Shown one piece after another: positions 1-47,828 of a DNA stretch of 47,828 nt; position 1 is the stretch's first letter; each line of letters opens with the position of its first letter. Source of the DNA: Syntrophaceae bacterium (GTDB lineage: Bacteria; Desulfobacterota; SM23-61); NCBI GenBank assembly GCA_013388675.1, contig JACAEW010000025.1, positions 1-47,828 of the forward strand, written 5' to 3'. The notes beneath the pieces were generated by a model that saw nothing but the letters and a program-made list of their open reading frames with translations, was not told where the DNA came from and did no database searches. A program made the position numbers and the translations under genes.

Positions 1-587
1 GCAATGGCCTTGATCTTGGGAAGAGCTCCGATGACCAATGGATTCCAACCGGGGTTCACTTCCTCGCGAACACAAGTGCCCCTACCGACTCTTTCTCCAG
101 TCTCAGCGGCGCACAGTTCGATCGACTCGTATTCCCAGAAGGCGAACGAATTGGGTTTCAGCACTCCGCACTGCAAAACCAGGTTGATCTGCCCGCTCGG
201 CTTCTTGGGAAGGCGGACATACCACTCGTACCATCCCCAATTCCCCGCGGCGACTTTAGCATTAAAATTCACAAGGGTGGGGGAGGGCCCCCCATCTGTG
301 CTATAGTAGCAGACTTCGGGCGCATTCTGAGCATTCATGGAACGGAACTGCTCGCATCCCGCATCGAATTTTTCTTGTCCGGCTCCGCTGTATGCTGCCG
401 GAAAGCTTCCGTCGCAAACAGGAACACCCCAGGCCGCCTGGTTAAACATGAACTGATCGTACTTCGGGCTGACGTACCATTTCTTGGCCAGATAGTCGTT
501 GCCTACCACCGCAATATAGGGATCCTCGCCCGCAAAGGCCGGGACCGCTATGGAAAGAGCCAACACCAACGAAATCAAAAACTTCAT
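1..587 (-). CDS. Secreted cysteine-containing protein of unknown function (3' end cut by window edge)
   Basis: Reading the minus strand from an ATG at 587 gives an open frame of 195 codons running off the left edge. A GAAAGGAG Shine-Dalgarno lies just upstream. The first 19 residues (MKFLISLVLALSIAVPAFA) form a typical Sec signal peptide, probably cleaved after AFA, so the product should reach the periplasm or cell surface. The visible mature part is rich in Trp and Tyr and has six cysteines (in contexts such as VPVCDG, DAGCEQ, EVCYY, LQCGV, IELCAA, RGTCV), which suggests disulfides. There is no CxxCH haem motif and no domain I can name. The open frame, start signals and signal peptide are seen directly; export is inferred; the function is unknown. 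Confidence 0.75.
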   Translation of the reverse strand, partial: MKFLISLVLALSIAVPAFAGEDPYIAVVGNDYLAKKWYVSPKYDQFMFNQAAWGVPVCDGSFPAAYSGAGQEKFDAGCEQFRSMNAQNAPEVCYYSTDGGPSPTLVNFNAKVAAGNWGWYEWYVRLPKKPSGQINLVLQCGVLKPNSFAFWEYESIELCAAETGERVGRGTCVREEVNPGWNPLVIGALPKIKAI

Positions 588-599
588 AGTTTTTTTTCT

Positions 600-1265
600 C
601 CTTTCGGTTGTGATTCTAACTTTTTCTTAATTTGCCCCAGGAGCCTCCTACCCCGGGAGCCTCCCAGGAACTATAGCCTCCTTAAATTAAACTGCACAAC
701 CACCCCCCTTCTGCTAAAATTGGCAATTAAACCCCGATTTATTTACTTTTGTGAAGCGAACCGCCAACCCTTCCGATAAAATTGACCCGATTTCTATTTT
801 TAATTTTAGCAATCCATGTGCCATCCATTCTCCCCTAAAAAAAGACTATAAATTTGGTTGGATTAATAATTTAAATATTTAAAATAATTATGTATTTATT
901 TTTATTCCAATCAAGTGTATAAATATTTGACAAGCACCATGTTTTGTAAAGAAATAAGACGATTTTGGAAATGATAAAGGCTACTATACGATTTTCGGCA
1001 TAAAAAAATAATGAAAACGAAAATTTATAATCGATAGCCCCGGGGGGGGAAAATAGTAAAATTCACCGACGTTGTAAGGCCCTATTGATACATAATGAGC
1101 GGTTCGGCTTGTTAGGGAGAATTTTTTTGGGTGGTAATTTTTAATCAAATAGAGGAAAAGGCAAATAAGCGGGCGGGATTCTGAAAAAAGGCTATTTCTT
1201 TTCAGGATGTTAATAAGGGGTACTTATGAGTTTTGCTGATCTCCTAAAAAGTCGAAAATAGGCCC
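600..1265. other. AT-rich intergenic region without a recognisable gene
   Basis: About 650 bases that are far more AT-rich than the rest of the window, with long A/T runs around 780-960 and 1000-1030. No convincing ORF is seen. A TTGACA hexamer lies at 927-932 on the plus strand but has no good -10 box and no gene downstream. The stretch probably contains the promoter of the secreted-protein gene to its left and may mark the edge of a genomic segment of different origin. Confidence 0.5.
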
Positions 1266-1552
1266 TCCCCCTTCATGGGGGAAGCTGCGAAAAAAATGCT
1301 TTTTGGGCGTCACCCCGGTGTAAACCGGGGTTCAGGAATTTCTTAAGGGGTTGAAAAGATTGGATTCCGACTTCTGCCGGAATGACCGCAATAGGACGCA
1401 AACCAATTTTTTCACACCTTCGGGAAGGGTCAGGGTGGGGGTGGCAGTGGGGGTTTTCACAGCCCCCCTGGGCAAAGGGGGTTAAGGGAGATTTAATGCC
1501 CTTCTGCCTCCCGGCTGAGCCGGGGCTACTCTTTCCGCACATCACCGGGGAA
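1234..1552. repeat. Cluster of dispersed intergenic palindromic repeats
   Basis: Several short repeat types stand side by side. GATCTCCTAAAAAGTCGAAA at 1238-1257 resembles the segment at 4239-4258. CACCCCGGTGTAAACCGGGG near 1312-1331 is a palindrome. ATTCCGACTTCTGCCGGAAT around 1364-1383 is like the widespread 'ATTCCGGC...GCCGGAAT' intergenic element. The G-rich tract GGGTCAGGGTGGGGGTGG follows near 1427-1444, then CCCCCTGGGCAAAGGGGG near 1464-1481. Short overlapping ORFs here are translations of the repeats and are not called. Confidence 0.6.
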
Positions 1553-1557
1553 GTTTT

Positions 1558-2016
1558 TCACAGGCCTGAATCCACTTTGTCGGGATGTTCTTTCATCCAG
1601 CGCCGATAAGCATCCTGGATGATCTCCAGGTCGGCCAGTTGATTCGTGCATATTTCAAAAAGTTCTTCTGTCGAAACCTCGTGGTAAAAATGGGCCAGAC
1701 GGTTGCGATAGCCGGCCAGAGCCGTCAGGAGCTTGGCTTCGGTCTCCTTCAGAACCCCCTTTTCCTGCAGCCGAAGGGCGATTTCTTTGTATTCGCTTAC
1801 CCCCGAGCCGTATCCCCTGGCAAGAATATGCCGACCCACATCGAACAAGGCTTCCAGGCTCCGGCGCAAGCAGGATTCCGCCGACCAAACATTTCTTCGA
1901 TCGGCAAAAAATGAAGTCCGGTTTCCCAATGGCAGAGATCGGATCTCCCGCAGATAAGAATCGATCAGGTCCAGGCGATCCGCCACCACCCGTTTGGAGA
2001 CCGCTGAAGGAGTCAT
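1558..2016 (-). CDS. hepT: HepT-like toxin (DUF86 family)
   Basis: A 152-residue, mostly helical protein carrying RNRLAHFY near residue 108, which fits the RX4HXY signature of HepT/DUF86 (HEPN) RNase toxins. In characterised pairs this tyrosine is AMPylated by the partner nucleotidyltransferase, neutralising the toxin. Its ATG overlaps the stop of the upstream nucleotidyltransferase gene as ATGA (2013-2016), the usual antitoxin-toxin coupling. Length is normal for the family (130-150). The motif and coupling are seen; toxin activity is inferred from family knowledge. Confidence 0.85.
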   Translation of the reverse strand: MTPSAVSKRVVADRLDLIDSYLREIRSLPLGNRTSFFADRRNVWSAESCLRRSLEALFDVGRHILARGYGSGVSEYKEIALRLQEKGVLKETEAKLLTALAGYRNRLAHFYHEVSTEELFEICTNQLADLEIIQDAYRRWMKEHPDKVDSGL

Positions 2017-2438
2017 GCCGATTCTCCCAGCACCAGAGCCATTCGTTCCCTTTCCAGCGGGGCCAGGTCTCCCGCCCGGCGAAGGACAAAAAGCTCGTAT
2101 TCATCCGCCTCGCGGGCATCGCTGGCAAAAAGCCTTTCCCCCCGGATGATCTCTGCGGCCACGAACGGATCGGCCTCGCTCAGGCAAACCAGGTCCACCC
2201 GCGAAATTCCCAAAAGCTCTTCCAGAGCGCCGGCCAATTCAACCTTCTCCCTGACGGACCATTTTTTGCCGGGAAGGGCCTTCACCCCGATGTCGGCATC
2301 CGAAGGCCCCCCCGGAAGACGGTCCAGTCGCCCCTCGACCCAGCCGCACACCTCCGCAGCCCGGCTCCCAAAACTGTAAACAAGCCCGGCCTCAAACTTC
2401 CGGCAAAGCGGGGCGAGGGCTTCTTGTCTCTTATTCAT
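2013..2438 (-). CDS. mntA: MntA-like minimal nucleotidyltransferase antitoxin
   Basis: A 141-residue protein beginning MNKRQEALAPL. It has the nucleotidyltransferase glycine-serine motif (FGSRAAE, near residue 27) and the metal-binding acidic pair SDADIGV about 25 residues later, followed by SRVDLVCLSEADP, which contributes the third Asp. This is the MntA/DUF4111-type minimal NTase fold that pairs with HepT. A longer frame begins at 2510, but that ATG lies beside the tRNA-Lys terminator and adds a repeat-like leader, so the inner ATG at 2438 is chosen. It is the first gene of the two-gene toxin-antitoxin operon. Confidence 0.82.
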   Translation of the reverse strand: MNKRQEALAPLCRKFEAGLVYSFGSRAAEVCGWVEGRLDRLPGGPSDADIGVKALPGKKWSVREKVELAGALEELLGISRVDLVCLSEADPFVAAEIIRGERLFASDAREADEYELFVLRRAGDLAPLERERMALVLGESA

Positions 2439-2470
2439 GTTGCCGCGATATTCCCCGGGATTGGATAAAA

Positions 2471-2503
2471 AGAGATAAAAAAGGCCTCCTGGTAAGAGGC
2501 CTG
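2471..2503 (-). terminator. Rho-independent terminator of tRNA-Lys
   Basis: On the minus strand, AGGCCTC (2502-2496) and GAGGCCT (2488-2482) form a 7-bp stem with a 7-nt loop, followed by a run of T (TTTTTTATCTC). It lies 13 nt past the tRNA 3' end, and before the mntA-hepT operon. Confidence 0.8.
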
Positions 2504-2515
2504 ATTTCAACTTTC

Positions 2516-2591
2516 TGGTGGGCCATGGAGGGATCGAACCTCCGACCTACTGATTAAGAGTCAGTTGCTCTACCAGTTGAGCTAATGGCCC
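2516..2591 (-). tRNA. tRNA-Lys (anticodon CUU)
   Basis: On the minus strand a complete cloverleaf can be drawn. The acceptor stem is GGGCCAT/ATGGCCC with discriminator A and an encoded CCA (2516-2518). The D arm is AGCTCAACTGGTAGAGCA, the anticodon arm ACTGA-CTCTTAA-TCAGT with anticodon CTT, and the T arm is CGGAGGTTCGATCCTCC-like. The length is 76 nt including CCA. It reads AAG codons, which are common in the neighbouring genes. A promoter upstream and a terminator downstream indicate a monocistronic tRNA unit. Confidence 0.97.
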
Positions 2592-2606
2592 ACCGGGTTG
2601 AACATT

Positions 2607-2635
2607 TGATTACCACCATCTCCGGCCATTGTCAA
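2607..2635 (-). promoter_or_regulatory. Probable sigma-70 promoter of tRNA-Lys
   Basis: Minus strand: a perfect TTGACA at 2635-2630, a 17-nt spacer, then TAATCA at 2612-2607 preceded by TGG (extended -10). The predicted start is about 10 nt before the tRNA 5' end at 2591. The -35 and spacing are good; the -10 is weak. Confidence 0.5.
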
Positions 2636-2662
2636 GCCGGAAAAAGCCTGGAAAGGAATGGA

Positions 2663-2917
2663 TCATAGGTTCCAATCCAGCTCCGCCCGGAGTTTATCTT
2701 CGAATTCTCCCAGGCAATCGTTGCAAAAAAGCACAACACCCGGGTTTCCGTAATACTGAATGGCGAGGTCGCCCCCAAAGGGACGGAGTTTCCCGCACTT
2801 GATGCAGTAAAAATCCGATTTGGGAGTGAAGGAAGAGCAGATGATCTGCTGCCGGATGTTTCGGGCATAAACGACCGTGTTGAGTAATTGGCGCTTATCG
2901 GACTTCATACCTTCCAT
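2663..2917 (-). CDS. Small CxxC protein of unknown function
   Basis: An 84-residue protein, starting MEGMKSDKRQ, that I do not recognise. It carries the pairs CIKCGK and FCNDC about 30 residues apart, a spacing that could form a small zinc ribbon. The start is uncertain: ATGs at 2917 and 2908 are both possible and neither has a strong Shine-Dalgarno. It lies 23 nt downstream of the acidic 67-residue gene on the same strand, so the two are probably co-transcribed. Zinc binding is an inference from cysteine spacing only. Confidence 0.6.
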   Translation of the reverse strand: MEGMKSDKRQLLNTVVYARNIRQQIICSSFTPKSDFYCIKCGKLRPFGGDLAIQYYGNPGVVLFCNDCLGEFEDKLRAELDWNL

Positions 2918-2940
2918 CCACGCGTTTGCCGCTTCGGAGT

Positions 2941-3144
2941 TCAGGTTTCCTCCGGCTCTTCCCCTTCCTCTTCCTCCAAAAGGATGTTCCCGATGACTTC
3001 CTGAAACTCCAGCCACTCATCCCGGGTGAAAAGCAGGGTGATTCCCCGGTCCGCCATGCTTAGAGTGATATTATCTTTTTCGGTATCGACCCAGATTTCA
3101 TATTTTTCGTCGCTGTACAAAAGGGAAACGTTGGAAGTTTCCAC
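2941..3144 (-). CDS. Small acidic protein of unknown function
   Basis: A 67-residue protein starting METSNVSLLYSDEKYEIWVD and ending in a strongly acidic tail (LLEEEEGEEPEET). The central part (beta-like repeats followed by TRDEWLEFQEVIGNIL) looks like a compact folded domain. No family is recognised. It has normal codon use for the neighbourhood and is the first gene of a likely two-gene unit with the small CxxC protein downstream. Confidence 0.55.
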   Translation of the reverse strand: METSNVSLLYSDEKYEIWVDTEKDNITLSMADRGITLLFTRDEWLEFQEVIGNILLEEEEGEEPEET

Positions 3145-3254
3145 GCTGGTCAGCCCCCGGAAAATCCAGAAATTCGGTCATCACGAATTATTAGCCTACC
3201 TTTTTCTTTTTTTACCGTCAACAAAAAATCGGTCGGAAAAAATGGAAGGCCGGT

Positions 3255-3773
3255 TCATAGCTTCTTGGCGGAGGTCAAGACCCGCCTCCGCGATTTGGAA
3301 AGTCTCCGGGAAGGGCCTTTCTTCTGGGGTGCTACCGGGCGGTTGGAGGAGGGTTCTTCTTCCCTGCCCCCTTTCAGATCATAGAATCGGGCCATTTCCA
3401 TCTTCTCCGCAAAGTCGGAAACCGATAAAACCCCCGCCCCTTTCTTTTCGACAAAAAAAGCGATGTCGCGGTCAGAAGTGACCACCACCATTCCTTCCTT
3501 TTTCTCCGCGGCGAGGCGCCTGAGGACCTCATCGGCTTTCTCCCCCACCCGGGAAAAAATGACTTCGATGCCGCTGATCCGCTCCCGATGGCCGGCCGCT
3601 TTCCCCCCCTGCCACCCATCGAAGACCACCGCGATGGGGTAGCCCTTGAGCCGTTTGTACTGGGCCAGCCGATCGATCAACCCTTGCCGGGCTTTCTGCA
3701 GCTCGACGGCCTCGAGTTTGCGCAAATCCGGCGACTGTTTAATGAAATTGTAACCGTCCAGGGCGATGAGCAT
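3255..3773 (-). CDS. NYN-domain (YacP/Rae1-like) putative ribonuclease
   Basis: A 172-residue protein. The N-terminal 115 residues show the PIN-like NYN pattern: MLIALDGYNFI with the first acidic residue, AVVFDGWQGG in the middle, and VVVTSDRDIAFFV carrying the later Asp pair. The family includes Bacillus YacP/Rae1, which cleaves mRNA on the ribosome. The C-terminal 55 residues are basic and low in complexity (KKGPSRRLSKSRRR), suggesting nucleic-acid contact. The start at 3773 gives MLIALDGYN, typical of the family. The exact substrate cannot be read from sequence. Confidence 0.82.
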   Translation of the reverse strand: MLIALDGYNFIKQSPDLRKLEAVELQKARQGLIDRLAQYKRLKGYPIAVVFDGWQGGKAAGHRERISGIEVIFSRVGEKADEVLRRLAAEKKEGMVVVTSDRDIAFFVEKKGAGVLSVSDFAEKMEMARFYDLKGGREEEPSSNRPVAPQKKGPSRRLSKSRRRVLTSAKKL

Positions 3774-3784
3774 AAATCAGCCGT

Positions 3785-3965
3785 CTGCAGGGGCGACCCT
3801 CCGGGTCGGCCCTAGACCGGGTAGGATGATGTCTGATAAAAAGGTCAGAAAAAAATTCTCCGCCATCAAAATGCAAGAACCTAAGCTTTTTCCGCGGCGG
3901 TGCGCGTAAAAAGAGGCTTCGCCGCAAAAAACCGCAGGGGCGGGTTCGCGAACCGCCCCTACGGC
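3785..3965. repeat. Composite dispersed palindromic element
   Basis: Contains GGGGCGACCCTCCGGGTCGG near 3790, then GCTTTTTCCGCGGCGGTGCGCG with AAAAAG (about 3886-3912), then GGGGCGGGTTCGCGAACCGC and CCCTACG (3937-3963). The 3871-3963 part is closely similar to the reverse complement of 21766-21860, inside the 3' end of aroK, so this is a mobile or amplified intergenic element. The rest of 3966-4160 holds no gene I can support. Confidence 0.7.
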
Positions 3966-4162
3966 CGCCTGGCAGAGTGGATATCGATTTCTTGCCAACA
4001 TGTTTGTTTTCGTGAGGAGACAAGCGCCTAAAAGGCATTTTCTTTCGGGGCTGCCTTGGAAACCCAGGATTCCAAATTATCGGAGTAAACAGGGATTGTC
4101 AAGGAATCAAAGAGAAGGCCGCTCTGCAAGGCACTTCGGGACCGAAGGCTCCCTTAAATGCA

Positions 4163-4191
4163 TTGTGGAAGGCGGGGGAATTTGGTATACT
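4163..4191 (+). promoter_or_regulatory. Probable promoter for the UPF0182 gene
   Basis: TTGTGG at 4163-4168, a 17-nt spacer, then TATACT at 4186-4191 with an extended -10 TGG just before it. It lies about 240 nt upstream of the UPF0182 start; the intervening leader holds G-rich repeats. The -10 is good; the -35 matches only at TTG. Confidence 0.45.
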
Positions 4192-4233
4192 ACCTTTTCA
4201 ATTCCTGGCTGGCAATAAGAAGAAAACAGAAAC

Positions 4234-4375
4234 CTGATGATCTCGTAAAGAGTCAAAAAAGCCTCTCTCCCTCGACGGGAGAGGGTTGGGGTGAGGGTGA
4301 GGAGTTGAAGGGTTTTGAAGGGCTTCTTTCCCCCTCCCCTTCATCCCCTTCCGCCAGGGGAGGGGAAAATTTATT
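4234..4375. repeat. Dispersed G-rich/palindromic intergenic repeats
   Basis: GATCTCGTAAAGAGTCAAAA (4239-4258) resembles the copy at 1238-1257. It is followed by CGGGAGAGGGTTGGGGTGAG near 4275 and, in the opposite sense, CCCCTCCCCTTCATCCCCTT near 4332. The two arms could fold back on each other in the UPF0182 leader. A related AGGGAGAGGGTTGGGGTGGG element sits upstream of trpD (about 26361-26385). Confidence 0.65.
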
Positions 4376-4425
4376 TTTTATAAGATCAAAACCCAGCCCG
4401 AAAAAAACTGAGGAATACCGAAAAT

Positions 4426-7179
4426 ATGAGTGCCCAGAGAAACCCGGGGAAACCCCCTTCACCCGCCCGTGGAGCCATGGGTGGGATCCTCTTTATAGGC
4501 GTAATCCTCGCGCTCATGCTCTTCTGGCGGGGAGTCGAGCTCGTTGTCGATTGGTTCTGGTTCCAGGAAGTCGGAAGGGAAGTAGTTTTCTCCGTAACCC
4601 TCCTGAGCCAGATGAAAATCGCCGCCCTTTTCGGGGGGGCCTTTTTCTTGATCTTTTACCTGAATCTGTTACTCGCCTCCCGCCTCTCCTCCCGCGGCTA
4701 TTGGGTGGACCGGGACAATCTCATTCAAATTCCCCCCTGGGAAGCGGGACTTCAACCCTTCGGCGCTCTGATCCTTCTGGGCTCTGTCGTCTTCGCTCTT
4801 TTTGCCGCCTTGCGCGGGTCCGCCCAGTGGGAGACCTTTCTCCGGTATCTGAATTCCACTCCTTTCGGCATCCAGGACCCGCTTTTCAACCGGGATATCG
4901 GTTTTTACGTCTTCCAGCTTCCTTTCTTGAAATACCTTTACTCCTGGTTCATGACGGTTCTGGTCCTGACGACCCTGGCCACGGGCCTTGTTTATTTCAT
5001 GCGCCGGGCCTTTCAGTTTATTCCCCCCCAAACTCTCCGGGTGTCCCCTCCCGCCCGGAAACACCTGACCATCCTGGTCGCCTTCCTCTTCTTCCTGGGA
5101 ACTCTGGGAGCATGGATTGCCCTGATCGAAGTCCTTTACTCGAAACGGGGGGTCGTCTTCGGGCCCGGGTACACGGACGTCACCACCCAGGTCGGAATGC
5201 TCAAGCTCCTGATGGGAGCCACGGTTTTTTGCGGGATCACCATCCTGGCCTATGCCTTCCGGCGCGACTGGAGAATCCCGTCCGCGGGTCTGGCGGTTTT
5301 CTTCGGCGTTCTGGTTGTGGGGACCGGGGTCTACCCCTCGCTGGTGCAAAAACTCAAAGTGGTGCCCAACGAGATCGCCCTGGAGAAGCCCTACCTGGAA
5401 AAGAACATCCAGTATACCAACCTGGCCTTCGGACTGGACCGGATCCAATACCAGGAGTTTCCCGCCGAAGAAAGGCTGACGCGCGAGGATTTGAAGCGCA
5501 ACGAGCTGACCATCAAGAATATCCGCCTCTGGGATCACGCCCCCCTTCTTTCCACGTACAGCCAGCTCCAGGAAATCAGGACCTATTACAAGTTCATCGA
5601 TGTGGATAACGACCGTTACACCGTCAACGGGGAATACCGCCAGGTGATGCTTTCCCCCCGGGAGCTTTCCTACCGGTCCCTGCCCTCCCGCACCTGGATC
5701 AACGAGCACATCATCTACACTCACGGGTACGGCGTCGTTCTGGGCCCGGTGAACCGGATCTCCCCCGAGGGGCTTCCGGAGTTTTTCATCAAAGACATTC
5801 CTCCCGTATCTTCCGCCGACATCAAGATCACCCGCCCGGAGATTTATTACGGGGAAACTTCCAACGAATACGTCTTCGTCCGGACGAAGCGGGAAGAGTT
5901 TGATTACCCGGTAGGAGAAAGAAACGTTTACACCCAGTATCGGGGAAAAGGTGGAGTTCCCCTGTCTTTCTGGAGGAAGGTCATCTTCGCCATCCGCTTC
6001 GGGTCGATCGACATCCTTCTCTCCAACGACGTGACCGCCGAAAGCCGGATCATGTACTACCGGAAAATCCACGACCGGGTCTCCCGGGTCGTCCCTTTTG
6101 TCCGCCTGGACCCCGATCCGTACCTGGTGATTTCCAAGGAAGGCCGTCTGCTCTGGTTCCTGGACGGGTACACAACCACCGATCGTTTCCCCTACTCCGA
6201 GCCGGTCCCCGGCCTGGGGAATTACATCCGCAATTCGGTCAAGGCGGTGGTCGATGCCTTCGATGGAACGATCAACCTCTACATAGGCGACCCGAAAGAC
6301 CCCATCATCCAGACCTACGCCAAAATATTCCCCGGTGTTTTTCAGCCGCTGGAGCGGATGCCCGAAGACCTGCGCAGCCACATCCGTTACCCGCAGGCGA
6401 TGCTCTCCATCCAGGCCCGCATGTATGCGACCTATCACATGCTGGACCCTCAAGTTTTTTACAACAAGGAAGACCTCTGGACCATTCCCCGGAAAGCAGG
6501 GGGAAGCCAGGGACCGGAAAAGGAGTACCAGCCTTATTACACGATTATGAAACTGCCCGAGGGGAAAAAAGAAGAGTTCGTCGTCCTCCTCCCCTTCTCC
6601 CCCAGCAAAAAGGACAACATGTCGGCCTGGATGGCCGGCCGCTGCGACGCCCCCCATTATGGCGAGGTGGTCGTTTACGTCTTCCCCAAGCAAAAGCTGG
6701 TTTACGGGCCCCGGCAGATCGATGCCCGGATCGATCAGGAAGCGGAAATCTCCAAGCAGCTCTCCCTCTGGGGGCAGCGCGGGTCCACGGTCATTCGGGG
6801 AGACCTCCTGGCCATTCCCATTGAAAAATCGATCCTCTACGTGCAACCCCTTTACCTGGCCGCTGAAAAGAGCCAGCTTCCGGAGTTGAAGCGGGTCATC
6901 GTGGCCTTTGGCAATTCCCTGGCCATGGAAGAGAACCTCGAACTTACCCTGCAGCGAGTCTTCGGCGGAGAAGTGATGCGGGACAAACCGGCGCCCGCAG
7001 GAACCCTCGCAGCCACCGCCCCTCCCGCAAGGACCCGGACCGCTCCGCAGATCGCCGCCGAGGCGCTGGCCCATTATCGCAAGGCCCAGGAATTCCTGCG
7101 CCAGGGCAACTGGGCCGGGTACGGGGAAGAGCTGAAGAAGATGGAGGAAGGCCTGAAGGAGCTGGAAGGGAAAAAATAA
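4426..7179 (+). CDS. UPF0182 family large membrane protein
   Basis: A 917-residue protein of the UPF0182 (DUF/COG1615) family, whose function is not established. The first roughly 310 residues hold about seven hydrophobic helices (e.g. GILFIGVILALMLFWRGVEL, ATVFCGITILAYAF, LAVFFGVLVVGTGVYPSLVQ). The remaining 600 form a large soluble domain with the conserved stretch VVPNEIALEKPYLEKNIQYT after the last helix and many aromatic residues. The C-terminus has a proline/alanine linker and a charged helix (residues about 875-917). The start at 4426 has GAGGAAT upstream. It appears to be transcribed alone, ending in a palindrome before selB. Confidence 0.9.
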   Translation: MSAQRNPGKPPSPARGAMGGILFIGVILALMLFWRGVELVVDWFWFQEVGREVVFSVTLLSQMKIAALFGGAFFLIFYLNLLLASRLSSRGYWVDRDNLIQIPPWEAGLQPFGALILLGSVVFALFAALRGSAQWETFLRYLNSTPFGIQDPLFNRDIGFYVFQLPFLKYLYSWFMTVLVLTTLATGLVYFMRRAFQFIPPQTLRVSPPARKHLTILVAFLFFLGTLGAWIALIEVLYSKRGVVFGPGYTDVTTQVGMLKLLMGATVFCGITILAYAFRRDWRIPSAGLAVFFGVLVVGTGVYPSLVQKLKVVPNEIALEKPYLEKNIQYTNLAFGLDRIQYQEFPAEERLTREDLKRNELTIKNIRLWDHAPLLSTYSQLQEIRTYYKFIDVDNDRYTVNGEYRQVMLSPRELSYRSLPSRTWINEHIIYTHGYGVVLGPVNRISPEGLPEFFIKDIPPVSSADIKITRPEIYYGETSNEYVFVRTKREEFDYPVGERNVYTQYRGKGGVPLSFWRKVIFAIRFGSIDILLSNDVTAESRIMYYRKIHDRVSRVVPFVRLDPDPYLVISKEGRLLWFLDGYTTTDRFPYSEPVPGLGNYIRNSVKAVVDAFDGTINLYIGDPKDPIIQTYAKIFPGVFQPLERMPEDLRSHIRYPQAMLSIQARMYATYHMLDPQVFYNKEDLWTIPRKAGGSQGPEKEYQPYYTIMKLPEGKKEEFVVLLPFSPSKKDNMSAWMAGRCDAPHYGEVVVYVFPKQKLVYGPRQIDARIDQEAEISKQLSLWGQRGSTVIRGDLLAIPIEKSILYVQPLYLAAEKSQLPELKRVIVAFGNSLAMEENLELTLQRVFGGEVMRDKPAPAGTLAATAPPARTRTAPQIAAEALAHYRKAQEFLRQGNWAGYGEELKKMEEGLKELEGKK

Positions 7180-7183
7180 AACC

Positions 7184-7204
7184 GGGCGGGTTTTAAACCC
7201 GCCC
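7184..7204 (+). terminator. Palindrome GGGCGGG-tttTaaa-CCCGCCC, possible terminator
   Basis: A perfect inverted repeat immediately after the UPF0182 stop, followed by CTTCTGTTTTC. It could act as a weak intrinsic terminator, but it also belongs to the dispersed GGGCGGGTTT/AAACCCGCCC repeat family seen near 3940, 26300 and 36530. Confidence 0.5.
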
Positions 7205-7226
7205 CTTCTGTTTTCAGGGATCGTCC

Positions 7227-9134
7227 ATGAAACGGGTTGTGCTCGGAACGGCGGGACACATCGACCATGGGAAGACTACGCTGATCAAGGCGCTGACCGG
7301 CGTGGACTGCGACCGGCTCAAGGAGGAAAAAGAGCGGGGCATCACCATCGAGCTGGGATTTACCTCCATGGTTCTGCCCAGCGGCCTCAAGATCAGCATC
7401 GTCGATGTGCCGGGCCACGAAAAGTTCGTCCGGCACATGGTGGCCGGGGCGACCGGAATCGACCTGGTCGTCCTGATCATCGCCGCCGACGAGGGGATCA
7501 TGCCCCAGACCCGGGAACATCTGGACATCTGTAAACTGCTCCGGGTGAAAAAGGGGCTCATCGCCCTGACCAAAATCGACCTGGTGGAAAAGGACTGGAT
7601 CGACCTGGTGCAGGAGGAAATCCGGGAGTTCGTCAGGGGAACCTTCCTGGAAGGAGCGCCCGTGCTTCCCGTCTCTTCCACTACCGGAGAGGGGATCCCC
7701 GCCCTCGTGGCGGAGATCGACCGGCTGGCGCAGGCCGTGGAGGAGCGGTCCGCCGAGGGGCTTTTCCGCCTGCCCGTGGACCGGGTCTTCACCATGAAGG
7801 GGTTCGGGACGGTGATCACCGGGACGATCATCGCCGGTAAAATCTCCGTCGGCGATGCGGTGGAAGTCATTCCCAAGGGACAGGAAGCCAAGGTGCGGGG
7901 CATCCAGGCGCACGGCGAGCCCGTGGAGACGGCCACGGCCGGCCTTCGCGTGGGCGTCAACCTCCAGGGCCTGGAAAAGTCGGGTATCGACCGGGGAAAC
8001 GTAATCGTCCTAGCCCAGACTTTGAAGCCCACCTCCCTCCTGGATGCGGTCTTTCAACTCCTCCCCGGCGCCTCCAAGCCTTTCAAGAACCGAACTCGGG
8101 CCCGCGTTCATGTGGGTACGGTCGAGGTCCTGGGCCGGGGCATCCTCCTGGATCGGGAGGAGATCAAACCCGGCGAGGAAGCCTATCTTCAGCTTCGGCT
8201 GGAGGAACCGGTGACCGCCCTTCCCGGAGACCGGTTCGTGATCCGGAGTTATTCGCCCGTTTTCACCATCGGCGGGGGGGAGGTGCTGGACGCCTTTCCT
8301 TCCCGGCATAAACGCCTTTCCCCGCAGGTCAGGGAGGAGATGGCCGTCCTGGAAAAGGGCCCGGAGGAGGAAAAGGTCGAGCTCCGCCTGCTGAAGGCGG
8401 GAGCGGGCGGGCTCTCCTGGACGGACCTGGTGATGCGCTCCAACCAATTGCCCTCCAAGCTGAAACCGCTGGTGGACAGCCTGGTCTCCCAAGGCCAAAT
8501 CCTCCGCTTCAACGGGGACCGCCTGCGCTACCTGCATCCCCGGGTCATGGCCGACCTGAAGAAGTTCTACCTGGATTACCTGATGGAATTCCACCGGATG
8601 AACCCCCTCCAGGCGGGAGCCATGAAAGAGGAGTTAAAATCCAAGCTCCCGCCCCGGGTGGACGCCCGGCTCTTCAACCACCTTTTGACCCTTCTGACCG
8701 AGGAGAAAAAGATCGCCCTGGACAAAGAGACCGTCCGCCTTTCCTCCCACACGATCTCCCTGAAAGAGGGAGAAAAGGACCTGCGGAATAAAATCGTGGT
8801 CCTCTTCTCCCGGACCAAGCTCCAGCCCCCCACGGTGAAGGAGGCCCTGGCCGAATTGGGGGTTCAGGAAGGTGAGCTCAAGCCGGTCCTTCAGCTTCTG
8901 ACCAAAGAAAACGTGTTGGTGAAAGTGAAAGAGGACCTTTATTTCCACCGCCAGGCCCTGGAGGAACTGGAGGGGAAAATCGTCGAATTCCTGCGGCAGA
9001 ATAAGGAGATGACTCCGCCCCAGTTCAAGGACCTCTCCCAGGTCTCCCGCAAATTCGCCATCCCCCTGCTGGAGCATTTCGACGGCAAGAAGGTGACGGT
9101 GCGGGTCGGGGATAAGAGGGTGTTGAGGAAATGA
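7227..9134 (+). CDS. selB: Selenocysteine-specific translation elongation factor SelB
   Basis: A 635-residue GTPase that delivers Sec-tRNA to UGA codons followed by a SECIS hairpin. Visible G motifs are GHIDHGKT (residues 10-17), ERGITIELGF (switch I), DVPGHE (about 60-65) and TKID (about 115). EF-Tu-like domains II and III follow, up to about residue 350, then a long C-terminal part of winged-helix repeats (e.g. VKEALAELGVQEGELKPVLQ) that binds SECIS RNA. The length matches bacterial SelB. An AGGGA lies upstream of the ATG. selA, selD and tRNA-Sec are not in the window, and no in-frame TGA that looks like selenocysteine was found here, so the client genes lie elsewhere. Confidence 0.95.
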   Translation: MKRVVLGTAGHIDHGKTTLIKALTGVDCDRLKEEKERGITIELGFTSMVLPSGLKISIVDVPGHEKFVRHMVAGATGIDLVVLIIAADEGIMPQTREHLDICKLLRVKKGLIALTKIDLVEKDWIDLVQEEIREFVRGTFLEGAPVLPVSSTTGEGIPALVAEIDRLAQAVEERSAEGLFRLPVDRVFTMKGFGTVITGTIIAGKISVGDAVEVIPKGQEAKVRGIQAHGEPVETATAGLRVGVNLQGLEKSGIDRGNVIVLAQTLKPTSLLDAVFQLLPGASKPFKNRTRARVHVGTVEVLGRGILLDREEIKPGEEAYLQLRLEEPVTALPGDRFVIRSYSPVFTIGGGEVLDAFPSRHKRLSPQVREEMAVLEKGPEEEKVELRLLKAGAGGLSWTDLVMRSNQLPSKLKPLVDSLVSQGQILRFNGDRLRYLHPRVMADLKKFYLDYLMEFHRMNPLQAGAMKEELKSKLPPRVDARLFNHLLTLLTEEKKIALDKETVRLSSHTISLKEGEKDLRNKIVVLFSRTKLQPPTVKEALAELGVQEGELKPVLQLLTKENVLVKVKEDLYFHRQALEELEGKIVEFLRQNKEMTPPQFKDLSQVSRKFAIPLLEHFDGKKVTVRVGDKRVLRK

Positions 9135-9224
9135 TCCGAATGGGGAATTCGGAATGCGGATCGCGGAAATAAAACCGACACCCAGATTGCAGAAGATGAG
9201 TGGAATGAAAAACGAAGGGAAAGG

Positions 9225-10730
9225 ATGACTTTGGAACGGAAGATCCGGGTCCTGGTAGCCGAAGCGGACTCGTCCTTCGCGCGGATGATCGAGGATTCGA
9301 TGAAGGAAGCGGGCAGCGCCTGCGCTTTGGATGTCGTTTCCTCCGGCCGGGATTGCCTGGAAAAACTGCGAGCCCAAAAGTTCGACATTCTCCTCCTGGA
9401 CCATGAGCTTCCCGATGGGAAAGGGTTGGACTGGCTGCGGAAGTACAGCAGCCTCGGAATCGGAATCCCCACCATCTTCATCACCGCCACGGGAGACTCC
9501 CGCCTGGCCATCGAAGCCATGAAAGAAGGGGTGTTCGACTACATCAACCGGTCGGCTGAGTGCGCCAAGGCCTTTCCCTTCGTCGTTCACCGGGCCGTCG
9601 AGGGCTACGGACTCATGGTGGAAAAGGTCCGGTTGCAGAAGGAACTGATCGAGACCAAAAATTTTTTGGAGTCGGTGATCGAAAAGGCGGGGGATGCCAT
9701 TTCGGTCATGGACCTGGAGGGTCGAATTCTTTACTGGAACGAAGGGGCAGAGCGGATTTACGGATTCAAGAAAGAGGAGGTGCTCGGGAAAAAACCCTCG
9801 GAATTCTTCCCCCCCGGGGATGAAAAATTCAAGGGCGAAGAGGAATGCCTGATGGCCTCCTTGATGGAGAGGGTCTGGGCCGGAGAGGTGGTCTCCAATT
9901 TTGAAACCCGGAGGAAGACCAAGGACGGAAGGGAGATCACCGTCCGGATGACCGTTTCTCCCCTGCGCAATGCGGAGGGAGCGATCGTGGGAGCCACCCG
10001 CATCTGCCGGGATATCACTCACTTAAAAAGGGCCGAAGAGCGGTTGATGCTGACCGAGAGATTGTCTTCCCTGGGAGAACTCACCGCCGGTGTCGCTCAC
10101 GAACTGCGCAACCCCCTCGCCGGAATCAAGATCAACACCCAGGTCCTCGCCCGGAAAAAGGACCTCTCGGAAACCGACCGGCGGGTCTTGGAAAGTACCC
10201 AGGAAGGGATCGAAAAGATCCAAAAAATCGTCGACGACATGCTTCACTTCGCCCGGCCCAAGCCGGCCCATTTTAAGGAAGAGGATATCAGCGAAGTCAT
10301 CGAGAAGAGCCTGTCCGTCCTCCAGGCCAAGCTTCGAAAGGGGAACATCTCCCTGGCCTTTACCCGGGAGGAAGGGCTTCCCCGGGTTCGGATCGACGTT
10401 CATCAAATCCAACAGGTCCTCATCAACCTCATCCTCAATGCCATTCAGGCCATGGAGAAGGGCGGGACCCTGGCCCTCCGGGTCTTCCGGGAAGCCGGGG
10501 ACGGAGTGGGAGTGGAAATCCGTGACACGGGAATCGGAATTCCGGCGGCCAACCTGAAGAAAATATTCGACCCTTTTTTCACCACCAAGTCCGAGGGAAC
10601 GGGGCTGGGTCTTTCCATCACCGCGAAAATCCTGGATGCCCACCGGGCTTCTTTGGATGTGGAAAGCAAAGAGGGAAAGGGATCGGTCTTCACCCTCCAC
10701 TTCCCCGGGGAGCCGGCCCGTGGGGTTTAG
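9225..10730 (+). CDS. Cytoplasmic REC-PAS sensor histidine kinase
   Basis: A 501-residue soluble kinase with no membrane segment. Residues about 8-125 form a receiver domain with phospho-acceptor Asp in FDILLLDHELPDG. Its usual KP motif is altered (DYINRSAE), so the conserved Lys is missing. A PAS domain follows (AGDAISVMDLEGRILYWNEG, about 145-265, ending GATRICRDITHLK), then the HisKA helix with H-box HELRNPLAGI, the N-box NLILNAIQAM, G1 DTGIGIP and G2 GTGLGLSI. GAAGGGAAAGG precedes the ATG. The downstream NtrC-type regulator overlaps its 3' end by 11 nt, making it the likely phosphate acceptor. The signal is unknown; a PAS ligand or phosphorelay input through REC is inferred. Confidence 0.92.
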   Translation: MTLERKIRVLVAEADSSFARMIEDSMKEAGSACALDVVSSGRDCLEKLRAQKFDILLLDHELPDGKGLDWLRKYSSLGIGIPTIFITATGDSRLAIEAMKEGVFDYINRSAECAKAFPFVVHRAVEGYGLMVEKVRLQKELIETKNFLESVIEKAGDAISVMDLEGRILYWNEGAERIYGFKKEEVLGKKPSEFFPPGDEKFKGEEECLMASLMERVWAGEVVSNFETRRKTKDGREITVRMTVSPLRNAEGAIVGATRICRDITHLKRAEERLMLTERLSSLGELTAGVAHELRNPLAGIKINTQVLARKKDLSETDRRVLESTQEGIEKIQKIVDDMLHFARPKPAHFKEEDISEVIEKSLSVLQAKLRKGNISLAFTREEGLPRVRIDVHQIQQVLINLILNAIQAMEKGGTLALRVFREAGDGVGVEIRDTGIGIPAANLKKIFDPFFTTKSEGTGLGLSITAKILDAHRASLDVESKEGKGSVFTLHFPGEPARGV

Positions 10731-12087
10731 GGTCCTGATCATCGACGACGAGCCGACCCTCCGGGAGTCCCTCGAGATCGCCCTGCGCGGCTCCGGCTAT
10801 GAAGTGCTGAGCGCGCGCACGGGCGAGGAAGGAGTGGTCCTTTTCACCCAAAAAAACCCGGACCTCATTCTGCTGGACCACTGGCTTCCCGGAATCAGCG
10901 GGGATCAGGTTCTGCGGAAAATCAAGGAAGCCGAGCCGGAGGTCCCGGTCATCGTCATGACCGCCCAGGGCTCGGTGGACCTGGCGGTCCAGTCCATGAA
11001 GATGGGGGCCTTCGATTTCCTGGTGAAACCCTTCGAGCTCGACCAGCTCGAAGCCTTGATTGAAAAAGCGTTGGAGCGGAGCCGGCTGAAGAAGGAGCTG
11101 GAATGGCTTCGGTCCCAATATCAGGAAAAGTTCCGGTCGGGGGGGATCATCGGGGCCAGTCCCAAGATGCGGGAGGTGGTGCGGCTGGCGGAGAAGCTGG
11201 CCCCGAGCTCGGAGACCACCGTGCTCATCGAGGGGGAAACGGGAACCGGAAAGGAGCTCCTGGCCGAGTATATTCACTCCCTGAGCCCTCGCTCTTCCTT
11301 TCCCTTCGTCCCCCTCAATTGCGGCGCCTTCCCCCAGGAACTCCTGGAGAGCGAGCTTTTCGGGTATGAGAAGGGGGCTTTCACCGGAGCTTCGGAAAAG
11401 GGGAAAATGGGGAAGATCGAATCCGCCCAAAAAGGGACGCTCTTCCTCGACGAGGTCGGGGAGCTCCCCCCGCCTTCCCAGGTGAAGGTCCTGAGGGTAT
11501 TGGAGGAGAAGGAGTATTTCAAGCTGGGGAGCGTGGAGAAGAAGAAAGCCGACGTCCGCTTTGTGGCCGCCACGAACAAAGACCTGGAAGAGGAAGTGAA
11601 GAAGGGAAAATTCCGGGACGACCTCTTTTTCCGCCTCAACGTGGTGCGAATCCGGATTCCTCCCCTGCGGGAGCGAAAAGAGGACATCCTGGCCCTCTTC
11701 CCCTTCTTCATGGCCCGGTTCAACGAGCAGTTTCAGAAGGGGTTCCTCCGCCTTTCCCCCGAGGCGGAAAGGAGAATCCAGGCCTATTCCTGGCCGGGAA
11801 ACGTGAGGGAGCTGCGCAACGCGGTAGAGCGGATTGTCCTCCTGGAAAAAGGGGACACCATTCAAGAAAAACATTTGGCCTTTCTGGGAGTCGAGGAAGA
11901 AAAAAGAAGCCAGCTTCCCCCACGACCCGTCATCCCGATTCAGGGAATCATTCTGGATGAAGTCATGAAGGAATACATCGTCGAAGCATTGCGGATGAAA
12001 AAGGGAAACCAACTTCAGGCCGCCAAACTCCTCGGGATTACTCGCTCGGCCCTTCTGTATCGGATGAAGAAATTCGGGATCGAATAA
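10720..12087 (+). CDS. Sigma-54-dependent NtrC-family response regulator
   Basis: A 455-residue protein with three domains. A receiver (residues about 5-120) has IIDDE, phospho-Asp in LILLDHWLP, T in MTAQG and K in LVKPFE. The AAA+ sigma-54 activator domain (about 145-375) has Walker A GETGTGKE, the sigma-54 contact loop variant FGYEKGAFTGA and Walker B LFLDEVGE. A Fis-type helix-turn-helix lies at the end (NQLQAAKLLGITRSALLYRM). The start is GTG at 10720, inside the kinase's last codons; the longer frame from 10636 would add a non-homologous overlap. Translationally coupled to the kinase. The following glycosyl/sugar transferase genes make EPS or envelope control a reasonable guess, not proven. 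Confidence 0.93.
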   Translation: MGFRVLIIDDEPTLRESLEIALRGSGYEVLSARTGEEGVVLFTQKNPDLILLDHWLPGISGDQVLRKIKEAEPEVPVIVMTAQGSVDLAVQSMKMGAFDFLVKPFELDQLEALIEKALERSRLKKELEWLRSQYQEKFRSGGIIGASPKMREVVRLAEKLAPSSETTVLIEGETGTGKELLAEYIHSLSPRSSFPFVPLNCGAFPQELLESELFGYEKGAFTGASEKGKMGKIESAQKGTLFLDEVGELPPPSQVKVLRVLEEKEYFKLGSVEKKKADVRFVAATNKDLEEEVKKGKFRDDLFFRLNVVRIRIPPLRERKEDILALFPFFMARFNEQFQKGFLRLSPEAERRIQAYSWPGNVRELRNAVERIVLLEKGDTIQEKHLAFLGVEEEKRSQLPPRPVIPIQGIILDEVMKEYIVEALRMKKGNQLQAAKLLGITRSALLYRMKKFGIE

Positions 12088-12126
12088 GCAATCGGGAAGG
12101 AAAAAGATGGGGCTGGGGTTGGGGCG

Positions 12127-13272
12127 ATGAAAATCGCCATTATTCATGATTGGCTGACGGGAATGAGAGGCGGGGAAAAATGCCTGGAGGTATTCTGCGG
12201 GCTCTTCCCCGACGCCCACCTTTTCACTTTGCTTTATGCCCCGGACTCGGTTTCTCCGACCATCAGCCGGATGAACATTCACACCTCCTTTCTTCAGCAC
12301 CTCCCCTTCATCCAAAAGATGTACCGGTTCTATCTTCCTTTGTATCCTTCAGCGGTGGAAGCCTTGAATGTGAAAGAGTACCGGTTGATTTTGAGCATCT
12401 CCCATTGCGCCGCCAAAGGGGTGATTCCCTCCCCCCAGGCTTTGCATATCGCCTACCTGCTGACCCCCATGCGGTACGCCTGGGACATGTACCCGGATTA
12501 TTTTGGGGATGGGCATCGAAGGCGTTTGCTTGGGCCCTTGGTTCCTTTTTTAGCCAACTATCTCCGTTTATGGGATGTTGCCTCCAACCATCGGGTGGAC
12601 GATTTTATCTGCATCTCCGACCACGTGGCCCGGCGCATCCGGAGATATTATCAGCGGGAAGCCCGGGTGATTCATCCCCCCGCGGATATGAGCAGGTTTT
12701 TTATTTCCCGTCAAAGGGAGGACTATTTTCTGGCCGTGTCGTCCCTGGTCCCCTACAAGCGCCTGGACCTTGCCGTTTTCGCCTTCAAGGCTATGAAGAA
12801 AAGGCTGGTGGTCATCGGCAAAGGCCCGGAGGAAAAGAGGCTGAAATCCATGGCCGATGCGAACATCGAGTTCCTCGGTTGGCAGCCCGATGAAGTCGTC
12901 GCCGAATACTACTCCAAGTGTCAGGCGTTGGTATTTCCCGGGGAGGAAGATTTTGGCATCGTCCCCCTGGAGGCCATGGCTTCGGGAAGACCCGTGATCG
13001 CCTATGCCCGGGGGGGAGTATTGGAAACCGTGGTCCCTCTGGGGGAGAAGAATCCCGGGGACCCGAATCCTGGCACGGGGGTCTTTTTCCATGAACCCAC
13101 GGCGGAGGCCCTCATTCAAGCCGTGAAAACCTTCGAGGCCCGCAAAGCCGAATTCGATCCCGGAAAGATAAGAGACCATGCCCGGCAGTGGGACCTTCCC
13201 ATCTTTCGGGAAAAAATGCGGTCCTGCCTCCGGGGTATCTTGGCAAACCATGGGGAGGAATGGCCTTGCTGA
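12127..13272 (+). CDS. Family 4 glycosyltransferase (GT-B)
   Basis: A 381-residue GT-B enzyme. The N-terminus MKIAIIHDWLTGMRGGEKCL is the glycine-rich acceptor-domain start. The C-terminal donor domain has the retaining GT4 signature EEDFGIVPLEAMASGRPVIA (the EX7E element) and ARGGVLETV. It presumably transfers a sugar from a nucleotide donor to a lipid-linked or polysaccharide acceptor at the inner face of the membrane. Its 3' end overlaps the next gene, encoding the initiating sugar transferase, by 13 nt, so both probably work in one exopolysaccharide or O-antigen pathway. The specific sugar cannot be deduced. Confidence 0.9.
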   Translation: MKIAIIHDWLTGMRGGEKCLEVFCGLFPDAHLFTLLYAPDSVSPTISRMNIHTSFLQHLPFIQKMYRFYLPLYPSAVEALNVKEYRLILSISHCAAKGVIPSPQALHIAYLLTPMRYAWDMYPDYFGDGHRRRLLGPLVPFLANYLRLWDVASNHRVDDFICISDHVARRIRRYYQREARVIHPPADMSRFFISRQREDYFLAVSSLVPYKRLDLAVFAFKAMKKRLVVIGKGPEEKRLKSMADANIEFLGWQPDEVVAEYYSKCQALVFPGEEDFGIVPLEAMASGRPVIAYARGGVLETVVPLGEKNPGDPNPGTGVFFHEPTAEALIQAVKTFEARKAEFDPGKIRDHARQWDLPIFREKMRSCLRGILANHGEEWPC

Positions 13273-14663
13273 AGAAGCATTCCCAATTCGTTCTTTCTCT
13301 CTTTTTCGTTCTGGAGCTGGCTCTTCTGGCTCTGTGCTGGCTTCTGTCCTACTACGTGCGCTTCCATCTCCAGCCCTTCTTTCCCGCCGGAGCCCCCGTT
13401 CCGGTGACGGTCTATTTATGGGCTCTCCTGCCCCTTCTCCTGACCTGGAGTGTCGTGTCGAGGATTTTGAAACTCTACCAGCCGAGAAGAATCGGGAGTG
13501 GAACCCGGGAAATCAAGGGGATCGTGGGCGCCCTCACGGGGACGTTAATGATCCTGGTTTGCTTCCTGTATGCGACGAAGCAATTCGAATTCTCCAGGTT
13601 GGGCTATCTTTTCTTCTGGGTTGCGGGCATCACCGCCCTCAGCCTGGAGCGAACGATGGTCCGAAAATCGCTCAAGAGCATTCGCAAACGAGGCTACAAC
13701 CAGCGCTTCGCCTTGATCATTGGGTCCGGAAGCCTCGTCGATAAACTGCTCGATTCGATTTTCCATCATCCCGAGCTGGGGATCGCCGTAACCGGGATCC
13801 TGAGTCCCAAGCCGGAGGGGGAGAACGAATCCAAGAGAGGCATCCCCGTCATCGGAGAGATCGATCAGCTGGAAGAGGTGATCGGGCGGGGCGGATGGGA
13901 CATCGTTTTCGTCGCCCTGCCCATCGAGGCGCATCACCATCTGGGCCCCATCCTGAATATCCTCAGGGGAAGAATGCTGGACATCAAGATCATTCCCGAT
14001 GTGTATGAATATACGGCTTTGCGGGATGGCCTGGACAGTCTGGATGACATCCCCCTCGTGAGCCTGCAGACCTCTCCCCTCTTCGGGTGGAACCGGATTT
14101 CCAAAAAGTGTTTCGACGTGGGGATCGCCCTTTTGTCTTTGACTCTTTTCGCCCCGCTTTTCCTGCTCATCGCCCTGGCGATCCGAATGACCTCCCCGGG
14201 GCCTGTTTTTTATGTCCAAGATCGGATGGGAATGGACGGAAAAATTTTTCGGATCTATAAATTCCGGACCATGGAGGCGAACGCGGAAGAAGAAAGCCGG
14301 CCCATCTGGCCCCGAAGAGAAGACCACCGCAGGACCCGGGTGGGCGCCTTTTTAAGGGCCGCCAATCTGGATGAGCTCCCCCAGTTATTCAACGTGCTCA
14401 AGGGAGACATGAGTATCGTGGGGCCCCGGCCGGAGCGGCCCTTTTTTGTGGAAAGGTTTGCCCGTCATTTTCCCCAGTATATGCTCCGGCACCGGATCAA
14501 ATCCGGCATGACCGGATGGGCGCAGGTCAACGGGTTTCGCGGGAATACTTCCCTGGAGAAAAGAATCGAATGCGATCTTTTCTACATCAAGAATTGGTCC
14601 CTGGGGTTGGATGTTAAAATTTTACTGATGACTTTGTGGCGGGGTTTTAAAAACGCCTGTTAG
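13260..14663 (+). CDS. Undecaprenyl-phosphate sugar phosphotransferase (EPS priming enzyme)
   Basis: A 467-residue polyisoprenyl-phosphate hexose-1-phosphate transferase of the WbaP/WcaJ/EpsE type. Four or five hydrophobic helices at the N-terminus (LFFVLELALLALCWLLSYYV onward) lead to a Rossmann-like CoA-binding_3 domain (FALIIGSGSLVDKLLDSI), then a membrane helix (LFAPLFLLIALAIRM) and the catalytic bacterial-sugar-transferase domain. Key blocks there are YKFRTME, LDELPQLFNVLKGDMSIVGP-type and KSGMTGWAQVNG. The start at 13260 follows GGGGAGGA; the longer frame from 13188 overlaps the glycosyltransferase. It adds the first sugar-1-phosphate to undecaprenyl phosphate. Confidence 0.92.
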   Translation: MALLKKHSQFVLSLFFVLELALLALCWLLSYYVRFHLQPFFPAGAPVPVTVYLWALLPLLLTWSVVSRILKLYQPRRIGSGTREIKGIVGALTGTLMILVCFLYATKQFEFSRLGYLFFWVAGITALSLERTMVRKSLKSIRKRGYNQRFALIIGSGSLVDKLLDSIFHHPELGIAVTGILSPKPEGENESKRGIPVIGEIDQLEEVIGRGGWDIVFVALPIEAHHHLGPILNILRGRMLDIKIIPDVYEYTALRDGLDSLDDIPLVSLQTSPLFGWNRISKKCFDVGIALLSLTLFAPLFLLIALAIRMTSPGPVFYVQDRMGMDGKIFRIYKFRTMEANAEEESRPIWPRREDHRRTRVGAFLRAANLDELPQLFNVLKGDMSIVGPRPERPFFVERFARHFPQYMLRHRIKSGMTGWAQVNGFRGNTSLEKRIECDLFYIKNWSLGLDVKILLMTLWRGFKNAC

Positions 14664-14751
14664 CCGCCCGGGAAAAAAGAAGAATTCCTTTGTCCGGGGG
14701 CCATGGCGGGGGCGATTCCTGAATGGCCCCTGCAAGACAGAAATTTTTTTC

Positions 14752-14780
14752 TTGACAAAGAATTTTTCCTGTGTTTCAAT
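14752..14780 (+). promoter_or_regulatory. Sigma-70-like promoter of the aromatic supercluster
   Basis: A perfect TTGACA at 14752-14757, a 17-nt spacer, and TTCAAT at 14775-14780 (4 of 6 matches to TATAAT), in an AT-rich stretch. Transcription would begin near 14787, about 22 nt before the aromatic leader peptide ATG. This placement fits an attenuated leader transcript. Confidence 0.65.
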
Positions 14781-14808
14781 TTTAAGAAATTCATTAAAAG
14801 TGAGTTCG

Positions 14809-14901
14809 ATGGACAGGCCCTTGATCACGAAGAATTTTGGCTGGTGGTTTTATTTTTATTATTGCTTCGGAGGGGTCTGCCCATCGGCCAAGACGATCTA
14901 G
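14809..14901 (+). CDS. Aromatic amino acid leader peptide (Trp-Phe-Tyr attenuator)
   Basis: A 30-codon ORF beginning MDRPLITKNFG and continuing with WWFYFYYCF (codons 12-20), then GGVCPSAKTI and a TAG stop at 14899. Nine consecutive residues include two Trp, three Phe and three Tyr. Such a run is the hallmark of a ribosome-stalling leader that senses charged aromatic tRNAs, as in trpL and pheL. AGTGAG lies about 4 nt before the ATG as a weak ribosome site. It follows a TTGACA promoter and is followed by two terminator-type hairpins before aroF, the committed step for all three amino acids. The ORF and codons are seen directly; stalling control is inferred by analogy with classic attenuators. 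Confidence 0.82.
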   Translation: MDRPLITKNFGWWFYFYYCFGGVCPSAKTI

Positions 14902-14923
14902 ACCAAAAGTCTTAATTTAAAAT

Positions 14924-14972
14924 AAAAAGCCATGGGTAGATGAGAGGACGCTATCCATGGCTTTTTTATTTT
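14924..14972 (+). terminator. Attenuator terminator 1 of the aro leader
   Basis: Arm A (14924-14939, AAAAAGCCATGGGTAG) and arm B (14951-14966, CTATCCATGGCTTTTT) pair over 16 bp with one G-U and an 11-nt loop, followed by TTATTTT. This is a strong intrinsic terminator between the leader peptide and aroF. Arm A can instead pair with TGCCCAT at 14878-14884 inside the leader ORF (7 bp, one G-U), and arm B with arm C of the next hairpin (12-13 bp). Those are the alternatives expected of an attenuator. Confidence 0.8.
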
Positions 14973-14978
14973 CTCCCC

Positions 14979-15015
14979 GAAAAGGCCATGGTGGCAAAAA
15001 CCCCATGGCCTTTTT
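14979..15015 (+). terminator. Attenuator hairpin 2, next to the aroF ribosome site
   Basis: Arm C (14980-14991, AAAAGGCCATGG) pairs perfectly with arm D (15003-15014, CCATGGCCTTTT) over 12 bp with an 11-nt loop; the U-run is partly within the stem. The aroF Shine-Dalgarno AGGAGGG starts only 4 nt later. The hairpin may end transcription as a back-up or influence initiation at aroF. Arm C is also complementary to arm B of the preceding terminator. Confidence 0.65.
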
Positions 15016-15033
15016 CACAGGAGGGCAACCGCC

Positions 15034-16062
15034 ATGGTTATCGTCATGAAGAACAACGCCGCCCCGGAACAGGTCCGCAAGGTGGTCGAGTGGATCGAGT
15101 CCGTCGGCTACAAGGCCCATCTTTCCCAGGGGGTGGAGAGGACCCTCATCGGGGCCATCGGGGACGGCCGGGGAAAGGAGCAGATCCAAGCCATGGTCTG
15201 CCTCCCGGGAGTGGAAAAGGTGGTCCCCATCCTGAAGCCCTACAAGCTCGCCAGCCGGGAATTTAAGCCAACGGACACGGTGGTCCGCGTGGGCGGCCTG
15301 GAAATCGGCGGGCCCCGATTGATCGTCATGGCCGGGCCCTGCACCGTGGAGAGCGAAGAGCAGCTCATGGAAAGCGCCTACGTGGTGAAAAAGGGCGGAG
15401 CCCATATCCTGCGGGGCGGCGCCTTCAAGCCGCGGACCTCCCCTTACAGCTTCCAGGGGATGGAAGAAGAGGGTCTGCGTCTTCTGAAAAAGGCCGGGGA
15501 AAGAACCGGGATGCCGGTGGTGACCGAGGTCATGAACACGACCGAGGTGGACCTGGTGGAGGAGTACTCCGACATCCTCCAAATCGGCGCCCGCAACGTG
15601 CAGAACTTCGCCCTCTTGAAGAAGGTCGGCCAGGCCCGCAAACCCGTCCTTCTAAAGAGGGGGATGATGACCACCCTGGAGGAGCTTCTGATGTCGGCCG
15701 AATACGTTCTCTCCGCGGGCAACACCCGGGTCATCCTCTGCGAAAGGGGGATCCGGACCTTCGAGACCGCCACCCGCAACACCCTCGACCTGAGCGCCGT
15801 CGTGGTCCTCAAGGAGTGTTCCCACCTGCCGGTGATCGTCGATCCCAGCCATGCCACGGGTCATTGGAAATACGTCACCCCGCTGGCCCGGGCCGCCGTG
15901 GCCGTAGGGGCCGACGGGCTCCTCATCGAAGTCCACCCGGAGCCGGAAAAAGCGATCTGCGACGGCATCCAGTCGTTGAGGCCGGAAAAGTTCTACCAGC
16001 TCATGGACGACGTGTCCCTTCTCGAGCGGACCCTGAGAAAGGAGGTCCAAAAGCTCCCATGA
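15034..16062 (+). CDS. aroF: 3-deoxy-7-phosphoheptulonate (DAHP) synthase, AroAI-beta/KDOPS-like type with ferredoxin-like N-terminus
   Basis: A 342-residue enzyme that joins PEP and erythrose 4-phosphate, the first step of the shikimate pathway. Residues 1-75 ([18 protein letters not shown] to [12 protein letters not shown]) form the ferredoxin-like regulatory domain known from the Thermotoga enzyme. There it mediates feedback inhibition by Tyr or Phe. The barrel follows with [45 protein letters not shown] and [16 protein letters not shown] lies 8 nt before the ATG. It is the first enzyme gene of the aro-trp supercluster, and its stop overlaps the aroB start (ATGA). Expression is probably set by the leader peptide and hairpins upstream. 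Confidence 0.96.
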
Positions 16063-17152
16063 ATCGCCTGCAAGTGAACTTGAACAGAGTCTCCTCTTCT
16101 TCCTACGAGGTCTTCATCGGTCATCAGATCATGGACCGCATGGCTCTCCTCCTTTCCCGCAAAGGCTGGCCTCGCCGGTACTTTGCGATCACGGATTCCA
16201 ACGTATCCGCCCTTCACGGGGAAAGGGTCCTGGCCATCCTCGGGAGCCTGGGGCTCCAGGTGGAAAAGCTGGAATTCGAGGGAGGGGAGGCCCGAAAGAG
16301 CATTCACACCTGCACCGTTCTGGCGGAACGGTTGATGGAGCAAGGTGCCGACCGGACCTCGGCCCTCATCGCCCTGGGGGGCGGCGTGGTGGGCGATCTC
16401 ACCGCCTTCCTCGCCTCCATCTACATGAGGGGAATTCCCCACGTGCAGGTTCCCACCACCATTCTCGCCCAGGTGGACAGCAGCATCGGCGGCAAAACCG
16501 CCGTGGACCTTCCCGCGGCCAAAACCTCCTGGGGACCTTCACCCAGCCCAAGGCGGTGTTGATCGACCTGGCCTTTCTGGAGACGCTTCCCGACCGGGAG
16601 TTCACCAACGGGCTGGCGGAAATCGTCAAGTACGGGATCATCGACGATCCAGAATTTCTGGCTGAGCTGGCCGCGGGGGCCGAAGCCCTGCGGCGACGGG
16701 ACCCCGTCTTTTTGGAGGGGGTTATCTCCAAATCCTGCCGGATCAAAAAGGGGATCGTGGAAAGCGACGAAACGGACCGGGGGCTGCGCCGCATCCTCAA
16801 CTTCGGACACACCCTGGGCCATGCCATCGAGGCCGAATCCGGGTTTGTCGTGTCCCACGGGGAGGCCGTATCGATGGGGATGTGCGCGGCCGTCCTTCTT
16901 TCCGAACGGTTGAAGTACCTGTCTCCCGGGGACGGGGAGAGAATCCTCTCCGTCATCCAGGCCCTGGGCCTTCCGGTGCGAATCCCCGCTTCCCTGGACA
17001 CGGAATCCCTCCTGCGGGGTTTGAGAAAGGATAAGAAAAAAGAGGGCGACAAGATTCATTTCATTCTCCTGAAGAAGCCGGGGCAGCCCTTCGTGAATGG
17101 AGGGGTTCCCCTGCCTTTGGTGGCGGAAATCATCGAGGGCCTGAAAGCATGA
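16059..17152 (+). pseudogene. aroB: 3-dehydroquinate synthase, interrupted by a one-base frameshift
   Basis: Converts DAHP to 3-dehydroquinate using NAD and a divalent metal. The first frame (16059-16562) starts [11 protein letters not shown] and holds ALGGGVVGDLTAFLASIYMRG and PTTILAQVDSSIGGKTAVD. The rest, from TQPKAVLIDLAFLETLPDREF through NGLAEIVKYGII, NFGHTLGHAIE and SHGEAVSMGM, is in the frame of 16556-17152. The junction reads CCAAAACCTCCTGGGG at 16519-16534. The family sequence GKNLLGTF needs one more A in the run at 16521-16524, so a single-base deletion explains the shift. With it restored, the protein has about 364 residues, normal for AroB. Both parts are otherwise intact, so a sequencing error is as likely as a real mutation. 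Confidence 0.9.
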
Positions 17153-18228
17153 AGAGAAAGACGGTAGAACAAATCCGGAAAGAAATCGCCAGCCGGGACC
17201 GGGAGATTCTCCGGCTGCTCAACCAACGAAGCTCCCTGGCCCAGGAGATGGGCCGAATCAAGGGACGGTTGGGCAAAGAGGTCTACGACCCCTCCCAGGA
17301 GGCCCGCATCCTCTCCTCCCTGGCCGATTTCAACGAAGGGCCCTTGCCGGATGAGGCCTTGAACAACATCTACCGGGAGATTTTCTCTTCCTCCCGGATG
17401 CTGCAGTCGCCCCCGACCGTGGCCTGCCTGGGACCCGAGGCCTCTTTTTCCCATCTGGCCGCTCTCGCCCGATTCGGAAGAAGCTCCCCCATCGTCCTGG
17501 AAAAAACCATCGGTCAGGTCTTCGACCAACTGGAAAAAGGAAAGGTTTCTTTCGGGCTGGTTCCCTTCGAGAATTCGCTCGAGGGATCGGTCAAGATGAC
17601 CCTTGACCGGATGATCTCCACCCCCTTGAAGGTCCGGGCTGAGGTTTTCCTTAGGGTCTCCCACTGCTTGATGTCCCGCGGCCAAGGAACGGAAATCAAG
17701 AAGGTCTATTCCCACCCCCAAGCCCTGGCCCAGTGCCGGGAATGGCTGGCCCGGAACCTTCCCCACGCCGAGGCGGTGGCTACAGACAGCACGGCCACCG
17801 CCGCCCTGCGGGTCCGGGAGGACCCGGATGGAGCCGCCATCGCTAGCTCCCTGGCCGCCAAAGTTTACGGTCTTAACCTTTTGGCCGAGGGGATCGAGGA
17901 CCATCCCATGAATATCACCCGCTTCCTGGTCCTGGGGAACGGGGAGAGCAGGCCCACGGGCCGGGACAAGACTTCGATTTTATTCGGCACCCCCCATGTC
18001 CCCGGGGCCCTTCACGGGACCCTCGGCCCCTTTGCCAAAGCCGGGATCAACCTGCTCCGGATTGAATCCTATCCCCTCCGGGAAAGAGTATGGGAATACC
18101 TCTTCTTCGCTGATTTCGGAGGACACTTGCAAGATAAGAAGGTGCGCGACTGCCTCCGCAAGGTGGAAAAGAAAACGGTCTTCCTCAAAGTCCTGGGGTC
18201 CTATCCGAAGGGGGACGACCGCCGATGA
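17149..18228 (+). CDS. pheA: Bifunctional chorismate mutase / prephenate dehydratase (P-protein)
   Basis: A 359-residue fusion. Residues about 1-90 are an AroQ-type chorismate mutase helix bundle (EQIRKEIASRDREILRLLNQ, GRIK). Residues about 95-275 are prephenate dehydratase (VACLGPEASFSHLAALARFG, PFENSLEGSV, ending in NITRFLVLG with the catalytic Thr-Arg-Phe). Residues about 280-355 are an ACT domain, with GALHGTLGPF and RIESYPLR as the usual Phe-binding GAL and ESRP segments (ESYP here). It makes phenylpyruvate from chorismate and is expected to be feedback-inhibited by Phe. The ATG overlaps the aroB stop region by 4 nt, and its end overlaps aroD by ATGA. Confidence 0.96.
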   Translation: MKRKTVEQIRKEIASRDREILRLLNQRSSLAQEMGRIKGRLGKEVYDPSQEARILSSLADFNEGPLPDEALNNIYREIFSSSRMLQSPPTVACLGPEASFSHLAALARFGRSSPIVLEKTIGQVFDQLEKGKVSFGLVPFENSLEGSVKMTLDRMISTPLKVRAEVFLRVSHCLMSRGQGTEIKKVYSHPQALAQCREWLARNLPHAEAVATDSTATAALRVREDPDGAAIASSLAAKVYGLNLLAEGIEDHPMNITRFLVLGNGESRPTGRDKTSILFGTPHVPGALHGTLGPFAKAGINLLRIESYPLRERVWEYLFFADFGGHLQDKKVRDCLRKVEKKTVFLKVLGSYPKGDDRR

Positions 18229-18998
18229 TTTGCGTATCGGTCATGGCCGGGAGCAACCACGAGGCGATACGCATGATGAAGCGGGGGTTCGCCCTGGCCG
18301 ATATGGTCGAGCTCCGTTTGGACCGGATTGTCCGCCCGGCCCTTCCTGCCCTGATAAAGGCCCGGGAAGGAACCCTTCTGGTCACCAACCGGCGCAAGGA
18401 GGAAGGGGGTTTTTTTGAAGGCTCCGAGAAGGACCGCGTGGGTTTGCTCGCCCAGGCCGCGAACCTGGGAGCGGATTACCTGGACGTGGAAGCCGGCACG
18501 GGAAAACAGGGGATTGGCCGGCTGAAGGCCGAAATCGGGGCCAAGGCTACCCGGATGATCGTCTCCCACCATGATTTTCAGAGAACCCCCCCCTGGAACG
18601 GCCTGGTCAGAAGGCTTGACGCCTGCCGGGCTTACGGGGCGCACGCGGTAAAGATCGTCACCTTGGCCCGGTCGATGGAAGACAATATCCGGCTCATGCG
18701 CATCATCCCCAGGTCCCTGGCACAGGGGCAGCCCATCATCGCTTTCTGCATGGGCCCCCTGGGGCGGGTCAGCCGTATTCTCGCTCCCCTCCTGGGTTCG
18801 TTCCTAACCTATGTCAGCCTTCGGAAGGGAGCCGAGTCCGCGCCCGGGCAATTCACCGTGGGAGAGATGCGAAAAATCATGGGCCTCCTGGGTTTTGAGG
18901 ATTCCCGGATTCGTCGCCCCCTCGGGGCCGGGAGTTCCAGGGCGTCCAGACAGGCAAAGCCCGAAGGAGAAAGGTTGAGGCCTGGCCAGCAATCGTAG
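18225..18998 (+). CDS. aroD: 3-dehydroquinate dehydratase, type I
   Basis: A 257-residue Schiff-base class I enzyme converting 3-dehydroquinate to 3-dehydroshikimate. It begins MICVSVMAGSNHEAI. Visible motifs are MVELRLDRI, IVSHHDFQRTP with the catalytic His, HAVKIVTLARS with the Schiff-base Lys, and FCMGPLGRVSRILAPLLGS near the end. The catalytic fold ends near residue 230. The last 20-odd residues (SRASRQAKPEGERLRPGQQS) look non-homologous, and the TAG stop lies inside a dispersed palindrome at 18995-19022. The ATGA overlap with pheA indicates translational coupling. Confidence 0.95.
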   Translation: MICVSVMAGSNHEAIRMMKRGFALADMVELRLDRIVRPALPALIKAREGTLLVTNRRKEEGGFFEGSEKDRVGLLAQAANLGADYLDVEAGTGKQGIGRLKAEIGAKATRMIVSHHDFQRTPPWNGLVRRLDACRAYGAHAVKIVTLARSMEDNIRLMRIIPRSLAQGQPIIAFCMGPLGRVSRILAPLLGSFLTYVSLRKGAESAPGQFTVGEMRKIMGLLGFEDSRIRRPLGAGSSRASRQAKPEGERLRPGQQS

Positions 18999-19022
18999 AG
19001 GCGATTCATGAATCGCCCTTAC
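18995..19022. repeat. Dispersed palindrome, GGCGATTCATGAATCGCC family, copy 1
   Basis: GTAGAGGCGATTCATGAATC followed by GCCCTTAC. The first bases supply the aroD stop codon (TAG, 18996-18998). Related copies lie at 19895-19923, 29063-29090 and 36621-36645. Confidence 0.85.
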
Positions 19023-19078
19023 ACAGGCCTTGTGACGTGGATGCTTACAAATTGCCGATTGTTGCTCAAGGATCCGTT

Positions 19079-19912
19079 ATGCCTGAAAAACCACGACTCT
19101 TTGCCCTGTTCGGAAATCCCGTGGGCCACAGCCTTTCCCCATTGATACATAACGCGGCCTATGAGGCAATGAATCTTTCAGCCCAATACATCGCCCTGGC
19201 CGTGCCCGATGGGAAAACGGCGTTGCATCGGATGCGGGAGATGGGGATCGAGGGGGCCAGCGTGACCATCCCCCTGAAAACCGCCATCATGGCTCAGCTG
19301 GATGAAATTGACGACAACTCCCACGCTATCGGCGCGGTCAACACCCTTTGGGCCCGGGAAGGAAGAATCCTCGGGGGCAACACCGATTGGGCCGGGTTCA
19401 CCCGGAGCCTGAAAGAGCATTTTGATTTGCGGGGCAAGACCTTTGCCATCCTGGGCTCCGGGGGCGCCGCCCGGGCCGCGGTCTTCGGCATCCGGCGGGA
19501 AGGGGGATATCCCACCGTCTTCTCCCGTAACCCTGAAACGGGTATCGCCCTGGCTCAGGATTTCCATTGCCCTTACCGGCCTCTATCCGACCTGGAAAAG
19601 GTGGAAGCCCACTGCCTGGTCAACACCACTCCGGTGGGGATGTCTCCAAATGCGGCGGGGATCCCGGTTCCGCCCGCAATCCTGTCCCGCTTTGCGTGGG
19701 TAATGGACCTGGTATACAACCCCTTGAGAACCAGGCTCCTGCGGGAAGCGGAGGAGGCCGGATGCGGCGTGATCACCGGCCTTCCCATGCTCGTCCACCA
19801 GGGCGCCGAGCAGGTCCGGGTCTGGACCGGGAAAGAGCCCCCGGTCGGTTTGATGCATCGAGTTGCGGAAGAGGAGCTCCTGCGGCGGTCTGCAGATAGG
19901 GGCGATTCATGA
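19079..19912 (+). CDS. aroE: Shikimate dehydrogenase (NADP-dependent)
   Basis: A 277-residue enzyme reducing 3-dehydroshikimate to shikimate. The N-terminal substrate domain has GNPVGHSLSPLIHNAAYEA (Ser-x-Ser shikimate contact), VTIPLKTAIM with catalytic Lys, GAVNTLW and NTDWAGF with catalytic Asp. The Rossmann part has AILGSGGAARA; MLVHQGAEQVRVWTG completes the domain. ATG 19079 has AGGA 8 nt upstream and gives MPEKPRLFALFGNP. A GTG at 19037 would add 14 residues and is less likely. The final codons (DRGDS and stop TGA) are encoded by a dispersed palindrome, so the natural C-terminus has been replaced or extended. Confidence 0.94.
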   Translation: MPEKPRLFALFGNPVGHSLSPLIHNAAYEAMNLSAQYIALAVPDGKTALHRMREMGIEGASVTIPLKTAIMAQLDEIDDNSHAIGAVNTLWAREGRILGGNTDWAGFTRSLKEHFDLRGKTFAILGSGGAARAAVFGIRREGGYPTVFSRNPETGIALAQDFHCPYRPLSDLEKVEAHCLVNTTPVGMSPNAAGIPVPPAILSRFAWVMDLVYNPLRTRLLREAEEAGCGVITGLPMLVHQGAEQVRVWTGKEPPVGLMHRVAEEELLRRSADRGDS

Positions 19913-19923
19913 ATCGCCCCTAC
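19895..19923. repeat. Dispersed palindrome, GGCGATTCATGAATCGCC family, copy 2
   Basis: GATAGGGGCGATTCATGAAT followed by CGCCCCTAC. It supplies the aroE stop TGA (19910-19912) and an overlapping in-frame ATG (19909) for the aroA frame. Confidence 0.88.
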
Positions 19924-19956
19924 GAACCACCCGGCAAAAAGGAACTGCAATCAGAA

Positions 19957-21225
19957 ATGTCCGAACCGATCGAAATCCGACCCGTTTCCGGAATCCATGC
20001 CTCCGTCCGCGTGCCGGGCTCCAAAAGCTATACCCAAAGGGCCCTGATCATTGCCTCGCTGGCCGAAGGGAAGTCCTTCCTCCGAGGTCCCCTGATCTCC
20101 GAGGATACGGAGTACTTGAGCGAGGCGCTGCGAGTCCTCGGCGCGGATATCCTCCTTTCGGGCCAGGACCTCGCCATAACCGGGACGGGAGGAAGGCTCT
20201 CCCCTCCGGGACGACCGATCTATCTGGGGAATAACGGAACCGCCGCCCGATTTCTCCTCGGCATGGTCTCATTGGGGAACGGAGATTACCATCTCAGCGG
20301 GTCCTCCCGTCTTTGCCAGAGGCCGGTGAAACCCCTCTTGGACGCACTCCTCTCCTTGGGAGGCTCCTTTACCTGCGAGGGAGAACAGGGGTTTCTTCCC
20401 CTGACCGTCCATGCTCGAGGAATCCGGGGCGGGCAAGCCGCCTTTGCCGATGCGGAAAGCAGCCAATACATTTCTTCCTTGCTGATCTGCTCTCCCTTCG
20501 CTTCGGGCGACGTGGAAATTATGGTGCGGGGTTCGTTGGCCTCCCGTCCCTACGTGAACCTAACTCTAAAGACCATGAAAGATTTCGGGGTCAGTGCGGA
20601 AAGGGTTGGGGAAAATCGCTTCCGAGTGCGAAGCGGTCAACGCTACTGCGGAACTGATTATGCCGTCGAGGGCGATGCTTCCAGCGCATCCTATTTTTTC
20701 CTGGCCGCCGCCCTCAGTCGAGGGTCGGTCCGAGTCTCCCCGCTGACCCGCGACACCCTCCAGGGAGACGGAAATTTTCTTACCCTGCTGGAAAAGCTGG
20801 GGTGTACCGTTTCTTCCCGGGAATCCTGGGTCGAGGTGAAAGGAAACCCCCTGAGGGCTGGAGAATTCGTTTTCGACATGGGTGATATACCGGACATGGT
20901 TCCCACCCTGGCCGTTCTTTCCGCCGTTCGTCCGGGCCGGACCGTCATCCGCAACGTGGCCCACCTGCGGATCAAAGAGAGCAACCGTTTGGAGGCGCTG
21001 GCCAGGGAACTTGCCAAGACCGGGATCCGGGTGGAGGAAAGGGAGGATGGATTGGTCATCGAAGGGGGCAGGCCCCGGGGGGCGGAGATCGAGACGTACG
21101 ACGACCACCGCATCGCCATGAGCTTTGCCGTACTCGGACTCGCAGTCCCGGGCATGCGCATTCGCAACGGGAGTTGCGTGGGCAAATCTTTTCCCGGCTT
21201 CTGGAAAGAACTGGGGAAGCTGTAA
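19957..21225 (+). CDS. aroA: 3-phosphoshikimate 1-carboxyvinyltransferase (EPSP synthase)
   Basis: A 422-residue enzyme joining PEP to shikimate 3-phosphate. Motifs: RVPGSKSYTQRALIIASLAE with the shikimate-phosphate-binding Lys-Ser, LGNNGTAARFLLG (PEP site), SSRLCQRPVKPLLDALLSLG, then VEGDASSASYFFLAAA and VRNVAHLRIKESNRLEAL-like (here RNVAHLRIKESNRL), and TYDDHRIAM near the end. The start chosen is MSEPIEIRPVSG at 19957. An upstream in-frame ATG at 19909 falls inside a dispersed palindrome and would add 16 residues of repeat-derived sequence. It sits 12 nt before the shikimate kinase gene, as part of the cluster. Confidence 0.95.
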   Translation: MSEPIEIRPVSGIHASVRVPGSKSYTQRALIIASLAEGKSFLRGPLISEDTEYLSEALRVLGADILLSGQDLAITGTGGRLSPPGRPIYLGNNGTAARFLLGMVSLGNGDYHLSGSSRLCQRPVKPLLDALLSLGGSFTCEGEQGFLPLTVHARGIRGGQAAFADAESSQYISSLLICSPFASGDVEIMVRGSLASRPYVNLTLKTMKDFGVSAERVGENRFRVRSGQRYCGTDYAVEGDASSASYFFLAAALSRGSVRVSPLTRDTLQGDGNFLTLLEKLGCTVSSRESWVEVKGNPLRAGEFVFDMGDIPDMVPTLAVLSAVRPGRTVIRNVAHLRIKESNRLEALARELAKTGIRVEEREDGLVIEGGRPRGAEIETYDDHRIAMSFAVLGLAVPGMRIRNGSCVGKSFPGFWKELGKL

Positions 21226-21236
21226 GGGGATAGCCC

Positions 21237-21911
21237 ATGAATCTTATCCTCATCGGGTTGCGCGCATCGGGAAAGACATCGGTAGGAAAGAAACTCTCCC
21301 GCCTTCTTGGATTTTCCTTCTACGACACCGACGAACTGATCCGGCGGCAGACCGGGAAGACGGTGCGGGAAATGGTCCAGGAAGGTGGATGGCCGGGCTT
21401 CCGCCGGGCCGAAAGGGAGGTCATCGCCGGCCTTGCGGGAAAAGAAGAGTCGGTCATTGCGCTGGGGGGCGGGGCGGTCCTGGACCCCGCCAATGTGGAG
21501 GCCTTAAAGCCCCGGGGCTTTTTCATCTGGCTTCAGGCCGAGAGAGAAACGATCCAAGAACGTCTGCAAGGAGACCGGGGAAGCGCCGAACAGAGGCCCC
21601 CTCTTTCCGGTTCAGCGGACGGGGGCGAAGAAGAAATCCGGAAACGGCGGATTCCCTTCTATGAAGCAGTCGCCGACCTGACCTTTGATACAACCGGGCT
21701 AAGCGTCGAAGGCGTGGCGGAAGAAATTTTCTCGGCCGTAAAAAATCGGGGTCTTTCGGGCCGGGGCAAGGGCGGGTCGCGCACCGCCCCTACGGATTCT
21801 GGCCGAAGGCTCTCTTTTTCCGCGCAGGGTCGCGGAAAAAGCCTGGGTTCTTCGGGCGATGAATCCGCCGAAGATGGAATGGGAGAGGCGAAATGTCCGG
21901 AAATACGCTAG
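21237..21911 (+). CDS. aroK: Shikimate kinase with repeat-derived C-terminal tail
   Basis: Phosphorylates shikimate at the 3-OH. Core residues 1-170 show the P-loop GLRASGKTS (7-15), DTD (30-32), shikimate-binding Arg in GFRRAE (about 56), IALGGGAVLD, the lid Arg in EQRPPLS, and RIPFYEAVADLTFDT. The usual kinase ends near residue 172. The remaining 50 residues (from GKGGSRTAPTDSG onward) are the translation of a dispersed element at 21766-21870, so the C-terminus is an accident of repeat insertion. It overlaps the aroC start by 19 nt. This is the canonical kinase of the window; a divergent paralogue lies at 37616. Confidence 0.94.
   Translation: MNLILIGLRASGKTSVGKKLSRLLGFSFYDTDELIRRQTGKTVREMVQEGGWPGFRRAEREVIAGLAGKEESVIALGGGAVLDPANVEALKPRGFFIWLQAERETIQERLQGDRGSAEQRPPLSGSADGGEEEIRKRRIPFYEAVADLTFDTTGLSVEGVAEEIFSAVKNRGLSGRGKGGSRTAPTDSGRRLSFSAQGRGKSLGSSGDESAEDGMGEAKCPEIR
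21766..21870. repeat. Composite dispersed palindromic element inside the aroK 3' end
   Basis: GGGCGGGTCGCGCACCGCCC plus CTACGG, followed by CTTTTTCCGCG and CGCGGAAAAAG arms around a short loop, then CCTGGGTTCTTCGGGCG. Read in reverse it matches 3871-3963 over most of its length. It encodes about 35 of the terminal residues of AroK. Confidence 0.8.
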
Positions 21912-22945
21912 GGGTGCTCTTTCGGGTAACGACCTGGGGAGAATCTCACGGCCCGGCCGTGGGAGCGGTCGTGGACGGTTGCCCTCCCGGCCTCGAACTG
22001 GGCGCCGATGAAATCCAACGGCAGCTCGACCGGCGAAGACCCGGAACCGGTTCGGGAATTTCGCCCCGGCAGGAAGAAGACCGGGTGGAAATTCTTTCGG
22101 GGGTCCACCGGGGACTGACAATCGGAACCCCCATCGCCCTTCTCATTCGCAACCGGGAAGCGAAAAGCCGGGACTATGAATCCCTGGAAGATATTTTTCG
22201 CCCGGGGCACGGAGATTGGACCTACTTCAAGAAATACGGCCTCCGGGACCCCCGCGGGGGCGGGCGGGCTTCGGGGCGGGAAACAGCGGCCCGCGTGGCC
22301 GCTGGAGCCGTGGCCCGAAAAGTCATCTCCCGGGCGGGAATCGAGGTCTATGCGTTTACTTTCGAACTGGGCGGAATCGCCGTCGAGGATTTTTCCCCGG
22401 CGGAAATCGGAAAAAACGGATTGCTCTGCCCCGATTGCCGGGCGGCAAAAAGAATGGCTGAAAAGATCGAGGCCGCCGGGGCCGAAGGGGATTCTCTGGG
22501 CGGCATCGTGGAGGTCCGGGTCACCGGTTGCCCGCCCGGCCTGGGAGAGCCCGTCTTCGACAAAATGGATGCCGACCTGGCGAAGGCGCTCATGAGCCTG
22601 GGCACGGTGAAAGGAGTCGAAATCGGCGCCGGATTCGAAGCCCCCCGGATGAAAGGTTCCGTGTCCAACGACGCCATGGTTCCGGGTGGCTTCAAGACCA
22701 ATCACGCGGGAGGGGTCCTGGCCGGAATTACCAACGGAGAGGAGATCGTGATTCGGGCGGCCTGCAAGCCCATTCCCTCCATCCGGAAGGAGCAGGAGAC
22801 CTTTGACCTCCACGGAAACCCGCGCCGGATTTCCGTCGGGGGAAGGCACGACGTCTGTGTCATCCCCCGGATCATACCGGTATGTGAAGCTATGGTCTGC
22901 ATCGTCCTGGCCGACCATCTCTTGCGGCAAAAATCGATTTCCTAA
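21893..22945 (+). CDS. aroC: Chorismate synthase
   Basis: A 350-residue, FMN-dependent enzyme converting EPSP to chorismate, the branch point for Phe, Tyr and Trp. It begins MSGNTLGVLFRVTTWGESHG, the conserved GESHG region. Visible motifs are DGCPPGLEL, RRRPGTGSG, DYESLEDIFRPGHGDWTY, the Arg-rich GGGRASGRETAARVAAGAVA, and the C-terminal SIRKEQETFDL and GRHDVCVIPR. Length is normal. The start lies within the extended aroK frame, so it is translated in an overlapping frame. The large opposite-strand frame here is a shadow. Confidence 0.97.
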   Translation: MSGNTLGVLFRVTTWGESHGPAVGAVVDGCPPGLELGADEIQRQLDRRRPGTGSGISPRQEEDRVEILSGVHRGLTIGTPIALLIRNREAKSRDYESLEDIFRPGHGDWTYFKKYGLRDPRGGGRASGRETAARVAAGAVARKVISRAGIEVYAFTFELGGIAVEDFSPAEIGKNGLLCPDCRAAKRMAEKIEAAGAEGDSLGGIVEVRVTGCPPGLGEPVFDKMDADLAKALMSLGTVKGVEIGAGFEAPRMKGSVSNDAMVPGGFKTNHAGGVLAGITNGEEIVIRAACKPIPSIRKEQETFDLHGNPRRISVGGRHDVCVIPRIIPVCEAMVCIVLADHLLRQKSIS

Positions 22946-22979
22946 GGCCCGTGCCTCAGAACTTATCGTTAAATAAATG

Positions 22980-23041
22980 TCTGCGTATAAATCCCCCTTT
23001 GAAAAAATCCCCCCAACTCCCCTTATTTCAAAGGGGGGCAT
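22980..23041. repeat. Dispersed CCCCTTTGAAA...TTTCAAAGGGG inverted repeat
   Basis: AATCCCCCTTTGAAAAAATC and CCCTTATTTCAAAGGGGGGC form a long imperfect hairpin between aroC and tyrA. Related elements lie at 27434-27493 and in the 36296-36432 stretch. It may act as a weak processing or termination site inside the cluster. Confidence 0.7.
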
Positions 23042-23089
23042 ATTGATTTCGGACAAGTTGGTAGTTCGAGGAGAGAAGAAGGGTGGCCC

Positions 23090-23914
23090 ATGAACGGCTT
23101 AGAATCCAAAGATAGATTTCCCGTGGGAATCATCGGCGGCACGGGCGGGATGGGGCAGTGGTTTGCCCGGTTCCTGGAAGGTGAAGGATACCCAGCCATT
23201 GTCTCCGGCAGAAAGGCCGGTCCCGCCCCCGCGGAGATGGCCCGGCTGTGCCCGGCGGTGGTGGTGAGCGTTCCCATCCAGGTGACCGGTCAAATCATTC
23301 GGGAGGTCGGCCCTTTCCTGAAACCGGAATCGCTGCTTATGGACCTTACGTCGCTCAAAGCTGAGCCGGTTCGGGCCATGCTGGAGTTCTCTTCCTCCGA
23401 GGTCATCGGCCTTCATCCTCTCTTCGGCCCGGGCGAGGATTCGCTCGCGGGGAAGAATGTCGCCCTCTGCCCGGCACGGGGGGAAAAATGGCTGCCCTGG
23501 TTGCGAGGGCTCTTGGAAAGCAACGGGGCCCGCCTAGTGGAGACCACCCCGGAGCGGCACGATGAAATCATGGCGCTGGTCCAAGGCATCAACCATCTGG
23601 ACACGCTGGCCCTGGGAATGGTGCTGATGGGGTCCGGCCTGGACCGGCAAGTCCTGGAACGTTTTTCAACCCCCATCCTGCAAACCAAGTTGGGAATCAT
23701 CCAAAAGGTCTTTTCCAACCCGGACCTCTACGCCCCGATCATTGCCCTGAATCCCCACCTCCGGCAGATCATGGGCCTCTTCGAAAGAAAGTTCGCCGAA
23801 CTCAGGCGCATCGTGGAAAAAGGGGACCCGGAAGAACTTCGCCAACGAATTCTCCAGGAGGCCGCGGGGGCCACGCCCGGAGGGTTTCATTTTACGGCCG
23901 CCCCAGGGAGATAA
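23090..23914 (+). CDS. tyrA: Prephenate dehydrogenase (TyrA family)
   Basis: A 274-residue NAD(P)-dependent enzyme oxidising prephenate to 4-hydroxyphenylpyruvate. The Rossmann glycine motif IIGGTGGMGQWFARFL is at about residues 14-29. The catalytic region shows VIGLHPLFGPGEDSLAGKN with the conserved His, and RHDEIMALVQGINHLDTLAL further on. No mutase or ACT domain is fused, so allosteric Tyr control may be weak or absent. An AGAAGGGTGG lies upstream of the ATG. It is the last gene before the trp leader, whose mini-ORF begins 5 nt after its stop. Confidence 0.92.
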   Translation: MNGLESKDRFPVGIIGGTGGMGQWFARFLEGEGYPAIVSGRKAGPAPAEMARLCPAVVVSVPIQVTGQIIREVGPFLKPESLLMDLTSLKAEPVRAMLEFSSSEVIGLHPLFGPGEDSLAGKNVALCPARGEKWLPWLRGLLESNGARLVETTPERHDEIMALVQGINHLDTLALGMVLMGSGLDRQVLERFSTPILQTKLGIIQKVFSNPDLYAPIIALNPHLRQIMGLFERKFAELRRIVEKGDPEELRQRILQEAAGATPGGFHFTAAPGR

Positions 23915-23947
23915 AAGAATGGACCCGGAAATCAAAGTGTTTTCCGG

Positions 23948-24019
23948 AATGAAAAGAGGTGGGAACAACTGGTGCTGGCGAGTCCCCATGGGGGAGGTTT
24001 GCCCGCTGCCTGTTTGCTG
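23948..24019 (+). CDS. trpL: trp operon leader peptide
   Basis: A 23-codon ORF beginning MKRGGNNWCWRVPMGEVCP and ending PLPVC with a TGA stop at 24017. Trp codons at positions 8 and 10 flank a Cys. It lies between tyrA and trpE and is followed by a classic three-hairpin attenuator. There is no strong Shine-Dalgarno of its own. Its ATG overlaps, as ATGA, the stop of a 10-codon ORF (23919-23951) that has a good GGGAG site, so translation may be coupled. The ORF is seen directly; Trp-dependent attenuation is inferred from the structure that follows. Confidence 0.85.
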
Positions 24020-24036
24020 AAACCCTGATTGCCCGG

Positions 24037-24126
24037 CAGGCCGTGGCGAATCACCGAAACTGCTCCACGGCCTTTCTCCTTTCTACCTTTAAAAGGCCGT
24101 GCTCCGGAGCACGGCCTTATTTTTTT
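24037..24126 (+). promoter_or_regulatory. trp attenuator (anti-antiterminator, antiterminator and terminator arms)
   Basis: Segment 1 (24037-24045, AGGCCGTGG) pairs with segment 2 (24064-24072, CCACGGCCT). Segment 2, read as CACGGCCTTT at 24065-24074, pairs perfectly over 10 bp with segment 3 at 24091-24100. Segment 3 (24092-24104) pairs over 13 bp with segment 4 (24105-24117), followed by ATTTTTTT to form the terminator. Codons near the leader stop (CTGCC, 24005-24009) can pair with GGCAG at 24034-24038 and so free segment 2. The trpE ribosome site GGGAGG starts at 24129. Confidence 0.88.
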
Positions 24127-24138
24127 CCGGGAGGTGTT

Positions 24139-25647
24139 ATGTACCATCCTTCTTTTGCCGAGTTTCAAGAGCTGGCCCAAAAGGGAAACCTGGTTCCTGT
24201 TTACCGGGAGATTCTGGCCGACGAGGAAACCCCGGTCACGGCTTTGATGAAGATCAGCCGCCGGCCCTATGCCTTCCTCCTGGAAAGCGTGGAAGGGGGA
24301 GAGAAGTGGGGCCGATACACCTTCCTGGGCGCCGACCCGAAGGCCGTCTTTAGGATTAGGGCCGGCATCGTTGAGGTTCAGGAAAACGGATGTACCCGAT
24401 GGGTAAGGCCGGAGGCAAACCCCCTGGCCTGCCTGAAGGACCTCCTGAGCCGTCATCGCCCCGTATTCCCGGCTGGACTCCCCCGGTTCTTCGGCGGGGC
24501 TGTCGGTTATCTTTCCTATGATATGGTCCGTCATTTCGAAAAAAGACTGGCCCGGGCCACGGAAGAGCCCCCGGAGATGGACGACGCGGTTTTTCTCCTT
24601 ACCGATAGCCTTCTGGTATTCGACAACGTGCGACACACGGTCAAGGTCGTGCGCTGCGTCCCGATCCCCGGGGATGCGAAGAATTTGGAGGCTCTCTATG
24701 GGGAAACTACGGAAAGGATCGAAAAAATCATCGACGATCTTCGCCGCCCCCCCGCCTTCTCGCCAGGGGTCCCCTCGCCCGGAGAGAATCGCCCTCCCTT
24801 CCGGCCCAACATGACCCCGGAGGCTTTCAAGGACATGGTCCGCCGGGCGAAAGAATATATATGCGCGGGGGACATTATCCAGGTCGTCCTCTCCCAGCGC
24901 TTCCGGGGAGAAACCAGCATAGACGCAGTCGACCTCTACCGGGCCCTGCGCTTCGTCAACCCCTCTCCTTACCTTTTTTTCCTCAAAATGGGGGACTCTT
25001 ACCTCATCGGCTCATCGCCGGAGGTCATGGTCCGTCTCGAAGACCGGGTCGCCGAGCTCCGCCCCATTGCCGGCACGAAAAAAAGGGGAAGGACGGAGCA
25101 GGAAGACCGGGCGTTGGCCGACGAACTCCTCAACGATCCCAAAGAGAGGGCCGAACATGTCATGCTCGTGGACCTGGGGCGCAACGACCTGGGAAGGATC
25201 GCAAAGGTGGGCAGCGTCCAGGTCAACCAGTATATGACCGTGGAGCGGTATTCCCATGTCATGCACCTGGTCTCCAACGTGCAGGCCCAGCTTTCCGAGG
25301 ACCGGGATTGTTTCGACCTCCTAAAGGCTACCTTTCCCGCCGGAACGTTATCGGGCGCGCCCAAGGTGCGGGCCATGGAGATCATCGACGAGCTGGAGCC
25401 CTGTCCCCGGGGCCCTTACGGCGGGGCCATGGGTTATTTCAGCTTTTCGGGAAATATGGACTTCGGCATCACGATCCGGACCCTGGTCCTGCAGGGGAAT
25501 CGCCTCTCCCTCCAGGTGGGCGCGGGCATCGTGGCCGACTCCGACCCGGACCGGGAATACGAGGAAACTTTGAACAAGGCCGCAGGATTGATGAAGGCGG
25601 TCCGCATTGCTTCCTCGGGGTTTGAAATCATGGCCGAGGGTGAATAG
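24139..25647 (+). CDS. trpE: Anthranilate synthase component I
   Basis: A 502-residue chorismate-utilising subunit that makes anthranilate with ammonia from TrpG. Motifs: AFLLESVEGGEKWGRYTFLG, where LLES belongs to the Trp feedback site; FFGGAVGYLSYDMVRHFE; DIIQVVLSQRF; NPSPYLFFLKMGDSYLIGSS; RPIAGTKKRGRTEQED; DLGRNDLGRI; and FPAGTLSGAPKVRAMEIIDE. ATG 24139 is preceded by GGGAGGTGTT, just downstream of the attenuator terminator; the frame continues open upstream but that part is the attenuator. Expected to be controlled at the RNA level by the leader and at the enzyme level by Trp. Confidence 0.97.
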   Translation: MYHPSFAEFQELAQKGNLVPVYREILADEETPVTALMKISRRPYAFLLESVEGGEKWGRYTFLGADPKAVFRIRAGIVEVQENGCTRWVRPEANPLACLKDLLSRHRPVFPAGLPRFFGGAVGYLSYDMVRHFEKRLARATEEPPEMDDAVFLLTDSLLVFDNVRHTVKVVRCVPIPGDAKNLEALYGETTERIEKIIDDLRRPPAFSPGVPSPGENRPPFRPNMTPEAFKDMVRRAKEYICAGDIIQVVLSQRFRGETSIDAVDLYRALRFVNPSPYLFFLKMGDSYLIGSSPEVMVRLEDRVAELRPIAGTKKRGRTEQEDRALADELLNDPKERAEHVMLVDLGRNDLGRIAKVGSVQVNQYMTVERYSHVMHLVSNVQAQLSEDRDCFDLLKATFPAGTLSGAPKVRAMEIIDELEPCPRGPYGGAMGYFSFSGNMDFGITIRTLVLQGNRLSLQVGAGIVADSDPDREYEETLNKAAGLMKAVRIASSGFEIMAEGE

Positions 25648-25661
25648 AAAGGAGTCAAGGC

Positions 25662-26249
25662 ATGGTTTTCATGATCGACAATTACGATTCCTTCACTTAC
25701 AACCTGGTCCAATACCTGGGCCAGCTCGGCGCTGATGTGGCCGTGCGCCGGAACGACGAAGTCACCATCGGGGAAATCGAGAGGATGAACCCCGAAGCCA
25801 TTTTCCTCTCCCCCGGACCCTGCACTCCAAAGGAAGCCGGCATCACCGTGGAGGTGATCCGGCATTTCCATAAATCCCTTCCCATCCTGGGGGTCTGCCT
25901 CGGCCACCAGGCTATCGGTTATGCTTTTGGGGCCGAAGTGGTCCGGGCCGACCGCCTTATGCATGGCAAGACCTCGCCAATCTTCAATGACGGGCGGACG
26001 ATCTTTCGCGGTCTCCCCAACCCTTTCCCCGCAGGCCGTTATCACTCCCTCCTGGTCAGGAGGGAGACGCTTCCCCCCATTTTCGAGGTAAGCGCGGAAA
26101 CGAAGGAAGGCGAGGTCATGGCCATCCGTCATTGCCGGTACCCCCTGGAAGGGGTTCAATTTCATCCCGAATCCGTGCTCACCCCGAGCGGAAAGAGGAT
26201 TTTGAGAAATTTCCTGGATCATCATACCAAGGAAAAGAGTGGAATGTAA
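25662..26249 (+). CDS. trpG: Anthranilate synthase component II (glutamine amidotransferase)
   Basis: A 195-residue class I amidotransferase that releases ammonia from glutamine for TrpE. It starts MVFMIDNYDSFTYNLVQYLG. The nucleophile Cys is in LGVCLGHQAIGYA and the His-Glu pair is in GVQFHPESVLTPSG. The conserved MHGKTSPI is also present. AAAGGAG precedes the ATG 14 nt after the trpE stop. It might also serve PabB, as in many bacteria, but no pabB is visible here. Confidence 0.96.
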   Translation: MVFMIDNYDSFTYNLVQYLGQLGADVAVRRNDEVTIGEIERMNPEAIFLSPGPCTPKEAGITVEVIRHFHKSLPILGVCLGHQAIGYAFGAEVVRADRLMHGKTSPIFNDGRTIFRGLPNPFPAGRYHSLLVRRETLPPIFEVSAETKEGEVMAIRHCRYPLEGVQFHPESVLTPSGKRILRNFLDHHTKEKSGM

Positions 26250-26291
26250 CCAACTCGTTATCCATAAAGGACAATCAATTTGATTGCCCAT

Positions 26292-26395
26292 GCTCGTAGG
26301 ACCGGGTTTGAAACCCGCCCTCACAGATTAATAAAATCACCCCCACCTTCCCTTCCCAACCTGAGGGAGAGGGTTGGGGTGGGGGGGAAAGGAAG
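26292..26395. repeat. Dispersed palindrome and G-rich repeat between trpG and trpD
   Basis: GTAGGACCGGGTTTGAAACC followed by CGCCCTCAC (26297-26325) is a copy of the GGGCGGGTTT/AAACCCGCCC family. It is followed by CCTTCCCTTCCCAACC and AGGGAGAGGGTTGGGGTGGG (about 26345-26385), a second family seen also near 4275. The trpD Shine-Dalgarno follows directly. Confidence 0.7.
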
Positions 26396-26400
26396 GAATT

Positions 26401-27411
26401 ATGATCCAGGAAGCATTGGCCAAGGTGGTTCGGAGAATCGACCTTGGGGAAACCGAGATGGCTGAGGCCATGGAAGAAATCATGGAAGGAAAGGCCACCC
26501 CAGCTCAGGTCGGGGGGTTGCTCACCGCCTTGCGGATGAAGGGAGAAACCGTGGAGGAGGTGACCGGCGCCGCCCGGGTCATGAGGCAAAAAGCCACCCG
26601 CATCGATGCCCGGTCCTCGATCGTCGTGGATACCTGCGGCACGGGGGGGGACGGGCAGAAGACATTCAACATCTCCACCACCACGGCCTTCGTCGTGGCG
26701 GCGGCGGGTTTGACCGTGGCCAAGCACGGCAACCGCGCCGTCTCCAGCCGCTGCGGAAGCGCCGATGTCCTCGAGGCGCTGGGAGTCCGCATCGATGTTT
26801 CCCCCGATGTAGTCGAGGAGTGCCTGCAGCAGATCGGAATCGGCTTTCTCTTCGCTCCCAAACTGCACGGCGCCATGAAAAATGCCATCGGACCCCGCCG
26901 GGAGCTCGGCCTGAGGACGATCTTCAACATGCTGGGGCCCCTGACGAACCCGGCCTCAGCCACCGCCCAGCTCATCGGGGTTTACGACCCGAAGCTCACC
27001 GAAATGTTTGCGGGCGTTCTCCGGAACCTGGGAACCCGCAGGGCCTTTGTGGTCCACGGTTCGGACGGATTGGATGAGGCCACGGTGACCGGAGAAACAA
27101 GGGTGTCGGAGCTGAAAGACGGAAGGATCACTACCTACAACATCCACCCCATGGAATTTTTCGGCGGGGCCTTCGGGGCCGAAGAATTGACCGGCGGGGA
27201 TGCTTTCACCAATGCCGCCGTCACCCGGGCGATCCTCGCCGGAAAAGATGGGGCCCCCCGGAAAATTGTGCTGCTGAATGCCGCTCTGGCCATCGTAGCC
27301 GGGGGAAAGGCCGAAACGATCCGCGAAGGGGTCCGATTGGCCGAAGAATCCCTCGACAGCGGCGGCGCGGGGAAAAAACTCGAAGCGCTCGTCGAGCTTA
27401 CCAATAGTTGA
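26401..27411 (+). CDS. trpD: Anthranilate phosphoribosyltransferase
   Basis: A 336-residue enzyme transferring phosphoribose from PRPP to anthranilate. Motifs: [16 protein letters not shown] (PRPP site), [20 protein letters not shown] (anthranilate site), [34 protein letters not shown] and [13 protein letters not shown] 26401 follows GGAAGGAATT. The GTG-initiated longer frame from 26374 reads through the G-rich repeat and is rejected. It is a stand-alone gene and not fused to trpG. Confidence 0.96.
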
Positions 27412-27433
27412 CGCGAGTTAAGACATATTTGTT

Positions 27434-27560
27434 TTTAAAAGGCCTTCCCAGAAATCCCTTCCGTCTTCCCTTTTTCAAAGGGAGGAGACCTTCTGGGGAA
27501 TCGGCGGTGAAAGATTCCCCTTTTCCGCCTTGATAAAAGGGGGAGGGAGGGGGATTTGAC
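27434..27560. repeat. Dispersed TCCCTTTTTCAAAGGGA repeat upstream of trpC
   Basis: TTAAAAGGCCTTCCCAGAAA, then CTTCCCTTTTTCAAAGGGAG, continuing with further C- and G-rich tracts to about 27555. The 27434-27493 part is similar to the reverse complement of 36369-36432, so the two are inverted copies of one element. No gene is seen between trpD and trpC. Confidence 0.7.
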
Positions 27561-27600
27561 GGGTTTTCGAAAGGCTGAAATTTCCGGTTACGAGGAAGCC

Positions 27601-28380
27601 ATGTTTCTGGAAAAAATACTGGAGCATAAGAAAAAGGAGGTGGCCGAGCGCAAGGCCCTTCTTCCGCTCCCCGAGATTAAGCGACGAGTGGAGGAGATTC
27701 CAGCCCCTCTCGACTTTGAGGGGGCGGTCCGCTCCCGCTGCGGGGCCCTCATAGCGGAAGTAAAGAGAAGTTCCCCCTCCAGGGGGAGAATCCGGGAAGA
27801 CTTTGACCCCGCAGCGATCGCTCGATTGTACGCGGAAAACGGCGCAGCCGCCATTTCAGTTCTAACCGACCAGCGTTTCTTCGAGGGCCGCGACTCTTTT
27901 CTGCCCCAGGTCCGAAAGAGCGTGCCGATTCCGCTTCTCCGCAAGGACTTCATCATCGATCCCTACCAGATTTATGAAACCCGGCTCCTGGGCGGGGATG
28001 CCATCCTCTTGATCGCCCGGGCGCTGGGAAACGCCCCGCTGGGGGAATTCATCCGCCTATCCCTCGAACTGGGCCTTTCTTCCCTGGTTGAAATACACGA
28101 CGAAGCCGATTTGGAAAAGGCGGTCTCCGCTGGGGGGCGGACGATCGGGATCAACAACCGGGACCTCTCCACCTTCTCCACCGACCTGGAAACCTCCCTC
28201 CGCCTGGCCCCCCTTCTGCCCGTGGGAGTCACGGTCGTCAGCGAGAGCGGCATCCGGTCCCGCCGCGACGTCGAAAGGTTAAGGGCGGCCGGAGTCCATG
28301 GGTTTTTAGTGGGCGAGGCTCTTATGGCGGCTGCGGACATAGCCGGGAAAACCCGGGAGCTTGCGGGTTTGGGGGAGTAA
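27601..28380 (+). CDS. trpC: Indole-3-glycerol-phosphate synthase
   Basis: A 259-residue TIM-barrel enzyme that closes the indole ring. It begins MFLEKILEHKKKEVAERKAL. Motifs: LIAEVKRSSPSRG with catalytic Lys, ISVLTDQRFFEG, PLLRKDFIIDPYQIYE with catalytic Lys, GINNRDLSTF, and VVSESGIRSRRDVERL followed by GFLVGEALM. ATG 27601 follows GAGGAAGCC. The frame extends to a TTG at 27556 without conserved sequence. It ends 3 nt before trpF, so the two are coupled. Confidence 0.96.
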   Translation: MFLEKILEHKKKEVAERKALLPLPEIKRRVEEIPAPLDFEGAVRSRCGALIAEVKRSSPSRGRIREDFDPAAIARLYAENGAAAISVLTDQRFFEGRDSFLPQVRKSVPIPLLRKDFIIDPYQIYETRLLGGDAILLIARALGNAPLGEFIRLSLELGLSSLVEIHDEADLEKAVSAGGRTIGINNRDLSTFSTDLETSLRLAPLLPVGVTVVSESGIRSRRDVERLRAAGVHGFLVGEALMAAADIAGKTRELAGLGE

Positions 28381-28383
28381 AGA

Positions 28384-29079
28384 ATGACCCAGATCAAAAT
28401 TTGCGGAATCACGAATCGGGAAGATGCCTTGATTGCCCTCCATGCGGGGACCGATGCCCTCGGTTTCATTTTTTATCCCGCCAGCCCCCGTTTTGTAAAG
28501 CCGGAACGGGTCAGGGAAATTACCGGCGGGCTCCCCGGGAGAATCTGCCGGGTGGGAGTCTTCGTGGACGAAGCCCCGGAAGAGGTCAGGCGGATCGTCC
28601 GGTTCTGCGGCCTTGACCTCATCCAGCTCCACGGGAAGGAGTCCCCGGCTTACTGCGCCCTTTTTTCCCCCGCGGTTCTCATCAAAGCCGTATCCCTCCG
28701 CACGGCGCAGGACTTGGCCGTCTTGGGCGATTATCCGGTAAAGGCCATTCTGGTGGACGCCGGCGATTCAGAACGACCAGGCGGCACGGGCAGGACGTGC
28801 GATTGGAGCCTGGCCAAAAGAGCGGGAGAAAGGCATGGAATCATCTTGGCCGGGGGACTCCATCCGGGAAATATCCTTTCAGCCCTTGAAACGGTTTGTC
28901 CCGGGGCCGTTGATGTGGGGAGCGGGGTGGAGGAGCGGCCCGGGAAAAAGGACCCTAAAAAAGTAAAAAACCTGGTGGCTGAGGTGAAGGGATTCAGGAA
29001 TCCCCACAGGCTGGCCCATTCCAGCCCCATTTTTCAAAGAGAAGGGAAGATTATACCCAATTGTGGGGGCGATTCATGA
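28384..29079 (+). CDS. trpF: Phosphoribosylanthranilate isomerase
   Basis: Isomerises PRA to CdRP. Motifs: QIKICGITNREDA with catalytic Cys, ALGFIFYPASPRFV, VGVFVDEAPEEV, LDLIQLHGKESPAYC, AILVDAGD with catalytic Asp, IILAGGLHPGNI and GAVDVGSGVEERPGKKDPKKV. The isomerase normally ends about 205 residues in. Here the frame runs on for some 25 residues and stops in a dispersed palindrome (…CGGDS, stop TGA at 29077), so the tail is repeat-derived. It is the last gene of the supercluster; trpB and trpA do not follow. Confidence 0.95.
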   Translation: MTQIKICGITNREDALIALHAGTDALGFIFYPASPRFVKPERVREITGGLPGRICRVGVFVDEAPEEVRRIVRFCGLDLIQLHGKESPAYCALFSPAVLIKAVSLRTAQDLAVLGDYPVKAILVDAGDSERPGGTGRTCDWSLAKRAGERHGIILAGGLHPGNILSALETVCPGAVDVGSGVEERPGKKDPKKVKNLVAEVKGFRNPHRLAHSSPIFQREGKIIPNCGGDS

Positions 29080-29090
29080 GTCGCCCTTAC
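29063..29090. repeat. Dispersed palindrome, GGCGATTCATGAATCGCC family, copy 3
   Basis: GTGGGGGCGATTCATGAGTC followed by GCCCTTAC. It supplies the trpF stop in the same reading frame as at aroE, giving the same terminal residues Gly-Asp-Ser. Its arms carry one change from the palindrome. Confidence 0.85.
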
Positions 29091-29154
29091 GACGATGGCC
29101 GATTTAGGATGAGGGATTTTTCCAATAAGCTGATGCGCCCTCCGAATGAATGTT

Positions 29155-29173
29155 TTCAGACAAATTGTCTGAA
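29155..29173. promoter_or_regulatory. Perfect 19-nt inverted repeat, candidate operator
   Basis: TTCAGACAAATTGTCTGAA: two 9-nt arms around a single central A, in a gene-free stretch (29080-29437) downstream of trpF. There is no T-run, so it is not a terminator. The form is that of a binding site for a dimeric regulator (GntR/FCD-type sites can look similar). The regulated gene and regulator are unknown. The rest of this gap shows only AT-rich sequence and a possible promoter fragment. Confidence 0.4.
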
Positions 29174-29404
29174 TTCCCGCATAACTACAATTTCTTAAAA
29201 GATTTCAACAGCCTAGCCCTTTTGAAGAGTTCTAGCCTGTATATTTGGGCGCAATTTCTACATCTCAGAATATTAGCCGAATAGGAAGTAATTTCTTTCC
29301 CAGCCATTTCTTTTTTTCCTGCTGATTGACTAGTTTCTCGAATTCAATAGGGTTTTTTCCTCCCTCTCTTTACCCGCCCCGTTCCGAATCTAAATATTTT
29401 TCCT

Positions 29405-29421
29405 TTGGCCCCAAACTTGCT
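29405..29421 (+). promoter_or_regulatory. Candidate sigma-54 promoter-like sequence
   Basis: TTGGCCCCAAACTTGCT has the GG-N10-GC spacing and TTGC of sigma-54 promoters, with two mismatches at lesser positions. It would start transcription near 29432, leaving only about 6 nt before the chosen ATG at 29438 and excluding a Shine-Dalgarno. It may therefore be fortuitous. Confidence 0.25.
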
Positions 29422-29437
29422 GAAGAGCAACTCGATT

Positions 29438-29794
29438 ATGAAAGTCCTTATCATCGAACAAGAAAAGACCTTGCTGCAATCGCTCCGAAATTATCTTGAG
29501 CACCAAAAAAAATTCGAGGTCTCCTGGGCCCACTCGGGAAAAGAAGGAATGTCCCTCTGGCAGTCGAAGGTCTTCGATATGGTGCTATGTTCGGAGCGCC
29601 TTCCCGATGGTAACGGGCTGGAAACGCTGAAGTCCCTGATCCTGCAAAAGCCGGGGGCCGTTTCCATCCTCATGACCGCTGTTCATGACGAGGTGTTGAA
29701 GAAAGAGGCCTTCCAGGCAGGAGTCCATGGGTACCTGGAAAAACCATTTAATCTGCATCAACTGGAAGAAGTCATGGGCCTTAACCGCCCCTGA
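29438..29794 (+). CDS. Stand-alone receiver-like protein lacking the phospho-acceptor Asp
   Basis: A 118-residue CheY-like domain beginning MKVLIIEQEKTLLQSL. The acidic pocket is EQE (7-9), the Thr is in SILMTAVHD, and the Lys-Pro is in YLEKPFN. Where the phospho-acceptor Asp is expected, the sequence reads DMVLCSERLPDG: five residues after Asp47 there is Ser52, followed by Glu53. It probably acts as a pseudo-receiver that is not phosphorylated, or is locked in one state. There is no output domain. A TTG at 29405 would extend the frame, but the ATG gives the family start. It lies just upstream of the rhodanese and molybdoenzyme genes; the link is only positional. Confidence 0.75.
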   Translation: MKVLIIEQEKTLLQSLRNYLEHQKKFEVSWAHSGKEGMSLWQSKVFDMVLCSERLPDGNGLETLKSLILQKPGAVSILMTAVHDEVLKKEAFQAGVHGYLEKPFNLHQLEEVMGLNRP

Positions 29795-29829
29795 CTCTTC
29801 CTTAATTAAAAAAAAAGGAGAAGGTAGAG

Positions 29830-30285
29830 ATGAAGAAGAGAATGTTAGTTGGTTTGATGGCGGCGTTTTTTGCTCTGTCGATAATGGGTACGGCTATAGC
29901 CCAGCAGGCGGCTCCCGCGGGCCCTCCCCAGGTCGTTAAAGACATGGTGGCAAAAGCGAAATCTTCGATCCAGAAGGTCTCCGCTGCCGATGTGAAGGCC
30001 ATGATCGACAAGAAAGATAAGGTCATTTACCTTGACGTGCGCGATCCCGGTGAATTTTCCGCCGGCCATCTTCCCGGGGCCATAAACATTTCCCGGGGAA
30101 CCCTGGAATTCAACGTTTTCAGCAAGATTCAGGACCAGAACGCCAAAGTGATCGTGTATTGCAAGACCGCGGCCCGTTCCGCCCTGGCCACCAAGACCCT
30201 GAATGATCTTGGATACAAGAACGCCATCCTGATGGATGCCAGCTTTGAGGACTGGGTCAAGGCCGGTTATCCCGTGGCCCGGTAA
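29830..30285 (+). CDS. Secreted single-domain rhodanese (sulfurtransferase)
   Basis: A 151-residue protein with a signal peptide (residues 1-25, MKKRMLVGLMAAFFALSIMG, ending TAIAQ). A single rhodanese domain has DVKAMIDKKDKVIYLDVRDPGEF, GHLPGAINISRG and the active-site loop YCKTAARS, a six-residue CxxxxxR loop with nucleophilic Cys. It should bind persulfide sulfur in the periplasm. AAGGAGAAGG precedes the ATG. It stands 120 nt upstream of a Psr/Phs-type molybdoenzyme operon, which suggests a shared role in sulfur compound turnover, for instance presenting sulfane sulfur to the reductase. Confidence 0.88.
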   Translation: MKKRMLVGLMAAFFALSIMGTAIAQQAAPAGPPQVVKDMVAKAKSSIQKVSAADVKAMIDKKDKVIYLDVRDPGEFSAGHLPGAINISRGTLEFNVFSKIQDQNAKVIVYCKTAARSALATKTLNDLGYKNAILMDASFEDWVKAGYPVAR

Positions 30286-30404
30286 AAGCCTTTTTAAATA
30301 AAGGGATTGGGAGAGCGCCGAAGGAACCCATCCGGAAGCGCTTTCCATTTTTGCGCGAAAGCGCCCTCGTTCACTGACGAACCCATCGAAACGACGATCG
30401 ATCC

Positions 30405-32378
30405 ATGATTACGCGAAGGAATTTTTTGAAAGGGGCCGCCCTCAGCGCCGGGGTAATGGCCTTGAACCATCGGGTCCTCGATTTCAAGAGCTGGGCCCAG
30501 ACCCAGGCCCAGGCCCCGGTCCGCAGAGTTCCCACGTTCTGCAACGCCTGCGGCAATCGGTGCGGGATGTTTGCCTACGTGAAGAACGGGCGCCTCTGGA
30601 AGATCGAAGGGAACCCGGAGGCCAACGGAAACCTGGGCTCCCTCTGCGCCCGGGGGCACGGGTACATCCATGACCTGTACAGCCCATCCCGAATTAAAGG
30701 TCCGCTGAAGCGAGTGGGAGAAAAATTCGAGCCCATCTCCTGGGAACAGGCCTACAAGGAAATTGCCACCCGAATCAACCTGATTCTGATCAATCACCCC
30801 CCTCAATCTATATTCTGGGTGAATTATCCTCAATCCAATAACGCCTATGCCCTCCGCCTGATGCATGCCCTGGGCAGCCCCCATTATTTCACTCATGGGT
30901 CCACCTGTTACACCGCGCGGAATGCGGGGTGGAATTTCACGGTGGGGTCTCTCCCCTCCAATGATCTTGCTCATTCGAAATACATCATGATTATCGGCCG
31001 GAACCCCGCGGGGGGGATCGATTTGGCCCAAGTGAAAAAGATCGCCGAGGCCAAGGAAAAGGGGGCCAAGCTGGTGGTCGTCGACCCCCGGCATAACGAG
31101 ACGGCCATCCTGGCCGACGACTGGCTTCCGATCAAGCCCGGGACGGATTTGGCCCTGCTCCTGGCCATGATCAACGTGATGGTCAAGGAAGAGCTTTACG
31201 ACCGGGATTTCGTGGAAAAGAAGACGGTCGGGTTTCAGCAGCTGGAAGATGAAATCATCAACTACCCTCCCGAATGGGCGGAAAAAGTATGCGAAATTCC
31301 CGCCGCCACCATCGTCCGCATCGCCCGCACCATGGCCGGGTTCAAGCCCCGGGCCCTCATTCACAGGGGGTACCACGGGGCCTTCGGGTGTCAGTACCTA
31401 AACAGCTTCCAGACCGCCAGGGCCCTGGCCATTGCCAACGCCCTCCTGGGAAACATCAACCGGGAGGGTGGAATCTACTTCCCCCAATCGGCCCAGTTGG
31501 GAGAACTGCAGCCCAAACACCCGGTCCCGGAGGGGCCCAAGGTCCCCAAATCAGACGGCACGGGAATTCCGGGAAGGTATCCCTTGGGCGCCTACGGCGA
31601 CGGGATCGCCCATGCCATTCCCGAACTGGCCCTGCGGGGGGAATTGAAAGCCGGATTTGTTTATCACTACAATCCTCTGCGCACCAACCCGAATCCCAAG
31701 CGGGTCATCGCGGGGTATCAGAAGCTCGATCTCTTGGTGGCCATCGATACGGTCCTTTCGGAAACCGCTTCCATCGCCCACTATGTTCTGCCGGAATCCT
31801 TTTACCTGGAGCGTGACGAGGCCGTGGACACCAAACATAGCGGCAAAATAGCGCAAGTCACCATCCAGCAACAGGTCGTGAAACCCTTGCACGACACCAA
31901 GCCCGGCACCCAGATCATCATCGACCTGGCCAAGCACCTGGGGGTGGGAAAATACTTCGATTTCGACCTGGAGGAGGCCAATCGCCTGCGCCTCAAGCCC
32001 CTGGGGGTAACTCTGGAGGATCTCCGGCAAAAGGGAGTCCTTGCGGTGGGAAAGGAATGGAAGGAAGGGTTCGACAAGCTCCCCACTCCTTCGGGAAAGG
32101 TGGAGATCCATTGCGCCACCCTGGAAAAGCTGGGGTACCCGCCCATCCCCCGGTGGGAAGACCCCCTGGTCTCCCCGGACCCCAAAGACCCCCAATCCTT
32201 CCGCCTCCTTCATGGCAAACAGGCCATTCACAGCCATGCCATGACCGCCAACCAGCCCTATCTTCTCGAGGTCAGCCGGCGCTACGACCTCATTCGTCTG
32301 TGGATGAACCGAAAGCGGGGAGCGGCCCTGGGCCTGAAGGACGGGGATTGGGTGAGGGTGAAATCCATGGTGGGATAG
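30405..32378 (+). CDS. Tat-exported molybdopterin oxidoreductase, Psr/Phs-like catalytic subunit (ends at a premature TAG)
   Basis: A 657-residue frame of the DMSO-reductase family. It opens with a Tat signal, RRNFLKGAALSAGVMAL. The [4Fe-4S] site is CNACGNRCGMF with a fourth Cys in LCARGHG. Cys168 in HGSTCYTARNAG is placed like the Mo ligand of polysulfide/thiosulfate reductases. Domains II and III (MIIGRNPAGG, VVVDPRHNETA, LPIKPGTDLALLLA) are normal. The frame stops at TAG (32376-32378) within the C-terminal cofactor-binding domain, and the rest continues in the same frame to 32579. Followed by NrfC-like, TorD-like and NrfD-like genes, so it is the periplasmic catalytic subunit of a quinone-linked complex. 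The substrate (polysulfide, thiosulfate, tetrathionate, arsenate) cannot be fixed by sequence alone. Confidence 0.85.
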   Translation: MITRRNFLKGAALSAGVMALNHRVLDFKSWAQTQAQAPVRRVPTFCNACGNRCGMFAYVKNGRLWKIEGNPEANGNLGSLCARGHGYIHDLYSPSRIKGPLKRVGEKFEPISWEQAYKEIATRINLILINHPPQSIFWVNYPQSNNAYALRLMHALGSPHYFTHGSTCYTARNAGWNFTVGSLPSNDLAHSKYIMIIGRNPAGGIDLAQVKKIAEAKEKGAKLVVVDPRHNETAILADDWLPIKPGTDLALLLAMINVMVKEELYDRDFVEKKTVGFQQLEDEIINYPPEWAEKVCEIPAATIVRIARTMAGFKPRALIHRGYHGAFGCQYLNSFQTARALAIANALLGNINREGGIYFPQSAQLGELQPKHPVPEGPKVPKSDGTGIPGRYPLGAYGDGIAHAIPELALRGELKAGFVYHYNPLRTNPNPKRVIAGYQKLDLLVAIDTVLSETASIAHYVLPESFYLERDEAVDTKHSGKIAQVTIQQQVVKPLHDTKPGTQIIIDLAKHLGVGKYFDFDLEEANRLRLKPLGVTLEDLRQKGVLAVGKEWKEGFDKLPTPSGKVEIHCATLEKLGYPPIPRWEDPLVSPDPKDPQSFRLLHGKQAIHSHAMTANQPYLLEVSRRYDLIRLWMNRKRGAALGLKDGDWVRVKSMVG

Positions 32379-32579
32379 GGAAAAATCCGGGTGAAGCTCA
32401 CCGAGGGGCTCCATCCTTCGGCGGTGTGGCTTCCCAGCGGGTACGGAAATTTTTCCAAGCACCTGAAGAACTCCTTCGACGTGGGGCTTTCTTATAACGA
32501 CTTTCTGCCGACTCTGTTCGACCCGGCCGTGGGCCACTCCATGTCGGCGGAAGTCCTCGTTCAAGTCACCAAGGTCTGA
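32379..32579 (+). pseudogene. C-terminal remainder of the molybdopterin oxidoreductase after an in-frame amber codon
   Basis: In the same reading frame as the gene to its left, GKIRVKLTEGLHPSAVWLPS and then YGNFSKHLKNSFDVGLSYND lead to a TGA at 32577. This is the C-terminal pterin-binding part (the usual pattern is GKIRVKV-TEGI-PG). Only one codon, TAG at 32376, separates it from the main ORF. A full protein would have about 725 residues. The interruption may be a sequencing error, a real nonsense mutation, or a read-through codon. Confidence 0.8.
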
Positions 32580-32596
32580 TTCGAGGTACAGAAAAC

Positions 32597-33136
32597 ATGG
32601 CCCGATACGGGATGGTCATTGACGAGACGAAGTGCGTGGGATGCCACGCCTGCCGCGTAGCCTGCCAGAACCAGAACGGACTTTCGGCGAAAGAGTCGTA
32701 CAATCACCTGGAAGAGCGGGAATACGGAGCGTTTCCCAACTACAACCGGGAGTTCATTCCGGTGCAATGCCAGCATTGCGACAACCCTCCCTGCGTGAAG
32801 GTGTGCCCCACGGGCGCTTCCTACAAGCGGACCGACGGGATCGTCCTGGTGGACAAAGACAAATGCATCGGCTGCAAATACTGCATCGCCGCCTGCCCTT
32901 ATAACGTGCGGATCATCAAGCCCGAGGGATACATCGAAAAATGCCGTTTTTGCCTGGGGCTCCTGGAAAAGGACGATAAACCTGCCTGCGTTTCCACCTG
33001 CATGACCAAGGTGCGAACCTTCGGCGACCTCGACGATCCCAACAGCGAAGTTTCCCGGATGATCGTCAAGCAAAGATTGAAACAGTTCAAGGCGGATTTG
33101 AATACCCGACCCCGAATCTATTACAAGAGGGCCTGA
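32597..33136 (+). CDS. Four-cluster ferredoxin subunit (NrfC/PsrB-like)
   Basis: A 179-residue electron-transfer subunit with four cysteine groups typical of DmsB/PsrB/NrfC: CVGCHACRVACQNQN, CQHCDNPPCVKVCPTGAS, CIGCKYCIAACPYN, and CRFCLG with CVSTC. Each set shares cysteines to hold up to four [4Fe-4S] clusters. It would carry electrons from the NrfD membrane subunit to the molybdoenzyme in the periplasm. It has no signal peptide, so it is probably co-exported with the Tat-tagged catalytic subunit. GAGG upstream of the ATG; it lies 17 nt after the catalytic gene. Confidence 0.93.
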   Translation: MARYGMVIDETKCVGCHACRVACQNQNGLSAKESYNHLEEREYGAFPNYNREFIPVQCQHCDNPPCVKVCPTGASYKRTDGIVLVDKDKCIGCKYCIAACPYNVRIIKPEGYIEKCRFCLGLLEKDDKPACVSTCMTKVRTFGDLDDPNSEVSRMIVKQRLKQFKADLNTRPRIYYKRA

Positions 33137-33141
33137 AGCGG

Positions 33142-33792
33142 ATGACGCCCCGGGAGAAACAAAAGCTTTGTAATTTGTTGGCCGGTTTTTTCTCTTCCCC
33201 CGAGCCGGGAATGGTTGCCGAGATCGGCAGGAAGGAAGGATTTGCCTTCCTGGCCGATTCCATGAAGTCCTGGGGTGGGGACCCCGCCCTTCTCATCGGT
33301 CTTTACTTGAACGGGTCCTCGGAGGGTGTCTTTGCCGAATTGCAAAAAGAATATGAGCGTCTCTTTTCAGGAAGGGAAAGGGCATCCGTTTCCTTGATCG
33401 AGTCCCCTTACAAACCCTGGACCCAGGACGAAGAATGCCGTCTGCCCTTTGCGCGGGAAAAAGGGCTCCTGGGCGGAGATTCCGCCCTCCACATGGAGGC
33501 TATCTTGCAGGGCGCGGGGGTAGAAGTTCCCGAGGCCTTCAAGGCCTGCCCGGACCACCTGGTGCTGGAATTGGAATTCTTATCCGCTCTCTACGGCGAA
33601 GCGACCGACCGCGAGGTTCGACAGTTCATTCAGGACCATCTGGACTGGATTCCCCACCTCAAAAAGGAGCTGATCGGGTTCCAGCCTCATCCCTTTTATC
33701 TCAGCGCCGTGGAGTTGTTGGACCAATTTTTAAAACACGAAAGAAATCGCCTGGAGAGAATGGATCATGGAGAGAAGAGCGTTCATTCATAA
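33142..33792 (+). CDS. TorD/DmsD-family molybdoenzyme maturation chaperone
   Basis: A 216-residue all-helical cytoplasmic protein. The early part has LAGFFSSPEPGMVAEI and the mid-part QKEYERLFSGRE (the YxxLF motif); the hallmark C-terminal stretch is CPDHLVLELEFLSALYGEA. TorD-like proteins bind the Tat signal of the catalytic subunit and help cofactor insertion before export. Its place directly after the ferredoxin gene, 5 nt apart, fits a dedicated chaperone for the Psr/Phs-like enzyme. The small lipoprotein gene overlaps its 3' end. Confidence 0.88.
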   Translation: MTPREKQKLCNLLAGFFSSPEPGMVAEIGRKEGFAFLADSMKSWGGDPALLIGLYLNGSSEGVFAELQKEYERLFSGRERASVSLIESPYKPWTQDEECRLPFAREKGLLGGDSALHMEAILQGAGVEVPEAFKACPDHLVLELEFLSALYGEATDREVRQFIQDHLDWIPHLKKELIGFQPHPFYLSAVELLDQFLKHERNRLERMDHGEKSVHS

Positions 33793-34024
33793 ACTGCTTT
33801 CGGCCCTTGCCCTGGGAGGCCTTTTTCTCGCCGCGGGCTGCCATAAAGAGGAAAAAATCGTCCGCCCCGGAAACCAGGACAAACTTTGGAAAATGGCCAC
33901 CGGCCAGGTGAAAGCGGAAGAGTCGGTGGAATTGGCATACGCCAAGGATACCCCGGCCCTTTTCCGCGACGCCTCCATGGGAAAGGAAGACCCGTCGTTC
34001 AAGCCGCAGACGGGCGGTGGGTGA
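33767..34024 (+). CDS. Small Tat-type lipoprotein of unknown function
   Basis: An 85-residue protein beginning MERRAFIHKLLSALALGGLF. It has a twin-arginine-like RRAFIHK motif and a lipobox LAAGC, so it is probably a Tat-exported, Cys-acylated periplasmic lipoprotein. The mature part of about 60 residues has no recognised domain. It overlaps the TorD-like gene by 26 nt and precedes the NrfD gene, so it likely belongs to the oxidoreductase complex, perhaps as an accessory or anchor. The signal features are seen; the role is inferred from context. Confidence 0.65.
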   Translation: MERRAFIHKLLSALALGGLFLAAGCHKEEKIVRPGNQDKLWKMATGQVKAEESVELAYAKDTPALFRDASMGKEDPSFKPQTGGG

Positions 34025-34062
34025 AGCTGATCGACCGATTCGCCGTGAGCGAATCAAGGCAA

Positions 34063-34166
34063 TTTTCACCACCGAGGCACAGAGATCGGAGAGAAATATC
34101 CGGGTTCTATTTTTTGTTTCGATATTTTTCTCGACACCTCCGCGTCCTCAGTGTCTCCGTGGTTAA
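34063..34166. repeat. Inverted repeat flanking the NrfD leader
   Basis: TTTTCACCACCGAGGCACAG (34063-34082) and, about 75 nt later, CTCAGTGTCTCCGTGGTTAA (34147-34166) are imperfect inverted arms of a common intergenic element type (CACCACNGAGNCACAGAG). The right arm ends next to an alternative NrfD start (ATG 34167). Confidence 0.7.
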
Positions 34167-34184
34167 ATGGTTGAGGAGTTTAAA

Positions 34185-35210
34185 ATGGACGGGGAACTGG
34201 GAATTTATTGGAACTGGACGGTAGCGGTCTATCTGTTTGTCGCCGGGGTCAGCGCCGGAGCCTTCGGCATTTCCGCCTTTGCCTATTTTTTTGGGGAAGA
34301 AAAATACGAAAAAATCACCCGCATCGGGGCTTACATCGCTCCCTTCCCCCTGCTCTTCGGCATCCTCTGCCTGATTTACGACTTGGAGAGGCCGTCGATC
34401 TTCTGGAAATTGCTCCTGACCATTCAGCCCAATTCGGTCATGTCCCTGGGGTCCTGGCTGCTGCTGATCTTTTCCGCCATGACCTTTCTCCATTTCTACC
34501 TCTGGCTGCCCGAGCGCTATGACCTCGTTCAGATCCTGAACCGGTTGCCGAAGAAGTGGGACCGGGTTCCCCCCGTGCGCTGGATGAAATCCAGCCGCTT
34601 TTTGCAGCGGTTCCGCCAGGAGAACCTGACCCGCAACCGGGGCCTCGTGGCCGGCTGGGGAATTCCCGTTTCCATGTCGGTGGGGATTTATACCGGCGTC
34701 CTCCTGGGGGCGCTCAACGCGAGGCCTTTCTGGAATAACCCCATGCTCCCTTTCCTCTTCCTCCTATCGGCGATGAAGACGGGAACCGCCACGATCTGTT
34801 TCATCGGCTGCTTTCTGGGCGGCAAGGGGAAGATCCCCCAAGCAGAGATGGAAACGAACAAATTCATGATCCACACCATCGACTTTACCCTTATGGTCTT
34901 CTCCATCATCGCCGTGTTCCTCTTCGTCCTGGGGCTGTACGTGTCCCCCCGAAGCTCGGTGGAAGCGGCCCACCTGATCATGGGAGGCGATTTTACCTTT
35001 CTTTTCTGGGCGATCGCCGTGGGTCTGGGCATTTTGGTCCCCATGGCCCTGGAAACTTACGAACTGATCCCTCATTTCATCAAACGGGTCAGCCTCCGGG
35101 AGCATAAACCCTGGATATCCGGAGTGACCGCAGCCTCTGTCCTTCTGGGAGGGTTTATCCTGCGTCTGGTGATTGTTTACGCCGGGCAGCTGGCGAAAGT
35201 CGTCGCCTGA
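34185..35210 (+). CDS. NrfD/PsrC-type quinol-interacting membrane subunit
   Basis: A 341-residue integral membrane protein with about eight hydrophobic helices (e.g. VAVYLFVAGVSAGAFGISAF, LGSWLLLIFSAMTFLHFYLW, TLMVFSIIAVFLFVLGLYV, ITVASVLLGGF-like near the end). NrfD/PsrC subunits exchange electrons with menaquinone and pass them to the ferredoxin subunit. ATG 34185 lies 6 nt after GAGGAG; an upstream in-frame ATG at 34167 falls at the edge of a repeat. As the last gene of the operon it completes a catalytic-ferredoxin-membrane set. Confidence 0.92.
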   Translation: MDGELGIYWNWTVAVYLFVAGVSAGAFGISAFAYFFGEEKYEKITRIGAYIAPFPLLFGILCLIYDLERPSIFWKLLLTIQPNSVMSLGSWLLLIFSAMTFLHFYLWLPERYDLVQILNRLPKKWDRVPPVRWMKSSRFLQRFRQENLTRNRGLVAGWGIPVSMSVGIYTGVLLGALNARPFWNNPMLPFLFLLSAMKTGTATICFIGCFLGGKGKIPQAEMETNKFMIHTIDFTLMVFSIIAVFLFVLGLYVSPRSSVEAAHLIMGGDFTFLFWAIAVGLGILVPMALETYELIPHFIKRVSLREHKPWISGVTAASVLLGGFILRLVIVYAGQLAKVVA

Positions 35211-35430
35211 TCCGACCCACCCCGGACGCCCATCGCCGATTCAAGAAACCGTCCTTGTCCCGCCGCACGCGGATTCACCTTTGAGTTGGATTCCTTTTCT
35301 TCCGATAAAATATTTACCCGGATATCCGATTCCGTGTTTTTTTAACCCTGGATTGAGCACCGCCCATGCCGCACCGGCAATTGATAAAGGCTCCCCAAAT
35401 GGAGAAGGGAAGCTCCCCCGGGAGATTTAA
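35211..35430. other. Intergenic stretch without a supported feature
   Basis: About 220 bases between the NrfD gene and the protease gene. I see no ORF with a start signal, no repeat copy and no clear terminator. It probably holds the promoter of the protease gene; GGGAGATTTAA lies just before its ATG. Confidence 0.4.
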
Positions 35431-36246
35431 ATGAACAAAAAAATCATGGTCTTGGCTTTATCTTCTGTCTTGGTTTTGGGCCTTTTTAGGGGGCCCGGTG
35501 AATCGCAGGTCTATCGTTACAAGGACAAGGATGGGGTGGTCCACTTTACCGACACCCCGCGGGACGAGAAATACACGCAGGTAAACGATGAAAGATTCGT
35601 CAGCTCCCAATTCCCCTATTATAGAAACAACCAGCTCATTGAAACGGCCGGCAATAAACTGGAGCTGGTCACGCGCGCGGTCGTAGGGGTGAAAACCAAG
35701 AAAATGCGGGGGTCGGGCTTCCTGATAAACCCCCGGGGACAGGCCATCACAAATTACCACGTGATTGCCGAGGCAGGGAGCGACATTCAAGCCGTAACCT
35801 TTGACGGCCGGGAATGGAATGCCTGGGTGATCGGCACGGACCCGGATAAAGACTTAGCCCTGATTCAGATCGCAGGAGGGGAATATCCTTTTCTTCCCCT
35901 GGGAAAACTGACCGATGCGGCCATCGGCAAAGAGGTTTTCATCGTGGGAAATCCCCTGGGGCTGTCCCATTCCCTGTCCAGGGGTATCGTGAGCGGTGTA
36001 AGGAAAGGAGTTAAAAAAAATACCCCGCTGACTTTGATCCAAACCGATGCGGCGATCAACGCCGGCAACAGCGGGGGGCCCTTGATCACCCCCTATGGCC
36101 TGGTCCTGGGGGTGGTCACCTTTAAAGCCAGCCATTCCAATCTTCCCATTCAGGGCATAGGGTTTGCCGTTTCCAGCGAGGATATCATCAGCGGTTTGAG
36201 CCTGACCCCGGCAAAAGAAAGCGCCCCTGCCAACTTTTCGAAATAA
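35431..36246 (+). CDS. Secreted trypsin-like serine protease with N-terminal DUF4124
   Basis: A 271-residue protein. A signal-like N-terminus (MNKKIMVLALSSVLVLGLF) is followed by a DUF4124 module (VYRYKDKDGVVHFTDTPRDE, residues about 27-50). A chymotrypsin-fold HtrA-like protease domain has the triad His in TNYHVIAE, Asp in DPDKDLALIQIAGG and Ser in NAGNSGGPLITPYG. No PDZ domain follows, unlike DegP/DegQ. It is probably a periplasmic or envelope-associated protease; the substrate is unknown. The gene stands alone with repeats downstream. Confidence 0.9.
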   Translation: MNKKIMVLALSSVLVLGLFRGPGESQVYRYKDKDGVVHFTDTPRDEKYTQVNDERFVSSQFPYYRNNQLIETAGNKLELVTRAVVGVKTKKMRGSGFLINPRGQAITNYHVIAEAGSDIQAVTFDGREWNAWVIGTDPDKDLALIQIAGGEYPFLPLGKLTDAAIGKEVFIVGNPLGLSHSLSRGIVSGVRKGVKKNTPLTLIQTDAAINAGNSGGPLITPYGLVLGVVTFKASHSNLPIQGIGFAVSSEDIISGLSLTPAKESAPANFSK

Positions 36247-36295
36247 GAAAAATCGTGACTGTTTAGGTATCTGAAAAGCGAGTTCAAAATTTGTC

Positions 36296-36645
36296 AGGAA
36301 CCCCAGAAATCCCCCTTGCTCCCCCTTTTTCAAAGGGGGAAATTCGCTTTTATTCATCGAAACCAATCAAAAAAGCTCTCCTCCCTTTGAAAAAGGGAGG
36401 AGGGGAAGGATTTCTGGGGAGGCCTTTTCAAACGGGTAAACAATTACGAGAAATCCAATTCCCAACAGAGAGGGGAGCACTTCTGCGGCTTCCCGGGTCA
36501 AAAAGGTTCTGGGTCGAGATGCGTAGGGGCCGGTTTCAAACCCGCCCCTGCGATTGGGAGCCTTCATTATCCTCCAGGGAGGTCCGCTAACCGCCCCTTG
36601 GGCAGGGCAAAATCCCCCCCGAGGGGGATTCATGAATTGCCCCTA
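36296..36645. repeat. Cluster of four dispersed repeats
   Basis: CCCCAGAAATCCCCCTTGCT with CCCTTTTTCAAAGGGGGAAA (36301-36342); then TCCCTTTGAAAAAGGGAGGA with CCAGAAATCC read in reverse (36369-36432), an inverted copy of 27434-27493; then GTAGGGGCCGGTTTCAAACC and CGCCCCTGCG (36523-36552); then GAGGGGGATTCATGAATTGC and CCCTAC (36621-36645), a fourth copy of the family found at aroD, aroE and trpF. No gene is seen in this 400-base gap. Confidence 0.75.
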
Positions 36646-36673
36646 CACTTCAAGGCCCGGGGGAGAGGCTTTT

Positions 36674-37444
36674 TCAGATGCTCACCGAATAACCGCCGTC
36701 CACCGGCAAGGCGACGCCGGTGATGAAGTTGGAGGCGGCGGTTACCAGGTAAATCGCCGTTCCTGCCAGGTCCTCCGGGGTTCCCCATCGACCCATGGGA
36801 GTGCGGGCCAGGACTCTCTCGTTTAGTCCTTCCAGCTCGACCCGGGCCTTCCGGGTCAATTCCGTATCGATCCAGCCGGGAAGAATGGCATTCACCTGGA
36901 TATTATCGGTTGCCCACGCCACGGCCATGGCCCGGGTCATGGCCACGATCCCCCCTTTGCTCGTCCCATAGGCCATGAGCTTTCCGCCGCCGAAGATGGA
37001 GGTCATGGAGCCAATGTTGATGATCTTCCCACCCCCCACCTTTTTCATGGCCGGGTAGACGTGTTTGGAGGTTAAAAAGGCGCTTCGCAGGTTGACCTCC
37101 AGCACCTCGTCGTACTCGGCCTGCAGGAGGTCCTGGGGGAACTTTCGGATGTTCATGCCGGCATTGTTCACCAGGATGTCGATCCGGCCGAAGGTATCCA
37201 GGACCTTCTTGACCATCGCTTCGATCTGCCTTTCCTGCCGTACATCGACCTCGACCTCCAGCACCTTTACCCCAAAATCTTTGCGGATCCCTTCGGATGC
37301 TCTGGCCGATTTGGCCATGTTCCGCGCCGCGATGACCACGTCCGCCCCCACGCTTGCAAAGCCGCGGGCGATTCCCAGCCCGATCCCGCCGTTGCCCCCG
37401 GTAACGATGGCCACTTTCCCCTTCAAGTTGAAAAGATCTTTCAT
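36674..37444 (-). CDS. Short-chain dehydrogenase/reductase (SDR) family oxidoreductase
   Basis: A 256-residue classical SDR. The NAD(P) motif TGGNGGIGLGIARGF is at residues about 15-29, the NNAG motif is VNNAGMN, the catalytic Ser is in NIGSMTS, and the Tyr-Lys pair is in MAYGTSKGG. The C-terminal VALPVDGGYSVSI is typical of FabG-like and gluconate-5-dehydrogenase-like SDRs. GGGGAAGG precedes the ATG on the minus strand. It lies alone between repeats and a divergent kinase gene, so the substrate cannot be inferred. Confidence 0.92.
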   Translation of the reverse strand: MKDLFNLKGKVAIVTGGNGGIGLGIARGFASVGADVVIAARNMAKSARASEGIRKDFGVKVLEVEVDVRQERQIEAMVKKVLDTFGRIDILVNNAGMNIRKFPQDLLQAEYDEVLEVNLRSAFLTSKHVYPAMKKVGGGKIINIGSMTSIFGGGKLMAYGTSKGGIVAMTRAMAVAWATDNIQVNAILPGWIDTELTRKARVELEGLNERVLARTPMGRWGTPEDLAGTAIYLVTAASNFITGVALPVDGGYSVSI

Positions 37445-37615
37445 CCTTCCCCTCCCCTTTGTTATTAGGATTCGCTAGATATCGATCCGTTTTATGAAAC
37501 TATATCTCCCCTGCGCTCCGATTTTCAAGGGATTTATGGCCGGGCAGACCCGATTTACGCCCGGACGGACCTCGTTTATAATCAAAGAGGAAAAATAGCC
37601 GGCGGCGGCCAAGGG

Positions 37616-38212
37616 ATGAAAAACAATCGCCAATCGATGGCCCGAAGAAACATCGTTCTCATCGGGATGCCCGGGGTGGGAAAGAGCACGATCGGGGTGC
37701 TCCTGGCCAAAGCCCTGTCCCGCAGCTTTGTGGACACGGATGTTTTTATCCAGGCGAAGGAGGGACGGACATTACAGGAAATCATCGATAGGGACGGGTT
37801 GGAAATTTTCTGTCAAATCGAAGAGCGACAGGTAAGCTCCATGAAACTCCGCTCGACCGTCGTCGCCACCGGGGGCAGCGTCGTTTATTCTCCCGCGACC
37901 ATGGCCCGCCTGAGGTCTTCCGGCATCGTCATCCATCTGGATTTAGACCTGCCCTCCCTGAAGAAGAGGCTGACCAACCTTCCAACCCGGGGAGTGGTCA
38001 TGGCCCCCGGTCAAAGTATCGATCAACTGTTCCAAGAAAGGCTGCCCCTGTACCGCCAATACTGCGATTTCACCATCGACTGTGCCGGCTGCACCCATGA
38101 GGAAATCGTCGCCAAAATCATCCGGCGCCTGAGAAGGTTGATTCCCCCTTCCCATCCGGATCGAAAGAAAAAGGAAAGCCCCCAAAGACCCCTTGAGAAA
38201 GATTGCCCTTAG
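37616..38212 (+). CDS. Divergent shikimate kinase-like P-loop kinase
   Basis: A 198-residue protein with shikimate-kinase architecture: Walker A GMPGVGKST (17-25), VDTDVFI (39-45), VATGGSVVY, the lid Arg in LPTRGVVM, and ERLPLYRQYCDFTID. The Arg that binds shikimate in canonical enzymes (F-R-x-x-E) is replaced by Cys66 (EIFCQIEER), so the substrate may differ. A canonical aroK already sits in the aro cluster of this window. The C-terminal 30 residues are basic and proline-rich. The start at 37616 has no ideal Shine-Dalgarno; 37637 is an alternative. It is followed by a DHH phosphoesterase gene on the same strand. Confidence 0.8.
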   Translation: MKNNRQSMARRNIVLIGMPGVGKSTIGVLLAKALSRSFVDTDVFIQAKEGRTLQEIIDRDGLEIFCQIEERQVSSMKLRSTVVATGGSVVYSPATMARLRSSGIVIHLDLDLPSLKKRLTNLPTRGVVMAPGQSIDQLFQERLPLYRQYCDFTIDCAGCTHEEIVAKIIRRLRRLIPPSHPDRKKKESPQRPLEKDCP

Positions 38213-38298
38213 GAGTAACATAAAACTCGCGGAAAGGATCCCGGCGCAGCTCTCCCAGCAAAGAAGCGTCTTGCCCCCCGGGTCAAAAGAGAACTGGA

Positions 38299-39342
38299 AT
38301 GAATAACCAAGATAAGATCGCCGCTTTGGGAAATATCGTTTCCCAAAAAAAGGTTCTGATCTTGACGCACAACAACCCGGACCCGGATGCCATCGCCGCC
38401 GGGTGGGCCTTGGCCTTTTTAATCCGCAAAAAGTTCAAGTCCCATGCCCAACTTGCTTACGGCGGGTTGATCGCCCGGGCGGAAAACCGGGCCATGGTGC
38501 GAATGCTCAATATCGACATCCAACCCCTGGAATCTTTGAACCTGAGTGATTTCGATGTCTATGCCCTGGTGGACACCCAACCGCGGGCCGGGAACAATAG
38601 CCTCCCTGCCCATCTGAAGCCCTCCATCGTCATCGATCATCATGGAGCGCGCAAATCCCTCCAGGGAGTTGATTTCGTGGAGATCCGCCTCGACTATGGA
38701 AGCTCGGCGACGATTCTGACCGAGTATCTGCTCCAGGCGGGTCTTCCCATCTCCCGGGCTATGGCCACCGCCCTCTATCTGGGGTTAAAGACGGATACCC
38801 AGAACCTGGGACGCCATGCGACCGAGGTCGATTATAACGCCGCCGTCGCCCTTTATCCCAAGGTCCAGCTAAGAATTCTCTCCCACATCGAGTTTCCCGA
38901 TTTGGCCCGGGAATACTTCATCGATTTCGACCGCGGGCTCCACGAAGCCAAAATTTTCGGCAAGGTCATCTTCTGCGATTTGGGGCACCTGACCAACACC
39001 GATATGGTGGCCCTGATGGCCGACTTCTTTCTTCGTTTCGCCGAGATCTCCTGGAGCTTCGTGATGGGCATGAGCGACTCCAGCCTCATCTTCTCCCTGA
39101 GGACGAAACGGGCCAACCTGAACGCCGGCCAGGTGGCCCGGCGAATGGTGAAGGGGTTGGGAACGGCGGGCGGGCATAACCGGACGGGGGGAGGCCAAAT
39201 TCGCATTAAGGACATCTCCCCGGAAAGGGCGGAAAAGATGCGACAATCCATCCAAAAGCGCTTCTTGAGGTATGCCGGCCAGGAAAACACCCCGGGAGTG
39301 CAACTCCTTCCCGATATGTCCTGGATCCAGGGGATGACTTAA
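38299..39342 (+). CDS. DHH-family phosphoesterase (NrnA/RecJ-like)
   Basis: A 347-residue protein with the DHH pattern: THNNPDPDAIAAG (first metal ligands), YALVDTQPRAGNN, VIDHHGARKS (the DHH motif), and the DHHA1-type GTAGGHNRTGGGQIRI near residue 290. Relatives include NrnA (nanoRNase/pAp phosphatase) and cyclic-dinucleotide phosphodiesterases. There is no membrane or PAS part, so it is not a GdpP. The activity is most likely 5'-3' degradation of short oligonucleotides or 3'-phosphoadenosine phosphate, by family analogy. Confidence 0.86.
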   Translation: MNNQDKIAALGNIVSQKKVLILTHNNPDPDAIAAGWALAFLIRKKFKSHAQLAYGGLIARAENRAMVRMLNIDIQPLESLNLSDFDVYALVDTQPRAGNNSLPAHLKPSIVIDHHGARKSLQGVDFVEIRLDYGSSATILTEYLLQAGLPISRAMATALYLGLKTDTQNLGRHATEVDYNAAVALYPKVQLRILSHIEFPDLAREYFIDFDRGLHEAKIFGKVIFCDLGHLTNTDMVALMADFFLRFAEISWSFVMGMSDSSLIFSLRTKRANLNAGQVARRMVKGLGTAGGHNRTGGGQIRIKDISPERAEKMRQSIQKRFLRYAGQENTPGVQLLPDMSWIQGMT

Positions 39343-39403
39343 AAGGAACCCTGAAGTACAACTCTCCCCTTCTCCTCAAAATCTGCCAAAGGCCGGATGG
39401 AAA

Positions 39404-40114
39404 TCAAACCCCCAGGTATGCTTGTCTTACTTTTTCTTCGTTCAGCAGCTTCCGGGCTTCCCCGGAAAGGACAACCTCCCCCGTCTCCAACACGTACCCG
39501 TGATGAGCGATGTTCAGGGCCTCGGCGGCGTTTTGCTCAACCAGGAGGATGGTCATTCCCCGACGGTTTATGTCTTTTATGACTTCAAAGATCCGCGCAA
39601 CCAGCAGGGGGGCGATCCCCAGCGAGGGTTCGTCGAGCATGAGCAGCTTCGGACGGGACATGAGTCCCCGGCTGATCACCAGCATCTGCTGCTCCCCGCC
39701 GCTCAGGGTCCCGGCCAACTGCCCCTGCCGGTCCTTGAGCACAGGGAAGAGATGGAAGGCCTCTTCCATCGTTTCCCGGATCCCCTGGGGATCGGTTTTC
39801 CGCACGTATCCCCCGAGAAGCAGGTTTTTATAAACGGTCATCTGGGGAAAAAGCTTCCTTCCTTCCGGACAGTGGGAAACGCCCAGCCGCACGATTTCCT
39901 CCGCGCCCATTCGATCGATTCTGCGGCCGGCAAACTCAATAATGCCCTTTTTCGGTTCGATCAGCCCGGAGATCGTGCGCAAAAGGGTGGTCTTTCCCGC
40001 TCCATTGGCCCCGAGAATGGAAATGAGCTCCCCCGATTCTACCTTCAGGGAAACGCCTTTCAAAGCCTGGGCGCTCCCATACCAGGTTTCGATATCCTGG
40101 ACCTTAAGCAGCAT
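39404..40114 (-). CDS. livF: Branched-chain amino acid ABC transporter ATP-binding protein LivF
   Basis: A 236-residue ATPase of the LIV-I type. Walker A GANGAGKTT is near residue 34, the signature LSGGEQQMLVISRGLM and Walker B LLMLDEPSLGIAP follow, and the switch His is in VEQNAAEAL nearby. It is the last of five minus-strand genes and overlaps livG by 11 nt. With LivG it powers import through LivH and LivM. The actual substrate of the system may be another amide or amino acid. Confidence 0.95.
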   Translation of the reverse strand: MLLKVQDIETWYGSAQALKGVSLKVESGELISILGANGAGKTTLLRTISGLIEPKKGIIEFAGRRIDRMGAEEIVRLGVSHCPEGRKLFPQMTVYKNLLLGGYVRKTDPQGIRETMEEAFHLFPVLKDRQGQLAGTLSGGEQQMLVISRGLMSRPKLLMLDEPSLGIAPLLVARIFEVIKDINRRGMTILLVEQNAAEALNIAHHGYVLETGEVVLSGEARKLLNEEKVRQAYLGV

Positions 40115-40877
40115 GGCCCTTCCCTAGGTAGGCTTCGATCACCCTTCTATCCTGACTCACCTCGCGGGGTGACCCCTCGGTAATCTTCCGGCCGTAATTC
40201 AGGACCAGGACCCGGTCCGGCAACTCCATGGCCACTTTCATCTTATGTTCGATCAGGCAGACCGTGACCCCCTTCTTTTTGATTCTTTCGATGAGCGCGA
40301 CCAGGTTGCTGATCTCCTTGAAATTGACCCCCCCGGTGGGCTCATCCAGGAGGAGAAGCTGAGGGTCGGTAGCCAGGGCCATGCCGATGGAAAGTCTCTT
40401 CTGCGCCTCCTGCGTCAAGGTGCCGGCAATCTTGTTTCGGTCCCGGGTCAAGCCGGTAAATTCCAGGATCTCTTCTGCTTTATCCCGACAGGCCCTCTCC
40501 TCCTCGCGGGTCCGGCGACTTCCCAAAAGGATCCCCCAAAGGCCCGCTTGGACCCGCAGCCGGTGGCCGACCACCAAGTTGTCGAAGACCGTGTCGCGGC
40601 TGAAAACCACAGTTAATTGAAAGGTGCGGGCGATTCCTTGGCGAGCGACGGCAAAAGGTTTCAGGTTGGTAATCTCCTCTCCCCTGAAAATAATCTTTCC
40701 TCCGGTGGGCGGATGAAATCCGGTAATGAGGTTGAAGATGGTGGTCTTGCCCGACCCGTTCGGCCCGATGATGCTAAAGATCTCCCCCTGCCGGATGTGG
40801 AAGTCCACTCCGTCCACCGCCCTCAGGCCTCCGAAATCCTTGCAAAGTTCTCTGACCTCGAGCAGCACCGGAGTCAT
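40104..40877 (-). CDS. livG: Branched-chain amino acid ABC transporter ATP-binding protein LivG
   Basis: A 257-residue ATPase. Walker A is GPNGSGKTT and Walker B is LLLLDEPTGGVNF. The ABC signature reads LTQEAQKRLSI in place of LSGGQ. A similar LTxEx C-loop occurs in a LivG subgroup, so it is not necessarily a defect. The start MTPVLLEVRELCKDF at 40877 overlaps the livM stop as ATGA; the longer frame to 40907 lies within livM. Confidence 0.94.
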   Translation of the reverse strand: MTPVLLEVRELCKDFGGLRAVDGVDFHIRQGEIFSIIGPNGSGKTTIFNLITGFHPPTGGKIIFRGEEITNLKPFAVARQGIARTFQLTVVFSRDTVFDNLVVGHRLRVQAGLWGILLGSRRTREEERACRDKAEEILEFTGLTRDRNKIAGTLTQEAQKRLSIGMALATDPQLLLLDEPTGGVNFKEISNLVALIERIKKKGVTVCLIEHKMKVAMELPDRVLVLNYGRKITEGSPREVSQDRRVIEAYLGKGHAA

Positions 40878-41833
40878 CTCGCCCCCCTTCCCGAAACCTT
40901 CCGCCATACCATCTGGGCCCCTCCCATGATTCCTCCGGGGAGAAAAATGATGGTGAGGACCAGCAGGAATCCGTAGGCCACCAGCCGCGGGACGGAAACC
41001 CCGTGCAGGAGCTCGCTGGCCACCGTCAGGAGGAAAGCCCCGATTAAAGGCCCGCCCAGGGTACCCAGGCCCCCGATCATACAGAAGATCAGGAACTCGA
41101 AGGTGATGTGGTAATCGGAAATCTCCGGGCTCAAAAACCCGATGTAGGAGGCATAGAGAACCCCCGCCAGCCCGGCAAAGACGGTGCTAATCAGGAAGGA
41201 TACGAGCTTGGTCCTCATGGCATTGATTCCAATGGATTCGGCCAGCTCTTCATTCCCGCGGATGGCCATGAAGGATCGGCCCACCATGGAATGAACGATG
41301 CGGTAGATGACCAGGAGCGTCAGGAGGAGAAAGATCAGGACCAGGTAGTAATAGGAAGGCATAGAAGTAAAAGGAAGGTGTCCCCCAAAGGGAAGCGGGA
41401 TGGGCTCAGGCCGGGGAATCCCCAAAAGTCCGCGGGCTCCTTCGGTCAGCTCCTCCCAGCTGTCGATGATCACGGTTACGATCACATTGAAGCACATGGT
41501 TCCGATGGCGAAGTAAGAGCCTTTGGTTCGAAGGGCCAGGATGCCGATGAAGAATCCCAAGGCCGCCGTGATCAGGCAGGCCAAGACTAGAGCCGGCCAG
41601 AAATTCATCCCTCCTTTCAGGATGAGCAGGCCCGCGCTGTAGGCCCCAATGCCGAAAAAGGCCCCGTGGGCCAGGTTGACCTGTCCGGTGTACCCCATGA
41701 TCAGGTTCATGGAGGTGGCCGCCATCCCCCAGATGCAGCACAGGATCAAGATGTGGAGATAAAACCGGCTGGTCACGAAGAAGGGAATGGCGAATGCCAA
41801 GAGGACCAGGAGAAGAAGGACCGGGCGCCTCAT
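40874..41833 (-). CDS. livM: Branched-chain amino acid ABC transporter permease LivM
   Basis: A 319-residue permease with about nine hydrophobic helices. The conserved NLIMGYTGQVNLAHGAFFGI near the N-terminus is the LivM hallmark, and the EAA-like coupling loop GRSFMAIRGNEELAESIGIN lies after the middle. It forms the membrane channel with LivH. The start overlaps livH (ATGA) and the stop overlaps livG. Confidence 0.95.
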   Translation of the reverse strand: MRRPVLLLLVLLAFAIPFFVTSRFYLHILILCCIWGMAATSMNLIMGYTGQVNLAHGAFFGIGAYSAGLLILKGGMNFWPALVLACLITAALGFFIGILALRTKGSYFAIGTMCFNVIVTVIIDSWEELTEGARGLLGIPRPEPIPLPFGGHLPFTSMPSYYYLVLIFLLLTLLVIYRIVHSMVGRSFMAIRGNEELAESIGINAMRTKLVSFLISTVFAGLAGVLYASYIGFLSPEISDYHITFEFLIFCMIGGLGTLGGPLIGAFLLTVASELLHGVSVPRLVAYGFLLVLTIIFLPGGIMGGAQMVWRKVSGRGAR

Positions 41834-42690
41834 CCTTTCCCCCCGAACAGGCCGGTGGGCCGGATGGCCAGGACGGTCACGAGAACCCCGAAAGAGAAGA
41901 CCTCATGGTAGGCGGTGCTGATATAGCCCCCGCTCAGGCTCTCCACCAAACCCAAAAGGAATCCTCCGATGATCGCCCCGGGGATGCTGCCCATCCCGCC
42001 CAGGATGATGATGACGAATGCCTTCAGGATGACCGGCCCGCCCATGCCCGGATGGACCAGATGAATCGGGGCGATCAGGCTGGCGGCAGCCGCGGCCAGG
42101 GCCGTTCCCAGGGCAAAGACCATCATCCGCACCCGTTTCACGTTGATGCCCATGAGGCGGGCCCCTTCCATATCCTGGGCCGTGGCTTCGATCGTCGCCC
42201 CCACAACGGTCTTTTTAATGAAAAGATGCAATAACACAATCAAGGTCACGGTGACCAGAATAATGATGATTCGCTGCCAGGTGATGGTAGTGCCCATCAC
42301 CTGGACGACCTGGGCATGCACCGGCGGGAACCGTTTAAAATCCGGCCCAAAAAGATACAGGGCGCCATCCACGAAAATAAAGATCATCCCGATGGCGGCA
42401 ATAAAGGAGTTCAGGGGAGATTCCCCCATGAGAGGCCGGTAAACCAGCCTCTCCATCACGACCCCGATCAACGCCAGAGCCATCATGGAAAGGATCATGG
42501 CCAGCCAGAAATTCAGGCCCGCGGAGGTGGCCAGGAGGAAGGTCACATAGGCCCCGGCCATGTACAGGGCGCCGTGGGTGAAGTTGGGAATATGCAGGAT
42601 CCCATACTCCAGGGTCAAGCCGAGGGCTACCAGCGAGTACACGCTCCCCAGCATGATTCCGTTCAGCACCTGCTGGATAAAAAGAGACAT
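41830..42690 (-). CDS. livH: Branched-chain amino acid ABC transporter permease LivH
   Basis: A 286-residue permease: MSLFIQQVLNGIMLGSVYSL, then LGLTLEYGILHIPNFTHGAL, and IILGGMGSIPGAIIGGFLLG near the end, all standard LivH sequence. It has about eight hydrophobic helices. It follows the binding-protein gene by 32 nt and is coupled to livM. Confidence 0.95.
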   Translation of the reverse strand: MSLFIQQVLNGIMLGSVYSLVALGLTLEYGILHIPNFTHGALYMAGAYVTFLLATSAGLNFWLAMILSMMALALIGVVMERLVYRPLMGESPLNSFIAAIGMIFIFVDGALYLFGPDFKRFPPVHAQVVQVMGTTITWQRIIIILVTVTLIVLLHLFIKKTVVGATIEATAQDMEGARLMGINVKRVRMMVFALGTALAAAAASLIAPIHLVHPGMGGPVILKAFVIIILGGMGSIPGAIIGGFLLGLVESLSGGYISTAYHEVFSFGVLVTVLAIRPTGLFGGKG

Positions 42691-42722
42691 CTACGTTCTC
42701 TGCGCCATGCTCTATGCGGTTT

Positions 42723-43928
42723 CTATTTCGGCGTCCACGCCGCGCCGTACTTCTGGTACCATGGGCCCGGGTCGATGCTCAGAGGCTGGGCGAACTTTCC
42801 TTCGGCAATCTCCATGGCGAAATAGCCGGAGATGAACTGGCCTTCTTTGGTCATACTGTGGATTCCGCGAATGGCGTGCTTTCCCACCGGAAGGACCCCC
42901 GGGATGGCGGCCATGATCTTGCCCAGGTCCTTGACGGTTCCGGCCTTTTTCATGGCCTCGGCAAAGATGTACATCACTTCGTAGTTGAAGGCCGATTCCG
43001 ATGTGGGGATGGTCTTGACTCTCTGTTGATGCTTCTTTGAATACTCCTGCATGAGCGGAAGGGGCATCATGGCCACGGGGCAGACTCCCACACTGGGGGT
43101 TAGGGTCTTCAAAGGGGCCACCTTCTCCATTTCGTCCAATTTGCACTGGGAGCCCAGCATAAACCCGCCCTTGAACCCAAGCTCGCGGGCGCTGGAGATG
43201 ATCATGGCCGACGGCTCGGACGGGCCATAGAGAAAAATGGCATCGGGCTTGGCCGCCAGGACCTTGGTCAAATAAGGATAGAAATCGGTTACCTTGCCGT
43301 AATCCGCGGGGGCATTGGCCACGATTTCCCCCCCCATATCCTTCCACAGAACTTCAAATATTTTTTCGGCCATCTTGGCCGCTTCATGGGTCCCGCAGAG
43401 AAGGGCCCCCTTTCTCCATCCTTTTTTCCATCCGATTTCCATGATCCCGTAATTGTAAAATCCCATGGACATGGGCGCCTTGACCAGCCATTTGTTCCCC
43501 AGCTGGAGGATGGCGGTATTATCGGTGTAGCCATGGACGATGAAACCCTCCTGTTCGTTGAACTTCAGCATCCCCAGGATACCGCCGGCGTGCGGGCAAA
43601 AGATGAAAGGCGGCTTGTAAAGTTCCACGAACCGCCGGGCGTTGGTGACCGCATCGGCCGGTCGGTATCGGTCGTCAAGGAAATTCACTTTGAAGGTATA
43701 GGTCTTTCCAGCGACGGAAATGCCCCCGGCCTCATTCATCTCGTCCACCGCCATCTTTAAACCATCGAGGTTGTTCTGGCCGTACTTGGCCGCTCCACCG
43801 CTCAGCGGGCCGGTATATCCCACGTTGATGACCTCTGCGGCGCCTGCGGGAAGAACACTGAGAACCCAGATAAACCCGAGCAGCCCCGCCCAGGAAAACT
43901 GAAAAGATAAAATCCTTATCCTCTTCAT
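42723..43928 (-). CDS. livK: Periplasmic amino-acid/amide-binding protein (LivK/Peripla_BP_6)
   Basis: A 401-residue substrate-binding protein. The signal peptide (MKRIRILSFQFSWAGLLGFI onward) is cleaved near PAGAA. The mature part starts EVINVGYTGPLSGGAAKYGQ, the type-I periplasmic fold beginning, and ends in GPWYQKYGAAWTPK. GAAGGAGG lies 6 nt before the chosen ATG; the longer frame from 43943 contains that Shine-Dalgarno and is rejected. It delivers ligand to LivHMGF. The specificity (Leu/Ile/Val, other amino acids, urea or aromatic acids) is not determined by sequence. Confidence 0.93.
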   Translation of the reverse strand: MKRIRILSFQFSWAGLLGFIWVLSVLPAGAAEVINVGYTGPLSGGAAKYGQNNLDGLKMAVDEMNEAGGISVAGKTYTFKVNFLDDRYRPADAVTNARRFVELYKPPFIFCPHAGGILGMLKFNEQEGFIVHGYTDNTAILQLGNKWLVKAPMSMGFYNYGIMEIGWKKGWRKGALLCGTHEAAKMAEKIFEVLWKDMGGEIVANAPADYGKVTDFYPYLTKVLAAKPDAIFLYGPSEPSAMIISSARELGFKGGFMLGSQCKLDEMEKVAPLKTLTPSVGVCPVAMMPLPLMQEYSKKHQQRVKTIPTSESAFNYEVMYIFAEAMKKAGTVKDLGKIMAAIPGVLPVGKHAIRGIHSMTKEGQFISGYFAMEIAEGKFAQPLSIDPGPWYQKYGAAWTPK

Positions 43929-44098
43929 GATAACCTCCTTCATCGCGAATGCAGTAGATTTTCCGCCTGTCCCTTAAAGAGCCCTCCCTTCAGGCTGGAT
44001 TTCCCCGATTCGATGAGTGGATGGAATCGAAAAAAACGGCGCCCTTCTCCATCCGAATCAATTTGTTTTTTACCCGGACGAGAAAATTTTCCTGTCCG

Positions 44099-44126
44099 AT
44101 CTTAACAATCCGGAATAGTAAGTCAA
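44099..44126 (-). promoter_or_regulatory. Probable sigma-70 promoter of the liv operon
   Basis: Minus strand: TTGACT at 44126-44121, a 16-nt spacer, then TAAGAT at 44104-44099. It lies just past the end of the lipoprotein gene and about 170 nt upstream of livK. This would make livKHMGF an operon separate from the DGC and lipoprotein genes. Confidence 0.5.
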
Positions 44127-44131
44127 GAGAA

Positions 44132-44725
44132 TTATTTGATCGCTTTTCTCTTCTCTTCCATCTCGAGGTCGAGGTTTTTCAGCTTCTCCACCGTCTCTTT
44201 CATCTTTTCATTGGCCTCTTTCAGGCTGCGGCTGGTTCGCTCTAGGGCCTCCACCTGGGCCTGCAATTTTTCCAGGGCGGCCTGGGATTCCTGATTCTTT
44301 CTCACCTGTAAAGCCAGGGATTTTCTCTTTCCCTCGTTTTCCTGGGTCAATCTTGCCAGCCGTTCCTTCAAGGTGGCCGTCTCCTTTTCCCGTCTTTCCA
44401 TCTCCCGGAGGGCGAAAACCCAATTTTGAATTTCTTCGGTATGCCGGTCCGCTCCCCTTGCGCTCAGGTAGGCCTCGAATTCCTGGAGTGCTTTTCCATA
44501 GTTCAAAAGCGGGTTCCGATGGTTCAGGTAGAGATGGGCCAGTTCCAGCCGGCTTTCCGCCCTGACCTGGGGGTCTTCGTGGTATCGGGTCCGCTCCTCC
44601 AGACGAAGGGTTTCCCGCCTGAATTCCTCCCCCGATTGGGGACCATATTTCACGCTGCAGCTGGACGAAGCGAACATCATGAGGGTCATAACCAGGCAGA
44701 TGGCCTTCTGACCTCGGTGACTCAT
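44132..44725 (-). CDS. Coiled-coil lipoprotein of unknown function
   Basis: A 197-residue protein. The N-terminal signal ends in a lipobox-like ASSSC (Cys23), indicating lipid attachment in the envelope. The middle reads like a TPR-type segment (RAESRLELAHLYLNHRNPLL). From about residue 105 onward there is a long, highly charged heptad region (KETATLKERLARLTQENEGK to LEMEEKRKAIK) likely to form a coiled coil. It follows the diguanylate cyclase gene by 27 nt and may be part of the same transcript. No specific family is recognised. Confidence 0.75.
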   Translation of the reverse strand: MSHRGQKAICLVMTLMMFASSSCSVKYGPQSGEEFRRETLRLEERTRYHEDPQVRAESRLELAHLYLNHRNPLLNYGKALQEFEAYLSARGADRHTEEIQNWVFALREMERREKETATLKERLARLTQENEGKRKSLALQVRKNQESQAALEKLQAQVEALERTSRSLKEANEKMKETVEKLKNLDLEMEEKRKAIK

Positions 44726-44752
44726 AACTTCTCCTGGGGTTGGGGAAAAAGA

Positions 44753-46114
44753 TTAAGTCCTGTCTTGGGGAGCGTTGTCCCGTCGCTTATCGACCACACA
44801 GACCGACTGGGAAAAGGTCTTGGCGAAATTTTTCATTTCGGCGGCGATTTCCCCCACCTGAATGTGGCTCTTCAGCTTCCGCTGCTGGTTGGTAACCACG
44901 GCAATGGACAGGGTCATGATGGGAAAGGAAACCACCTGCCCTTTCCGGGTGGTTCCCTGGATATATCCTTTCTGCCGGTCTTCCGGATCGTAAAAGGTTT
45001 GGATCTTGCGGTCGAAGGCCTCGATGACCGCTTTGCCGATTCTCTCGTGGCGTCCCGGGCGGGTGATCAGGACAAAATCATCCCCCCCGATGTGGCCGAT
45101 AAAATCACCCTCCCCCCCGTGTTCCCGGACCGCCTCCCGGATGATCTCCGCAGTGGCCAGGATGACCTCGTTTCCCCGGGCGTAACCGTACCGGTCATTG
45201 AAACCTTTGAAATGGCGCAGGTCAAAGAGGCAAAAGGCCAGGGGGGCGTCCTCTGCCAATCTGGCTTTCAAAACTTCCTCGATGGCCACCCCGCCGGGAA
45301 GACGGGTGAGCGGGTTGGCATCCAGGTACATCTCCTCCAGCTTCTTCAACCGGCCGGCCATTTCTTTAAAGGCCTTGGACAGGTCTCCCAACTCGTCTCC
45401 GCTCTGGACGGTAGGAAGGTCGTCGAACCTTCCCTCGGAAATCTCCCTCGTGGAAAGCTTCAATTGATGAATCGGCCCGGAGATGTTCCGGGTGATGATC
45501 ATGGTGACCAGGATCCCCAGGAGAATTCCGACCACACTCAGCCCGGCGGTCACGCGAAAGGCCCAATGGCCGATTTCCGCAATCTTCTGGTTTTTTTCCA
45601 TCTGATCGCGCTTGGCCGACCAGGAGATTTTCTTCACCAGCTGGAGGAGGGCTTCCTGCTTCTCTTTCGCCTGAACCTCCAGCTGCTTAGCCTTGGGTAT
45701 GGATGATGGCGAAGCCTTGAATCCTTCCTGGAGAAACCAGGAATACTCCTCATGAAGGGCGGTCAAGGACTCAACGGGAAGGCGCTCCGGCTGGGGAAGA
45801 TTCTTAAGCTGGAGAATCAAATTCTTGAACTCCTCGTTCCTCTTCCAGAAGAGGGAGGTCACCTCGGGACTTTGGAGGATGATCGAACGGCCGGTGTAAA
45901 GTTCCTGGGCGAGCAGATTTTCCGCCATTTTCTCGCAAATTTCCATGAGGGGGATGTCCCTCTGGGTAATATTGTGGTTAATCTTGTTCACCTGATCCAA
46001 GCTGGATAATGCAAACAGGGCAATCAGGAAGGTGATCACCCCATAAGAGAGAAAACCCAGCAGCAGCTTTTTTCCGATGCTGAGCCGCATTAATTTCTGG
46101 ATCGTCTCCTTCAT
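44753..46114 (-). CDS. Membrane HAMP-GGDEF protein (putative diguanylate cyclase)
   Basis: A 453-residue protein. TM1 (GKKLLLGFLSYGVITFLIAL) leads to a periplasmic helical sensor of about 150 residues (four-helix MCP-like), then TM2 (AGLSVVGILLGILVTMII) and a HAMP domain (TRNISGPIHQLKLSTREISE). The GGDEF domain has FCLFDLRHFKGFNDRYGY-like metal residues. The active-site motif reads IGGDDFVLI, a GGDDF variant that can be active in other proteins. The ATG at 46114 gives MKETIQKLMRLSIG; a GTG at 46141 is less likely. It would make c-di-GMP in response to a periplasmic signal. Confidence 0.88.
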   Translation of the reverse strand: MKETIQKLMRLSIGKKLLLGFLSYGVITFLIALFALSSLDQVNKINHNITQRDIPLMEICEKMAENLLAQELYTGRSIILQSPEVTSLFWKRNEEFKNLILQLKNLPQPERLPVESLTALHEEYSWFLQEGFKASPSSIPKAKQLEVQAKEKQEALLQLVKKISWSAKRDQMEKNQKIAEIGHWAFRVTAGLSVVGILLGILVTMIITRNISGPIHQLKLSTREISEGRFDDLPTVQSGDELGDLSKAFKEMAGRLKKLEEMYLDANPLTRLPGGVAIEEVLKARLAEDAPLAFCLFDLRHFKGFNDRYGYARGNEVILATAEIIREAVREHGGEGDFIGHIGGDDFVLITRPGRHERIGKAVIEAFDRKIQTFYDPEDRQKGYIQGTTRKGQVVSFPIMTLSIAVVTNQQRKLKSHIQVGEIAAEMKNFAKTFSQSVCVVDKRRDNAPQDRT

Positions 46115-46178
46115 GAATACCCCACGCTGATTCCGATCCACGGAAAATCCAGTAAGCTTTTTGAAGACCCGTTCGGTG

Positions 46179-46207
46179 ATTATACCCTAAAACCTTTATC
46201 CCACCCA
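46179..46207 (-). promoter_or_regulatory. Possible promoter of the GGDEF gene
   Basis: A perfect TATAAT on the minus strand (46184-46179), 65 nt upstream of the ATG. The -35 at 17-nt spacing (TGGGTG, 46207-46202) is poor, so an activator may be needed. Confidence 0.35.
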
Positions 46208-46317
46208 ACGGATTTCCTGGAAGAAGGCTATTTCCCCCCGAGCCGCTGACGGGTGACAGGCCCCGGGTCGGAGAAAAGGATATAAAAAGTCAAGTCCATA
46301 TGAGGCTGGAGAGCGAT

Positions 46318-46345
46318 TTGACAATCCCCCCAGGCCGATGATAAG
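46318..46345 (+). promoter_or_regulatory. Possible promoter of the acyl-CoA dehydrogenase gene
   Basis: A perfect TTGACA at 46318-46323, a 16-nt spacer, and GATAAG at 46340-46345. The predicted start is about 105 nt before the ATG, in the divergent gap shared with the GGDEF gene. Confidence 0.45.
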
Positions 46346-46461
46346 CATGAAATTCGAATCCGGATTTGTTTCCCCGAAACGGCTCCGATTTTCAGACGGT
46401 TCCGGTCCCAGGGGCGATCACCTAGAATCCTTTGATCCATACCATTTGCGGAGGGGAAAAC

Positions 46462-47619
46462 ATGAGTTTCGAATTCAGCGACGAAGTCAGGGCCATCCAG
46501 GATATGGCCGCGAAGTTTGCCCAGAAGGAAATTCTGCCCACCGTGGCCCAAGCCGAGAAGAACCATGAGTTTCAGCGCGACCTGGTCAGGAAAATGGGGG
46601 AACTGGGCTTTTACGGCTGTCCCCTGCCCGAAGAGTACGGAGGTTCCGGCCTGGGCTTTCTGGCTCATGCCGTGGTGACCGAGGAGATTTCCAAGGTCAG
46701 CGGGTCGTTGCGTGCCCCCTTCAACATGCAGACCATGGGAACAGCCCGGGAAATCTACCAGTACGGCAATGAAGCCCAGAAGAAAAAATACATTCCCCGC
46801 ATTCTTTCCGCCGAGCTCCTGGGCTGCATCGGGATCACCGAACCCAACGCCGGATCGGATGTGGGGGCGATCAAGACCAAGGCCTTCAAAAAGGGAGACT
46901 TCTACATCCTAACGGGTTCCAAGAACTGGATCACCTACGCCCAAGTCGCCGATGTGGGCATCCTCTATGCCTACACAAACCCCGCGGTCAGGTATAAAGG
47001 ACTTTCGGCATTTATCGTGGAGATGAAATGGGCAGGAATCAAGACCGGGCCCTCAGCCGAAAAACTGGGTTGGAACGCCTGTCCCACGGGGGAAATATTC
47101 TTCGAAGACGTCCAGGTCCCGGCGGAAAACCTGCTGGGCGAGGAGGGCCGGGGGTTTGAATATGTCATGGGGAGCCTGGACAACACCCGCCTGACCGCTG
47201 CCGCCGGAGCGGTGGGCGTGAGCCAGGGGCTGATCGATGAAGCGGTAAATTACGCCAAGGCCAGGGAGCAGTTCGGTAAACCCATAGGCCAATACCAGAT
47301 GGTCCAGGAAGAACTCGCCCGGATGATCGTGGAGACCGAGGCTGCCCGCCTTCTCACCTACCGGTGCGGCTGGCAGAAGGACAAAGGAGTACGGAATACT
47401 CTCGAGACCTCCATGGCCAAGTACTACGCCTGCGATGTGGCCTCCCGGGTCGCCGACGGGGCCCTGAGAATCCTGGGGGCCTACGGCTACTCCACCGAGT
47501 ACCCGGTGGAACGGCTCTTCCGGGATGCCAAGCTCTACCAGATCCTGGAAGGTTCGGCGAACATCCATAAAATGATCATCGCCAACGATGCCCTTGGATA
47601 CCGGAAGGCGAACCGGTAG
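46462..47619 (+). CDS. Acyl-CoA dehydrogenase
   Basis: A 385-residue flavoenzyme introducing the alpha-beta double bond of an acyl-CoA, passing electrons to ETF. It starts MSFEFSDEVRAIQDMAAKFA after GGAGGGG. Motifs: GCIGITEPNAGSDVGAIKT (the FAD/substrate loop), FFEDVQVPAENLLGEEGRGF, REQFGKPIGQYQMVQ, and YQILEGSANIHKMI, whose Glu corresponds to the catalytic base of MCAD-like enzymes. Length is normal. The next gene (partial SDR) suggests a lipid or acid degradation locus. Chain-length specificity cannot be told. Confidence 0.93.
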   Translation: MSFEFSDEVRAIQDMAAKFAQKEILPTVAQAEKNHEFQRDLVRKMGELGFYGCPLPEEYGGSGLGFLAHAVVTEEISKVSGSLRAPFNMQTMGTAREIYQYGNEAQKKKYIPRILSAELLGCIGITEPNAGSDVGAIKTKAFKKGDFYILTGSKNWITYAQVADVGILYAYTNPAVRYKGLSAFIVEMKWAGIKTGPSAEKLGWNACPTGEIFFEDVQVPAENLLGEEGRGFEYVMGSLDNTRLTAAAGAVGVSQGLIDEAVNYAKAREQFGKPIGQYQMVQEELARMIVETEAARLLTYRCGWQKDKGVRNTLETSMAKYYACDVASRVADGALRILGAYGYSTEYPVERLFRDAKLYQILEGSANIHKMIIANDALGYRKANR

Positions 47620-47766
47620 CTCAATGGAATTGCGGATTGCGGAATCATTATAAATTGGCTGCGGTCCCAATGTGCACCCGTCACTTATTCTTAAACTGGC
47701 CACAATTTGGGGAAAGAATTTTTCGAGAAATTAGGGATGAAGGAACAGCCTTCATGAGGAGGAAAG

Positions 47767-47828
47767 ATGATTCCACTGGAAGGAAAGATTGCTCTGGTCA
47801 CCGGGGGAAGCCGGGGGATCGGGCGGGC
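47767..47828 (+). CDS. SDR family oxidoreductase, N-terminus only (cut by window end)
   Basis: A 20-residue start, MIPLEGKIALVTGGSRGIGR, preceded by GAGGAGGAAAG. TGGSRGIGR is the classical SDR glycine motif (FabG-like). It lies 147 nt after the acyl-CoA dehydrogenase and probably acts in the same acyl pathway, e.g. as a 3-hydroxyacyl-CoA or ketoacyl reductase; this is context inference. Confidence 0.85.
   Translation, partial: MIPLEGKIALVTGGSRGIGR

Follow-up and report, generated by a model that had tools for sequence, protein, structure and literature searches.

Attenuators of the Escherichia coli type, known from trp, phe, his, and leu operons, share a simple logic: a leader ORF with many codons for the operon's product, a downstream intrinsic terminator, an antiterminator that excludes it, and release of the antiterminator by ribosome stalling. 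A single leader may also carry codons for more than one of the amino acids that its operon makes; those of ilvGMEDA and thrABC report the branched-chain amino acids, or threonine plus isoleucine. Comparative studies by Vitreschak in 2004 and Lopatovskaya in 2010 reportedly predicted leader-peptide attenuators across proteobacteria and other bacteria, and their predictions may overlap with deltaproteobacterial cases.

For aroF, which encodes 3-deoxy-7-phosphoheptulonate (DAHP) synthase, the open literature searched describes leaders in other lineages. A Phe-Tyr-Phe leader was predicted upstream of aroF in Corynebacterium glutamicum, among many predicted small transcripts (PMC4046766). In Acholeplasma, the uORFC-13-1 motif places a uORF and a terminator ahead of aroF and has been proposed to sense phenylalanine; at least 1 Phe codon is encoded by a U run, and the 24 examples come from Acholeplasma and environmental DNA (PMC8632094). 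Attenuation of E. coli aroF appears in PMC8632094 as an earlier hypothesis, cited there.

Here we analyze a leader upstream of aroF in a Syntrophaceae bacterium. All positions refer to the window, the whole stretch of 47,828 nucleotides that was analyzed. The host genome comprises 353 contigs, and the closest named relatives of its AroF belong to uncultured Deltaproteobacteria and Syntrophobacterales. We conclude that the element is very probably a ribosome-mediated transcription attenuator that senses charged tRNA-Trp, tRNA-Phe, and tRNA-Tyr together, a reading that draws on sequence comparison and folding.

Promoter and leader ORF

The leader ORF lies on the forward strand at 14809-14901: 30 codons and a TAG stop, translating as MDRPLITKNFGWWFYFYYCFGGVCPSAKTI. 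Its 9 putative regulatory codons (F10, W12, W13, F14, Y15, F16, Y17, Y18, and F20) occupy 14836-14868 and contain the run WWFYFYYCF that a sequence-only reading of this DNA had singled out. That reading also placed a TTGACA promoter ahead of the ORF. A scan that allows other -10 forms recovers such a candidate, of sigma-70 type, at 14752-14780 (+), with TTGACA at 14752-14757, a 17-nt spacer, and the -10 hexamer TTCAAT at 14775-14780 extended by an upstream TG (14772-14780). A fixed-consensus scan returned no promoter on this strand because it demands A at the second position of the -10. With one leader taken per family, TTGACA or a 5/6 match is similarly placed ahead of most leaders. If used, the promoter would start transcription roughly 20 nt before the leader begins. 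The Shine-Dalgarno sequence, judged by eye, is weak, and translation of the ORF is predicted.

Short ORFs are common, numbering 722 in the window, and one could lie in an intergenic region by chance. The codon content speaks against this: at least 7 aromatic codons among 9 consecutive ones occur in the leader alone of those 722, and in none of 4427 ORFs in 247 kb of DNA from relatives. At least 8 of 9 were seen neither in 60 shuffles of the whole window nor in 2000 of the local 334 nt. The aromatic codon density of the leader is far beyond chance. As the leader is moreover conserved across families, a chance ORF is already refuted, and we give it practically no weight.

Conservation ahead of aroF

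AroF relatives were gathered within the phylum and among named genomes, and the DNA upstream of each gene was examined for leaders. At 69 aroF loci, a terminator follows an aromatic leader, in agreement with the conserved codons and covarying hairpins that the sequence-only reading had proposed to look for in relatives. Tryptophan, phenylalanine, and tyrosine codons are all present in 58 of these leaders. The same reading had expected a leader for all 3 amino acids to be unusual; it is instead the rule for aroF in this phylum.

The order of residues drifts from leader to leader (WWFYFYY, FWYYFYYY, YWYYTYF, FYFWFGFYF), and membership in the W/F/Y class is kept. This drift bears on the possibility that ribosomes stall on a nascent arrest peptide and not for lack of charged tRNA. 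Peptides rich in aromatic residues can be awkward to translate; yet an arrest peptide fits poorly with a residue order that is not conserved and with a composition that follows the product of the downstream gene (see below), and we hold it to be very unlikely.

Aromatic leaders also stand before aroF in Acidobacteria (L058, L066, L072, L088), Calditrichota (L057), and Planctomycetaceae (L110). Their RNA sequence is different, and they are possibly independent attenuators.

The downstream operon

The leader precedes a 14-gene operon on the same strand, aroF-B-pheA-D-E-A-K-C-tyrA-trpEGDCF. The first gene, aroF, spans 15034-16062. It is followed by aroB (3-dehydroquinate synthase, 16059-17152), recognized by its ORFs, its position, and a partial match to aroB of relatives; pheA (chorismate mutase/prephenate dehydratase, 17149-18228); aroD, aroE, aroA, aroK, aroC, and tyrA (18225-23914); and trpE, trpG, trpD, trpC, and trpF (24139-29079), where trpD, trpC, and trpF were identified by ORF queries that match collinear genes in relatives. 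The aroB gene is split between 2 frames by an apparent frameshift near 16,550, either because the gene is broken or through an error in sequencing. Past trpF (29,079-29,830) the operon stops, and it does not contain trpBA; a search for trpB elsewhere in the genome gave only partial or distant matches.

Because of this gene content, the leader fronts nearly the whole pathway to tryptophan, phenylalanine, and tyrosine and not its first step alone. Control at the DAHP synthase step, as originally suggested, is too narrow a description of the unit that follows.

Two terminators and their competing strands

Two hairpins with U-tracts separate the leader from aroF, and both covary in relatives. In terminator 1, arm A (14924-14939) pairs over 16 bp with arm B (14951-14966, with the U-tract); the hairpin has a z-score of -4.9 and is better than 200 of 200 shuffles, which bears out the 16-bp intrinsic terminator recognized earlier at 14924-14966. 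The second hairpin joins arm C (14984-14994) to arm D (15001-15010), with A-U pairs that extend it to 14980-15014 (z -3.5, again better than 200 of 200 shuffles). It had been read as a plain hairpin at 14980-15014. The hairpin is there, but UUUUU follows it directly (15011-15015), which makes it a second intrinsic terminator (14984-15015). Terminator 2 was detected at 31 of the 69 aroF loci.

Several strands compete for these arms. Segment 1 (UCUGCCCAU, 14876-14884), formed by the last leader codons, is the candidate antiterminator strand and pairs with 14932-14940 at arm A; a pairing of this kind had been foreseen at 7 bp, and it extends to 9 bp. Among the aroF loci, the median distance from the first base of the final aromatic codon to the start of segment 1 is 8 nt, and a median of 9 nt separates the end of segment 1 from the stop. 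Segment 0, at the start-codon region (14807-14820), forms a further strong hairpin with the leader end (14873-14886), hereafter 0:1. Finally, the core of arm B (14955-14962) can pair with arm C (14984-14991). All 4 arms share a CCATGG-like palindromic core, and every cross-pairing is therefore inflated, B:C included.

Coevolution of the pairing strands

Each segment was paired with the partner from its own locus and with partners from other loci, using 1 locus per taxonomic family; this sampling was adopted after clustering by pairwise DNA identity had lumped all elements together. Segment 1 and arm A show a strong cognate preference (mean -20.7 kcal/mol vs -16.1 for shuffled partners; z -7.6, p 5e-5, n=31). 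The control pairings 1:B, 0:A, and 1:C give z-scores of 0.1, 0.2, and -0.5. Standard pairs fill 94% of the 1:A cells in alignment A2 and 96% in A3, and sliding the partner on A3 lowers this to 36-45%. In some lineages, the helix has been wholly replaced: CAUCGACCCG:CGGGUUGAUG in L045, GGAACCC:GGGUUCC in L191, and GGGUGUGCC with GGCCACCC in L190. These observations point to segment 1 as an antiterminator that is mutually exclusive with terminator 1.

The terminators themselves coevolve (A:B z -12.8, C:D z -6.4, 1 locus per family), and together with 0:1 they are 80% paired on the alignment, against 31-47% when slid. Support is weaker for the 0:1 hairpin and the B:C switch than for 1:A. Across families, 0:1 reaches z -2.0 (p 0.027); the re-pairing of arm B with arm C, part of the original proposal, is borne out less strongly than 1:A, with z -3.6 (p 2.5e-4, n=14). 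Poor conservation of 0:1 across families and the occurrence of terminator 2 at 31 of 69 loci mark these 2 parts as accessory.

One alternative within the attenuator scheme is that terminator 1 and the 1:A pairing alone matter, with terminator 2 as a back-up and B:C as a by-product of the shared CCATGG core. The restriction of the second terminator to just those 31 loci fits it, as do the single terminator of a copy before iorA in the same genome (see below) and the slight cognate effect of the A:D control (z -2.0). Against it, B:C is stronger than that control and 91.5% paired on the alignment, and polymerase that escapes terminator 1 would still be stopped by terminator 2 if B:C did not form. 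We regard this simpler scheme as quite possible, although we lean away from it; support for the B:C step, without which terminator 2 would not be defeated, is moderate.

Folding with a stalled ribosome and proposed mechanism

The window RNA was folded with a blocked ribosome footprint and as partial transcripts in which A is made and B is incomplete. With the A site at codons 10-20, the 1:A probability is 0.76-1.00; it is near 0 at codons 3-7 and from codon 22 to the stop, and intermediate at codons 8 and 9. All 9 aromatic codons (10, 12-18, and 20) fall inside the stretch whose stalling fully frees segment 1. In these in silico folds, it is the regulatory codons and not the stop that release the antiterminator. 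In the ribosome-free fold, the start-codon region holds segment 1 and A:B forms. In the full-length RNA at equilibrium, A:B always outcompetes 1:A, even with a stalled ribosome. The switch would consequently have to be kinetic. A kinetic decision is usual for attenuators.

We propose the following sequence of events. When no ribosome is present, 0:1 would pair and leave arm A free for arm B, and transcription would stop at either of the 2 terminators; the start-codon hairpin probably adds a default-off state in this manner. A shortage of any 1 of the 3 aromatic aminoacyl-tRNAs would stall the ribosome in codons 10-20, so that 0:1 opens and segment 1 can pair with the emerging arm A. Terminator 1 would be blocked; arm B, released, would pair with arm C, terminator 2 would fail too, and the operon would be transcribed. 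When all 3 are plentiful, the ribosome would reach the stop codon and cover segment 1, so that both terminators could form. The stall switch of the sequence-only reading, in which 1:A and B:C oppose termination, agrees with the ribosome-constrained folding and the coevolution of 1:A and, less strongly, with that of B:C.

The same chassis before other genes

Copies of the RNA chassis GTCTGCCC...GCCRTGGGYAGA are spread over the phylum, and their leader codons fit the downstream gene. A search of 297 genomes from the phylum with the pattern GTCTGCCCN{35,65}GCCRTGGGYAGA, taken from the window element, yields 31 matches, and 0 with the pattern reversed. Of these genomes, 177 contain a match to a covariance model that spans segment 1 through terminator 1; about 100 phylum matches exceed 42 bits, and the best match in 18 named control genomes of other phyla scores 27.5 bits. 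The counts from this model are lower bounds, since the aroF copies of Geomonas and Pelobacter escape it.

A second copy in the host genome (G000:C253:2059-2150, minus strand; L230, L332) carries the leader MGSRILNLWWWWWGKKRGGVCP, with the run WWWWW, before iorA, the gene for the alpha subunit of indolepyruvate ferredoxin oxidoreductase (IOR). Similar Trp runs precede iorA in relatives (L241, L279, L284, L285, L303), and control of iorA by Trp codons suggests a biosynthetic role of IOR. Leaders of the form WWCW, WWRWWW-like, or WGWWW stand before trpD and trpE, and FWWCWWWC before an aroF-trpEGDCF operon. Before the phenylacetate-CoA ligase gene paaK, on the same chassis, the aromatic codons are all Phe (n=3; L235, L280, and L281; FFRFRFFGFFGGFFF). 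Mixed aromatic runs precede aroK-aroC and type I DAHP synthases.

Mixed W/F/Y leaders are also found before 2-amino-3,7-dideoxy-D-threo-hept-6-ulosonate (ADTH) synthase, joined by 3-dehydroquinate synthase II where the DNA was read (L222-L224, L226-L228, L273, L275, L282, L288, L292, L294, L298, L299, L305-L307, and L323). These copies include genomes of the host's own family that lack the window-type AroF. ADTH synthase starts the archaeal-type pathway and is non-homologous to DAHP synthase; one RNA chassis serves 2 unrelated first-step enzymes of the same pathway.

The share of W among aromatic codons averages 0.12 before common-pathway genes (n=90) and 0.82 before Trp genes (n=12), with a Mann-Whitney p of 9e-9 that is a guide only, as the rows are phylogenetically non-independent and genes were sorted into classes manually.

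Other matches broaden the picture. FFFF, Phe-rich, or Tyr-rich leaders occur before Liv-type (Peripla_BP_6) binding proteins (L286, L311, L312, L314, L319, L329; L309, L325), for which they predict transport of aromatic compounds. A WWW leader with the chassis precedes a Phenol_MetA_deg outer-membrane-type protein (L289, G270:C42). In L225 (G032:C51), a strong chassis match lies about 265 nt from a downstream glutamine-amidotransferase-like gene, and its leader, MITSNKCMCNTSQPSAHGEVTGKIPL, shows no obvious run of codons. A weak third match in the host genome (G000:C129:12307-12407, minus strand; L326; 38.6 bits) encodes a Lys-rich peptide, with a dapA-like gene about 370 nt further on; a leader for lysine would be unusual. 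In L328 (G290:C4), an LLLCL peptide stands before a leuA-like gene, and the chassis may reach beyond aromatic genes.

The constancy of the chassis bears on one more explanation: that the element is a short ORF with 2 ordinary terminators, and that aroF is controlled by a T-box, a metabolite riboswitch, or a protein that binds the leader RNA. Such elements do regulate aromatic genes elsewhere. At the gathering threshold, however, Rfam finds only a tRNA in the window and no family in 7 other copies of the chassis; at 14700-15060, no leader-peptide family matches up to an E-value of 5, and the T-box family has no match at the element. Riboswitch or T-box identity was rejected, there being no Rfam match of any kind to the element. 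It is the codons, and a strand within the reading frame, that are most strongly constrained; from one downstream gene to another, the codons vary on a constant RNA chassis. Control by any of these other routes appears highly improbable next to ribosome-mediated attenuation.

On balance, we favor the view that these elements form an undescribed, phylum-wide RNA regulatory family, in which a portable chassis has its codons rewritten for each gene. Its aromatic regulon would include the DAHP and ADTH synthases, chorismate and trp genes, IOR (Trp), PaaK (Phe), and transporters. The leader codons would then be a readable prediction of what is made or imported: Trp for IOR, Phe for PaaK, and Phe or Tyr for 2 kinds of Liv-type binding protein. 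They suggest that these anaerobes use IOR and PaaK to make aromatic amino acids from arylacetates. Transporter specificity, and which way arylpyruvate metabolism runs in uncultured anaerobes, become directly testable, and the window element offers a short, cheap test of the integration of 3 amino acids by 1 leader.

Comparison with described attenuators

In the open literature searched, we found no description of a tri-aromatic leader, of this chassis, or of such an element in this lineage, in keeping with the sequence-only reading, which knew of no example in the lineage. Among the aroF leaders that have been described, that of C. glutamicum resembles ours in that a leader peptide is predicted to precede the gene for DAHP synthase; it differs in being actinobacterial, with a short Phe/Tyr run and no Trp mentioned. 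Compared by its description, uORFC-13-1 follows the same logic in another lineage, with no Trp or Tyr codons reported. The ilvGMEDA and thrABC leaders are the precedent for reading several amino acids at once, whereas the window leader reads all 3 aromatic ones, in a mix that tracks gene content.

By every sequence test, the element is a leader-peptide attenuator, with the parts of the classical E. coli type. It departs from that type in where its antiterminator lies: the strand is the leader's own 3' coding end, the last leader codons, and pairs directly with the 5' arm of the terminator. In addition, it has tandem terminators, reads 3 amino acids jointly, matches no Rfam family, and belongs to a chassis that is reused with rewritten codons. 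These features make it a variant of the classical attenuators.
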